Part shown: positions 1-64,000 of the stretch, one piece after another | Layout: each line of letters begins with the position of its first letter | Position numbering within the stretch: position 1 is the first letter of the stretch | Origin: Haliclona indistincta | Lineage: Eukaryota > Porifera > Demospongiae > Haplosclerida > Chalinidae | Reading direction: 5' to 3' | Length of the DNA stretch: 64,000 nt | Assembly (NCBI GenBank): GCA_964017065.1 | Contig: OZ024785.1 | Span: forward strand, 930,001 to 994,000 | Notes under the pieces: generated by a model | The model's input: the letters and a program-made list of their open reading frames with translations, nothing else | Database searches by the model: none | What the model was told of the DNA's origin: nothing | Position numbers and translations under genes: made by a program

Positions 1-2
1 TG

Positions 3-590
3 GACGAATTTGCAGGAAGTGCTTCCTTGCATATGAGAGGGTGATGAAGGCTAAGACAGTTGTAGCAGAGAATGCAGCCAATGCTGTTCATACTGTTGTC
101 GCTGTGGCAGCTGCGTTAAAGGAGACCGAGTCTGACTCAGTGAGGTTACATTTCAACCACCTCCTCCAAAGCGACATGCTCCAGTGTTCGTTGCAAATCA
201 ACACTCTCCTGATGCTGTAGTAAGTATACACAACTAATCCAGGGTATAGTATTAATATAATTATTCGCATACAGGTTTATATTAACTACAAGAAGCCTCG
301 TACTCATGTTCTCACTCCTAGTCGTAAGCGTTTAGGTAAAGCATTGGCTAGAGGAAGCAGGAAGGTTGTAGCTATAGAGTGTTTAAAGGATCCCACCACA
401 AGGAGGCACATACTGAAGAAGATTGGTATCCTAGTCAGAAATGAAATGGTTGCAATGTGTACTGATGGAAGAGGCTCAATCCTACGGTGCCAGTCTAGCA
501 GTGCCATTAAGGAGTTTACCTGGGAGAAGCTTTTGAGTGAGGCCGCAGAGACAATCACAAATACTCTAAGGCGCCTAGAGTACACGTCAC
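3..590 (+). pseudogene. Fragment of uncharacterised CxxC-containing protein (repeat family)
   Basis: Two exon-like pieces. The first (about 3-228) begins inside a protein with a CRKC motif followed by an Ala/Val-rich helical stretch and ends at a good donor (GTAAGT at 229). The second starts after CAG at 275 and reads on as a basic segment (SRKRLGKALARGSRKVV) to about 590. The N-terminal reading frame runs into the PPPPKR segment only if one base near position 140 is skipped, so the first piece is frameshifted. After about 590 the open frame is antisense to a RecQ-like exon, so the true C-terminus is missing. The overall plan resembles repetitive uncharacterised proteins of sponges and corals; I do not know its function. 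It is probably a dead copy of a mobile or multicopy gene. Confidence 0.4.
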
Positions 591-1054
591 CTAGAAACAC
601 CTTTCTCCACTTCCTGCTATCCAAAATCATCTCGGGTGTAAAAATGACCAACTGGTAATCACCCTTCTTGACTCCTCTCTTGATATTCTCATCATGCTGA
701 TCTCCAGCTATATAACAAGCAGTAACTCCACGAGCTTGTAGACTAGTGACCTAACGCCAAGAATATAGGGTACAGTTGTATAATAATACAGAGAGAAATC
801 ACACACCTGGTCTTTCATTATAGCTGTCAAAGGAGCCACAATAACTACAATAGAAGGCTCCCCCACTGGTAATAACTCGTCAAACATATAGGGGAGACAG
901 GAAAAGCACAAACTCTTCCCAAATCCAGTTGGGAGAACAGCAAAAACGTCACAACCACGAATGATCCCAGCTACAACCTTTAGCTGTTCGTCCTTTATCG
1001 AGCTGTACCCCAGCTGCTGTACGGCATTGGCTGCAGTCTTTTGTATAGCCACGT
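585..1054 (-). pseudogene. RecQ-like helicase fragment (two exons)
   Basis: Exon 807-1054 encodes an LGYSSIKDEQ segment followed by Walker A (LPTGFGKS) and a motif Ia region ending IMKDQ. It is spliced in phase 0 to an exon starting at 750 that continues VTSLQARGVTACYIAGD and reads to a YQLVIFTPEMIL segment. These are the first motifs of RecQ-family DNA helicases, in order. The expected DEAH box further on is not intact (VIVSAASLKS in its place), and the sequence then merges with an unrelated gene fragment on the other strand. No initiator exon is seen; the 807-1054 exon has a good acceptor at 1055-1056. RecQ-like genes are often multicopy in early animals. This copy looks truncated. Confidence 0.6.
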
Positions 1055-1657
1055 CTGTGAGAGCCTGAGATGAAGCATAGATACGATATACTCACAGGGA
1101 TTAGCAACGGACAGGAATTTCAAATACATCCGCGTTACGGGTTAAATTTCCAACGTGTTAGAGCCCCGGTCGAGCCCCGGTTAGAGCACAGCGTGCGAAG
1201 AGTAGGGCCCGCCAAATAGCATGGCTTGACTAATCGCGTGTGTGGGTAGGAATGCTGTAGCGCGAAGGCAGGAAAATTGTCAGTACAACGAAGGATTCAA
1301 AGCACGAGAAAACCAATGTTAAAAGTAAGATCTTCTTTCAGCACCGTTATTTCCATAGAACTGCCTTTCTTCTCGAGGATAAACTGAAAACAAGATCAGC
1401 CAGAGTGTATCTATTGTCAGAAGAGGTACACAAAGACCCGTACCGTAGGGCTGAACGGCTTAGTTTTATGGAGCGCCAAATGGGACAAAATTCTATGCTG
1501 TTACATACCATAAATACATGACACGGCACGCAATCCGCAACGCGTTGACACGATACGCAATCCGGAAACGCGTTCACAACCTCTATTTTGAAGGAGGAGT
1601 TTGTGGGTGGAGCGTGCACGTGTAGATTAACCCCGCCCCCTAGCTGATGATGCCACG
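1055..1657. other. No gene; holds an interspersed repeat
   Basis: No convincing coding sequence. About 1461-1621 contains a GC-richer segment (with ACGCGTT and CAATCCG words) that recurs in inverted orientation at about 9528-9678, so it is an interspersed repeat. Confidence 0.5.
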
Positions 1658-1773
1658 ATGGAGTTGAACGTACATATTGACCTTTGTGAGGCACTCTTAG
1701 AGGATTTCTTGATACAGTTCCAAAACCCTCTCTTACTTCAAGATGCCGTCGCTTTGGAAGGCTTGTTTAAGGT

Positions 1774-2683
1774 AGATGGGCGTAACTCCGGACGGGGTGT
1801 AACTCCGGACGCGCAATTGTAAATATTCGCAACTTTCACTACGAGCAAGCTTATGCTTTCAAACTTGCGCTATAAGCAGCCCAAGGCACGCCTTAGCAAT
1901 GAACAAAACTTAACTTACAGACATTGAATTTGCGTTCACTAGCAGGTACTTACCACTCGCAGATCTTTGAAAAATTGTGCTAAAACCGTTCGTAGCCGTC
2001 TATAATTATTAGTTGCAGTGTTCGAAGTGCAAAATTCAAGTCTAATTCCTTTTTCGAGATAATACCAAAACATGCTTTGCAGTATCTTGCAGTGGCGTAA
2101 CTGGCACTCTGGTGACCCCAGGGCCTGATTAATATTCATTGTAGCCACACCCACTTTTATTAACAACTGGTTCTGGCTGTACAGGTCTCTTCCAGGGCAA
2201 ATACCTCCAAATAGGCAGTTGCCTACTACTCATGATGTTTGTAGTGGTTCACTGTGGTTGCAACAGATCAGCTGTAGCTGTGGTCTCTTATTATTATATT
2301 AGCTAATAACTATGACAACGCGCCAATTGAAAAAGCCATGCATGCGTGTAAATGAATATAATTATTATTTGTGAATATAATTAACGATCGCTTTTGATGC
2401 CAGGGCCCAGGCCCGTGTAGGCCCGGGTTCAGATACGCCACTGGTATCTTGTATTCTTCTCAGTGATATTTCATCGTAATGGGTGTGTCCGTAGTTACCA
2501 GTTTTCAGTGGGGGACGAGTTTCACGCCGTACAAACAGTCAGTGGATGTTTTCGTTTACTCTCATCTTCGGTATTTGTAGCACAGTAGCGTACTAGAAAA
2601 TGCTGCAGATCTGATGGTGATACCGGCTTCTACAACTGAACGCCGACCGTTTACGTAAAGTTTGTCCGGAGTTACGCCCATCT
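1774..2683. repeat. Interval bounded by perfect 20-bp inverted repeats
   Basis: AGATGGGCGTAACTCCGGAC at 1774-1793 is the exact reverse complement of 2664-2683. The 12-base core GTAACTCCGGAC recurs at about 1799. The right end lies 10 bp before the first ATG of the integrase reading frame at 2693. The left end follows a short open segment (1658-1771, 38 codons from ATG) with a possible donor. The interval could be a foldback element or the terminal repeats of a transposon upstream of the integrase. No matching repeat was found after the integrase, so they are not demonstrated to be its ends. Confidence 0.5.
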
Positions 2684-2692
2684 AGCTACCTT

Positions 2693-4128
2693 ATGGCAGC
2701 CGAATCGTTATTATCCTATTTAGTGCACATTGAGTCTTTCGCCTCAGCTGACAGTCGACCCACGTCCATTCGGCACTCACTTGGTTCTGCGATAGATGCT
2801 ACAATAGAAATGGCTCAAATACTGGAAAGGCTAATTTATGGTTTTCAGAGGCGACAGGCTATACCTAGCCCGCGGGGACGACCCAAACTGCAGATAGCTC
2901 AACTCGGGTCAGCTTGTAGAACTGCTACAATCGCATTTCTCTATTCTGGATATAGCCAGGTTGTTTGGGTGTTCCCCAAAGACAATCTATAGTAGAATGC
3001 ATGAGTACGGCATAATGGATGCTCTTCATAATTTTCTGACTGATGGAGACCTTGATAGCATTGTGGAAAGATTTGTCTTAGCACACCCAACTTGTGGACA
3101 GCGAATGCTCGTGGGTCACATACGATCTTTGGGTTTGCACATTTCCAGGCAGAGGGTATGGGATAGTCTTATTCGAACTGATCCTCATGGTGTATCTCTG
3201 CGTCAAAGGCAAGTATTGCATCGGCGTCAGTATTCAGTAGCAGGTCCCAATAGTCTATGGCATATTGACGGGTATCAAAAGCTTGTAAGATGGAGACTAG
3301 TTATCCACGGTGGAATAGATGGCTTCTCACGAGAGATTATGTACCTTGCTGCTGCAACTAACAATGAAGCTTCAACAGTACTTAACTTGTTTCTCAAAGC
3401 AGTGGATGAATATGGTTTGCCATCAAGAGTGAGAAGTGACAAAGGAGGTGAAAACACTGGCGTATCTCATTACATGCTTAATCACCCTGAAAGAGGTCCA
3501 GGACGAGGCAGTATGATTTCAGGTAGAAGTGTGCATAATCAAAGAATCGAGCGACTTTGGCGTGACCTTTTTAATGGTTGTGTTGCATCCTTTTACTACC
3601 ATTTCTATGAACTTGAGGACAATGGCCTGCTCGACCCATGTGATGACCGGGATCTATTTGCTTTACATTATGCTTACATTCCTTTACTTAACCGTCGCCT
3701 ACAACAGTTTCGTACAACCTGGAGACATCATCCCCTGCGAACTGAACATAACAAGAGTCCAGAGCAACTTTGGATTGCTGGAATGTGTTCAGGAATAGTC
3801 GAAGAGCGAGCTCTTCAAGCTGTCTTGGAGCCAATGAGTGAGGTACGTAAATAAAACAGATAATTCATTCATGCATGCATGCTTTGACATTTTTGCCATG
3901 TGCTTAGTATTGTTTTCGTGCATACAGGAACAATTACTCTGGTATGGTATTGACTGGAATGGTCCGATTAACCTGGATAATGAGAATACTGTTGTTGTCC
4001 CCCCGGTTAATAACCTTCTGCCGCAGGATGTGCAAGAAATATTGCAGCGTGAAATTGACCTAGCTGATAATATTGACCCTGAGCAAACTTATTTAGCTGT
4101 CCGTATATTTGTACATGCTCTTACATAA
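2693..4128 (+). pseudogene. DDE (rve-type) integrase gene, one frameshift
   Basis: Two coding exons: 2693-3842 and 3928-4128, joined in phase 0. The N-terminal part has a helical region, a [10 protein letters not shown] segment and a helix-turn-helix-like stretch ([15 protein letters not shown]). The catalytic core shows the first Asp in WHIDGYQK, the second in VRSDKGGEN and the Glu in [10 protein letters not shown], with about 36 residues between the second Asp and the Glu, as in retroviral-type integrase cores. The two halves are in different frames: one surplus G in the GGG near 2905 breaks the frame. This is either a disabling mutation or a base-call error. The family is widespread in animal genomes as an uncharacterised integrase-core protein; a transposon origin is likely, but the native element ends are not visible. 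No gag, protease or reverse transcriptase is adjacent. Confidence 0.7.
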
Positions 4129-4689
4129 ATTTAATTGGCTCAATTCAATGATAATTATTGTGTACAAAATTAATAGATATCACTGAATGCTTGCACATGA
4201 TACTACAGCTGCGTACTTCGTGCTGACCCTGCAGGCTCTGAGAGTGGATACTTACAAATAGGGCAGAGATATAGTCTGGTGGTGGCTCAGTAAGGCTATG
4301 AATTTAAGAATGATGTCGCAAGTCACCACCAACAGTAAACTATCGCACAGGACTCCTCTATGTAGCTGTCAGAATCTCCAATAGACCTGTCTCAGTCACT
4401 ATGTGTATATCATGTATCATTCTCACCTCATGCATGTTAAGTTGATTATCATTGTTGGTTTGCTAATAATCTTTGGCGAACAACACAAGTCTTATTCCAA
4501 TAGATTATAGCAGACTGATTTGCTACAATTCTAATGCTTAGAATAATTATTATGCTCAGCAAGATTACTATTATGTTTTTCTTGGTATGATTTTTGTTCT
4601 TTGAGGTGCTTCCAGCAACTCGATACCAGTTGATTGCATAGCACTATACAGTGTGTTTGATCCTGTGAGACTGTTTCTATACTGCTGTG
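4129..4689. other. AT-rich intergenic stretch
   Basis: No coding sequence, RNA gene or repeat structure seen. Confidence 0.4.
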
Positions 4690-4699
4690 AATGCTAAAA

Positions 4700-5695
4700 T
4701 CAGTGACGGCATGCAGGACTCTAATTTGGTGAAAAATTGCTCTTCTAGTGTTGCCAGAATCACGATAGCAGTAAATTCGTCACTCTCCCAGTGCATTCAC
4801 TACTGTGAAATCGATCAGCATGCTCTGGACCCTGATATTGTGAAATATTGCTCTGCTAGTGTTGCCAGAGTAGTAAATTCGTTACTCTCCCAGTGCATTC
4901 ACTACTGTGAAATCGATCAGCATGCTCTGGACCCTGATATTGTGAAATATTGCTCTGCTAGTGTTGCCAGAGTAGTAAATTCGTTACTCTCCCAGTGCAT
5001 TCACTACTGTGAAATCGATCAGCATGCTCTGGACTCTGATTTTGTGAAATATTGCTCTGCCTATAGTCACGATAGCAGTAAATTCCTTACTCTCCCAGTG
5101 GATTCACTACTGTGAAATCGATCAGCATGCTCTGGACTCTGATTTTGTGAAATATTGCTCTGCCTAGTCACGATAGCAGTAAATTCCTTACTCTCCCAGT
5201 GGATTCACTACTGTGAAATCGATCAGCATGCTCTGGACTCTGATTTTGTGAAATATTGCTCTGCCTAGTCACGATAGCAGTAAATTCCTTACTCTCCCAG
5301 TGGATTCTCTACTGTGAAATCGATCAGCATGCTCTGGACTCTGATATTGTGAAATATTGCTCTGCTAGTGTTGCCAGAGTAGTAAATTCCTTACTCTCCC
5401 AGTGGATTCTCTACTGTGAAATCGATCAGCATGCTCTGGACCCTGATATTGTGAAATATTGCTCTGCTAGTGTTGCCAGAGTAGTAAATTCGTTACTCTC
5501 CCAGTGGATTCACTACTGTGAAATCGATCAGTATGCTCTGGACACTGATTTTGTGAAATATTGCTCTGCCTAGTCACGATAGCAGTAAATTCCTTACTCT
5601 CCCAGTGGATTCACTACTGTGAAATGGATCAGCATGCTCTGGACTCTGATTTTGTGAAATACCGCTCTGCTAGTGTTGCCAGCTGCTGAGGTCAC
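4700..5695 (+). repeat. Minisatellite, about 102-bp unit, 9-10 copies
   Basis: The core GAAATCGATCAGCATGCTC recurs at about 4806, 4909, 5011, 5113, 5213, 5315, 5417, 5520 and (one change) 5621, a period of 100-103 bp. Most units are 102 bp, or 34 codons, so the plus strand stays open over several units and spells a repeated CEIDQHALD peptide. Units of other length break the frame and there is no plausible start or splice context, so I read it as non-coding. Two unit types alternate: one with a GTTGCCAGAGTAGTAAATTC join and one with a shorter CACGATAGCAG join. Confidence 0.85.
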
Positions 5696-6035
5696 GATAG
5701 CATTTCCATGACAACAGATTCAATAACTTAGAATTAATATTAATTTTTTGAGTTACAAGACTAACAATTATAGTCTGTTCTAAAGTTGTCTGTGACTTGA
5801 CTTGTTCTTGTTAGACTGCTCATATCCTGTATCTTTACAATCATAATAATTCAATGCAGGAAATAATCTTCAGTCAGGTCTGCAAGAAACAAGAGAGAGA
5901 GGAGAGTGTGTGTGTTTGTATGTGTGGGAAGGAAGGAGAGAGAACAGAGGGTGGGAGAAAGAGAGGTAGGAATAAGGAGGGAACGAGAGAGGAGGTAGGA
6001 ACACACAGTCAAGTACACACTGACACTTAATTACC

Positions 6036-6036
<1 letters not shown>

Positions 6037-6087
<51 letters not shown>

Positions 6088-6132
6088 AGGGAGAGGGAGA
6101 GGGAGAGGGAGAGGGAGAGGGAGAGGGAGAGG

Positions 6133-6191
<59 letters not shown>

Positions 6192-6192
6192 G

Positions 6193-6223
<31 letters not shown>

Positions 6224-6240
6224 GGAGAGAGGGAAGGAGT
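6037..6240. repeat. (GA)n / (GAGAGG)n microsatellite
   Basis: About 200 bp of GA repeats with an inner block of GGGAGA hexamers. Serine/leucine-rich or leucine/proline-rich open frames here are artefacts of the repeat. Confidence 0.95.
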
Positions 6241-6246
6241 GGAAGT

Positions 6247-6756
6247 AAAGAGATTGTCACCATTGTTTACATTCGTATATTGGGCGGTTACAACAGACTT
6301 AATTCTGTGTGCACTGACTGGTTGAAGGGCAAATGCAACAACAAATAACATAGACACCAACAACGATGTTGACAACAATAATAACTAAGGCACAACAACA
6401 GACAGTCAGGTTACCCAGAGAGTGGTATGGAAAAAACACAAGATTGCTGGAAACATCGCACACATACACCTTGACTATAATCACACTATGCTTCCTTAGA
6501 GGGAGGGAATGAGCAACAGTGGAACTAGCACATATATACACAAGCACAGAGAATAAAATTTATGACAACTCTAGCTCAAGTAGAGAAATTCAGTAAAACT
6601 AAGACAATCACACCAATCAGCACTATAGCAATACTAAGCAACTAGCAATTACCACCATGGCACCGACACACAGGCATGTGCTCGGTTATTATTTGCAATT
6701 TTGGCTCTACCCAGACTAAAGGTAAAATGCTATCACAGTACTGAATAAAGTCAGAC
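6247..6756. other. Non-coding stretch
   Basis: No gene or clear repeat seen between the microsatellite and the next foldback element. Confidence 0.4.
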
Positions 6757-7337
6757 CTTACTGGGGGGCGGGGGAAGAGAGGAGTTGAGACGTAAGGTCT
6801 TGTGACTCTGAATAGTATTTTGTGTTGCTACTGAAATCCCGGCAGAGCCAATCAGATTATAGACATCACGTGACTAGAGAACTGCTATACTATGGATGGC
6901 TTTCTTGATAGTTACATACGATCAGCAAGATTCATTTCTAAATCGCAAGCATCCTGCCTCAATCGGATGAGCTTTTCAAATTTCAGAGTCACTAAAGCAC
7001 AAGCAACAAATACAGGTGTCATTGGTGTCAGGAAGCAGTTAGTTTACAGCGGTAAATACACTGTGTCATATCTCGTGCAGTACATAGGAATAACATGCTT
7101 CACTTGTTGGCCTAGCTCTGTCGCGAGCTACTTCTGGAGAGTTCAGATAGGCAATCAACACACTAAGGTGTATTCATAGCTCGTCTCATAGCTAGACCAC
7201 GCCTAAAATCACATGCTGTACGGTAACGTAGAATGACATATTGTATTGCATCGGAACACAAAATACTATTCAGAGTCACCAGACCTTACGTCACAACTCC
7301 CCTCTTCCCACCGCCCATCATCCCACCCCCGGTAAGG
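6757..7337. mobile_element. Foldback element with about 80-bp imperfect arms
   Basis: The segment after 6757 (CCTTACTGGGGGGCGGGG, then a run through GACGTAAGGTCT and TGACTCTGAATAGTATTT) is repeated in reverse complement ending at 7337. Arms are about 80 bp with small indels; the loop of about 400 bp has no convincing gene. It looks like a non-autonomous DNA transposon (MITE). Confidence 0.6.
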
Positions 7338-7521
7338 CCTGGACGCGAGACTAGGTATAAGGAATACAGCCACGGCTATGCACTAGCACAATTATGCACC
7401 TATCAATGCGATGCCCACCTCGGGCGTATAGTGGGGAAAGATAGGGGTATTGTCACGTGGGCTGGTCCCCAGGGGTGGGGATAGGTGGGGCGTTTGTCAA
7501 GCAAGCGCATGCATACAATTA

Positions 7522-8723
7522 CAGTGGACCACACGAAGAGAGTGAAAAACTATGTTTTTGACATTTTGTTTCATATCTCAGAAACCAAGTGTCCTATGAT
7601 CATGTTGCAGGTACCATTATGATCCTCTATCCTTACTGAACACCCTCATTCATATGGCTTTGTGTCACGTGACGTGGGAGTGTCACAACATGGCGGCGTA
7701 TCACACCCACTGGAACGACAGTTTTTAGTTAGGATTTCCAGAACTACTGGTAGTTAAGATTTCTTAACGCTGCATTACAACCTTCACCTAGGGCGCTAAC
7801 CTGTGGGCAAGCGTCCGTCTTTAACTAGCGTTAGTTCGGCGAAGGGGAGCAAAAGATGGGTTTCGCGACAAGCCAAAATTTTAGGTGCGGGAAATCAGAT
7901 TCCGTGGGAGTTAAGCTCCAATACTAGGAGAATGCATAGCCAATACATTCATCCACACTTTGCCACACACTACGCGTCCCTAGAAATGTTCACAGCGACA
8001 AACGAGACTCTTTCCTGCTCGAGTGCTGTTTTCTTGCCGCCATCTTGCTAATTTAATGGATTTTGTGATGTCACACGTTTGTTATTGGCATGTGTTGCGT
8101 CATAACTATTACACAGACTCAATGTGTTTTCAACAGTTATGACGTTTTACACAGCCATAGTTATTATGCGTGACATCACAAAAATCCATTAAATTAGCAA
8201 GATGGCGGCAAGAAAACAGCACTCGAGCAGGAAAGAGTCTCGTTTGTCGCTGTGAACATTTCTAGGGACGCGTAGTGTGTGGCAAAGTGTGGATGAATGT
8301 ATTGGCTATGCAGTCTCCTAGTATTGGAGCTTAACTCCCACGGAATCTGATTTCCCGCACCTAAAATTTTGGCTTGTCGCGAAACCCATCTTTTGCTCCC
8401 CTTCGCCGAACTAACGCTAGTTAAAGACGGACACTTGCCCACAGGTTAGCGCCCTAGGTGAAGGTTGTAATGCAGCGTTAAGAAATCTTAACTACCAGTA
8501 GTTCTGGAAATCCTAACTAAAAACTGTCGTTCCAGTGGGTGTGATACGCCGCCATGTTGTGACACTCCCACGTCACGTGACACAAAGCCATATGAATGAG
8601 GGTGTTCGGTAAGGATAGAGGATCATAATGGTACCTGCAACATGATCATAGGACACTTGGTTCTTGAGATATGAAACAAAATGTCAAAAACATAGTTTTT
8701 CACTCTCTTCGTGTGGTCCACTG
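7522..8723. mobile_element. Giant Tc1/mariner-like palindromic element, TA target duplication
   Basis: A 1,202-bp palindrome starting CAGTGGACCACACGAAGAG and ending with its reverse complement, flanked on both sides by TA (7520-7521, 8724-8725). Arms of about 550 bp are nearly identical; the loop is about 8079-8165. CAGT termini and a TA duplication are typical of Tc1/mariner elements. No transposase is encoded; the mirrored 82-codon open frames on opposite strands are a product of the symmetry. Each arm contains GCCGCCATCTTGC, which matches a YY1-type core. Confidence 0.8.
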
Positions 8724-9163
8724 TAGTCAGGAGTGGCCCGACCCATCACGTGCCGTATGGGTCAGAAGACACTAGTATCATCGAGTTGTACACTTTGCAT
8801 GAAATCGTGCAAACCAATCAGATTGCAGCAAAGGTCGCGTCACGTCCGGGTGGGTGGTAACTTAACTAACATGTGGCGTGACTGCGTGAGAACTCTTAAA
8901 ACTCTAGATGCAAGCAAGACCGCGATTGAGCGACAAAGATATTGAAAGAGCAGCCACCAAGGCATGTAGAAAATTGGGCTACGAGTCTACGACAGGCTGA
9001 AAGAAGAACAGTTATTACAACGTGGTTATTAACAAAACGACACGTGATTAACTTTATTCATCACTCGATTATTGCGTAGTGCACATTCCAGAGCGACAAC
9101 TCGATGATGCTAGTGTCTCCTGACCCATCCGTAGACGCGATGGGTCGGGCCACGCCTGACTAG
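8724..9163. mobile_element. Foldback element with TAGTCAGG ends
   Basis: TAGTCAGGAGTGGCCCGACC at 8724 is matched in reverse complement by the segment ending GGCCACGCCTGACTA at 9163. Arms run about 85 bp and include CACTAGTATCATCGAGTTG / CAACTCGATGATGCTAGTG. The centre (about 8930-9030, plus strand) holds a decayed ACRKLGYES segment resembling the start of a RecQ-like helicase exon. It abuts the TA duplication of the preceding palindrome. Confidence 0.6.
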
Positions 9164-10460
9164 CATAGAATGGACAATGGTCACAGTCCTCGCAAAAGTC
9201 GGCTGTCGGAGTGGGGGATATATGGGGCAGAGTGGGGGTTTGGCTCTGTAAAAATGCCCCATATGTGGGGGAAGGTCTGATTGGCTGTGACAAATCCCCA
9301 CCTTGTCCCCACATCGACCGAGGTGGAGCCTGGGGGTGGGCATCGCATTGATAGGTGCATTAAGCATACTAACACTCAACAGGACACACACTGATGAACC
9401 ACTTACAACTCTACTAGTTTCACATATTGGTGGCTCTCAGTTTCTCGCTCTCATAAGCCAGGTTTGGAGCAAGAAGAATTCTATTCACTCCCGGCGCGGC
9501 TCGGACCGGCCCCGATTCCACTGGCTCCACCCACAAACTCCTCCTTCAAAATAGAGGTTGTGAACGCGTTTCCGGATTGCGTGTCGTGTCAACGCGTTGC
9601 GGATTGCGTACCGTGTCATGTATGGTATGTAAAAGGATAGAATTTTGTCCCATATGGCGCTCCATATAGTTTGTCTAGTGTGATAGCGCTACACCGTGTG
9701 AGATCGAGAATAGAAAATGCGCTAGTGCCATGAGGACATGTACGAACTAACATGTTATCAGCAAAGAATGGACCGAAGCACAACTAAAAACTAGTAACAG
9801 GTACACAACCACTTTTCAGCAGAGTAAACAAACTGTTTGTTAGCGTTTACAACCCTTGTCCAACCGATTCGCCGGTTAGCGATCAAAACGAAACAGTACT
9901 CAAGTCGCCTTTACTATCGAAGTGTATGCAGAACGTGCTAGTCAATCACCAGAGCTCGACAACGTGCCGTGCCAGTGACTCTTATCTTCTTAGCACGGTC
10001 GTCAAGAGCTAGCTTAGCAACGTGCTCGTTGCAAGGCAACGTTTAATTTTTAACCCGTAACGAGGATGTAAATTCAGCTCGTAATACAAAATGTATTGGA
10101 ATGCGCACGCGTTGCTAATCCCCGTTGGTATACTGTATCTATGGATGAAGCCGCCATATAGCTGTAGTGTTACGTAATTATTACGTTTTAAATTAGATTC
10201 ATAACTGATACTGCAATCTGATTGGGTCGCAGCTATAGCTGCGACGGGCACAAGTCGTGTATACTAGTACTAGTGTCCCCTGACTATTATAGTTTTACAC
10301 ATGTATAATAGTCCATTGCAAAAGGTAACGAACTCTTGTCCATTGAAAGAAACCACGATTCTACTAGTTTGCCCGGCACAATAAACACTACTGTAACAAG
10401 TACAATACTACATACTACTTCATACATGTAGTCAAGTCAAGCACTCAGTACATTCACACA
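9164..10460. other. Repeat-rich, no gene
   Basis: GCATCGCATTGATAGGTGC near 9340 is the inverted counterpart of a segment near 7397, so these words flank the two foldback elements between them. About 9528-9678 is the inverted copy of the repeat at 1461-1621. The rest up to 10460 shows no gene. Confidence 0.45.
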
Positions 10461-13400
10461 TCAGTTGATATACACTTGTTGATAAGCCTCATTGTGTTGG
10501 AGTGGTATTGTCCCTCCATAAGCTACATTCTCTTGAGTAGTGATGGAGTGTTCCTTGATGACATTAGGTGTGTCATAGATCACTGTAGGTAGCTCAGTGA
10601 CTTGTTCTTTATCATGGTCAGCAGTTGCTGTAGCATGTGATGATGGTCTCCTTCTCCTCATAACACACCACACAATGATACTAGTGATAATAGCTGTACT
10701 GATCACTGCCACCGTTACACTAACAAGGACCACAGATACTGTAACTGTAGTGGGAAAACACACAACTAATGATGACACACTTTAGGTATTCTGTGTCATT
10801 AAGTTGTTGTTGAACTCACTAATAACAGTAGAGCTACTCTCTGTAGCAGTTGGTGTTTGTGAATAGATTACTTCATCATGTATTGTACTGCTTATCATAG
10901 TTGTGAATACCTGTTCAACAGCTATGAGGTTTGTGAGCAACAGTTTTGACAAAATTAAAGGATAACTGTACCGGCTTGTGAGTCTGGTTTGACTAACCTG
11001 TCAATGTAGGACTGTAATTTTGCCCAAAAATTGAGGAAGAATTTGTATGTACTAGCTGAGTGGTAGTATAAGTTGCAGTGGCTGTGATTATGGTCAGTGG
11101 TACTAAATTAATTCAAGTTAAACCTATTTATTATGCCTCGGTGGGCGGAGCCACGAGGCATACTGTAATCGCGTTGTCTGTCATTAACCCTCGGCACATG
11201 CGCGAGGGTTACGGTACTTGGTTTGCAATTCGCTGTCCATCGAGCTGCAGAGATCAGCGATCACTTTTACGCGCTGGTAAAGTTATGACATGATAAACAC
11301 CGCAAGGGCTTGCGATTTGACTCGTGGATTTTGCTAAAGTGCTTTCGTTCTCGAGTTATGGCTGGCTCACCTTGACGGCCGTCTTTGACCTCTCTGACAA
11401 CAAAAGCGCCCATAGTTGACTACCTAGGTACTTGTAGATTCCATCTAAACTGCAGGATAGTTCTAGGGGTGCGTAGACATCTCAAGAAAAAGCCAAGAGC
11501 AATGGCTGCCTACTCAGCGTTCACGGGCACGCCCACTTGACACACCTTGTCCTTGTGGTCAGCACTTTGCTGTCTTCTGGTTAGCAGTGCAGTTTCAATA
11601 GCAAGCAGGTTGGCTTTAGCTGCAAAGCTCCTTCTGCAAACCATAAGTAAGGAGCTAACTCGACAATGTGCAACACGCCGAGGGTTTGTGAAGTCTTTTC
11701 ATTCTGTCTGTCATTCTGTCTGTCTGTTACACCATTTTTGCGGCGCACGCTGAACGGTGAGCTCTGAAACTTGCAATGCAGGTAGAAATCGATATTATCT
11801 CGGATGTGAACTAGCGAAATTTCGATACAAAGCTTTGTTCTAGAGTTATGGCGTGATTTGCTTACTTTGTTTGCCGTTGCTGGCGATCTGGACTTCTCCG
11901 AAGGCAAGGCTGTCCACAGTTGACTGCCTAGAAGCTGATAGGTTAGAATTTTACTACAGGATAGCAGCGCAGGTCCAGAGAAATTGTGTAAGCAAGCTAT
12001 GGAAGCTATCTCGCTCGTGGTATGCGTGTGCTGTACTAAACACTGTAGACACGCCCAGTTGAATTGTGGTCAGCACGGATTGGCTTCTGATTGCATAACT
12101 AAAGCACTACTGTACAGAAATCCTGTATACATGCATCTGCAGTTGCTGTGTTTGTAGAATGGTGGATAGTTGTGTTTGTTGATATTTGTAGCAGTATTCT
12201 CACAGCAATGAGTGCAGTAGTCTTGTTGCAGTATACTTTAACTTGTTTCTACTGCAGCTTACATTGCATGCTTCCATGATACTGTTTTGATCCTTCCGTG
12301 GATCTACTGCATGCATATGTACGTGCTGTCATAATTATGCATCTTTGCTTCTGCTTGTGCTATATATGAATGCTGGCAGCTGAATATGAATCCTACTCTG
12401 TTATAGCATTACATGCTCAAATTTTAACATCCACCGAGGCATAACCCGCACCAATGGTGCATTTTTTCAGCAAGTTTTAGTTTCACCATTCACTATAGAG
12501 TAATCACTGATAGGTCCTGGTCCCACAGCATTGACAGCAATCACTGTAATATAGTAGGTTACTCCTGGTACACCAGACACTGTGTAGCTAGTCATAGAAG
12601 AGTTCACTTGTGTGTGTATCAGTGTGCTGTTATCACTGGTATTATAAGACACTACATAGTGAAGGACTGGGAAACCAGCTATCAGTGGAGGAGGCTGGAA
12701 AAAAATTAATAATCAAATACATGTATAATCATACCTGCCATGTCACAACAAAGCTTGATTGATGTGACTGTATCATAAAGCTCACACTACCAGGAACTGG
12801 ATTAACACACCAATTACAATTTAAGTGAATGCATGATCAGGAAAAAATCACATACCATCATATGTGACTGTGAGTTGATCACTCCATGGTCCATGTTGTC
12901 CTGTACTGTCAGTAACAGCCACAGCAAATGAGTAGTTGTGTCCACGAGTGATCAGGTCATCAGTCAGTATCAGTGACTCAGTGTTGCTAGTACTGTAGTA
13001 CGAGCTAGAGCTACTGTAGTTAGTGATATTGATAGTGTAGTTGAAGACACAGTCTGTGGATCCATTAGGAGGAGCTAGCCATGTTAGTATTGCTGGTGAT
13101 GTAATTGTTAAGTTAAATGGTGGATTGGTTGCACCTAGGACTGCATTTAGAAAATATGTAATGAACACTTCAAAATTTAAATAAAAATAATTATTATTAT
13201 ACCTTTTGTCACAATTATTTCGGATACAGGAGATTGCGTAAATAACTGACACTGCAGTGTAATGTTATCATCAGAGAGCAGTGCTCTACTCAGAGTATCA
13301 GTTGATGTTAGTGTGTAGTCCGGTGGTATTATACTAACAGTTGTATTTAAACCAGCAATACTATTATTAGTCAGTGTCTCTGGAGCATCATATTGATAGA

Positions 13401-13659
13401 CAATTTGACTCGCCAAATTATTTGACTGTATCCATCTTAAACTGAAAAGTGTTGTAGTAAAAGAGGCAGTGCATGTATACTCGAGGTCTCCTCCAGGACA
13501 GGCTGGTCCCTTGACATCATTTAGTACTAGCGATGGACTGGCAACTACTGCAGTGAGTCCTATAGACAAAAAGTAATAATAACTATAATTAACATCGATC
13601 TGAGTCTGACCTAGTAATAACAGTGCAGCCTTGGTCACAACAGATAGAAAACACTCCAT
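10461..13659 (-). CDS. Receptor A: Ig/FN3 single-pass membrane protein, YDTP tail (476 aa)
   Basis: Exons (minus, 5' to 3'): 13659-13611, 13559-13203, 13140-12856, 12796-12735, 12694-12487, 11081-10998, 10921-10820, 10744-10461. All borders are GT/AG and the phases close to 477 codons. Residues 1-16 are a signal peptide (MECFLSVV then Leu-rich). Residues 17-135 form an Ig-like domain (CPGGDLEYTC, W, later LQC). FN3 domain 1 is 136-230; FN3 domain 2 is 231-320, split over two exons. A Ser/Thr-rich stalk is 321-382, the membrane segment 383-411, followed by RRRR. The 65-residue tail has tyrosines at 439 (VIYDTP), 458, 470 and 474 (VYIN at the end). YDxP resembles Crk/Nck-type SH2 ligands. Likely a cell-surface recognition receptor; the ligand is unknown. 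Intron 5 holds a 1.3-kb insertion. Confidence 0.85.
11131..12446. mobile_element. 1.3-kb insertion with TTATGCCTCGGTGG inverted ends, in an intron of receptor A
   Basis: TTATGCCTCGGTGG at the left end is matched by CCACCGAGGCATAA at the right. The left end also folds on itself (ATGCCTCG ... CGAGGCAT). Two diverged copies of an inner segment (about 11400-11590 and 11900-12090, both with CTGCAGGATAG/CTACAGGATAG and ACGCCCA ... GTGGTCAGCAC words) suggest an internal duplication. No transposase is visible. It sits between exons 5 and 6 of receptor A and does not touch the splice sites. Confidence 0.6.
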
Positions 13660-14026
13660 GACACCCAATACAGCACCATAGATCTATGATAACAACAATT
13701 TCTGTGAATATCATCAATTTTATTAAAGGATGTTTTAGAAAGAAAGGAGACAAATTGGATGAAACTGAACACCAAGTCTTTCCTGTAGACTACATGCATT
13801 CAAATCACTGAAAGTTAAGATTTTATATATAATTATGATCATGAGCTTGCTTCAGTGCAACCTTCAATTGCAGTTGACCAGTAGTTAGCTTCCTTGAATG
13901 CAGTTGAAGGTCACTTACACAGCCACATCTTACCATTTCTACAATAGGCATGCTTTGATGGCTAACAATCAAACACACACCCCTTATCCTGATGTTCACA
14001 AAGCTTAATAACTTATAAATTAAGCC
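13660..14026. promoter_or_regulatory. Upstream region of receptor A
   Basis: About 370 bp between the start codon of receptor A and the tail of the upstream LINE. No clear TATA box was identified; the promoter should lie here, between the two. Confidence 0.3.
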
Positions 14027-15494
14027 TGTTATGTTATTATTATTATTATTATTGTGAGCTTTACAACACAGCAAGATAAGCATGAATAGATAATAGTTAG
14101 GATAGAGATTGATTATGGTCGGCTGGTCGAGGGAGTACACACAAGGACTGCGTGCATCCTGTTTGTGATAAAACACAGAAGATTAAAAATTAGAAAGATT
14201 GATTTTATTTGTACAACTGCATAGTTGGCATGGGCAACAAAGGAACCAGGAGCAGGTATGTAAGGGATCAAATTTGGTGAGAAAATACTCCCAGAGAAAC
14301 GCTTTGGTATGTTTTTTGATAGTAGCAATTGAAAAAGATAAGTTTATGACAGGAAGCGAGTTCCAAATTTTCACCACGCGGTTGAAGTAAAAGAAGTGAA
14401 TGTTGTTGCGAGAGGAGCACTGGAGAATACATTTAAGCTTTGAGGCAGAAGAGGATCGAGTGTTGCCAGAGACAAATTGAATATAATTAAAGATGTTGAA
14501 ATGATCAGGAGGGTTTAGTAAACAGTTTAGAAGGAAAGTAAAGTCAAGATATTCGAACCATATTGAAAGAGGAAGTAGATTTAGAGTTATTAAGCGATCT
14601 TTGTAGCTGGACAGGTAATCTTGAAGAATGAATTTTGTAGCACGACGCTGGATACGTTCAAAATTTTTGATGTCTTTAACTTTGTGTGGGCGCCATACTT
14701 GAGAACAGTAAAGAAGTTTAGGTCGGACTAAACTCTTGTAGAGGGATAATTTAGTGTGAGAGGAGAGCGACTTGGAAGTAGATCGGCGAATGAAGTAGAG
14801 AGATTTGTATGCTTTGGAGGTAATGGCAAGATAATGGTCATCCCAAGAAAGATCATTAGAAACTAAAATACCAAGGTCGCGATGAAGAGTTGACATACTG
14901 ATGGGACAATTGTTTATAGTGTAATTAGCGGAAGAGATTATTTGATTAGGAGGAGAAATCCTAAGCAATTTACATTTTGAGTTGTTGAAGGCAAGCTTCC
15001 AGTGTAAGCTCCAGTTGTTGAGAGCATCAAGGTCTTTTTGAAGTGAGATGGAATCTTGTATGGAAGAAATAGGTTTGATACATTTTGTATCGTCAGCAAA
15101 TAGTAGAGGAGTGGCATACAAAACTGAGTCTGGCAGGTCGTTGATAAAAATGATAAAGAGCAGAGGACCAAGAATGCTACCTTGAGGTACGCCCGATGTG
15201 ACTGGTAGTTTAGAAGAGATAGCACCGTCAATGCGAACAGATTGTGTTCTATGAGATAGATAACTGCAAAACCAATTATGAAGAACACCAGATATGCCCA
15301 TATTGTGTAGTTTACTGAGTAGTTGTTGATGAGGAATACTGTCGAAGGCTTTGCTGAAATCAAGAAAAATAATATCAGTTTGCTCATGAGACATGAAGTT
15401 CTGGTAGATGATGGAAAAAGTTGATAAAAGTTGTTGGAGACACGATCTGTTAGGTATGAAACCAAATTGTTTGTCGGATAGATAAGGATAGACA
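14027..15494 (-). mobile_element. 5'-truncated non-LTR retrotransposon (CR1/Jockey-type reverse transcriptase)
   Basis: An open frame on the minus strand from about 15494 to a stop at 14183 encodes the end of a reverse transcriptase: LSDKQFGFIPNRSC, then FLDFSKAFDSIPH, the SGVPQGSILGPLLF segment and the catalytic LLFADDTK. It continues through the connection region with no stop or frameshift, about 437 codons. The endonuclease and start of ORF2 are missing. The 3' side ends in an ATT/AAT repeat at 14036-14054, like CR1-group tails. The insertion is young judging by the intact frame, but cannot move by itself. Confidence 0.85.
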
Positions 15495-17069
15495 TGTGTA
15501 ACCCAGACGGTAATGCAGACAACTCACCCTGTACGCAGCAACAACTGATAGTATCGCTTCTCCTTGTCAGGAGAAAACCAAGAGAGAGCTTGCTGGACGA
15601 TCGCAATAGTGCGGGGAGGTGGAGCTAAAACTGCAGATCAAATTTAACCTCTTTCTCACGAACGAATTGTTTGACCCTTCATGCCTATAGCTGAGCTGTT
15701 TCTCTGCTTCGCCCAGTGGGAGCGCACCATGAGCAAGATGAGGGATTGGTTCTAAGTCATCTGGTAACGAAGCTGTTGTCTAGTTGGATCTGCACTGTGA
15801 TGCGGCATGGTATGCACGTTTTTTGGCTGTCTGGCAAATGTGATGTATCTTCTTCCATCACTCTTGCTGGTAGGAAGGTTTTGCCGAAATCGTTAAATAT
15901 TCGCCCCTTGTTAACTTATAGACTGAGACCTTTGTGCAAAATCCAATACATACGTTTCTTCCTCGTGTACCAAAATTCATGTCTGACATTTAGTGTGGGT
16001 GTGGCATGCTTAGGGAAGCAATGCCACTTTTCATCATCATTGGGTGGAGTTTGTTACGCCCATAAGACTTCCAGTGTAACTGAGCAGCCTTCAACAGAAA
16101 CCAAAATATTCGTAATCCTGTTGTTTGACCACTCCACCCTTAAAGCACTACGTATATTCTGTAATCTTACACGTGCATGCACATGCATATTCTATAGGTC
16201 TCATGCAGCAGCAGTTAGTTTGACTCTCATTTACCAGTCATTATGAATCAATAATATTATTGTACTCTTTTTATAATCATCCATACATCGCTGGAAGAGT
16301 CACACCCGGGCCCATAAATTTAACAGTGTGATTTAGTTTGGAGACTTAAACGTTAATTCTGGTTATAATTGTTCTGCGTAATCACTAAAAGTGGTTTATA
16401 GTCATTAATTTTTACATTGTTTTGCTCTTTTGCAGTGTTATCCCAAGACGCTGTGTTATCCTGCAAAGTCTGACACCTGAAGCTTGCTTGTGTTGTCATC
16501 TAGCACTGATATAGTATAGTCTGATATATCAATCTAGCAATAACAAGTTGTTACAAAACTGTTCGATAATACGTACAGTATAAAGTATGATATTTTTATT
16601 AGAGTGAGGCAGCTATTTATTCTTGTTATTAATTTTATGATATTCTGCTGTTCAGTTGATGCCTAAGTCAGTATAGTCATGCAAAGAACTGGTGGGTGTG
16701 GTGTTGGAGAAGAGAGGGTGTGTATGGAGAGCCTGGACTGAAGAGAGTGTCTTGAACTGAAGTATACAGCAATAGATGAGGTGAATCAGAGTTAGTGCAT
16801 CAAATTCAAGTTGAAAGGTGCTGTTAATTAGAGCATTGTGTGTTGAGAAATACTGCATTATGGAATGTGTGGACATGGCTATAGTATTGCATTCAACCAC
16901 TAGAAGTCATAGAAGCTAGAAGCTCCCATTGCATGCATGCACATACAGTTCTACAAATACAGAATTGTAGGTATAATTTTATAGACATAATAACACTCAC
17001 AACAATACTAAACTAGAGAGCACGTCTAATACAGAGCCAGTCTAACAGTATTTGCAACCACAATTAATA
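15495..17069. other. Intergenic stretch between LINE and receptor B
   Basis: A 176-codon plus-strand open frame (15716-16246) shows no recognisable domain, biased composition or intron context and is probably chance. The rest is AT-rich without clear structure. Confidence 0.35.
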
Positions 17070-18874
17070 TTATTTATAATTGTGTACTTGTCCATAAGCT
17101 ACATTATCTTGAGTACTGATGTTTTGTTCTTTTGATGGTGTGTCATAGATCACTGGTGCTAGCTCAGTGACTTGTTCTTTATCATGGTCAGTAGTTGCTG
17201 TAGCATGTGATGATGGTCTCCTTCTCCTCATAACACACCACACAATGATACTAGTGATAATAGCTGTACTGATGACTGACACCGTTCCACAAACAAGCAC
17301 AGTTGATACTGTGGTTACTGTGATATGAAAAACGCACAACTCATGATGACAAACACTAAAATCATAATCTGTTATTGTTGTTACTGAGCTCACTAATAAC
17401 AGTAGAACCACTTCCACCCACGGACTGTACTATAGTTGATGTTTGTGAATAGGCTGCTTGTGTTGTACTTGATGGCATTTGCTGTATTATGGTTGAATAC
17501 TTTGTAGTTGTTGGCTCTATAACTAAATATTTTGTTATTGGTGAAAAATGACAAAGGGAATAAGCTTACAAGTAGTAGAAATATCTTGATTGCCAATACA
17601 TAAAACAGAACTGTAAACTTGGCATGCTTGTGCTGCAATCATTGTGAAAAGCAACAACTAATGACGAGCTCATAATTAATTTTGCTCAAATCACCAGCTG
17701 CTATAGAGTATCCACTGATAGGTCCTGGTCCAACAGCATTGACAGCAATCACTGTAATATAGTAGGTTACTCCTAGTACACCAGACACTGTGTAGCTAGT
17801 CATAGAAGAGTTCACTTGAGTGTGTATCAGTGTGCTGTTATCACTGGTATTATAAGACACTACATAGTGAAGGACTGGGAAACCAGCTATCAGTGGAGGA
17901 GGCTGGAAGAAATAAAATAATAGCTAAATAAATTGACAAGATCATGTACCTGCCATGTTACATTGATGTTTATTAGATATATCTGTAATTCAAAGGTCAC
18001 TCTAGCAGGGACTACATTATTATAGCATAATCTGCATGAGCATGCACAACTAAAGAAAGAAATACCATCATATGTGACTGTGAGTTGATCACTCCATGGT
18101 CCATGTTGTCCTGTACTGTCAGTAACAGCCACAGCAAATGAGTAGTTGTGTCCACGAGTGATCAGGTCATCAGTCAGTATCAGTGACTCAGTGTTGCTAG
18201 TACTGTAGCACAAGCTAGAGCTACTGTAGCTAGTGATATTGATAGTGTAGTTGAAGGCACAGTCTGTGGGTCCATTAGGAGGAGCTAGCCATGTTAGTGA
18301 TGCTGGTGGCTTGATGGCAGTGATACTCAGACTAGATGGAGAGTTAGCTGCACCTTTGAATATTCATTATAATAATAATTATTTTATTATAGCTATAATT
18401 ATTATGTACCTGCTATTGAAATGCTGACAGATGTGAACTTGCTCGGTGGTAACTGACATTGCATCATATTGTTATGATAAGCAAGTGTAACATTGAATAT
18501 CGTGGCAATTGACAAAATTGTATAATTCGCTCCATTAAATGTAGCAGTAAAGATGTCACGAGGTGAGTTGCTTGTGGTAGATCCATCACTGCGGATGTTA
18601 TATATACCCTGGTAGGACCAAGTCATCGTTGGTAGATCAACCATTGCCATCATTGTGTGTAGTGTTCTTATAATAGTACAGTTTAGAGTGACATCTTGTC
18701 CAGGACAGGCAGCTGATCCATTAGCTGGCTGTATAGGCTGGATTGTGACAGTATCACTGATCTGAGGCTCAGCAGCAGCTGTATCTTATGAAATATTATT
18801 TTAGCATCGAGTTAGCAGTATAATGACAAGTTACCTATAACCAGTAGACAGATCAGCACAACGAAGTGTTCCAT
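17070..18874 (-). CDS. Receptor B: Ig/FN3 single-pass membrane protein, short YDTP tail (449 aa)
   Basis: Exons (minus): 18874-18835, 18784-18410, 18353-18066, 18011-17950, 17902-17695, 17522-17394, 17317-17070. Phases close to 450 codons. Residues 1-13 start a signal peptide (MEHFVVLICLLVI). The Ig domain is 14-138 (CPGQDVTLNC ... MMQCQL), the FN3 domains 139-234 and 235-324, a Ser/Thr-rich stalk 325-367, the membrane segment about 368-397, then RRRR and a 52-residue tail with tyrosines 425 (VIYDTP), 442 and 448. The tail matches that of receptor A for its first 29 residues with few changes. The Ig exon, the following intron and most of FN3-1 are almost identical to receptor C. Probably a non-ITIM partner of receptor C; the ligand is unknown. 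Confidence 0.85.
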
Positions 18875-18981
18875 CTGCAAGCTATGCTGTGTCGTACAAT
18901 GCCAAACCACACACCCATAAAACATTAATAGCCTCAACTCATGAATATCAATTTAATGAATATAGTGGCTGGTAACCAGAA

Positions 18982-19635
18982 TTAATGATATTCATGATTT
19001 TAGCAAGTAGCTGTATTTTTCTAGCCAAGGGTATTCGTGCAGACAGAGTTGCTGCGTGCAGTTAGCTTGCCTATCGATAGGCATCGAATATAGCAAGTTT
19101 CAGCCACGTAGTGGTCGCCATCACGGAACGACGAGCTCGTCAGGTGAAGACTAAACACGATCGAGTTTTTACAATTTTTCTTTAGTTGTGTGATAAGTAC
19201 GAAGCTAAAACTGCTCCTGCAAGCTCATCTACTATCTGTGGAGGAGCCTGCGTATGGATTTCGCCGAGCAATGCTCGTACGCGATACTACAGCTGCGTAC
19301 TCTGTACTGTCTGGCTGTACGTAGCTGCAGTATTACGTACGAGCATTGCTCGGAGAAATCGATAGGCAGGCTCCTCCACGAATGGAAGATGAGCTTGCAG
19401 GAGCAGTTTTAGCTTCGTACTTTCCACACAACTAAAGAAAAATTGTAAAAACTCGATCGTGTTTAGTCTTCACCTGGCGAGCTCGTCGTTCCGTGATGGC
19501 GACCACTACGTGGCTGAAACTTGCTATTATCGATGCCTATCTATAGACAAACAAAGCGCACACTGCAACTCCGCCTGCACAGATATACTTGGCTAAGAAA
19601 GAAATAGCCATTTGTAAAGTCATGAATCTCATTAA
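18982..19635. mobile_element. Foldback element, long near-perfect arms (about 300 bp)
   Basis: The two halves are reverse complements about a centre near 19308. Shared words include ACTAAACACGATCGAG / CTCGATCGTGTTTAGT and GAAGCTAAAACTGCTCCTGC / its complement. The loop contains GTACGCGATACTACAGCTGCG. A diverged single arm of the same family lies at 28164-28525. No protein is encoded. It starts about 110 bp upstream of receptor B. Confidence 0.75.
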
Positions 19636-19834
19636 AACGGTATTCCGCCACCCAAAGAAAATTGAGTCCCGTTAAGCGGAGACTTCCTAATTAATAGGGT
19701 TCTCCTCAGCACTCGCGTTATGCGAGTCATCATCGATACTAATTGCTATAAAGGCTTGTTTGTAGCACTAAGTTTAACATACAGCTAAACCCAAAACCCT
19801 AAAAACCTTCTCCTAACTGCGCAAAGTAGGGAGG

Positions 19835-20010
19835 GTCTTCCTAACTAACTAAGGATCGTCAGGAGGGTCTTCCTAACTAAGGATCGTCGGGAGAGTCTTC
19901 CTAACTAAGGATCGTCGGGGGGGTCGTCCTAAACCGGGCCTTCGGCCCTTAGTAAGCCTAAGGATCGTCGGGAGAGTCGTCATAAACAGGCCTCAACTAA
20001 GGATGGAGCT
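19835..20010. repeat. Short tandem repeats, CTAACTAAGGATCGTCGGGAG-type
   Basis: Four to five copies of a roughly 30-36-bp unit with GGATCGTCGGGAG and GTCTTCCTAACTAA words, inside the loop of the foldback element. Confidence 0.7.
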
Positions 20011-20054
20011 AAAACTTAACTTTTATAAATAAAAAAAAACACACAAAAAAAGCA

Positions 20055-20132
20055 TGCATTCTGCGAGAATCGAACCCTGACCGTCTGCATCACAAGCCAC
20101 CATACTAAACCGCTGTACCACCGAACCAACTG
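20055..20132 (-). other. tRNA-like sequence with pol III A and B boxes
   Basis: On the minus strand TGGTACAGCGG (A-box form, 20120-20110) is followed 33 bp later by GGTTCGATTCT (B-box form, 20076-20066). The anticodon loop would be TTGTGAT (GTG, His), but the anticodon and T stems pair poorly, so it is a tRNA-derived promoter (SINE-like) or pseudo-tRNA, not a working tRNA gene. Confidence 0.45.
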
Positions 20133-20207
20133 ACCGGTTGGTGCTACAAACAAGCCTTTATAGTAATTCTGTACGCGCGCGCACAACGCGAGTGCTGAGG
20201 AGAACCC

Positions 20208-20212
<5 letters not shown>

Positions 20213-20243
<31 letters not shown>

Positions 20244-21432
20244 CAACAGAAAACAGAACACAACATAGATAGAAGATTATACCTGATGAAGAAATGAATA
20301 TATACAAGTGATAAATGATTATACCTGGTAGAGAAATCAATAATTATAAATAGACAAGTGATAAATGATTAAGTGATATATGGCATATTGGCAATAAAAA
20401 AAAAAAAAAACCGAACGAACAAAACAGAACAAAAACAACAAAAAAGAAATTAAAAAAAACAAGTGATAGTTATTATTATTATTATTATTATTGAAAAACA
20501 CACCACATAAGGTGTACATGTAGATTTAAAATTAATGTTAATCAGTGGCAATTGTCCTTAGCATTAAGTCAATAGAAGAGCTTCCCTGACAAATGTTAAC
20601 AGTGCTTGATGACAGCAGGAAATCTCTTAATACTATAGCACATCTCTCGTCATCATTGGAATATTCTTTTAAATAAGTTCGACCACAGAAAATATTGTGT
20701 CCAGAGAAAGTATAAGCCAAATCTTCGTTAAAGATCAGTTTGACCAAAGTGTTTGAGTTGTTTTTTGCATTTTTGATAAATTTAAGCGATCTTGAAGAAA
20801 CCAAGTTATAAATACTTTGGACTCTAGCACATCGATGCAGGATACCGGTATGCGTTCTACGAGGTAATCTCCAGATACGCCGCAGACAGTTGTTTAATAC
20901 AACCTCTAAACTCCTTAGACCAGGAGAAGAAATATTCCAAAGTTCGCAACCATACAGAGCTAGACAATATGATGAAAACAGATATGTCATAGGAATCGGT
21001 CCGATATTTGGAAAAGTAGAAAATAAGCTATTAGCAGCCCTGGATAAATAACGAGATTTTAGCAGAATATCTTCATCGTCACAGAGATTATACTTTAGCT
21101 TGTTACCCAAGTGCACGACGGTATTAGAAAATTGGAGAGGCGAGTCACAGAAGAGGAAATTAGAATTAATATTGTCAAAATCAGATACACCCAAACGAAA
21201 ATTAATAAGCTGAGTCTTGAGAGGATTGAAATGTAGACCAAGACAACTACCATGTGATTCACAAGTAGCAAGAAGGGTGCGTAATGCAGAGGCAGAAGGT
21301 GCCAAAAGCACTATATCATCTGCGTATGCAAGGGCGCCTGCATAATGGCTATTCCAAAAACAACCAACTCCAGTAGACTCAAGCTTTAAAAGCAGCTCAT
21401 CTAGATAAATAGAAAACAATACAGGTGACAAA
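20213..21432 (-). mobile_element. 5'-truncated LINE, reverse transcriptase C-terminal half
   Basis: Open frame 21431-20538 (minus, 297 codons) begins at SPVLFSIYLDELL, goes through the catalytic ALAYADDIVLLAPS and the thumb/connection region (LNNCLRRIWRLPRRTHTG). A 3' UTR with A-rich runs and ATT repeats (20465-20493 and 20209-20243) follows. The truncation falls inside the RT domain. TATTA at 20208-20212 and 21433-21437 is a possible 5-bp target duplication. It differs in sequence from the LINE at 14027-15494 and belongs to another CR1/Jockey-like lineage. Confidence 0.8.
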
Positions 21433-21470
21433 TATTAATTAGGAAGTCTCCGCTTAACGAGACTCATGAA

Positions 21471-22808
21471 AATTTGCTTCCGCCGGGCCTGCAGTTGAGT
21501 ATACAACTTGATCATGTGCTGACAATGGTACAGCTGACATTGGTCGCTTCCCAGGAGCATTTCCAAGGTCTGCATAATCAGTGGTTTCTCCAAATATTTA
21601 AAATTAGTGCTGGTAAAAATTAATAATTAACCTTTAGTCTTGCATCAGAGTAGATGACCTTGTCAGTAGGAGGTATTGCTGGTGTGTTGTGCAGTGGCAC
21701 TGTTCCAAGATCAGCATAATGAGTTCACCATGTTTAGCTGCCTGTAAAAGTTATCATGATTGTGATCAAGAATTTAAAAACATAAAAATTACCTTTTACA
21801 CTGGACACATTCTACTAGACTGATTCTGAGAAGAAAAAAAGATCAAAATATAATCTCTAAAATACATATCAGAATCTAAGGTACTGTTTAGATCATACAT
21901 ACATACTAGTATTGACCTCCTGAGATAAGGTCACATTATGGTATCTAGACTCCACTGTACAATATATGAACTATACACATGCTCTCCTTTATTGACCCAA
22001 AGTTATAGAGATATGTCATTCACATCACAACTAGTGACTTACTGTGAGATATTATGATGCGTGTGAGCCAAGTCAGCTATTCTGTGATCACCATAGCAAC
22101 ATCAGTGTGCTAATCTGCCTACTGTTTGAGACTTGTGTTGCAGTGGTTGACATGATTGAAGGCACTGAAGGTGAATGAGCTTGTGGTAAATATAAATTTC
22201 AAGTTTTCCATCTCACCATTCACTATGGAGTATCCACTGATAGGTCCTGGTCCAACAGTAGACAAGATTCTCCAGGCAAGATTTTCTTACTGAGTTGCTA
22301 ATAGCTGCTTGAGCACTACAAGCACCTAGTGACTAGTGTACCCTGCTAGCAACTATTACTTAGAGCTATACCTGCCATTTTGATAATCTTCATGTGTGAG
22401 CAGTAGCCTCGTACCCAGGTGCTAGAAGGGGGTGGAGGCTAGTGTGAGCAGGTAACCACAGTGTCATGATGAGATAGCTGAACACTGTTTATAGTTGTAT
22501 TTGGCATCACTGTTTGGCCCACTGGATGAAATACAGTAGTATAGTAGACACTGCTATATCTGATGGGATGTTGAATATGATTTGATCTCCTCTACCGCCA
22601 CTGCAATATGCTGGTATTAAAGTTCCGCCCATCCTATCAACAGTACAGTTGATAGTGACATCTTGTCCAGGACAGGCCACTAGCTGCCTGAAGTGTGATC
22701 TCGTCTTCAACAAGTTGAGCTGTCACATGATCTTTATAAAGTTTTGAAAAGATGAGATGAGACTCCCTCAGTATAGCTATTAGCATCAGACTACAAATAA
22801 ATGTTCCG
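21471..22808 (-). pseudogene. Decayed receptor of the C type (ITIM-tail relative)
   Basis: Pieces in the order of receptor C on the minus strand: a signal-like start near 22808 (MCGTFICSLMLIAI), an Ig exon remnant (about 22713-22507, ACPGQDVTINC), an end of FN3-2 (about 22200-22255), a tail exon (about 21645-21735) and a last tail exon (about 21590-21471, DYADLGNAPGKRP ... HDQVVYST). Both tail exons have lost one T at the ITIM codon (ATTATGC where C has ATTTATGC). The TM exon was not found and FN3-1 is missing. The final reading frame runs into the arm of the neighbouring foldback element. A TAGCCTCGTACCCAGGTGCT transposon end lies at 22407. Confidence 0.7.
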
Positions 22809-22859
22809 CACATTCTAGGAATTTGCACATTCTATAGAATGCACAAAATTAATTCTGGA

Positions 22860-23837
22860 ACATAAATAATTTTAAAAGCTTTCTTTAGTGGTGGTGGTAC
22901 CATCATACTCCCGAGCCAAATGAGATAACTATCCCACCCACTTGTTAGATAATCTCATGAATACTCTAATAGCTAACACAATGAGGCTGCTACAACAGTG
23001 CTTGTTCGACCATGAACGGTATATAGTTCATCAGCTAAGATAATTACTAGGTATACTTACAGCATGTATTTGCCTCGCACGGAAATAAAATTCATTAATA
23101 ATAATAATGCATGGTACCAACCAAAAGAAAAGACAAACAACATAAGTTACTAGATTAAATTAGATCGATAGCCACAAATATCTCTCTTGAAAACAGAGAG
23201 GGATGAAGCGGAGACAATCTGCTGCAGGGACAATCTCATGATCAGCAGGTTCCATAGTTTAACAGTGTCCCGGAAAAAGGAGGAGTCATAAGCATGAAAT
23301 GTCTTAGCATTGAGTCAAGAATCATAACCTGTTCTTCAGTTTCTGTAGACAGTCTTTTGTTAGCCCTTTCACGAATTCGAAGGTGTGAAAGTCTGTTTGC
23401 TCTATTATTTGTAATGGAGAGTAAATACATGCAGCGCGGGATTATGTTTTTACCGAGTAGCAGTGGTGTCTCTCTTCAAGTTCACGCTGTCTGCGCTTCC
23501 CCTCCCGCGCCAAAGCCCTGGTTCTTGCAGCATCAGTCACAGTATTGCTGATGAGGGCGGTGCATGGAAAGCGAGATGGGAAGGCGAATCGTTCATTTTG
23601 TAGTCGAGTTATGAAAGAACGTCGAGTAGTTATGAAAGAACGTGCAATCCCGGGGCCTTGCAATTGCTGCCCTCTGGCCCTCGCATACAATACTACAGTA
23701 TGGGCCTCGCCATATGGACTGATTGCATTCCTAAGCGTGACATATATATATATATACAAACATACAATTTCGACACAGTACTCCGCGATTACATGCCTCG
23801 CGCTAAGGCGCTCGGCAATAATGACCATGCATGCAGA
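22860..23837. other. Region with unrecognised minus-strand ORF pieces
   Basis: Two minus-strand open pieces meet with a frame change near 23430-23445: an upstream one ending RQRELEERHHCYS and a downstream one with SRLSHLR-like residues (RLSHLRIRERANKRLSTE). They may be a broken exon of a multicopy gene; I do not recognise the family. An (AT)n run lies at about 23740-23755. Confidence 0.35.
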
Positions 23838-26484
23838 TTAATTTGTGCTTGAGTTAACTGTAGAGTACACAACTTGATCATGTGATGACAGTGGTGGTGC
23901 CATTGGTTGTTTTCTAGGAGCAGTTCCAAGATCTGCATAAATCAGTGGCCGCTTTCTATCTAATGTATTTTCCTGCAATAAAATGACACAAACTTGATTC
24001 CATAATAATTATGATTATGATAAGATTACCTTTGGTTTATAGTCTCTTGCATCAGAGTAAATGACCTTGTCCACAGGAGGAGGAGGTATTGCTGGTTTGT
24101 TGTGCAATGGTACTGTTCCAAGATCAGCATAAATCAGTGGCCGCTTTCTATCTAATGCATTTTCCTGCAGTAAATGACACAAACTTGATTCCATAATAAA
24201 TAATTATGATAAGATAACCTTCTTTGGATTATACTCTCTTGCATCAGAGTAAATGACCTTGTCCACAGGAGGAGGAGGTATTGCTGGTTTATTGTGTAAT
24301 GGTACTGTTCCAAGATCAGCATAAATAATTTCACCACGTTTAGCTAGTGTCTATAAAAAGTTAAACACTGAATGCAAATTATATTAATGCATGTACCATA
24401 TTCACTGGAGGTGGTGGGCGGGGAGGAGGCATACTGTCATCATTATTAGGTGTTGTTAAATCAGCATAAATTGATGTTATTTTCTAAAGTGTTTGAGAAA
24501 CACATCACAGAACAAAGCACTTGGTTACATGACTAACATTTTGTGTAGAATCTGTCTTTTTGGTACTGTCCCTCTGTGAGTATTAAACACAAAACTTGAA
24601 ATAAAAATTAAGCACACTAACCATTTCAAAACTTTGTGAGTAGGTATTGCTATAAAGTGATAGAATGAAGATTTTAGTAACTATACAATAATATACCTGC
24701 TACATGTAACTTTTTTCTGTTTCTTTCCTAATAAAATGATTATTATTTTAATTAACACAATCATTATTAATCTTTTGCATACTTTTAGCCTGCACAAAGC
24801 ATATAATGATAACAAGTGATACCACCAGAAATAGTAGGAATGCTATGATTCCTCCAATCGGAGCTGCTATGATAATAATACTCCCTGATGTATCTGTCAT
24901 ATTATTAGCAGAGGTATTATTATTGTCTGGTGAGTTATATATGACTGAGGTAGAGCTGGATGCATAAGCTGCTGAGCATGGACAAAAATCAATATTGATT
25001 GCGATTTACAAATGAAGATTATATAGCAATTATTTAGTAGTAATTTACTTGCAAGGTCAAGATGATTATACTCATAGGTTGTTTTGACCATTATATACAG
25101 AACATTCTGTAACACATAATAGATGTTTTGACTAACTTGTGGTAGGACTATTAACAGTGATCTTAATGGAAGAACTTGCAAATAGCTCTAAACTTGTTGC
25201 AGTGATTGATGTAGTTGTAAGTGGCACTAAGCAATGTGTGACGATGCTTGGATAATTTTATTAATAATAATCTTGGATTCTAACCATTCACTATAGAGTA
25301 ATCACTGATAGCTCCTGGTCCCACAGCATTGACAGCAATCACTGTAATATAGTAGGTTACTCCTGGTACACCAGACACTGTGTAGCTAGTCATAGAAGAG
25401 TTCACTTGTGTGTGTATCAGTGTGCTGTTATCACTCGTATTATAAGACACTACATAGTGAAGGACTGGGAAACCAACTATCAGTGGAGGAGGCTGAAGAA
25501 TAAAATCACGAATGTACACATGATACTTATTCATACCTTCCAAGTCAGATTAATAGTGCTTGTTTGATATGACTGTATCATAAAGCTCACATTACCAGGA
25601 ACTGCATTAACACAACAATTAAAAGTGAATGCATGATCAGCATGTAAATTACTTACCATCATATGTGACTGTGAGGTGATCACTCCATGGTCCATGTTGT
25701 TCTGTACTGTCAGTAACAGCCACAGCAAATGAGTAGTTGTGTCCACGAGTGATCAGGTCATCAGTCAGTATCAGTGACTCAGTGTTGCTAGTACTGTAGC
25801 ACAAGCTAGAGCTACTGTAGCTAGTGATATTGATAGTGTAGTTGAAGGCACAGTCTGTGGGTCCATTAGGAGGAGCTAGCCATGTTAGTGATGCTGGTGG
25901 CTTGATGGCAGTGATACTCAGACTAGATGGAGAGTTAGCTGCACCTTTGAATATTCATTATAATAATAATTATTTTATTATAGCTATAATTATTATGTAC
26001 CTGCTATTGAAATGCTGACAGATGTGAACTTGCTCGGTGGTAACTGACATTGCATCATATTGTTATGATAAGCAAGTGTAACATTGAATATCGTGGCAAT
26101 TGACAAAATTGTATAATTCGCTCCATTAAATGTAGCAGTAAAGATGTCACGAGGTGAGTTGCTTGTGGTAGATCCATCACTGCGGATGTTATATATACCC
26201 TGGTAGGACCAAGTCATCGTTGGTAGATCAACCATTGCCATCATTGTGTGTAGTGTTCTTATAATAGTACAGTTTAGAGTGACATCTTGTCCAGGACAGG
26301 CAGCTGATCCATTAGCTGGCTGTATAGGCTGGATTGTGACAGTATCACTGAACTGAGGCTCAGCAGCAGCTGTATCTGAAGAGTAGCTTGGATATCACAT
26401 TGAATTTTAATAATAAGTATCTTTCTTACTTATACTGCAGCTGTAACTAGTCAGTGCAAGGACGAGCAAATAGATTAAAGACAT
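23838..26484 (-). CDS. Receptor C: Ig/FN3 membrane receptor with five ITIM-form motifs (616 aa)
   Basis: Exons (minus): 26484-26430, 26375-26001, 25944-25657, 25601-25537, 25492-25285, 25226-25137, 24968-24783, 24727-24697, 24649-24622, 24573-24538, 24483-24397, 24350-24219, 24164-24030, 23972-23838; phases close to 617 codons. Residues 1-18 form a signal peptide, 19-143 an Ig domain, 144-239 and 240-330 two FN3 domains, 331-390 a Ser/Thr/Asn-rich stalk, 391-419 the membrane segment, then KRKKQKK. The tail has ITIM-form tyrosines (S/I/V/L-x-Y-x-x-L/V) at 460 SIYADL, 493 IIYADL, 539 LIYADL, 584 LIYADL and 608 VVYSTV, plus VIYSDA at 517 and 563 and proline runs (AIPPPPV) that suit SH3 or EVH1 binding. 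By analogy, phosphorylated ITIMs would recruit SH2 phosphatases and inhibit signalling. The ligand is unknown. The exon 7 donor could instead be a GC donor after CAG. Confidence 0.85.
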
Positions 26485-26631
26485 TTTGAAAATTCTGAAC
26501 ACTGTACAGAATCATAATGTAGCACGCTTTTATAACTAAGCATCAGAAAACAATGTTAACGCCCCCGTACGAACTCGTCTGAGAGCTTGAGACTGAGAAC
26601 GCGGATTCTGGCTGCAATCTGCTATTCTATA
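26485..26631. promoter_or_regulatory. Divergent promoter between receptors C and E (147 bp)
   Basis: Only 147 bp separate the start codons of receptor C (minus) and receptor E (plus). A minus-strand TATAAAAG lies at 26534-26527, 43 bp before the C start. No TATA is evident for E. Shared control of both genes is an inference from the spacing. Confidence 0.6.
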
Positions 26632-29600
26632 ATGGCGCTTCCCGGTCTCTGTTTGATGTTGGCCCTTATTCTTTCATATTCTGTAACATCAGCAACAGGT
26701 ACGTTTAGAGAAAAGATTATAGGCGTGATAAATTCACACTTGCATTGATACTGGCGCCTGACAATGATAATGACATGCATTACCCATGATCAGGTGTCCG
26801 TGTGTCTTGTTTCGTGCTCGGTTTCGTGTCAGCATTAGTTGTACTCATGCCAGTGTATATAGTGTATAGTGGTAATACGGCTCTTAGTATTAATGTGCTA
26901 ACAGCTAGTATGTCCTAAACTCCTTAAGACTGTAGATCCGCCCCCTTTGCATCAAGAGGTGTCAATTTAATGTTACGTGACAATAATACTTATTAGACCA
27001 CAGCTAAGCGATGTTGACCAATCAGGTTGCGTAGCTGCCAGTCTATAAATCTCATAATGGAATCCCGCCACTGCCGCGACTTCATAATGGAATCCCACCA
27101 CACTGCGCAGATTACGGTTCTGTACGCGGAGTTCTACTGAATAATTTTAACAGCGCTCGCGTGTCAGCTTGCTCGTCGTTCGCGTCGTTTCTGCTTGCTG
27201 TTGCTATGGTCTAAATCAGTTAGACAGCCCATCCAATCGGATCTACGCGATGTAGAAGCCCTCGCGCCGTTACCATAGCGCCCTCGCTACGCTCGGACGC
27301 TATATAGCAACGGCTCTCGGGCTTCTAAATCGTGTAGATCCTCGGATGCGCTGTCTAACTATTATTTACATGTTGATTGAGTCTACTAATTTGAAATACT
27401 GTAATTTGATTGGTCAACAGCGTGACTCTAATTCCTGTAGAGTCACGGTAGCGAAGCTCTAAGTGTACCCTCAGGCGTTCAGACATAAGCAAAGAATGGA
27501 GTGTGTGTTTGCTGTAATGGGCTCAGTATACGTTTCTTACAGCTTCGAAGTTGAAGGACACTGTATTAGTCCAGAGACGCTCACTAAAAGTACGGAATGC
27601 TAACTAAACAGCGCTGAACGCTGATGTTTCAGGTATCGTAGTATTCCTTGACGGTGTTACTAGCTCGCAGGTCACTCGCCATATTGCTATAAGCTCCACC
27701 CTAGCCTGGCGCTCCTCCCCTGCCATGCTAACCTAGTAAACTAGTAGACTCTAAATAAGTTAGACAGCTCATCCAATCGGATCCACGCGGTTTAGAAACC
27801 CTTGACCCGCTGGAATATAGTGTCCTCGCTACGCTCGTAGGCCTTAGCAACAGGCCTTGGGTTTCTTAATTGCGTAGATCCTCGGACTCGCTGTCTAAAT
27901 ATTTTATAAATTATTATGTAATAATTATTTAAACCACTCTGGGCAATGCATTGTGCAATTTAAAGCATGAGGGCCATGACCAATAACGGTCGAGAACACA
28001 TGATAATGCACAAGCCGTAGGCATGTGCTTTGTCAGCATTTGAGGTTATTGGCTTGCCCGAGTGCTTTAAATGGTCTAAATATTGTAATGCTCACTGTGT
28101 GGCCTCCGTGCTCTTGTGCTAGAGTGGCACTTCGATGAGTGTCTTAAGGTGGCAGGTGACCAAATTAATGATATTCATGACTTTTGCAGGTAGCTGTATT
28201 TTCCTAGCCATTGGTATTCGTGCAGACAGAATTGCTGCGTGCAGTTTGCTTGCCTATCGATAGCCATCAAATAGAGTAAATTTCAGCAATGCAGTGTTAG
28301 CCATCGCGGAGCTACGAGCTCGCCCTGTGAAGACTAAGCACGATCGATTGTAAACACTTTCTTTAGTTGTGCGAAAGATGCGAAGCTAAAACTGCTCGAG
28401 CATGCTCATCTGCCATCTGTGCAGGAATCTATGTGATGTTTTTGCCGAGCGCTGCTCATACACGATATTACAGCAGCGCAGGCTGTGCTGTCTGGCACCA
28501 CATAGCTGTAATATCGCGTATGGTAAAGCCAGAGCAAGATAAATAAGAAAAGATGATTCTAGCTTTTAGGTCACTGAAAGGATACGAACCCGTTCATGTG
28601 CGCTTAGTACGCTTCCAGGTCTAGGATAAATTTGCCGTAGAATAGCATATTTGCTGGCTGGCTGGCTATCTGTCATGGGGTGTGTTTGTCGCCTAATGTT
28701 CCCGGAAAACACCTATTACTGCACACAGGAGCATGAATACAGTCAACGATAATTATTTCCGGAGCTTGATTGGTAGCTTATGAACTTAGCAACTCTTGAT
28801 AAGGTCTACCCTTTTAAATTCCAGGTAGGGTTAATGAAATGACACGTAATTTTTATGCTGTACACCCCAAAAACCTAAGATTTGACCTTTTGGACACATA
28901 CATTTGTATTTGGGAACAGTACAGGTCGGGTTAATGGTTCAACTGCTAAAGGCTGCAATATTGAAAGTCACCTTGCAGATAACTATGAACAATGAATGCA
29001 TCCATTCTCAAAATTAATAAATAAAAAGGCATGGCATTTTGTGGCATGGCATTATTTATAAAGGTTTTCTGCTGTGAGTTCAGGCTATATTTTACGTTCT
29101 CATGGATAGAACTAAGGCGTGTCCGCACTTGAAACCCTAGTTGAATCCAGATTGGATTAATCCAGACTTACCCGGGTTAAACTCAGTTAGCGAGCGTCCG
29201 CACTCGACCCGGATCGATGTGAGTCAGCCTCAGTCAGGTTCATGCTAGCAGTCCAAGGCCGTGCTTATAGCGATAACATAGCACTTCTTGGCTGTGTGGG
29301 TCTTTCTCCAGCACTAGAATGCTCGAAGAACGTCTCTAGTGCATGTACACGTGGATTCACCGAATTCACCAAAACGGACCGGATTCACCAAAACTAGGTC
29401 GAGTGCGGACGCGATCTGTCCAAGTTCAACCCACCGGGTTCTATATCGTGTTGATCTCTTGACCTTGGTATCTTAATGGTTTTTTTTTCACTTGATGTAG
29501 TTTTCCTCGATCGTGATCAAGATGAACCTATTTGTGCCTCAGGGAAACTTACCTTTAGGTGCACTACTATCACTACTTTGGGATTTCTTCGATGGTTTAT

Positions 29601-32442
29601 CAATGGTGTATCAGTTTATACTATTGACAGTTCAGTTGCTGTCAATGACAATGTAACAGTGGATGGAAGTTTGTTTGTTTTTGACAGTAGTTCAACTATT
29701 GCTAGTGCTAATGTCTACACATCAACTGCTACACTGAACACTTCACATGTTCGAACTGTACGATGTTTTGATGGAGGGTCATCGGAGACTCGCACAAATT
29801 TATTCAGAGGTAAATTAATGTTACTTTATATTATTATTATTATTGAATTTTGTGCATTTAGTTGAAGACTGTGCCATTAATATAACAGGGGAAATTAATG
29901 GGACTACAATCACGGTAAAGTGGACTAGGCCTGCTGGAGATTGCTGTGTGCAATCTCTCGTGATGACATCAGAATCAAGCATGCCATTTGTAACTAACGA
30001 TACAAGTTTTATTCTGACCAATCTCTTGACACAACAACGACGAGAAGATGCCTTTGTTTCTGTTCGTTGTCTGGATATGATAGGGACACAGGGACCTAAA
30101 GTTGTTTACAAACCTGTCGTTGGTATGTTGAAATGTGTTTTTAAATGTGTTAGGTTACGATCTGTACATTACAGGTCCTCCATCTGTTGATGTTCTGCCA
30201 CCACTACCTGCTGACTTGAATGGTAGATACGAAATCAATTTTGAAACTGATATAGTGAGTGTTTTTAAATGTGTACTGTTTACATTGTTTTGTACAGAGC
30301 TCGAGTTTTGGATTTTTTGCTGAAATAACAGGGTGCAATGTTAACGTTGATGGGGGTTCTTGTAATCACACTACGAAAAAAGCCTATATTAGTAGAGATG
30401 GATTTGATGACTTCCGTGTTATTATCACATTTACTTACGAACTGAATGGTATATCTAGTTCGATGCAGGAGATGACTGAATTTGGTAATGATTAATGCTG
30501 AAAAATTCATGATTATTGTTGTTTATTTCAATTACAGATGAGAGTCAAGCAACGATTCTTCAAAAAGCAGGTGAGCTGCTTGTTACAAGTAATATATAAA
30601 CCATGGCTTCGAAGCGAGGGGTTTATCGAGGCTGCAAAGTTCCGATGACCGAGACCGAGGGTGGTATATTCGGCATATACCACCCTATATACGTCGCTAT
30701 ATACGGTATATACGTCGCTTCGTGCTCGCGTTCGCGTGGATCTCGATTTAGCGGTGAGTCACGGACCGAGAGGAGGCCCCAAGTGTGTAAGCGTACCTGA
30801 GTAGAGTGTGTGGCAAAGACTTGGACAGCTTTGTGCTTCTAGAGCGAAAGAGCGATCGCTATGTTTCTTGTATTATTCAACATGACTTGGGCAGGGTTTG
30901 TCACATGCTTGCCAATTTAATACCCACTAGTGTCAGGATGATTGTACACTATAAATCTCAGCCACTTCTGCACATCTTTGCCCTGCAACTGGGTGGTGCT
31001 AGTTGCAAGGCGAATAACTGCCCTCGCCCTAACTGCCCTAGATATACCATTCAGTTCGTAAGTAAATATGTAGCCTCGTCCCCAGGCTCTCCGTGGGTGT
31101 GGCTAGATTGCGTGGGTGTTTGGAGGAGAGCCTGGTATCCACTGCTCACGCATGTGCTAGTTTTTCAATTAAAAGCACGTGTTTTTTTATTGATGACGGC
31201 GTTGAATTTACATCCTGTATAAATTTACGTAACGCTAGGCGTGTCTCTCGATCTTATATCGTGTATTTCACTGGCAGGCAAAAGGCGTGAACATCGACAG
31301 TGGAGCACCAGACATAGCGAGCTGCTACTCGTGTCTGTGGCGATTGATGATGGGCACCACAACATGTCTGCATGAAGTGCGTTGGGCGAGCGGAGGCGTT
31401 AGAGAAGACATCCCTTTTATCGTGCACCGCGCCAATTGCAGTGACTTGCGCCGGCTTGGGACTCATTCCATGGTTTCCAGTGCACTCTAGTGCGTATTTC
31501 AGCGCGTTCTCAAACTCGTCGTCTACTCGTCTTCACACATTAGTAGTTGTTCAGCTCGAGAGGTGTGGTCTGACGACGTAATGTAACACGGCCGTTTACG
31601 AAAAATAACCCGAGCCTTGGAATTCCAAGGCAAACTAGCGCATGCGCAAGCAGTGGATACCAGGCTCTCCTCCCAACACCCACACAATCGAGCCACACCC
31701 ACGGAGAGCCTGGGGACGAGGCTAGTAAATATGATAATAACATGCCCTCGCGCAACCTCAACCTGGTCACGTGACCAGGGCACACCTCTTGGTTAACCCC
31801 TTGAGGAGTGTATTTCTCGTATACCACCATGGTGGTATATATCGCATAATCTCCATGGTGGATTATGCGATATATACCACCATGGAGGTATATGAGAAAT
31901 TCACTCTTCAATGGGTTAACTGAGGTGTGCACCATGGTGGGGAATATGAGAAATATACCACCTGTGCCTTGTATGGGGACGCCCACACACTATGGTATAT
32001 AGATAGACCTCTGAATCATGCTATATCATATACATAATTATACCATAGATTAGGAATTTTTCGTTATTATTTCGATTTTCAAAGCTTGATTATGTGTGTA
32101 CTGTGTGCTAATAATATTGTTTGTTTAATTACATTGCTAGAATGGACGCTTACAATTTTATGCTGAAAATTCTATCTACATCTGTATCATTTTTAGATAA
32201 TGAACGCTTGGTGACTCCTCTTACTGGAGCCTGTGCTGCTCTTGCTGTACTGTCATTGATCTTGATACTCATAGTTGTCATACTGGTGATAGTGGTATGT
32301 GCTCAGTGCAAAAAGGTTAAAGCCCTTTTAAATGGTTAGACTACTTGTGTGAGGTAGTGTGTTTTGTTTATAGTTTGTTCTTTATACAGCAAGTGACATC
32401 CCTTTATATACACAAGAGTCAAAGTCTGATACCAAGACATAG
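26632..32442 (+). CDS. Receptor E: divergent Ig/FN3 single-pass membrane protein (375 aa)
   Basis: Exons: 26632-26698, 29501-29809, 29862-30122, 30175-30254, 30298-30484, 30538-30570, 32197-32334, 32390-32442. Phases close to 376 codons. Residues 1-22 are a signal peptide (MALPGLCLMLALILSYSV). An Ig-like domain is 23-125 (CASGKLTFRC ... RTVRCF). An FN3 domain is 126-212 (TTITVKW). A second FN3-like region is 213-301 over two exons. The membrane segment is about 322-347 (Leu/Ile/Val-rich), followed by QCKKVK and a short tail of about 25 residues with one tyrosine in PLYTQ. There is no ITIM. Introns 1 (2.8 kb) and 6 (1.6 kb) are filled with small transposons. It is the only member on the plus strand and is distant in sequence from A-C. 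Confidence 0.8.
27220..27358. mobile_element. 139-bp MITE, TTAGACAGC ends (copy 1)
   Basis: Palindromic element starting TTAGACAGCCCATCC and ending GCGCTGTCTAA, inside intron 1 of receptor E. A second copy of the same length lies at 27760-27898. Confidence 0.7.
27760..27898. mobile_element. 139-bp MITE, TTAGACAGC ends (copy 2)
   Basis: Same ends and length as the element at 27220-27358, with several substitutions in the body. A further small inverted repeat (TTTAAAGCATGAGG ... CCCGAGTGCTTTAAA) lies at about 27959-28068. Confidence 0.7.
28164..28525. mobile_element. Single diverged arm of the 18982-19635 foldback family
   Basis: Matches the left arm of that element in order (ATGATATTCATGA, ATTCGTGCAGACAGA, GCTTGCCTATCGATAG, TGTGAAGACTAA, GAAGCTAAAACTGCTC) but without the mirrored second arm. 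Confidence 0.65.
29116..29413. mobile_element. Small inverted-repeat element, TCCGCACT motif
   Basis: GCGTGTCCGCACTTGA near 29117 and GCGTCCGCACTCGACC near 29194 are matched by GGTCGAGTGCGGACGC at about 29398-29413. Probably a MITE just upstream of exon 2 of receptor E. The exact ends are uncertain. Confidence 0.4.
31071..31724. mobile_element. Foldback element with TAGCCTCGTCCCCAGG ends and 9-bp target duplication
   Basis: TAGCCTCGTCCCCAGGCTCT at 31071 is mirrored at the right end (31724); arms are about 90 bp. GTAAATATG is found directly outside both ends (31062-31070, 31725-31733), a clean 9-bp duplication as made by Mutator-like elements. It lies in intron 6 of receptor E. Confidence 0.75.
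31780..31930. mobile_element. Compact hairpin element, GCACACCTC ends
   Basis: GCACACCTCTTGGTTAACCC at 31780 is matched by GGGTTAACTGAGGTGTGC ending at 31930. The inner 95 bp form a further near-perfect hairpin (ATACCACCATGGTGGTAT and repeats of it). No coding capacity. Confidence 0.6.
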
Positions 32443-34470
32443 TGAACTGCTATAGTTAGAACTATGTGTGTGAACTATAAGTATACTGTGTTGTGTTACC
32501 TGATTGTTTATACCTTTATAGTGAGCATTATGTTAGATTTGTGTGACAAAACTTTTTCTTTAAGTATAACAGAATGGTTAAATGACCGTATATGGGTATA
32601 ATTATTATTAGGAGCAAGTCTATTGTATTTTTAGCATATTCAAGCAAAAGTATTCATAGCTAAGTAGGTCTCCTCTACCTAGTACCTAGCTATGAATTAG
32701 TCATTGAATGAATTAGCTATGAGGCTGAGCTATGAATTAGCTATATTTGTATTGACTAGACAACAGGGACAGTGCATAATATTATACAGCAGAATCTGAT
32801 ATGGTTAGCAAATTTGTATTACATTTACACAACAAGATTATTTACTGAATGTGAGATTAGTAGCTGGCTGAAGTATCAGTATAGGGCTACCATAATCACA
32901 TAGGCGTAAGAACCAGGGGCACAGTGCCTTCCCATGGTATTGAGTGTCCCCATTACAGGCCTACTAAACACTGGTTACCACATGTAAAGTGGTTAGTACA
33001 AACATTAAACCTACAAAAACACACAACTTAAAGTAAAGTTGAATACAACTACCTTACAGCGTCTGGGCCCCAGACCTCCTGCTATTTCTTTTAAATTTAC
33101 ATTATGATGTAGTGTCCCTCCTGTTCTCATTAGCTTGCTACGCCTAGTAATATACACATGCACTGACTGATTAGGCAGCAAGAGATGTATAGAGGTGATT
33201 TTTAACAAAACATAACAAAAGCTTATTAACCTGTTTGATAAGTAGCTCGTGTATTAGTTTGATTAACCACTGTTTTGTTCAAAAGAGTGTGTGACTACTC
33301 TATTTTTTGAACATAATAATACGGTACAGTTACACTTGCGCTTACAGTCATGCCATGGAGCATGGTTATAAGTGTTAGTACAGAGTACTTGTATAGAATC
33401 TGATTAGGGGCCTGTATTATCAAGATGTTGGTGCTTTTAATTACTTTTACTCTATAGGATTGGTTGTGAGTGAATAATGTGTTGATGCTTTTGTTTCAGT
33501 CAGGATGCACTGCTATTCATTCCATATGGCACACACACACTAGTTGTGTACCTTCACCCACTCATAGTGTATATAGAGACTGTGTTGGTATCCATCAACA
33601 TCACCTGACAATAGTCCCTGTCAGAGAGCACAGTATTGGTCACTCATGGACCAATAGTATACACCACAATACATAGGCAGTATGGACACCAGTAGATGTA
33701 TCCATGTAGAGCTAATAAGTAGATCTAGCTAATGTATGTTATCATTGTTCCTAGTGAATGTTTACACAATATTGATGATATAATTAAACTAACAAGGCTG
33801 AGCTATTGTTCCACCATGAGCAGTGGAATGATCAACTGAGGAGAAGAGAGTACACAACAACAGATATTATACTAGTCTAGTACTGATGAGATTTATACTG
33901 AGGGACAAACAACATGTGTGTTATGATTCAGTATGAATGAGAGAATGTATCAGCAACTGTAGAGAAACTGAGCTGAAGTATAATAACAGATGTGTATACT
34001 GACAGCATGTTGTGATGTGGTATTGTTTCACTATGAATCGTGGAATGAACAACTAATGATATAGAGAGAACAGCCGTTACACAACAAATAGCAATTATTA
34101 TACACGGAATAGCTACTGACAGTATTGAGAGACTAACAACAGCACCTGCTGCTGGTAGACATTATAGTGATTCAATATCAGTCAGAGAGCGTGAATGAGA
34201 GGTCAGTGAAACCGCTCTATAACGGACAAGTTGGGGGGCAATTGTTTTTGTCTATTATAATTATGGAGTTTCAATCTGTATTGTTGCGTACATCAACAAT
34301 TGTTCACTACATGAAGGTATCCACTATTGGGAGTGTCTGGTTCTACTGTATAACAACATGCACAGTCTTTTAACTGTAAAATACAACTAGCTAGTGAATA
34401 CTGGAGTAATTCATGCATGATGGTCGTCAACTGAGAAAGAATCGAACTCATGAACTACAACAGAATAATA
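32443..34470. other. Intergenic, no gene seen
   Basis: AT-rich DNA between receptor E and the collagen array. A few short repeats of AGCTATGAATTAG occur near 32690-32750. No coding sequence could be supported. Confidence 0.4.
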
Positions 34471-36958
34471 CCGACAGTACTAGAGTTGAGAATAACATAG
34501 CGTGAGTACCACCTAACTATTTGAGAGACAAAGAACAGCAAGTAATGATAAAGTGGTGGATATGAATCAAAATGTTCGAAGTGTTGTGAACAACTATGTA
34601 CATAAATTCACTCACTGCATGAGATGAAAAATAGTATTGAGAGACTGAACAACAGGTACTATAGAACAGATAGTATAGCTAGCTGGTGCATGTGTAGTGA
34701 TAGTGGTGTTTGCGATACAGTATGAAAGAATGAAGTAAATACTAGTGAACTGTGTATGATAAACAATAAACATATACAATAGTGAAGTAAAAACATAGTG
34801 AGCAAACCGATGAGAGGAATGATAAACAAATAACATGCAATATCGGTACATGTAGTGTACCTGGAGTCAATATTATATTTACTGATTAATCACAAACTCA
34901 TGAACATTATGTTACGCATATTGAAGCTATAGCTACTAGCATTATTATACATTTAGACATAATTGAGATTATGGGCTTGCCTACAGTACACGGCTATGCA
35001 ACCATCTGTGCGTATGTGTTATAAATAGTGATGCATTATTGTTGAGATAATAAGTGATTCTTGCTGGGAATGGTGTGGTGTTGTTGATCATCAGCTCTCA
35101 GTATCCTTATTGCATGGTGTCTGTGGTGAAGCTGTGTTGCTGTTCATAATCCTGTATGGAGGTGTTATGTAGGAAGAGATGGTCATATAGAAAGGATGGG
35201 AAGATTAGTAGAGTAAACAGTACAGCTATTATTAGCTATCAACACCTGTGGATAATCATGCAGCACTAATTACTATCTGACTTCCTGTGTTTACATTAGT
35301 GGTCTAATTACGTGACATCATATAACGTTGTGACGTTGCCCGGCAACATGCGGGGTCTACGCGCTTGATACACGGGAGATTATGCATGGGGTAGGGAAGG
35401 TTTATACAAGGAGCCTAGTGCTTCACTGCTGCTTCTGTGCTGACACCTAGCATTAGAATCGTTCTTTAATGTTTGTATAATTATTATTCCAAGGTCATGC
35501 TAAGCAATGGATTATGTTTGCGGTTGCAAGTCTTGCACAGCATCAGAGCAAAAATTAATACTGTCCAGAAACTGTATGCTATAGCACAATAGTGGTTACC
35601 TTAGCTACAACTATAGTGCAATAAACATAAGTGTCAACACTAATATTAACAAAAGCAAACTGAATAAGTAGTCATAGTTTACTTTTAATTTGCAGCAACA
35701 CTGCAAACTGATGCAGCACTGCTATAGAACATGATAAAATTATAATACCAGTATGTATTGAGATACCAATAGAAGGCTGCTGCAATATACTGTAGCTACA
35801 CATCAAACTAGATTTGCTCATGAATGAGATTAGATCAATTGCTAAAAAAATACCATTCTTGGTTATAGCAAGTTTCAAGTGACAACACTAGCTACAGTGT
35901 TTCATTTGTAGCAAATGAAGGAAGCTAGAAACACTAACTTACCATTACCATTGTGATAACCATGCATACATGTACCAGAATGATAACCCGATCATAGAAA
36001 CTAACCTGAATATTTTTAGCATTGTAGACTGCTACTACAGTAGCTCGAAGAGTATCCTTGATCAGAACATCTGACTAAAGACAGACAGTGGTCGCTGTAA
36101 CAAGAACAGCACTGTTACTAGAAGAGGTTGATCAGGTGAAACTAAAGAAACTGCTGTAACAGACATCACTTTTATGACGACATCATGAAATTATAAACGA
36201 AACCGGTCGATCCATCACGTTAATGAAGAGTAAACAATGAGGAACCCCTGCGATAATTGAAGAGTATATTCAATGATGTATAGCAAGGCCGGGTGACAGT
36301 ATAACATACAATGAGACCATCACTGACAAGGTGAGATATCTGATCACTTGATCTTGGTACGATGATACTGACTGACTAAAGAGAGATATTCCGAACCACT
36401 TACGCAACATGTTCATGAATAATTCATGAAGCACTTTACTTAATCTCTAAATATTACCACCTTTTAAATGAATTCACTATTTAACAGCAGTGTCAAAGTT
36501 GAAAACAATAATAATAATAATTATTATTTCAATTAATAATTTTTAGCTTAACTGAAGTTCAATCTTATTGTAATACACATTGCACAACTAAGAGTTAACA
36601 ATGAATCCATTGTTAGTTTGACAATAGCAATTGTATGCTTACCACAAATATTTGCGCAGTCACCGCAAGTAATAATTATGTCAGCAATTATGCCTTATGT
36701 CATCGGTAGAGAAGCTCTGCAGATTGCACAATAAATCTTATTATGACCTATAACTAGTGCACTATAATGTCTGCAAATGAGACAGAGTTCTCTTGATCAA
36801 GAGCCTGATCGGGATTATTAAACAGATCACATGGAACATCATTTAATAACGTCCGATCAGTCCTGAGTTCTATGTCATCAAAACTAATTAAGTGAGTGTA
36901 GCTACAAAGAAGATTGTGATTGTTTAATTTGAAACATGAAAGGTTGCTAGACTAGTGC
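34470..36958. repeat. Segmental duplication unit 1, upstream part
   Basis: This stretch recurs with about the same order at 44830-47355, 52560-54900 (with gaps) and from 63170 to the window end. One anchor (CACTAATTACTATCTGACTT) occurs near 35263, 45636, 52727 and 63330. No gene seen; it is the common 5' flank of each collagen block. Confidence 0.8.
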
Positions 36959-36966
36959 TATAAAAG
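36959..36966 (+). promoter_or_regulatory. TATA box of collagen copy 1
   Basis: TATAAAAG 59 bp before the start codon at 37018. Confidence 0.6.
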
Positions 36967-37017
36967 TAGCACATTTCTACAGCATAAGTTATTAATGAAA
37001 TCTATTATTCCAGCATA

Positions 37018-37573
37018 ATGGCGGCTATACTACAACTGATGGTCCTAGTAGGAGTGTTATTCATTACAGGTACAATATTATAGAACTAATCTATTATACG
37101 ATCATTTTTATCCGTTCTTTCTTGCATGCAGGATGGGCTTCACCAGTTTCTAATGAAACGTATCAAATCAGCAGAATAACTGATTTGCTGCTCCTGGAGT
37201 ACAGAATCATGGTTCTATTTATGGAGTAGAGTATTGACTAGATGTTGGCAGTCCTCTTTATGCACTGCAATATCACAATGTTCCATGTGCTGTCTGTCAT
37301 GTCTCCACTAGAGCAGCTGTACTGATGATTCCAGCATGGCGTCACTGTCCTAGCCAGTGGACACTGGAGTATACTGGATACCTAATGACTGAACGAAACA
37401 GTCACAGCAAAGCAACATACGAGTGTGTTGATAAAGATGCTGAGTCTATTCCTGGTAGTCAAGCCATCGTTAATGGAGGGTTCTTGTATCATGTTGAAGC
37501 AAATTGTAATGGACTACCATGTCCACCATATGATGCTCAGAAAGAGCTCACCTGTGCTGTATGCACCAAGTGA
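37018..37573 (+). pseudogene. Collagen copy 1 (class a), lacks collagen helix
   Basis: Exon 1 (37018-37069) is intact and encodes a MAAILQLMVLVGV-type signal peptide. Exon 2 (from 37132) starts GWASPVSNETYQIS, then jumps directly from the LL of the linker to the middle of the C-terminal domain (APGVQNHGSIYG), losing all Gly-X-Y triplets and the first half of the domain, about 360 bp compared with its twin at 47416. A short GCT repeat at the join suggests a microhomology deletion. The join is out of frame and a TGA replaces the CGA of VEYR. The rest of the C-terminal domain is open to 37573. Confidence 0.85.
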
Positions 37574-38529
37574 ACAATACAATAAATATGATTATGCATG
37601 CATTTTGTTTGAAAAGAACCCGTAGATACCAACTCGTAGCCATTGTTTTGACTTACTGAATCAGTTGTAATAGTTTGTATATTTAGGCTCTCGAATAGTT
37701 TTATCAGTTATATCGAATATTACGACTTTTTTTGAATGAATATACTTTTTAACAGCAGTTTAGAAATCAAAAACAATTTTTCTTCGATACTAAAATTAAT
37801 GTAATTTTTAATTAATGATTATGAATACTTCAGTTCAATTTGATTATGATTACATTATAAATGTAACAAAAGATCAATTGTTAGTTTGACAATAGCAATT
37901 GTTTACCAAAAGCGTTGCTATTGTACAGTCATCATTGGGAGTCAGAGAACCTCCACAAATCATATCGACAAAACGATAATTCTTTGAAGTCTACTATATA
38001 AATCATTACTAGTGCACCATAATGTCTCTAACTCTCGCAATCATGACTCGTATTTGGTGAAAATGATACTAATAGAAATAATATGGCTAAGCTAAGATAT
38101 ACATGAACAGGTACAAACAAAACTGGATAAAGACAAAACAAACAAAAAAACAACAAAGAAGACACAGACAAAAATGAAAGAGTTAGTAATGACAGTCAAG
38201 AGCAAGGGGACCTGGATGACGTCTCCTCAGCAGAAGAGTAGCGTTTCCCCGCCAGAGAGTCACCAAAAGTTTTTGAAAATGTTGTCGAATAGTAATGTGC
38301 GGAGAGACACCAAGTCTCTGACCCAGCATGTGACCCAGCATATTAGCTGGCTCATATTTGCTTGTTAGAACAATATTCTCTCAAAAGGGAATTTTTGATT
38401 AAATTTTAAATGCCTTATGAGTGGTGAGTCTTATGTCATCGGCATAAATAATCAGGTAAGGGTGTATCTTAATAGAGGGTCATTTGCATCTTCATTCGCT
38501 TTGAAGCAGCGAACAGCATGACGTTTTAC
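37574..38529. other. Spacer between collagen copies 1 and 2
   Basis: Near-identical to 48313-49258. No gene; it is part of the segmental duplication. Confidence 0.6.
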
Positions 38530-38539
38530 TATAAAAGTG

Positions 38540-39434
38540 AGAATACTACAACTGGTTGTCCGGCCTTGCAGGAGTATTTTCTGCTGCAGGAACGATGTAG
38601 AATCTACATTATTATAAGATAATATTGATTATTCATTCATAGCAGAATGGGCTTTGCCAGTTTCTAATGAAACATACCAGATTAGCAGAGTAGTTGAGGA
38701 TTTAAAATTTTTCATGAGCTACTCAGTGGCGGTCAAGATAGTCGCGATGGACCAGCTGGTAGAGATGGTCTACCAGGACCTGCTGGAGCTCCTGGGAGAG
38801 ATGGACGAGATGGAGCTAATGGACAGAAAGGAGACAAGGGAGAGAGAGGAGAGGCAGGGATAGCAGGACCACCTGGTCCTGTTAGTGGAGGAGCTACCTA
38901 CACACGATGGGGGAGGACATCGTGTCCTAACACTGCAGGAACAAGCCTCGTCTACGGTGGTAGAGCTGCTAAATCATTCTACCATCAAAAAGGAGGAGGA
39001 GACAACTATCAATGTCTACCAAATAACCCAGAGTATGGATAATATATGCTCCTGGAGTGCAAAACATTTTCTATTTTTATTGAGTAGAGTATCAACTAGA
39101 TGGTGGTAGCCCTCTTCTTGTACAGCATGACCACAATGTTCCATGTGCTGTCTGTCATGTCTCCACTAGAGCAGCAGTACTGAATATTCCAGCATGGCGT
39201 CACTGTCCCAGCCAGTGGACACTGGAGTATGCTGGATACCTAATGACTGAAGGATATGATCACAGAAAGCAACATACGAGTGTGTTAATAAAGTCTGTTC
39301 CTGGTAGTCAAGCCATCATTAATGGAGGGTTCTTGTATCATGTTGAAGCAAGCTGTAATGGTCTATATACCATGTTCACCATAATGGCTCTCAGAAAGAG
39401 CTTACCTGTGCTGTGTGCACTAAGTCAACAATGA
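38540..39434 (+). pseudogene. Collagen copy 2 (class b), several lesions
   Basis: The signal exon (about 38545-38592) has no ATG where the class b copy at 55317 has one. A one-base loss in the linker (AAATTTTTCAT where intact copies have AAAATTGTTCAT) puts the Gly-X-Y segment out of frame. A TAA and further shifts follow in GYAPGV and after it, and the end lacks the CTK stop. A TATAAAAG remains at 38530-38537. Confidence 0.85.
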
Positions 39435-39911
39435 TGTAGATTTAAACTGCAATAATTATGGTATGGTTTGTGTCAATGGCAATACTCAATGCATAATTGC
39501 ATTAATCAACAGATAAAGCACCTTGTAGCTAGTATGAGAAAAAGGTATTGTCCACATCTAGTGCAAAATTGTCAACAATGATTGGTCCATACACATACAT
39601 AGTATGTGGTAAAGAATTATGACAGAACTGAATTCATTTTTATGAAGCTTGTCATGTGATGCGGCTAAGAAGGTCTGGTATGTGTGAGACTGCGGCCTAT
39701 GTACTGCCCACTAGCTGTTTGTGAGTGAACCATCAAAACAGCCTCAAAGCCATTTCTCACTATTGTAGGTTATCAGAGGAGAGGCATTTCTGGGAACCAC
39801 TGCATCACGATCCTCCCCTTGTGACATCACAATCACAAGCTGAATGGTACTGTGGATATGAGGTAGATACCTTTATGTCCACAATTCAATATCTTATTTT
39901 TAGTGAGAGAC
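39435..39911. other. Spacer between collagen copies 2 and 3
   Basis: Matches 50131-50611 and 57023-57506. No gene seen. Confidence 0.5.
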
Positions 39912-39919
39912 TATAAAAG
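39912..39919 (+). promoter_or_regulatory. TATA box of collagen copy 3
   Basis: TATAAAAG 59 bp before the start at 39971; the surrounding GAGACTATAAAAGAA is shared with copies 7 and 10. Confidence 0.65.
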
Positions 39920-39970
39920 AATATAACAACTAATGCGCTTATTGTATTGTTAGTTTACAGCAACAAGACA

Positions 39971-40888
39971 ATGGGAACACTTTCATATCTTCTGCTTGTA
40001 CTTACAGTTGTTTTGATTCTGCCTAAAGGTACCTCACAGCGCAGTTGATACTTTTGTTATAACAATTTGTCAATATTAATATTTTTAGGATGGGCTCTAC
40101 CAGTTTCTACTGAAACTCGCAAGGTATCTAACATCAGTAGAGTAGCTGATGTACTGGAGGATCTACAAGTTGTTCATGAGCTACTGAGTGGTCGAGATGG
40201 TCGTGATGGACCAGCTGGTAGAGATGGTCTACCAGGACCTGCTGGAGCTCCTGGGAGAGATGGACGAGATGGAGTTGATGGACAGAAAGGAGACAAGGGA
40301 GAGAGAGGAGAGGCAGGTATAGCAGGACCACCTGGTCCTGTTAGTGGAGGAGCTACCTACACACGATGGGGGAGGACATCGTGTCCTAACATAACAGGAA
40401 CAAGCCTCGTCTACAGTGGTAGAGCTGGTAAATCATGGTATAGCCATTCAGGAGGAGGAGGCAACTATCAATGTCTACCAAATAACCCACAATATGGACA
40501 ATATGCTCCTGGAGTGCAGAATCGAGCTCCAATATATGGAGTTGAGTATCAACTAAATGGTGGTAGTCCTCTTCCTGCACTAGATCAACACAATGTACCA
40601 TGTGCTGTCTGTCATGTCTCCACTAGAGCAGCTGTACTGATGATTCCAGCATGGCATCACTGTCCTAGCCAGTGGACACTGGAGTATACTGGATACCTAA
40701 TGACTGAACATCGTACTCACGGCAAAGCAACATACGAGTGTGTTGATAAAGATGCAGAGTCTGTTCCTGGTAGCCATGCTGACACTGATGGAGGGTTGTT
40801 CTATCATGTTGAAGCAAATTGTAATGGTCTACCATGTCCACCTTATGATGCTCAGAAAGAGCTCACCTGTGCTGTGTGCACCAAGTGA
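39971..40888 (+). CDS. Collagen copy 3 (class c): short-chain collagen C4-like, intact (285 aa)
   Basis: Exons 39971-40028 and 40089-40888, phase 1. Residues 1-19 form a hydrophobic signal peptide (MGTLSYLLLVLTVVLIL); 20-53 a short linker with heptad-like hydrophobics (VADVLEDLQVVHELL) that could start trimerisation; 54-104 exactly 17 Gly-X-Y triplets (GRDGRDGPAGRDG ... GPPGPV); 105-285 a 181-residue C-terminal domain with ten cysteines (TSCPN, QCLP, PCAVC, HCPSQW, YECVD, NCNGLPCPPY, TCAVCTK). The whole layout fits the spongin short-chain collagen C4 family of sponges. It would be secreted into the extracellular matrix or basal attachment spongin. One of three fully intact copies. Confidence 0.92.
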
Positions 40889-41941
40889 ACAATACAATAA
40901 TTGTGTGATATAAAATTAATTTTAATTATTATGCTTTGAAAGCCAGGATTTATAGCCGGGAAACAAGAAACCTTTAATCTTCTTGTATAGTGTTTTTGCA
41001 GTTAATTTTAATAATATTATTAAGGTTTTCTTCCTCACAAAAGAAAAAGGACTCATACTTACTAAGGAATTAGGCCTTGCAATTGACTGCTGGAAATTGC
41101 AATTGGCTAATTATTTTTGCTGACATAATGAACATTTGAGAAAATGTGACAAAATATTATTGCCTACATGTAGGTGTGGTATCAAATGTTCAATAGAGCA
41201 TCAATAGAAAGCCACTTACAGGCTCTGTGGTGAATTGGTTGGGCACATAATAATATTCATAAATAGCATAGTGGCATTGTGCTTGGAGAGCATAATATTA
41301 TTTTGATCATAGTTTGGCCCTTTAATGAGGACACTTATCATGATTGAGCATTCTTTCACCTACTCAACAATGATTTATAAATTTTTAATAATAAAACTAG
41401 CTTGTGTTTGAAAGTGACCAGAAGAGAAATTTCCATGACGTCATGAATGTGATGGAATGTGAGACTAAATAGACAGGTCTTAGAGTGGTTGTAACTATAC
41501 CATCCAAGTCATTCATTACTTATCTGTAGAATATACATGATAACACATTAGTCATGATTCTTCATTTCTGCATGGTGTCACTGTTCTGGCTAAAACATGT
41601 AAGATGTCTAATGAGTCGCAAGCAACTTACTGAGAGTGATACCAAAAAGTCTATATTGATAACCATGTCGCTCTATTTGCAGATGCAAATGTTTATCTGT
41701 TATCAATAAAGTGGTCAACTAAGCATTGTAAACAGCAGCTGTGAGATTGAGAATTTGGCTTCATATAATGCACAATGAGAGCCATAGTGTCACAGTGGTC
41801 GTAAAGTAATGGACTTTGATAATTGAGTTGATGATTTAATCGAATTTCTTCACTTAGAGAAGTTCGAGGCAATGTAGCAATGATATCTAGTAGTGATTCT
41901 ATAGGTTGTCAGCATCACAGGTGCAGCTGTAGGACAACATG
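40889..41941. other. Spacer between collagen copies 3 and 4
   Basis: No gene. About 41450-41750 matches 52150-52540 and 62760-63150, except that those copies carry a 111-bp insertion near the equivalent of 41545. Confidence 0.6.
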
Positions 41942-41949
41942 TATAAAAG
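41942..41949 (+). promoter_or_regulatory. TATA box of collagen copy 4
   Basis: TATAAAAG 55 bp before the start at 41997. Confidence 0.6.
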
Positions 41950-41996
41950 GAACTAATCCAGCCCTTAATATAATATCATTATCTATCTCAAATTTG

Positions 41997-42975
41997 ATGG
42001 CAATACTACTACAAATAGTGGTTCTCACTGGAGCACTATTCATAACTGGTACAGTACATGTGTATTAGATGAGTTACATACAGTGGTGTTTATCAAGTCT
42101 CTACAGGATGGGGTCAACCAGTTTCTACTGAAACTCGCAAGGTATCTAACATCAGCAGAGTAGCTGATGTACTGGAGGATCTACAAGTTGTTCATGAGCT
42201 ACTGAGTGGCCGAGATGGCCGTGATGGACCAGCTGGTAGAGATGGTCTACCAGGACCTGCTGGAGCTCCTGGGAGAGATGGACGTGATGGATCTAATGGA
42301 CAGAAAGGAGACAAGGGAGAGAGAGGGGAGGCAGGGATAGCAGGACCACCTGGTCCTGTTAGTGGAGGAGCTACCTACACACGATGGGGAAGGACATCAT
42401 GCCCTATCACTGCAGGAACAAGCCTCGTCTATAGTGGTAGAGCTGGCAAATCATGGCATACCCATTCAGGAGGAGGAGGCAACTATCAATGTCTACCAAA
42501 TAACCCACAATATGGACAATATGCTCCTGGAGTGCAGAACCATGCTCCAATATATGGAGTAGAGTATCAACTGGATGGTGGTAGCCCTCTTCCTGCACTG
42601 CATGACCACAATGTTCCATGTGCTGTCTGTCATGTCTCCAATAGAGCAGCTGTACTGATGATTCCAGCATGGCATGAGTGTCCAAGCCAGTGGATACTGG
42701 AGTATACTGGATACCTAATGACTGAATACAAGACTCACAGCAAAGCAACATACGAGTGTGTTGATAAAGATCCAGAGTCTGTTCCTGGTAGCCATGCTAA
42801 CGTTGATGGAGGATTATTCTATCATGTTGAAGCAAATTGTAATGGTCTCCATGTCCACCTTATGATGCTCAGAAAGAGCTCACCTGTGCTGTGTGCACCA
42901 AGTGAACATCATGCATGCATGTTGATTCAAAAGAACCTGCAGATACCAACTTGTACCCTTTGTTCTGACTTCTGA
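41997..42975 (+). CDS. Collagen copy 4 (class d): short-chain collagen, frameshifted C-terminus
   Basis: Exons 41997-42048 and 42107-42975 (306 aa as read). The signal peptide is MAILLQIVVLTGALF, then the linker, 17 triplets (one reads GSN in place of GAN) and the C-terminal domain, all open. Near 42848 one base is missing (GGTCTCCATG where intact copies have GGTCTACCATG), so the last 23 residues of the family, with the final three cysteines, are replaced by an unrelated 43-residue tail (HVHLMMLRKSS ...). The rest is without lesions, so the loss is recent. It may be a pseudogene or an assembly error. Confidence 0.75.
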
Positions 42976-43263
42976 ATCAGTTACAATAGTTAGTGTTCTT
43001 TATGTATGTTAGTGATTTTACTTTTTTTGATAGTTGAAGAAATTCTTATAATACCAATATTGATGAACTAGAGTGCCTAAAAGAGGTGAGTGTGATGGAA
43101 CTAGACTGGTATTAGAGTGCTTGTAACTATACCATCCAAGTTATTCAATAGTTATTAAATTATGTAGATATTACCTGAGATCACATGATCATTCTGTGTC
43201 AGGCTGTGCTAAAATTTGATGTGTATTATCAAAATTTGATTGTGTAAAAATGTGCATAGTATC

Positions 43264-43313
43264 CTCGTACCCAGGTGCTTCTCCTCACTAGCGCCTGGGT
43301 ACGAGGCTAGCAT
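43264..43313. mobile_element. Minimal hairpin, CCTCGTACCCAGG ends
   Basis: TCCTCGTACCCAGGTGCT and its complement AGCGCCTGGGTACGAGG are separated by 12 bp. It carries the same end motif as the elements at 31071-31724 and 22407. Confidence 0.7.
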
Positions 43314-43354
43314 AGCACATGACTAATTTTTCATTTTCCTCTTTATCTCAATAG

Positions 43355-44403
<1,049 letters not shown>

Positions 44404-44705
44404 GTGAGGAGACACTCACTCACCCACTCGCTTGCCCATTCACTCTCTTACTCATTCCGGCACTCACTCACTCACCCACTTACTCATACACACACATACC
44501 CGCCTACTCACCCACTTGATGCTGCGTCTATGTTGCTTCGATAATCTACATGATTATTCTCCCACTCACTTATCCATATACTCACTCACCTCTCTACCCT
44601 TCTATGCACTCACCTACTCCACTCAATCGTCTATTTGTTGATCCATCTACTTATCCACTCTCTTGCTCACCCACTCATCCACACACCCATCATCTGTCAT
44701 GTGTA
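44404..44705. repeat. Degenerate ACTCACTCACCC-type simple repeats
   Basis: Many CACTCACTC and CCCACTCAT words; open frames here are low-complexity. Confidence 0.6.
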
Positions 44706-44829
44706 GGTGAGTACAGCAACAACCTACACTGTCATGAAACTAGCACTGCACACCCAGTAACAATAATGCTGATGCTCATGCTAGAATATGCTTTTTTAAA
44801 TGTCAATTGTGTTATAGTTAGATGTAGTG

Positions 44830-47355
44830 TTGAGAATAACACTGGCATAGTGAATACACCACCTAACTTATTTAGTGAGACAAAGAACAGCAAGTAATGA
44901 TGAAGTGGTGGATATGAATCAAAATGTTCGATATGTTGTAAACTACTATGTAAATGAATTCACTTACTGCATGAGATGAGAAATAGTATTGAGAGACAAA
45001 TAACTTGTCATACATAGTGATAGTTTGTGATACAGTATGAAAGAATGAAGTAAATTTATACTAGTGAACTATGACTTATGATAAACAACAAACGGCTATA
45101 ACACACTACAATATATAGTGAGGTAAAAACATAGTGAGCAAACCGATGAGAGGCCGAAGATAAACAGATAACATGCAATAATGGTACATGTGTAGCTGAA
45201 GTCATTATACTATTAATATTTGCTAATTAATCACAAACTCATGACACACACAAACGTACATATCATGCAAATGCATAAGAATCATTAACATGAGAACATT
45301 ATGTTATGCATCTTGAAGCGTGGCTATACTAGTAGCATTATTATACAGGATAGGTATTATGGGCTTGCCTACAGTACATTACACGCGTACCATAATTGCG
45401 TATGTGTTATAATTAGTGATGTATTGTTGTTGAGATGATAAGTGATTCTTGCTCTGTTAGTAGGACTATTGTTGCCAAGTATCATGCCTTATTGCATAGG
45501 CTGTGGTGAAGCAGTGCTGCTGTTCATATTCCTGTATGGAGGTGATGTGTAGGAAGATATGGTCATATAGAAAGGATGGGAAGATTAGTCAGTACAGCTA
45601 TTATTAGCTATCAACACCTGTGGATAGTCATGCAACACTAATTACTATCTGACTTCCTGTGTTTACATTAGTGGTCTAATTACGTGACATCATATGACGT
45701 TGTAGAGTTGCCTGGCAACATGCGGGGTCTACGCGATGCCTTTACGCATGGGTCGGGAAAGTATATACAAGGAGCTAGTGCTTCACTGCAGCTGTGCTAG
45801 CACCTAGCTGGCTAAGCAATGGAACCGTCTTAATGTTTGTATATTATTCCAGAGTCATGCTAAGCAATAGATTATAAATATTTGCGTTTGCAAGTCTTGC
45901 ACATCATTAGAGCAAAAATTAATACTGTCCAGAAACTGTATGTTATAGCACAATAGTGGTTACCTTAGCTACAACTATAGTACAATGAACATAAGTGTCA
46001 ACACTAATATTAGCAAAAGCAAACTGAATAAGTAGTCATAGTTTGCTGTATTTTAATTTGTAGCATCGATCACTGCAAACTGATGCAGCACTAGTGCTAG
46101 AACATGATAATACCAGTATGTATCGAGATATCAATAGAATGCTGCTATAAACTATTCTGTAGCTGCATATCAAAACTAGATTTGGTCATGAATGAGATTA
46201 GATCAATTGCTGGAAAATACCATTGTTGGTTAGCAAGCAAACAGTTGATTCAAGTGACAGCACTGGCTATAGTGTTTCATTTGTAGTAAATGAAGGACGC
46301 TATAAACACTAAGTTACCACCATCACCACCATTATCATTGTGATAACCATGCATACATGTACCAGAATTATAATCCGGATCATAGAAACTAACCTGAATA
46401 TTTTTAGCATTGTAGACTGCTACTACAGTAGCTCGAAGAGTATCCTCAATCACAACATCTGACTAAAGACAGACAGTGGTCGCTGTAACAAGAACAGCAC
46501 TGTTACTAGAAGAGGTTGATCAGGTGAAACTAAAGCAACTGCTGTAACAGACGTCGCTTTTATGACAACATCATGAGTATTATAAACGACACCGGCCGAT
46601 CCATTGAGTTAATGAAGAGTAAACAACGAGGAACCCCTGCGATAATTGGAGAGTATATTCAATGATGTATAGCCGTGAGGCCGGGTGACAGTATAACATA
46701 CAATGACAACAACCAGATCGTCACTGACCAGGTACTGAGATATCTGATCATACCACATCACTTGATCTTGGTACAATGATACTGATCTACTGTCTAAAGA
46801 GAGATAATCCGAACCACTTACGCAACATGTGATTGAAGCACTTGAATTATTCTCTAAATATTACCACCTTTTAAATGAATTCACTTTTTAACAGCAGTGT
46901 CAAAGTTGAAAACTATAACAATAATAATTATTATTTTAGATTTTCTTCAATACAATAATTTTAGCATTAATATTTTAACTGAAGTTCAATCTTATTGTAA
47001 TACACATTGTACAACTAAGAGTTAACAATGAATCCATTGTTAGTTTGACAATAGTAATTGTATGCTTACCACAAATATTTGCGCAGACATCACAAGCAAT
47101 AGTGAGAGTAGAGAAGCTCAGCAGATTGCACAATATATCTTATTGTGTCCTATAACTAGTGCAAGAACTCTGCCTGCAAACGTGATAGAGTTCTCTTGAT
47201 CGAGAGCCTGATCGGGACTATTGAACAGATCACATGGAACATGATTTAATAACATCTGATCAGTCCTGACTTCTATGTCATCAACATCACTGATTAAGTG
47301 AGTGTAGCTACAAAGAAGATTGTGATTGAAGCATGACAGGTTGCTAGATTAGTGC
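44830..47355. repeat. Segmental duplication unit 2, upstream part
   Basis: Duplicate of 34470-36958 with many small indels. No gene seen. Confidence 0.8.
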
Positions 47356-47363
47356 TATAAAAG
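47356..47363 (+). promoter_or_regulatory. TATA box of collagen copy 5
   Basis: TATAAAAG 60 bp before the start at 47416. Confidence 0.65.
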
Positions 47364-47415
47364 CAGCACACTTTCTACAGCACAAGTTATTAATGAAATC
47401 TATTATTCCAGCATA

Positions 47416-48312
47416 ATGGCGGCTATACTACAACTGATGGTTCTAGTAGGAGTGTTATTCGTTACAGGTACAATATTATAGAACAAATCTATTATACGAT
47501 CATTTTTATCATGTCCTTTCTTGCATGCAGGATGGGCTTCACCAGTTTCTAATGAAACGTATCAAATCAGCAGAATAGCTGATTTGCTGGAAATTGTTCA
47601 TGAGCTACTGAGTGGTCGAGATGGTCGTGATGGACCAGCTGGTAGAGATGGTCTACCAGGACCTGCTGGAGCTCCTGGGAGAGATGGACGAGATGGAGCT
47701 GATGGACAGAAAGGAGACAAGGGAGAGAGAGGAGAGGCAGGGATAGCAGGACCACCTGGTCCTGTTAGTGGAGGAGCTACCTACACACGATGGGGGAGGA
47801 CATCGTGTCCTAACATGACAGGAACCAGCCTCATCTACAGTGGTAGAGCTGGTAAATCATTCTACAATCAAAATGGAGGAGGAGGCAACTATCAATGTCT
47901 ACCAAATAACCCAGAGTATGGACAGTATGCTCCTGGAGTACAGAATCATGCTTCTATTTATGGAGTTGAGTATCGACTAGATGTTGGCAGTCCACTTTAT
48001 GCACTGCAATACCACAATGTTCCATGTTCTGTCTGTCATGTCTCCACTAGAGCAGCTGTGCTGATGATTCCTGCATGGCGTCACTGTCCTGGCCAGTGGA
48101 CACTGGAGTATACTGGATACCTAATGACTGAACGAAACAGTCACAGCAAAGCAACATACGAGTGTGTTGATAAAGATGCTGAGTCTATTCCTGGTAGTCA
48201 AGCCATCGTTAATGGAGGGTTCTTATATCATGTTGAAGCAAATTGTAATGGCCTACCATGTCCACCATATGATGCTCAGAAAGAGCTCACCTGTGCTGTA
48301 TGCACCAAGTGA
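47416..48312 (+). CDS. Collagen copy 5 (class a): short-chain collagen C4-like, intact (277 aa)
   Basis: Exons 47416-47467 and 47531-48312, phase 1. The signal peptide is MAAILQLMVLVGVLF. The linker (18-45) is shorter than in class c (IADLLEIVHELL). Residues 46-96 are 17 Gly-X-Y triplets; 97-277 is the 181-residue ten-cysteine C-terminal domain ending TCAVCTK. It is the intact twin of copy 1 and shares its 5' flank, intron and 3' flank. Likely a secreted matrix collagen. No lesions. Confidence 0.92.
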
Positions 48313-49258
48313 ACAATACAGTAATTATGATTATGCATGCACTTTGTTTGAAAAGAACCCGTAGATACCAACTCGTAGCCATTGTTTTGACTTACTGAAT
48401 CAGTTGTAATAGTTTGTATATTTAGGCTCTCGAATAGTTTTATCAGTTATATCGAATATTACGACTTTTTTGAAAGAAAATACTTTTTAACAGCAGTTTA
48501 GAAATCAAAAACAATTTTTCTTCGATACTAAAATTAATGTAATTTTTAATTAATGATTATGAATACTTCAGTTCAATTTGATTATGATCACATTATAAAT
48601 GTAACAAAAGATCAATTGTTAGTTTGACAATAACAATTGTTTACCAAAAGCGTTGCTATTGCACAGTCATCATTGGGAGTCAGAGTAGCTCCACAAATCA
48701 TATCGACAAGACGATAATTCTTTGAAGTCTACTATATAAATCATTGTTAGTGCGCCATAATGTCTCTATCTCTCTCAATCAAGACTCGTATTAGGTAAAA
48801 ATGATAATACATGTAATAGAAATAATACGGCTAAGCTAAGATATACATGAACAAGAACAAACAAAACTGGATAAAGACAAAACAAACAAAAAACAACAAA
48901 GAAGACACAGACAAAAATGTAAGAGTTAGTAATGACAGTGAGAGCAAGGGGACCTGGATGACGTCTCCTCAGCAGAAGAGTAGCGTTTCCCCGCCAGAGA
49001 GTCACCAAAAGCTTTTGAAAAAGTTGTCGAATAGAAATGTGCGGAGAGACACCAAGTCTCTGGCCCAGCATGTGACCAGCATATTAGCTGGCTCATATTT
49101 GCTTGTTAGAACAATATTCTCTCAAAAGGGAATTTTTGATTAAATTTTAAATCTCTGATGAGCGGTGAGTCTTATGTCATCAGCATAAATAATCGGGTAA
49201 GGGTGGATCTTGATAGAGGATCATTCGCATTGAAGAAGCGAACAACATGATGTTTTAC
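48313..49258. other. Spacer between collagen copies 5 and 6
   Basis: Duplicate of 37574-38529. No gene. Confidence 0.6.
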
Positions 49259-49267
49259 TATAAAAGT

Positions 49268-50130
49268 GAGAATACTACAACTGGTTGTCCTTGCAGGACT
49301 ATTTTCTGCTACAGGTACGATGTAGAATCTACATTATTGTAAGATAATATTGATTATTCATTCATTGCAGAATGGGCTTTGCCAGTTTCTAATGAAACAT
49401 ACCAGATTGGTTGAGGATTTAAAATTATTTCATGAGCTACTGAGTGGTCGAGGTGGTCGTGATGGACCAGCTGGTAGAGATGGTCTACCAGGACCTGCTG
49501 GAGCTCCTGGGAGAGATGGACGAGATGGAGCTAATGGACAGAAAGGAGACAAGGGAGAGAGAGGAGAGGCAGGGATAGCAGGACCACCTGGTCCTGTTAG
49601 TGGAGGAGCTACCTACACACGATGGGGGAGGACATCGTGTCCTAACATAACAGGAACAAGCCTCGTCTACAGTGGTAGAGCTGGTAAATCATTCTACAAC
49701 CAAAAAGGAGGAGGAGGCAACTATCAATGTCTACCAAATAACCCACAATATGGACAATATGCCCCTGGAGTGCAGAATCATGCTTCCATTTTTATTGAGT
49801 AGAGTATGGTGGTAGCCCTCTTCTTGTACAGCATGACCACAACGTTCCATGTGCTATCTGTCATGTCTCCACTAGAGCAGCTGTACTGATGATTCCAGAT
49901 TGGCGTCACTGTCCTAGCCAGTGGACACTGGAGTATACTGGATACCTAATGACTGAAGGATATGATCACGGCAAAGCAACATACGAGTGTGTTAATAAAG
50001 TGTTCCTGGTAGTCAAGCCATCATTAATGGAGGGTTCTTGTATCATGTTGAAGCAAGCTGTAATGGTCTATATACCATGTTCACCATAATGGCTCTCAGA
50101 AAGAGCTTACCTGTGCTGTGTGCACCAAGT
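49268..50130 (+). pseudogene. Collagen copy 6 (class b), several lesions
   Basis: The signal exon lacks ATG, as in copy 2. The linker shows an 8-bp loss (CAGATTGGTTGAGG where copy 2 has CAGATTAGCAGAGTAGTTGAGG). The Gly-X-Y stretch (one GRG in place of GRD) and half the C-terminal domain are open, then a TAG at SIFIE and more shifts near VFLVVK. A TATAAAAG is at 49259-49266. Confidence 0.85.
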
Positions 50131-50611
50131 CAACAATTATGTAGATTTAAACTTGGTAATGGCTTGTGTCAATGGCAATACTCAATGCTTGATTGCATTA
50201 ATCAACAGATAAAGCACCTTGTAGCTAGTATGAGAAAAAGGTATTGTCCTCATCTAGTACAAAATAGTCAACAATGATTGGTCCATACACATACATAGTA
50301 TGTGGTAAAGAATTATGACAGAACTGAATTCATTTTTATGAAGCTTGTTATGTGGTGCTAGGAAGGTCTGGTATGTGTGAGACTGCGGCCTATGTACTGC
50401 CCACTAGCTGTTTGTGAGTGAACCATCAAAACAGCCTCAAAGCCATTTCTCACTATTGTAGGGTATCAGAGGAGAGGCATTGCTGGGACCACTGCGCCAC
50501 AATCCTCCTCTTGTGACATCACAATAACAAGCTGAATGGTACTGTGGATATAAGCGTAGATACATTTATGCTCACAAATTCAATATCAATTTCTTATTTT
50601 TAGTGAGAGAC

Positions 50612-50619
50612 TATAAAAG
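50612..50619 (+). promoter_or_regulatory. TATA box of collagen copy 7
   Basis: TATAAAAG 66 bp before the start at 50678. Confidence 0.6.
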
Positions 50620-50677
50620 AAGTTAACAACTAATGCACTTATTGTATTGTTAGTTTATAGTCTCCTACAACAAGACA

Positions 50678-51599
50678 ATGGGAACACTCTCATATCTTCT
50701 GCTTGTACTAGCAGTTGGTTTGATTCTGCCTAAAGGTACCTTACAGTGTAGTTGATGCTTTTTGTTATAACAAGTTGTCAAAATTAATATTTTTAGGATG
50801 GGCTCTGCCAGTGTCTACTGAAACTCGCAAGGTATCTAACATCAGTAGAGTAGCTGATGTACTGGAGGATCTACAAGTTGTTCATGAGTTACTGAGTGGT
50901 CGAGATGGCCGTGATGGACCAGCTGGTAGAGATGGTCTACCAGGACCTGCTGGAGCTCCTGGGAGAGATGGACGAGATGGAGCTGATGGACAGAAAGGAG
51001 ACAAGGGAGAGAGAGGAGAGGCAGGGATAGCAGGACCACCTGGTCCTGTTAGTGGAGGAGCTACCTACACACGATGGGGGAGGACATTGTGTCCTAACAC
51101 TGCAGGAACAAGCCTCGTCTACAGTGGTAGAGCTGGTAAATCATTCTACACTCAGTCAGGAGGAGGAGGCAACTATCAATGTCTACCAAATAACCCACAA
51201 TATGGAGCATATGCTCCTGGAGTACAGAATCTAGCTTCAATATATGGAGTAGAGTATCAACTAGATATTGGTGGTAGCCCTCTTCCTGCACTGCATGACC
51301 ATAATGTTCCATGTGCTGTCTGTCATGTCTCCACTAGAGCAGCTGTACTGATGATTCCAGCATGACGTCAATGTCCTAGCCAGTGGACACTGGAGTATAC
51401 TGGATACCTAATGACTCAACATCATACTCAAAGCAAAGCAACATATGAGTGTGTTGATAAAGATGCTGAGTCTGTTCCTGGTAGCCATGCTAACACTGAT
51501 GGAGGGTTGTTCTATCATGTTGAAGCAAATTGTAATGGTCTACCATGTCCACCATATGATGCTCAGAAAGAGCTCACCTGTGCTGTGTGCACCAAGTGA
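50678..51599 (+). pseudogene. Collagen copy 7 (class c), single nonsense codon
   Basis: Exons 50678-50735 and 50797-51599. The signal peptide, linker, 17 triplets and first half of the C-terminal domain are intact. The Trp of MIPAWRHCP is TGA (51363-51365) where all intact copies have TGG. The frame stays open after it to the normal TCAVCTK end, so one base change separates this from a 286-aa intact protein. As read it makes 208 aa lacking the last six cysteines. It has one extra Gly codon (DIGGSP). Confidence 0.85.
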
Positions 51600-52559
51600 A
51601 CAATACAATACTTGTGTTCTATAAACTACTATGCTCTGAAAGTAAGGAGTTATAGGAAAAAAGAAACTTTTAACCTTCTTGTTTAGTCTTTTTGCAGTTA
51701 ATTTTAATATTAAAGTTTTCTTCCTACACGTGCACCTCAGTGTTTATTGCCTTGACTCACAAAGAGAAGGACTCATACGTACTACTGAAGTAGGCCTTGC
51801 AATTGACTGCTGGCTTAATTATTTCCTGACATAATGAGCATTTATTTTGAGAAAATGTGACAAAATTTTATTGCCTACATGTAGGTGTGGTATAAAATGT
51901 TCAGATGCAGAAGAGCATCAATAGAAAGCCTCTTACAGGCTCTGTGCTGAATTGGTTGGGCACATAATAATATTCATGAGCATAGTAGCATTGTGCTTGG
52001 AGAGCAAATTTTGATCATAATAATATTATTTTGCCTTTAATGAGAGCACTTATCATGATTGAACAATTCTTACACCTACACACCAATGATCTATACAATT
52101 TTTAATATACTAACTTGTCTTTGAAAGTGATGAATTAATTGAAGTTTCTTGAAGTGATGGAATGTGAGACTAAAATTAATAGACAGGTCTTAGAGTGGTT
52201 GTAACTATACCATCCAAATCATTCATTACTTATCTGTAGAATATGTATATGTTATACCATGCCTACCCGTGTTGTGGAATATCTGATATTCCACAGGAAA
52301 TCCTGTATTCCGGTGGTATAACTGGAATACACCACGGGCGGCGCCTTTGAAACCATGGTACAAACATGATAACACATTCTTCATTCTGCATGGTGTCACT
52401 GTTCTGGCTACAACATGACTGTAAGACATCTAATGAGTCACAGCAAAGCAAGCAACAAAGTCTATATTGATAACAATGTCACTCAATTTGGAGATGCAGA
52501 TGTTTATCTGCTATCGATAAAGTGGTAAACTAAGCATTGTAAACAGCAACTGTGAGATT
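51600..52559. other. Spacer after collagen copy 7
   Basis: Near-identical to 62193-63170 after copy 11. No gene. It contains the hairpin element at 52252-52362. Confidence 0.6.
52252..52362. mobile_element. 111-bp hairpin insertion (copy in unit 2)
   Basis: TTATACCATG ... CCATGGTACAA ends with an inner perfect palindrome TGTGGAATATCTGATATTCCACA region. The equivalent site in unit 1 (near 41545) lacks it; the unit 3 site (62854-62964) has it. Confidence 0.65.
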
Positions 52560-54076
52560 GAGCATCTTGAAGCTATAGCTACTAGTAGCATTATTATACA
52601 TGTGGATCGGGATTATGGGCTTGCCTACAGTACACTATGCAACCATAATATGATAGAAAGTATTTTTTTAGTATAGTAAACAGTACAGCTATTATTAGCT
52701 ATCAACACCTGAGGATAATCATGAAGCACTAATTACTATCTGACTTCCTGTGTTTACATTAGTGGTCTCATTAAGTGACATCATATGACGTTGTAGAGTT
52801 GCCGGGCAACACGCGGGGTCTGAGCGATACACGTCGTGAAAGTATATACAAGCAGCTAGTGCTTCACTGCAGCTGTGCTAGCACGCACCTAGCTGGATAA
52901 GCAATAGAACCGTCCTTTAATGTTTGTATATTATTCCAGATTATGCTAAGTAATAGATTATGTTTGCGTTTGCAAGTCTTGCATATTATCAGAGCAAAAA
53001 TTAAGAAACTGTATGCTATAACATAATAGTGGTTACCTTAGTTACAAGTATAGAGCAATGAACATAAGTGTCAACACTAATATTAACAAAGGCAAACTGA
53101 ATAAGTAGTCATAGTTTGCTGTATTTTAATTTGTAGCATCGATCACTGCAAACTGATGCAGCACTAGTGCTAGAACATGATAATACCAGTATGTATCGAG
53201 ATATGTATAGAATGCTGCTATAAATTATTCTGTAGCTACTTATCAAAACTGGATTTGCTCATGAATGAGATTAGATCAATTGCTCGAAAATACCATTGTT
53301 GGTTAGCAAGCAAACAGTTGATGCAAGTGACAGCTCTAGCTATAGTGTTTCATTTGTAGTAAATGAAGGACGCTATAAACACTAAGTTACCACCATCACC
53401 ACCATTATCATTGTGATAACCATGCATACATGTACCAGAATGATAATCCGGATCATAGAAACTAACCTGAATATTTTTAGCATTGTAGACTGCTACTACG
53501 GTAGCTCGAAGAGTATCCTTGATCAGAACATCTGACTAAAGACAGACAGTGGTCGCTGTAACAAGAACAGCACTGTTACTAGAAGAGGTTGATCAGGTGA
53601 AACTGAAGAAACTGCTGTAACAGACGTCACTTTTATGACGACATCATGGAATTATAAACGAAACCGGCCGATCCATCACGTTAATGAGGAGTAAACAATG
53701 AGGAACCCCTGCAATAATTGGAGAGTATACTCAATGACATGTAGCGAGGCCGGGTAACCATACAATGACAACAAGAATATCCACCAGATCATCACTGACC
53801 AGGTACTGAGATATTTGATCACTTGATGTTGGTACGATGATACTGACAGACTAAAGAGAGATATTCCGAACCACTTACGCAACATGTTCATGAATAATTC
53901 ATGGAAACTTTACTTAATCTCTAAATATTACCACCTTTTAAATGAATTCACTTTTTAACAGCAGTTTCGAAGTTGAAAACAATTACTATTTTAGATTTTC
54001 TTCAATTATTAATTTTTAGCATTAATAATATTATAGCTGAAGTTCAATCTTATTGTTATACACATTGTACAACTAA
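52560..54076. repeat. Segmental duplication unit 3, upstream part
   Basis: Matches 34920-36590 and 45310-47010 in order, with an initial deletion. No gene seen. Confidence 0.75.
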
Positions 54077-54566
54077 GGCCCCGTTTACACGGTTGCGTTT
54101 TCATCTGAAAACGCAAAGAAATCTTTGCGGATGCACCTCGCGTTTACACGAAAACGATGAAAACGATAACTTGAAAACGACAACTTGAAAACGCTTCTCA
54201 AAGTGGAAACTTTTGAAAACGACAACTTGAAAACGCCAACTTTCTACGTGTAAACGGCAAAAACGATAACGCACTTTTGCTATGAGCGTACCTCAGCCTT
54301 CATACTCGCAGAGAATACTAGCAATAGTCCTTAGACAACGAGTAATGAGCGTTTTCTTCGTTGCTTCAACAGCTTCGTGCGAATAAGGCAGTACAGTTTG
54401 CTTCGCCATCGTGGTCACACCCACATTCCAATCGCTTAATTAACTTCCGGTTAATTTCACTGGCAGAAACGCTGAAAGCGTTGTCGTGTAAACACAATAA
54501 AAACGCTGTGGTGAATCCGCATACTTTCCCCCGTTTTGGTCAAAGCGTCACCGTGTAAACGGGGCC
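54077..54566. mobile_element. 490-bp PIF/Harbinger-type MITE with TAA target duplication
   Basis: Starts GGCCCCGTTTACACGG and ends with its complement CCGTGTAAACGGGGCC. TAA is present on both sides (54074-54076, 54567-54569). The duplicated flank in units 1 and 2 reads CAACTAAGAGTTAAC without the element, an exact empty site. GGCC/GGGC ends with a TAA duplication are typical of PIF/Harbinger. The body has several GAAAACGACAACTTGAAAAC repeats and no transposase. Confidence 0.85.
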
Positions 54567-54903
54567 TAAGAGTTAACAATGATTCCATTGTTAGTTTGAC
54601 AATAGCAATTGTATGCTCACCACAAAATATTTGCGCAGACATCACAAGCAATAGTGAAAGTAGAGAAGCTCTGCAGATAGCACAATAAATCTTATTATGA
54701 CCTATAACTAGTGCACTAAAATGTCTGCAAATGTGACAGAGTTAAGTTCTCTTGATCAAGAGTCTACTAAGCAGATCACATGGAACATGATTTAATAACG
54801 TCTGATCAGTTCTATGTCATCAACATCACTAATTAAGTGAGTGTAGCTACAAAGAAAATAGTGATTGTTTAATTTGAAGCATGAAAGGTTGCTAGATTAT
54901 TGC

Positions 54904-54911
54904 TATAAAAG
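54904..54911 (+). promoter_or_regulatory. Orphan TATA box of a deleted class a collagen
   Basis: TATAAAAGTAGCACATTTTC matches the promoter of copy 1 (36959), but about 35 bp on the sequence jumps to the region that lies downstream of class a genes, so the gene itself has been deleted. Confidence 0.6.
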
Positions 54912-55267
54912 TAGCACATTTTCTACAACATTAGTTAGAATGATTAGTTGACAATAGCAATTGTTTTCCAAAAGCGTTGCACAGTTATCAGTGGGAATCA
55001 GAGAAGCTCCACAGAGCATATCGACAAGACGTCTGATAATTCTTTAGAAGTCTACTATATAAATCATGACCAGTGCACCATAATGCCTCTAACTCTCTTA
55101 ATCAAGACTCATAATTGCTTGTTAGAACAATTATTCTCTCAAAAAGGAAAAAGATTTAATTTGAAGTGTCTGATAACCGGTGAGTTTTATGTCATCAGCA
55201 TCAATAATCAGGTAAGGGTGTATCTTGAAAGAGGAATATTTGTTTTGAAGTAGTGAATAATTTTTGC

Positions 55268-55275
55268 TATAAAAG
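55268..55275 (+). promoter_or_regulatory. TATA box of collagen copy 8
   Basis: TATAAAAG 49 bp before the start at 55317. Confidence 0.65.
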
Positions 55276-55316
55276 TAAGAACAGTTTTAGTGGTTTATTC
55301 AGTGAGCACAAGAATC

Positions 55317-56210
55317 ATGGCAATACTACAACTGGTGGTCCTTGTAGGAGTATTTTCTGCTACAGGTACGATGTAGAATCTACATTATTATAAGATATTT
55401 AATTATTCACTTATTGCAGGATGGGCTTTGCCTGTTTCTAATGAAACATATCAGATCAGCAGAGTAGGTGATGTTCTGGAGGATTTAAAAATTGTTCATG
55501 AGCTACTGAGTGGTCGTGATGGTCGTGATGGACCAGCTGGTAGAGATGGTCTACCAGGACCTGCTGGAGCTCCTGGGAGAGATGGACGAGATGGAGCTGG
55601 TGGACAGAAAGGAGTCAAGGGAGAGAGAGGAGAGGCAGGGATAGCAGGACCACCTGGTCCTGTTAGTGGAGGAGCTACCTACACACGATGGGGGAGGACA
55701 TCGTGTCCTAACACTGCAGGAACAAGCCTCGTCTACAGTGGTAGAGCTGGTAAATCATTCTACACTCAGTCAGGAGGAGGAGGCAACTATCAATGTCTAC
55801 CAAATAACCCACAATATGGAGCATATGCTCCTGGAGTGCAGAATCTAGCTCCAATATATGGAGTTGAGCTTGAATTAAATACTGGTAGCCCTCTTCCTGC
55901 ACTGCATGAACACAATGTTCCATGTGCTGTATGCCATGTCTCCACTAGAGCAGCTGTACTGATGATTCCAGCATGGCGTAACTGTCCTAGCCAGTGGACA
56001 CTGGAGTATACTGGATACCTAATGACTGAACATCATACTCACAGCAAAGCAACATACGAGTGTGTTGATAAAGATGCTGAATCTGTTCCTGGCAGCCATG
56101 CTAACACTAATGGAGGATTGTTCTATCATGTTGAAGCAAGCTGTAATGGTCTACCATGTCCACCATATGATGCTCAGAAAGAGCTCACCTGTGCTGTGTG
56201 CACCAAGTGA
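55317..56210 (+). CDS. Collagen copy 8 (class b): short-chain collagen C4-like, intact (279 aa)
   Basis: Exons 55317-55365 and 55420-56210, phase 1. The signal peptide is MAILQLVVLVGVFSA. The linker 17-47 contains VGDVLEDLKIVHELL. Residues 48-98 are 17 triplets with GAG and GVK where others have GAD and GDK. The C-terminal domain 99-279 has the ten cysteines in place. It is the only surviving class b copy; copies 2 and 6 are its dead relatives. Likely a secreted spongin-type matrix protein. Confidence 0.92.
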
Positions 56211-56505
56211 ACAATACAATAATAATTATGCGATTATTACAACTTGGAGCCTTTTTGTTTGGATTTTCATAGTTAAAAAAAACTTTTCTTTTGTTCTGTA
56301 CACCTCAGTATTCTTGCCTTGACATGCAATTAGAATGTTTTTTTTTATTTTATAAATTCAAAAGCAACATCATAACAAGGACTCGTGTGCAGTACTGAAG
56401 TATAGGCCTTGCAGGAATAAGTTGACTATAACAATAAGCATAATGCGGATGATGACATAATGAGCATTTTAAGAGCATGCATAATTTTGCAAAATGGTTT
56501 AACCT

Positions 56506-57022
56506 GGGGAGGATATCATGTCCTAACATAACAGGAACAAGCCTCTTCTACAGTGGTAGTCATTCTACAATCAAAAAGGCAGAGGAGGCAACTATCAATG
56601 TCTACCAAACAACCCACAGTACGGACAGTATGCTCCTGGAGTGCAGAACATGGCTCCAATATATGGAGTTGAGTATCAACTAGATGGTGGTAGCCCTCTT
56701 CCTGTACTACAAGATCACAATGTTCCATGTGCTGTCTGCCATGTCTCCACTAGAGCAGCTGTACTGATGATTTCAGCATGGCATCGCTGTCCTAGCCAGT
56801 GGACACTGGAGTATACTGGATACCTGATGACTGAACATCATACTCACAGCAAAGCAACATATGAGTGTGTTGATAGAGATGCTGAATCTGTTCCTAGTAG
56901 GCAAGCCATCGTTAATGGAGGGTTGTTCTATCATGTCATGTTGAAGCAAGCTGTAATGGACTATATACCGTGTTCATAATGACTCTCAGAAAGAGCTTAC
57001 CTGTTTTGTATGCACCAAGTTA
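56506..57022 (+). pseudogene. Collagen copy 9, C-terminal domain only
   Basis: Begins abruptly at GGRISCPNITGTSL of the C-terminal domain. There is no signal exon, linker or triplets upstream. A deletion after YSG shifts the frame, and the end (after YHV) has a small duplication (CATGTCATGTTG) and further shifts. The CTK stop is lost. Confidence 0.85.
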
Positions 57023-57562
57023 ACAATTATGTCATGTAGATTTAAACTGCAATATGGTAATGGAGCATTGTTTGTGTCAATGGCAATGCATGATTGCTAA
57101 TCAACAGATAAAGCATCTTGTAGCTAGTATGAGAAAAATTTATTGTCCACATCTAGTGCAAAATTGTCACCAATGATTACATAATAATGTGGTAAAGAAT
57201 TATAACAGAACTGAATTCATTTTTATGAAGCTTGTCATGTGATGCGGCTAAGAAGGTCTGGTATGTGTGAGACTGCTGCCTATGTACTGCCCACTAGCTG
57301 TTTGTGAGTGAACCATCAAAGCAGTCTCAAACCCATTTATCACTATTGTAGGTTATCAGAGGAGAGGCATTTCTGGGAACCACTGCACCACGATCCTCGC
57401 CTTGTGACATCACAATAACTAGCTGAATGGTACTGTGGATATAAGGGTAGATACATTTATGCCCACAAATATTTCAATAATCAATTTCTTATTTTTTATG
57501 AGAGACTATAAAAGAAGTTAACAACTAATGCACTTATGTTTATAGTCTCCTGCAACAAGAAA

Positions 57563-58557
57563 ATGGGAACACTCTCATATCTTCTGCTTGTACCTGCCTA
57601 AAGGTACCTTACAGTGTAGTTGATGCTTTTTGTTATAAAATTTGTCAAAATTAATATTTTTAGGATGGGCTCTACCAGTTTCTACTGAAACTCGCTAGGT
57701 ATCTAACATCAGTAGAGTAGCTGATGTACTGGAGGATCTACAAGTTGTTCATGAGCTACTGAGTGGTCGAGATGGTCGTGATGGACCAGCTGGTAGAGAT
57801 GGTCTACCAGGACCTGCTGGAGCTCCAGGGAGAGATGGACGAGACGGAGCTGATGGACAGAAAGGAGACAAAGGCGTTGCTGGTACTTCTGGGAGTAATG
57901 GACAGAAAGGAGAAAAGGGAGCCATTGGTACTTCTGGAAGAAACGGAATAAATGGACAGAAAGGAGAGAGAGGAGAACCTGGGATAGCAGGACCACCTAG
58001 TCCTGTTAGTGGAGGAGCTACCTACACACGATGGGGGAGGACATCATGTCCTAGCACTGCAGGAACAAGCCTCATCTACAGTGGTAGAGCTGGTAAATCA
58101 TGGCATAGCCATTCAGGAGGAGGAGGCAACTATCAATGTCTACCAAATAACCCACAATATGGAGCATATACTCGTGGAGTGCAGAATCTAGCTTCAATAT
58201 ATGGAGTTGAGTATCAACTAGATGGTGGTAGCCCTCTTCCTGTACAGCATGACCACAATGTTCCATGTGCTGTCTGTCATGTCTCCACTAGAGCAGCTGT
58301 ACTGATGATTCCAGCATGGCGTCACTGTCCTAGCCAGTGGACACTGGAGTATACTGGATACCTAATGACTGAATATCGTAATCATGGCAAAGCAACATAC
58401 GAGTGTGTTGATAAAGATGCTGAGTCTGTTCCTGCATGGCAGCAGTGCTAACACTGATGGAGGATTGTTCTATCATGTTGAAGCAAATTGCAATGGTCTA
58501 CCATGTCCACCATATGATGCACAGAAAGAGCTCACCTGTGCTGTATGCACCAAGTGA
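57563..58557 (+). pseudogene. Collagen copy 10 (class c), with expanded triplet region
   Basis: The signal exon has a 17-bp loss (GTACCTGCCTAAAG), giving an early stop. Exon 2 has TAG in place of AAG in the linker (CGC TAG), and a late frameshift (GCATGGCAGCAGTG) before the end. The Gly-X-Y region is longer than in any other copy: 26 triplets, with an insertion holding GQKGEKGAIGTSGRNG-type units, and the last GPV reads SPV. A TATAAAAG is at 57507-57514. Confidence 0.85.
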
Positions 58558-59414
58558 ACATAATAAACTCCAATGTGAATATTAGGGAGACACGGTAGTG
58601 TCTCCCTATGTAGGGTTGAACGAGAAAACAAGATGGCGGCTACATACAATGTATTAGCGTTCAAACGCTGATATTTCGCCTGGTGATGAATTTTATACGT
58701 CCAAAGACACTTAAATCTGCTATCTGGCGTTGCCCCATCTTACAGTAGCAAGGAGATTGCTCGAGATTGTTACTAAAGTGACGAACCTGGAAACGGTGAA
58801 AATCGACGTTCGTCATCTTCGTTTTCTTTCTTTCTTTCTTCCACTCGCCTAGCACCTTTACGTGAGCAGTGCCGAGACCAAAACACCCACGAACAGTCGT
58901 GAAATTCTCCTGGCATGTGCCTTTTGGACTTAGTTTTTAGCGAAACGGCGATATAAATTCCGCGATTTCTCGATCGTGATCCATTGTCAGCTAAGTGTTA
59001 GACGCCATTAATAATTATAGTGATTGCGCAATACGCACGTGACCAAGCTGTGGTTAGCGCACGTGACCAAGCACAAGCTTGAGTATCGCCACGCTGTATA
59101 GATCACGGAGAACACATATTTGTCTGGAGTCTTCGAAGAACGGTAAGCTAGCAAGCGCAGAATCGCCATTCTGCCTTGCCAGATAATTATAACATCCGTA
59201 AACAAGTGTGGGCGGGGCTCGTATGCACTGTATTCATGCATGCGTACATGTAGGCGAGCTGATATCTACAGCATAACAATTATTTAGCTACAAGTTTAAT
59301 AATAAAGAAAAGCCATCAACAACAGGAAAACCAAACCAAGGGTGGAAACAAAGATGGCACAGTAATTGCATGATATTGAACTGTACTTCACTGAAAAAGA
59401 AAAAAGGACACAAA
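58558..59414. other. Unique stretch, no gene supported
   Basis: A short palindrome AGGGAGACACGGTAGTGTCTCCCT lies at about 58584-58607 (shown here in full as it is just over twenty bases in two halves: AGGGAGACAC and GTGTCTCCCT around GGTA). AAGATGGCGGC at about 58631 fits a YY1 core. The segment is GC-richer than its surroundings, but no gene was recognised. Confidence 0.35.
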
Positions 59415-59800
59415 CAAGATAATTAAAAAGATTTCTATCGAAATCAAAAGGATGTAGGGTTGTGAAATCTACCACTGGTCAACAATGTAAACTAACAAGG
59501 AACAAGCATGGAATGGTAACACGATTGACTTGCTAACAGACCATAGATCCCTACATCAGTGGCTGTACATAAGCTGTCACAAGCTGAATGCACGTCAGGT
59601 GTCAGTCAACAGCAACACGCTAAGCTGAACTAGCTATAGTCAACTACAGCAACCACTGATGTAGGGATCTATGGTCTGTTAGCAAGTCAATCGTGTTACC
59701 ATTCCATGCTTGTTCCTTGTTAGTTTACATTGTTGACCAGTGGTAGATTTCACAACCCTACATCCTTTTGATTTCGATAGAAATCTTTTTAATTATCTTG
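59415..59800. mobile_element. Foldback element with 148-bp near-perfect arms
   Basis: Arm 59415-59562 is the reverse complement of 59653-59800 (ends CAAGATAATTAAAAAGATTT). The loop of 90 bp (59563-59652) is unrelated. No target duplication was evident. Confidence 0.8.
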
Positions 59801-60439
59801 TTAGATAATGCTTCATAGCTAATCTCACAGTACTTTGTGACAGTGCTGACGTTATTATTGTTTGAATTACATTTAAGCGTTGCAACTGATTGACATTAAT
59901 GTGATACTCCAAATAATGATTTATCGTTTTACATAAGTGCCCAATGAAGGACAATGCAATATAGCATAGGCAGTGTGTATTCTACGTACGTAAGAACTAT
60001 AATTATATATATTAATTTGCCGACTACTTTGCAACTGATGTTGCTTCTGTACTGAACACTGACAGGATAACATAATTAGTAAGAAGCTGACCACACCTTC
60101 ACCATTATAATATCACTATACTAGATGATGACTGACTAACTATACTATAGTACTGGTTTTTTATTTCAATAAACATCAGTTGGATGCATTTACTATCTTT
60201 TATGTGAATCGAAGCCATTAATGGTCAGTGAAGTGATTATTCTAACTGTTTCATGTCAACCACTTGTTGTAATAGAGTGGTTAGTCAGACATTGTAAACA
60301 GCATCTTCTCTAGAATCCTCTAATGATATGGTCACTCAATCACTGTAACATGAAAGAAGCAACTCTTTTGAAGCAATGTTACAAAGATATCTGATGGTAG
60401 TGTGCTGTTGTTGTCAGTATTACTGATGTGGTACATTAA

Positions 60440-61030
60440 CCCTTTAACCCCTATTGTCGCCTTTTGGCGACATACATACTTCAGACACCATAACTTTATC
60501 AAAAAGTGTTAAAATATCCCAAAATTAAGCCAAATTGAAGAATACAAATAACCACAAAAAATTGACCGGTTTTCGGCGCGCCCCCTGCACCAAACGTTAT
60601 GGCAACGGCATTTCTATGGCTTCAGTGCAAATTTCACAACATTTTAGGAAAAACAAAATGGCTGCCTAGAAAATGTGGAGATTTTATGGCTTCAGGGTGC
60701 TCGCAGACACATTTTTGTGCATTCTCTATGATCTGGGCTACATTTTGCACTCACCAAAACCACTGCTATTTGTGTGTACTTTTCAGCAGCCAGCCCCAAA
60801 GTACTAACTTTGAGCAAAATTTGACGAGGTCGTTGCACTTTATTGGCTTCACTTTCGAAGTGGGAGGGGCATATTGACCGACTTGAGAGTGGGCAATTGC
60901 GGCTACTCACTGGGGTAAAAGGACGCAAATTTGAGACCAGTAGCTCAAAAGACACACGAGATATTCACGAGAGAAGTGGTCAGCATTTAAGAGGTTAAAA
61001 TTTCAGCTGGATAATTTAGTAATTAAAGGG
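60440..61030. mobile_element. 591-bp piggyBac-type non-autonomous element
   Basis: TTAA at 60436-60439 and 61031-61034 flanks CCCTTTAACCCC at the left and AATTAAAGGG at the right. TTAA targets with CCC...GGG ends are the mark of piggyBac-like elements. No transposase was recognised; the 92-codon plus-strand frame (60599-60877) has no recognisable domain. Confidence 0.65.
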
Positions 61031-61265
61031 TTAAGCACCTTGAAATCCTTCACCCACTATTTCTTACAGAAACTGTCTCAAAATGATATTTAGAACACTT
61101 AGTGTTCATTTTCAACACTTTTGGAGCATTTCTAGCCAGATTTGCAAATTTTGACGAAAACTCATTAAAAAGTACAACGTCTTCAGAAGATTATCCATTC
61201 ACTATGATGTGGTAAAAACATGATACTGCTTTGCTATAAATGTGAAGTGAAGCATAGTTCATTAC

Positions 61266-62192
61266 ATGTATTGTGACTCCCAGTCCAATGGCAATGCTAC
61301 TGCAACTAGTGATCCTGACTGGAGCTCTATCTACAATATAGGTACAGTGTATGATAACGTATCTAATGAGTTAAATGGTTCTTTGTATACAGGATGGGCT
61401 CTACCAGTGTCTACTGAAACTCGCAAGGTATCTAACATCAGTAGAGTAGCTGATGTACTGGAGGATCTACAAGTTGTTCATGAGCTACTGAGTGGTCGAG
61501 ATGGTCGTGATGGACCAGCTGGTAGAGATGGTCTACCAGGACCTGCTGGAGCTCTTGGGAGAGATGGACGAGATGAAGCTAATGGACAGAAAGGAGACAA
61601 GGGAGAGAGAGGAGAGGCAGGGATAGCAGGACCACCTGGTCCTGTTAGTGGAGGAGCTACCTACACACGATGGGGGAGGACATCGTGTCCTAACATAACA
61701 GGAACAAGCCTCGTCTACAGTGGTAGAGCTGGTAAATCATGGTATAGCCATTCAGGAGGAGGAGGCAACTATCAATGTCTACCAAATAATCCACAATATG
61801 GACAGTATGCTCCTGGAGTGCAGAATCGAGCTCCAATATATGGAGATGAGTATCACGTAGATGGTTGTAGCCCTCTTCCTGTACAGCATGACCACAATGT
61901 TCCATGTGCTGTCTGTCATGTCTCCACTAGAGCAGCTGTACTGATGATTCCAGCATGGCGTCACTGTCCTAGCCAGTGGACACTGGAGTATACTGGATAC
62001 CTAATGACTGAACATCGTACTCACGGCAAAGCAACATACGAGTGTGTTGATAAAGATGCTGAGTCAGTTGCTGGTAGCCATGCTAACACTAATGGAGGGT
62101 TGTTCTATCATGTTGAAGCAGATTGCAATGGTCTACCATGTCCACCATATGATGCTCAGAAAGAGCTCACCTGTGCTGTGTGCACCAAGTGA
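61266..62192 (+). CDS. Collagen copy 11 (class d 5' part), altered N-terminus (291 aa if spliced)
   Basis: The class d signal sequence (ATG at 61288, MAMLLQLVILTGALS) is present but runs into TAG at the exon end because the exon is 2 nt longer than in copy 4. An upstream ATG (61266) in another frame splices in phase (61266-61341 to 61393-62192) and would give a protein without a signal peptide. The intron also reads open in that frame, so an unspliced product of 308 aa is possible. One triplet is broken (GRDEANGQ: Gly to Glu) and the C-terminal domain has an extra Cys (DGCSPLP). Probably losing function. Confidence 0.6.
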   Translation: MYCDSQSNGNATATSDPDWSSIYNIGTVYDNVSNELNGSLYTGWALPVSTETRKVSNISRVADVLEDLQVVHELLSGRDGRDGPAGRDGLPGPAGALGRDGRDEANGQKGDKGERGEAGIAGPPGPVSGGATYTRWGRTSCPNITGTSLVYSGRAGKSWYSHSGGGGNYQCLPNNPQYGQYAPGVQNRAPIYGDEYHVDGCSPLPVQHDHNVPCAVCHVSTRAAVLMIPAWRHCPSQWTLEYTGYLMTEHRTHGKATYECVDKDAESVAGSHANTNGGLFYHVEADCNGLPCPPYDAQKELTCAVCTK

Positions 62193-64000
62193 ACAATACA
62201 ATACTTGTGTTCTATAAACTACTATGCTCTGAAAGTAAGGACTTATAGGAAAAAAGAAACTTTTAACCTTCTTGTTTAGTCTTTTTGCAGTTAATTTTAA
62301 TATTAAAGTTTTCTTCCTACACCTCAATGTTTATTGCCTTGACTACAAAAGAAAAAGGACTCATACGTACTACTGAAGTAGGCCTTGCAATTGACTGCTG
62401 GCTTAATTATTTCCTGACATAATGAGCATTAATTTTGAAAAAATGTGACAAAATTTTATTGCCTACATGTAGGTGTGGTATAAAATGTTCAGATGCAGAA
62501 GAGCATCAATAGAAAGCCTCTTACAGGCTCTGTGGTGAATTGGTTGGGCACATAATAATATTCATGAGCATAGTAGCATTGTGCTTGGAGAGCAAATTTT
62601 GATCATAATAATATTATTTTTCCCTTTAATGAGGACACTTATCATGATTGAACAATTCTTACACCTACACACCAATAAATGATCTATACAATTTTTAGTA
62701 TACTAACTTGTCTTTGAAAGTGATGAATTAATTGAAGTTCCTTGAAGTGATGAATGTGATGGAATGTGAGACTAAAATTAATAGACAGGTCTTAGAGTGG
62801 TTGTAACTATACCATCAAAGTCATTCATTACTTATCTGTAGAATATGTATATGTTATACCATGCCTACCCGTGTTGTGGAATATCTGATATTCCACAGGA
62901 AATCCTGTATTCCGGTGGTATAACTGGAATACACCACGGGCGGCGCCTTTGAAACCATGGTACAAACCTGATAACACATTCTTCATTCTGCATGGTGTCA
63001 CTGTTCTGGCTACAACATGACTGTAAGACATCTAATGAGTCACAGCAAAGCAAGCAACAAAGTCTATATTGATAACAATGTCACTCAATTTGGAGATGCA
63101 AATGTTTATCTGCTATCGATAAAGTGGTAAACTAAGCATTGTAAACAGCAACTGTGAGATTGAGCATCTTGAAGCTATAGCTACTAGTAGCATTATTATA
63201 CATGTGGATCGGGATCATGGGCTTGCCTACAGTACACTATGCAACCATATTATAGAAAGTATTTTTTAGATTTATAGTATAGTAAACAGTACAGCTATTA
63301 TTAGCTATCTGTGGATAATCATGCAGCACTAATTACTATCTGACTTCCTGTGTTTACATTAGTGGTCTAATTACGTGACATCATATGACGTTGTAGAGTT
63401 GCCGGGCAACACGCGGGGTCTGAGCGATACACGGGAATTTATGTCGTGAAAGTATATACAAGCAGCTAGTGCTTCACTGCAGCTGTGCTAGCACCTAGCT
63501 GGCTAAGCAATAGAACCGGTACCGTCCTTTAATGTTTGTATATTATTCCAGAGTCATGCTAAGTAATAGATTATGTTTGCGTTTGCAAGTCTTGCATATT
63601 ATCAGAGCAAAAATTAATACTGTCCAGAAACTGTATGCTATAACATAATAGTGGTTACCTTAGCTGCAACTATAGAGCAATGAACATAAGTGTCAACACT
63701 AATATTAACAAAGGCAAACTGAATACTGTAAGTAGTCATAGTTTGTTGTATTTTAATTTGTAGCATCGATCACTGCAAACTGATGCAGCACTAGTGCTAG
63801 AACATGATAATACCAGTATGTATCGAGATATCAATAGAATGCTGCTATAAATTATTCTGTAGCTACATATCAAAACTGGATTTGCTCATGAATGAGATTA
63901 GATCAATTGCTCGAAAATACCATTGTTGGTTAGCAAGCAAACAGTTGATTCAAGTGACAGCTCTAGCTATAGTGCTTCATTTGTAGCAAATGAATGAAGC
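62193..64000. repeat. 3' flank of copy 11 and start of segmental unit 4
   Basis: 62193-63170 matches the flank of copy 7 (51600-52559), although copy 11 has a class d front. From 63170 on it matches the upstream flanks of class a genes. No gene in view. Confidence 0.7.
62854..62964. mobile_element. 111-bp hairpin insertion (copy in unit 3)
   Basis: Same element, length and position as 52252-52362; shared by duplication, not by independent insertion. Confidence 0.65.

Follow-up and report, generated by a model that had tools for sequence, protein, structure and literature searches.

Background

Paired-receptor families such as PIR-A/PIR-B, KIR and SIRP set a few ITIM-bearing members beside many short-tailed ones. 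To our knowledge, the KIR, SIRP, PIR and CD300 receptors contain recognised Ig V or C2 domains and no FN3 domains, and we know of no FN3 cassettes or paired tails in the Hydractinia Alr family. CD300A and CD300C are described, in the accessible part of the source, as neighbouring genes with near-identical ectodomains, one with a long ITIM tail and the other with a short tail, whose ectodomains are kept alike by gene conversion (PMC12447643). According to the accessible part of a second source, the FcoR receptors of Botryllus form gene pairs on two chromosomes and carry ITIM and Yxx[ILV] core motifs, and the Hydractinia Alr family consists of candidate allorecognition genes with ITIM/ITAM motifs (PMC12065747).

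We analysed a window of 64,000 nucleotides from the sponge Haliclona indistincta, in which two neighbouring predicted receptor genes, B and C, resemble CD300A/CD300C: their ectodomains are near-identical, and a long ITIM tail in C stands beside a short tail in B. Unlike the CD300 pair, they have the ectodomain order Ig-FN3-FN3, and B, which has a YDxP motif of its own, shows no membrane charge to which an ITAM adaptor could bind. The genome resembles PIR-A/PIR-B, KIR and SIRP in its proportions, with 7 ITIM-tailed against 57 short-tailed genes among the 76 Ig exons compared, but differs from them in domain make-up and in having no activating adaptor arm among the sponge tails read. As in Botryllus FcoR, paired genes carry ITIM and Yxx[ILV] core motifs; whereas FcoR, as far as the accessible text describes it, has an FF partner and Ig, sushi and C2 domains, both members of the sponge pair share one ectodomain. 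The likeness to Hydractinia Alr is one of described features, the ITIM motifs. A profile search found two fn3 domains in each of the B and C proteins, and at E 1 no Ig family matched over the Ig exon, which argues against homology with KIR, SIRP, PIR or CD300. Among the literature matches listed, judged by titles and the starts of abstracts, none described paired receptors with ITIM tails in a sponge; the search left most subscription papers outside.

Gene models and the shared ectodomain

The predicted model of C comprises 14 exons and 617 amino acids (26484-23838), that of B 8 exons and 470 amino acids (18874-17070). Both lie on the minus strand, where the initial annotation had placed them, and all introns are GT..AG and keep the frame (13/13 in C and 7/7 in B). 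The features of the window are as follows.

26430..26484, minus: C exon 1, signal peptide; ATG; donor GTAAGAAA, phase 1
26001..26375, minus: C exon 2, Ig-like domain; family-conserved Cys, mostly conserved Trp; Pfam ig below cut-off
25657..25944, minus: C exon 3, FN3-1 (gene model and domain search)
25285..25601, minus: C exons 4-5 with the intron between them, FN3-2 (fn3 8e-13)
25137..25226, minus: C exon 6, stalk (gene model)
24783..24971, minus: C exon 7, stalk and transmembrane helix (gene model)
24538..24727, minus: C exons 8-10, small juxtamembrane exons (gene model)
24397..24483, minus: C exon 11, SIYADL and proline-rich stretch (gene model)
24219..24350, minus: C exon 12, IIYADL; both ends phase 0 (gene model)
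24030..24164, minus: C exon 13, LIYADL; both ends phase 0 (gene model)
23838..23972, minus: C exon 14, LIYADL, VVYSTV and stop (gene model)
21487..22677, minus: degenerate copy of an ITIM-tail receptor, between B and C
18835..18874, minus: B exon 1, signal peptide (gene model)
18410..18784, minus: B exon 2, Ig-like domain; matches C at 374/375 bases
18066..18353, minus: B exon 3, FN3-1, 286/288 identical to C
18066..18784, minus: block of B near-identical to C 25657-26375 (716/719 bases, intron included)
17695..18011, minus: B exons 4-5, FN3-2 (gene model and domain search)
17394..17632, minus: B exons 6-7, stalk, with exon 6 less certain than any other (gene model)
17070..17317, minus: B exon 8, transmembrane helix followed by the tail, 52 residues that include VIYDTP and VAYGQV (gene model)
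10462..13559, minus: receptor A, partial model; Ig exon differs, FN3 exons similar, tail of the same class as that of B

The claimed near-identity of the two ectodomains holds for the Ig and FN3-1 exons and for the intron between them (56/56 bases match), a block in which 3 of 719 bases differ and whose flanking introns cannot be aligned. It does not extend evenly to FN3-2, where the first exons (62 and 65 bases long) share 45 identical bases and the second exons match at 196 of 208. Of the ITIM/short pairs among the 76 Ig sequences, that of B and C alone is identical in protein across the domain compared; identity is also seen in one short/short pair. A protein search with C matched two proteins with FN3 domains at a coverage of 12-14%.

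An Ig-like nature of the first domain is suggested by conserved cysteines and a mostly conserved tryptophan across the exon family. The C exon alone scores 16 bits against PF00047 (cut-off 21.8), and this profile matches 8 of 18 family members with a best E of 0.0035. The best match in a PDB profile search was an antibody chain, in partial alignment (E 3.6e-5); AlphaFold2 modelling of the Ig exon with three window sequences reached a pLDDT of 46, too low for use of the fold.

The tail of C, initially put at about 195 residues with five ITIM-form motifs, is read here as 196 residues with the same number of motifs of the form [ILVS]xYxx[ILV]: SIYADL, IIYADL, LIYADL, LIYADL and VVYSTV (shuffle mean 0.40, P 5e-5). 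The tail of B does have 52 residues; its supposed freedom from ITIMs did not survive, as VAYGQV fits the formula, a single match in 52 residues that is not beyond chance (P 0.076). B also carries a YDxP motif, VIYDTP, and its gene model shows no membrane charge, ITAM or hemITAM.

Matched pairs across the genome

B and C form one of five ITIM/short pairs, which are spread over three contigs. The two genes of every pair, one ITIM-tailed and the other short-tailed, lie 7.6-23 kb apart, and their Ig exons are 96-99.7% identical in DNA (377/378, 352/357, 353/366, 338/345 and 323/330 bases of the Ig stretch, gap columns left out). Genes of the same class at different loci have Ig identities of 61-87% (three cross-locus comparisons) and tails that are 77-98% identical, and tail exons of the other class were not found in the pair partner. 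Tails group by class and ectodomains by locus, much as in the paired receptors of vertebrates whose ectodomains gene conversion keeps alike. The recurrence of the arrangement at five loci, spread over three contigs, gives strong support to the proposal, made for B and C, of one ectodomain with two kinds of tail. In two pairs the identity stops within a few bases of the end of the FN3-2 exon (96.9% over 1094 and 1197 bp), and in two it stops after the membrane exon (92.5% over 1722 and 91.5% over 1640 columns). The closest relative of the sixth ITIM gene, at C8:6.662 Mb, has a run of N after its FN3-2 and an unread tail. The seventh (C8:6.923 Mb) has no close partner and is joined to its tail only over 5.2 kb.

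We give a probability of roughly 0.6 to the reading that B and C, one pair among at least five whose neighbouring genes have near-identical ectodomain exons and differing tails, are likely paired receptors, with C predicted to inhibit through SHP-type phosphatases and B likely to act through other SH2 adaptors. Gene conversion between the ITIM-tail and the short-tail gene would keep the recognition exons matched, so that both members would see the same ligand. As in vertebrate paired immune receptors, the two members of a pair would probably give two readings of a single ligand, and recognition of self/non-self or of microbes is a likely use. Exon blocks duplicated recently would leave the same picture as gene conversion, and the data do not separate conversion from repeated block duplication. 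If the paired-receptor reading is correct, matched ITIM/short pairs reach an early animal branch, with ectodomains alike across two tails as their defining feature. The question can now be tested, with the pairs, tail peptides and SHP-type enzymes named.

A wider version, which we put forward tentatively, is that at several loci gene conversion may copy an Ig-FN3-FN3 cassette of about 1.1 kb from acceptor genes of the ITIM-tail kind to those of the YDxP-tail kind and back, in a genome-wide paired-receptor system serving self/non-self recognition. Since the cassette would be copied to both tail classes, every new specificity would gain an inhibitory and a positive output. Such a system, whether inherited or convergent, would take NK-type paired-receptor logic back to the base of the animal tree.

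We regard it as unlikely that the genes belong instead to a large adhesion-type Ig/FN3 family without opposing signals, whose ectodomain exons were spread regardless of tail by recent local duplications and by gene conversion. Near-identical short/short copies and a duplication of about 100 kb on C8 do occur as this would predict, and FN3 exons are 89-100% alike both within and across loci in the comparisons made. Copying regardless of tail is harder to reconcile with the pairing of classes: 5 of the 7 ITIM genes have their nearest Ig relative in a gene of the opposite class that lies on the same contig and no more than 25 kb away, against a permutation mean of 1.39 (P 0.001). An identity threshold of 0.93 gives 4/7 (P 0.014), and a distance of 50 kb with no threshold gives P 0.010. 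The pairs also show three relative orientations on their three contigs, and the ITIM motifs remain intact. For 17 of the 57 short-tailed genes, too, the nearest relative lies no more than 50 kb away.

The Ig set was picked partly by similarity to C. We used 85 of 137 Ig rows together with the Ig exon of receptor A from the window, 116 of 150 short-tail rows and 50 of 52 ITIM rows; the remainder are mostly fragments or belong to a distant cluster at C3:6.6-6.9 Mb. The identity test on Ig exons excluded 7 partial matches and 6 short sequences. With 63 Ig exons, near-identical pairs had seemed nearly always to be ITIM/short, a rule abandoned when 76 exons revealed several short/short pairs.

Tails and signalling

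Tails of the two classes were read across the family. All 39 Yxx[ILV] motifs in 25 tail exons from seven ITIM genes carry I, L, V or S at position -2, the copies being homologous and not independent, and ITIM-form motifs number 4-10 per locus at all eight ITIM loci scanned. Judged from the order of their domains, proteins of the SHP, Src, Nck and Grb2 types are encoded in the genome. Two SHP-type frames (SH2-SH2-PTP) lie in tandem, with SHP-2 (PTPN11) as best PDB match (E 2.1e-181); a tandem-SH2 phosphatase, as the ITIM-SHP pathway requires, is encoded in the same genome. An inhibitory role of the ITIM tails is plausible because of the residues at -2 and the presence of these frames. Src-type kinases would phosphorylate the ITIM-form motifs of C, which would then engage the tandem SH2 domains of SHP2-like enzymes.

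Among the short tails, YDxP is present in 32 of the 33 read, and ITAM and hemITAM in none of them. A membrane charge was flagged in six, five times at the cytoplasmic edge and once as an arginine inside the stretch (second tail of L112). The 33 exclude the tail of the pair partner at C3:641, whose RRRRQSSH escaped the search pattern and which was read separately. The pYDxP form is favoured by Nck/Crk SH2 domains. Through VIYDTP and its Yxx[ILV] core motif B may give a different output, probably positive or cytoskeletal. The suggested split into inhibitory and activating tails is plausible in its inhibitory half; the activating half gains no support from B, which has neither membrane charge nor ITAM or hemITAM. 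Nor is the split clean, since B has an ITIM-form motif and a distant short tail at C3:6.876 Mb (L137) has the same VAYGQV.

The YADL repeats of C could instead serve in endocytic sorting, as Yxx-phi signals, or dock SH2 domains in general without being ITIMs, a reading that we regard as improbable. YADL fits the Yxx-phi signal, and the proline-rich stretches of the C tail suggest SH3 docking; a sorting signal, however, does not need the residues found at -2, in copies that are homologous and not independent, the motifs number 4-10 per gene, and SHP-type genes exist. It is also improbable that both members inhibit, B weakly through VAYGQV and C strongly, with the pair tuning the strength and not the sign of the signal: VAYGQV does recur in L042 as well as in the distant tail, but B and L042 are the only two of the 33 short tails with it, and the C3:641 partner has NVAYGLA in its place. 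There is an equally slight chance that the tail is chosen partly by splicing within one gene, given an open ITIM last exon some 270-310 bp past the short-tail stop at seven loci (six behind the same acceptor-like AG, L031 without it) and the exchange of ITIM and hemITAM by splicing at Botryllus FcoR loci reported in the accessible part of PMC12065747, but the C-terminal ends of these orphan exons vary and resemble decay, and no such exon lies near the tails of B or A among the matches listed in the ITIM search.

At C3:1.275, 1.298, 1.343 and 1.523 Mb, ITIM exons that lie upstream of short-tailed genes were considered as further ITIM genes and rejected. We treat them as relics because tblastn with exon queries (E 1e-3) found no ectodomain or membrane exon within 3.6-4 kb ahead of L062-L064, the first three, or within 1.5 kb ahead of L028, the fourth; the region before L062 contains only the end of the preceding short-tailed gene. 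Of three comparisons of exon t1 in the ITIM tails, two give dN/dS values of 0.05 and 0.22, and the C3:1.420/C10 pair gives 1.43, on 10 changes; for exon t3 dN/dS is 0.36-0.46 in three comparisons.

Gene models and domains

The models of the two receptor genes have GT..AG at every junction and keep the frame throughout, exon 6 being the weakest-supported exon of B.

26484-23838, minus strand: receptor C, 14 exons, 617 aa
18874-17070, minus strand: receptor B, 8 exons, 470 aa

Both encode a signal peptide, an Ig-like exon, FN3-1, FN3-2 (two exons), a stalk, one transmembrane helix and a tail. Pfam detects two FN3 domains in each (C 8e-13, B 8.6e-12) and, at E 1, no Ig family across the Ig exon of either gene. 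We read this exon as Ig-like because its relatives conserve the Cys residues and mostly the Trp, because eight of the 18 relatives give PF00047 hits, the best at E 0.0035, and because the family profile finds weak, partial matches to antibody chains (best E 3.6e-5). The Ig exon of C itself scores 16 bits against PF00047, below the cut-off of 21.8, and the predicted structure (pLDDT 46) is too low in confidence for use.

Copied ectodomain exons and divergent tails

B and C are identical at 374/375 bases of the Ig exon, 56/56 bases of the following intron and 286/288 bases of FN3-1, while the introns flanking this block on either side are unalignable. The near-identity that the initial annotation ascribed to the Ig exon, FN3-1 and FN3-2 holds for the Ig and FN3-1 exons; FN3-2 diverges more. 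Because the intron inside the block is identical, the comparison at the DNA level shows recent copying, via gene conversion or block duplication.

The tail of C was described earlier as about 195 residues with five ITIM-form motifs; we count 196 residues and five motifs of the form [ILVS]xYxx[ILV] on exons 11-14, against a shuffle mean of 0.40 (P 5e-5), and also proline-rich stretches. The 52-residue tail of B carries VIYDTP and VAYGQV. Calling it free of ITIMs was inexact, since VAYGQV matches the formula, with a single such motif being within chance (P 0.076). VAYGQV recurs in a distant short tail on contig C3 (6.876 Mb, L137). Among 33 distinct short tails read, YDxP occurs in 32, the Yxx[ILV] core in 30, the ITIM form in two, and ITAM or hemITAM in none; the C3:641 tail, outside this count, has VIYDTP and NVAYGLA. 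B does not show the usual activating feature, a membrane charge with an ITAM adaptor.

Five pairs of ITIM and short-tailed genes

Five ITIM genes have a closely related short-tailed neighbour.

Pairs (ITIM gene first; Ig DNA identity computed without gap columns)
Pair 1: C / B, 7.6 kb apart, 99.7%
Pair 2: contig C3, 652.9 / 641.6 kb, 98.6%
Pair 3: contig C3, 1420.8 / 1433.8 kb, head to head, 96.4%
Pair 4: contig C10, 6083.8 / 6094.4 kb, head to head, 98.0%
Pair 5: contig C8, 6622.7 / 6645.7 kb, convergent, 97.9%

Within pairs the Ig stretch is 96.4-99.7% identical, as against 61-87% across loci (three comparisons, ITIM with ITIM and short with short), whereas same-class tails are 77-98% alike across loci (three comparisons). 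At the sequence level, therefore, ectodomains cluster by locus and tails cluster by class. Searches of the partner genes for exons of the opposite tail class found none. In pairs 2 and 5, stretches of 1094 and 1197 bp that include introns are each 96.9% identical, and the identity stops a few bases from the FN3-2 exon end; in the head-to-head pairs it extends through the membrane exon (1722 columns at 92.5% and 1640 at 91.5%), introns being in places less alike than exons. A sixth ITIM gene, at C8:6.697 Mb, is matched at 95% by a relative with an unread tail at C8:6.662 Mb, and a seventh (C8:6.923 Mb, tail link spanning 5.2 kb) has no close relative. At an eighth locus (C8:6.593 Mb) the Ig exon ahead of the ITIM exons contains stops.

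Among 76 Ig sequences (7 ITIM, 57 short, 12 unlinked), 5/7 ITIM genes have as their nearest relative a short-tailed gene within 25 kb on the same contig (permutation mean 1.39, P 0.001). The count is again 5/7 within 50 kb (mean 1.87, P 0.010) and 4/7 at an identity threshold of 0.93 (P 0.014). Against this must be weighed that short/short pairs at 93-100% also occur, one within a large C8 duplication, and that for 17 of the 57 short-tailed genes the nearest relative lies no more than 50 kb away.

The Ig exon has dN/dS of 0.5-1.4 (six comparisons), and the FN3 exons 0.3-0.9 in 11 of 12 comparisons and 1.29 in the other. For the ITIM exon t1 the values are 0.05, 0.22 and 1.43, the last from 10 changes, and for tail exon t3 0.36-0.46 (three comparisons). 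All 39 Yxx[ILV] motifs in 25 ITIM exons of seven genes have I, L, V or S at position -2, these motifs being homologous repeats rather than independent cases.

The family across the genome

Counting each fragment as one, the 144 Mb genome holds at least 137 matches to the Ig exon (E 0.01), 150 scored matches to the short tail (E 1) and 52 to ITIM exons (E 1). Assigning each of 86 Ig exons the next same-strand tail exon, up to 6 kb away, gives 66 short, 8 ITIM and 12 with none. Typed short-tail matches concentrate at C3 0.6-1.65 Mb, C8 6.45-6.92 Mb and C8 9.5 Mb. Receptor matches at C8:6.77-6.80 Mb recur with equal scores at 6.87-6.90 Mb, about 101.5 kb away, probably through a recent large duplication. 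At seven loci (L029, L031, L034, L035, L036, L038, L040) the short-tail stop is followed, ~270-310 bp on, by an open ITIM last exon, six sharing an acceptor-like AG; it could be an alternative last exon or a relic. A further cluster at C3:6.24-6.54 Mb (L135, L136) has another Ig-like type and an ITIM last exon with LVYAQV..VVYSTV.

Signalling machinery and comparison with known systems

Contig C9 carries two tandem SHP-type phosphatase genes (7649501-7654100, L068; ~7.65 Mb), each with SH2-SH2-PTP in one open frame, of 572 and at least 581 codons (the second reaches the edge of the sequence examined). They contain FLVR, WPD and HCSAGIGRTG, and residues 9-536 of one align with SHP-2 (PTPN11) chains (E 2.1e-181). 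The SH2-SH2-PTP layout occurs a third time at C2:12.786-12.788 Mb. By domain order only, SH3-SH2-kinase at C2:14.303 Mb is Src-like, SH3-SH3-SH3-SH2 at C9:4.836 Mb Nck-like and SH3-SH2-SH3 at C9:4.803 Mb Grb2-like.

We propose that both members of a pair would bind one ligand and that Src-type kinases would phosphorylate their tails. SHP-type phosphatases recruited to the ITIM arrays would dampen signalling, and another SH2 adaptor might dock at YDTP of the short tail; pYDxP is the form for Nck/Crk. Copying of the recognition exons would hold the members in register while both change.

In architecture, B and C appear to work like a paired-receptor system; we claim neither membership of a vertebrate family nor homology to any vertebrate, Hydractinia or Botryllus receptor. 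PIR-A/PIR-B comprise many short and few ITIM members, which the many short and few ITIM genes here resemble. The nearest invertebrate analogue found is the Botryllus FcoR pairs, where, unlike in B/C, the partner is a different receptor kind (PMC12065747). For CD300A/CD300C, PMC12447643 describes copying as keeping paired members matched, to which the register-keeping proposed for these pairs may be likened.

Other features of the window

The following were noted, by eye except for the palindromic repeat.

14183-15523 and 20538-21434, minus strand: reverse-transcriptase-like open frames, the second between B and a degenerate receptor copy
18982-19635: palindromic repeat, ~86% identical to itself in reverse complement; related copies at ~28142-28520
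26632-32350, plus strand: signal-peptide-like exon ~150 bp from the ATG of C, head to head; downstream frames of Ig-like (~29.5-29.87 kb) and FN3-like type and a membrane helix (~32.2 kb) may belong with it
~44280-44420, plus strand: short phosphatase-like stretch within an open frame
37000-62200, plus strand: tandem short-chain-collagen-like genes with a C-terminal domain in common
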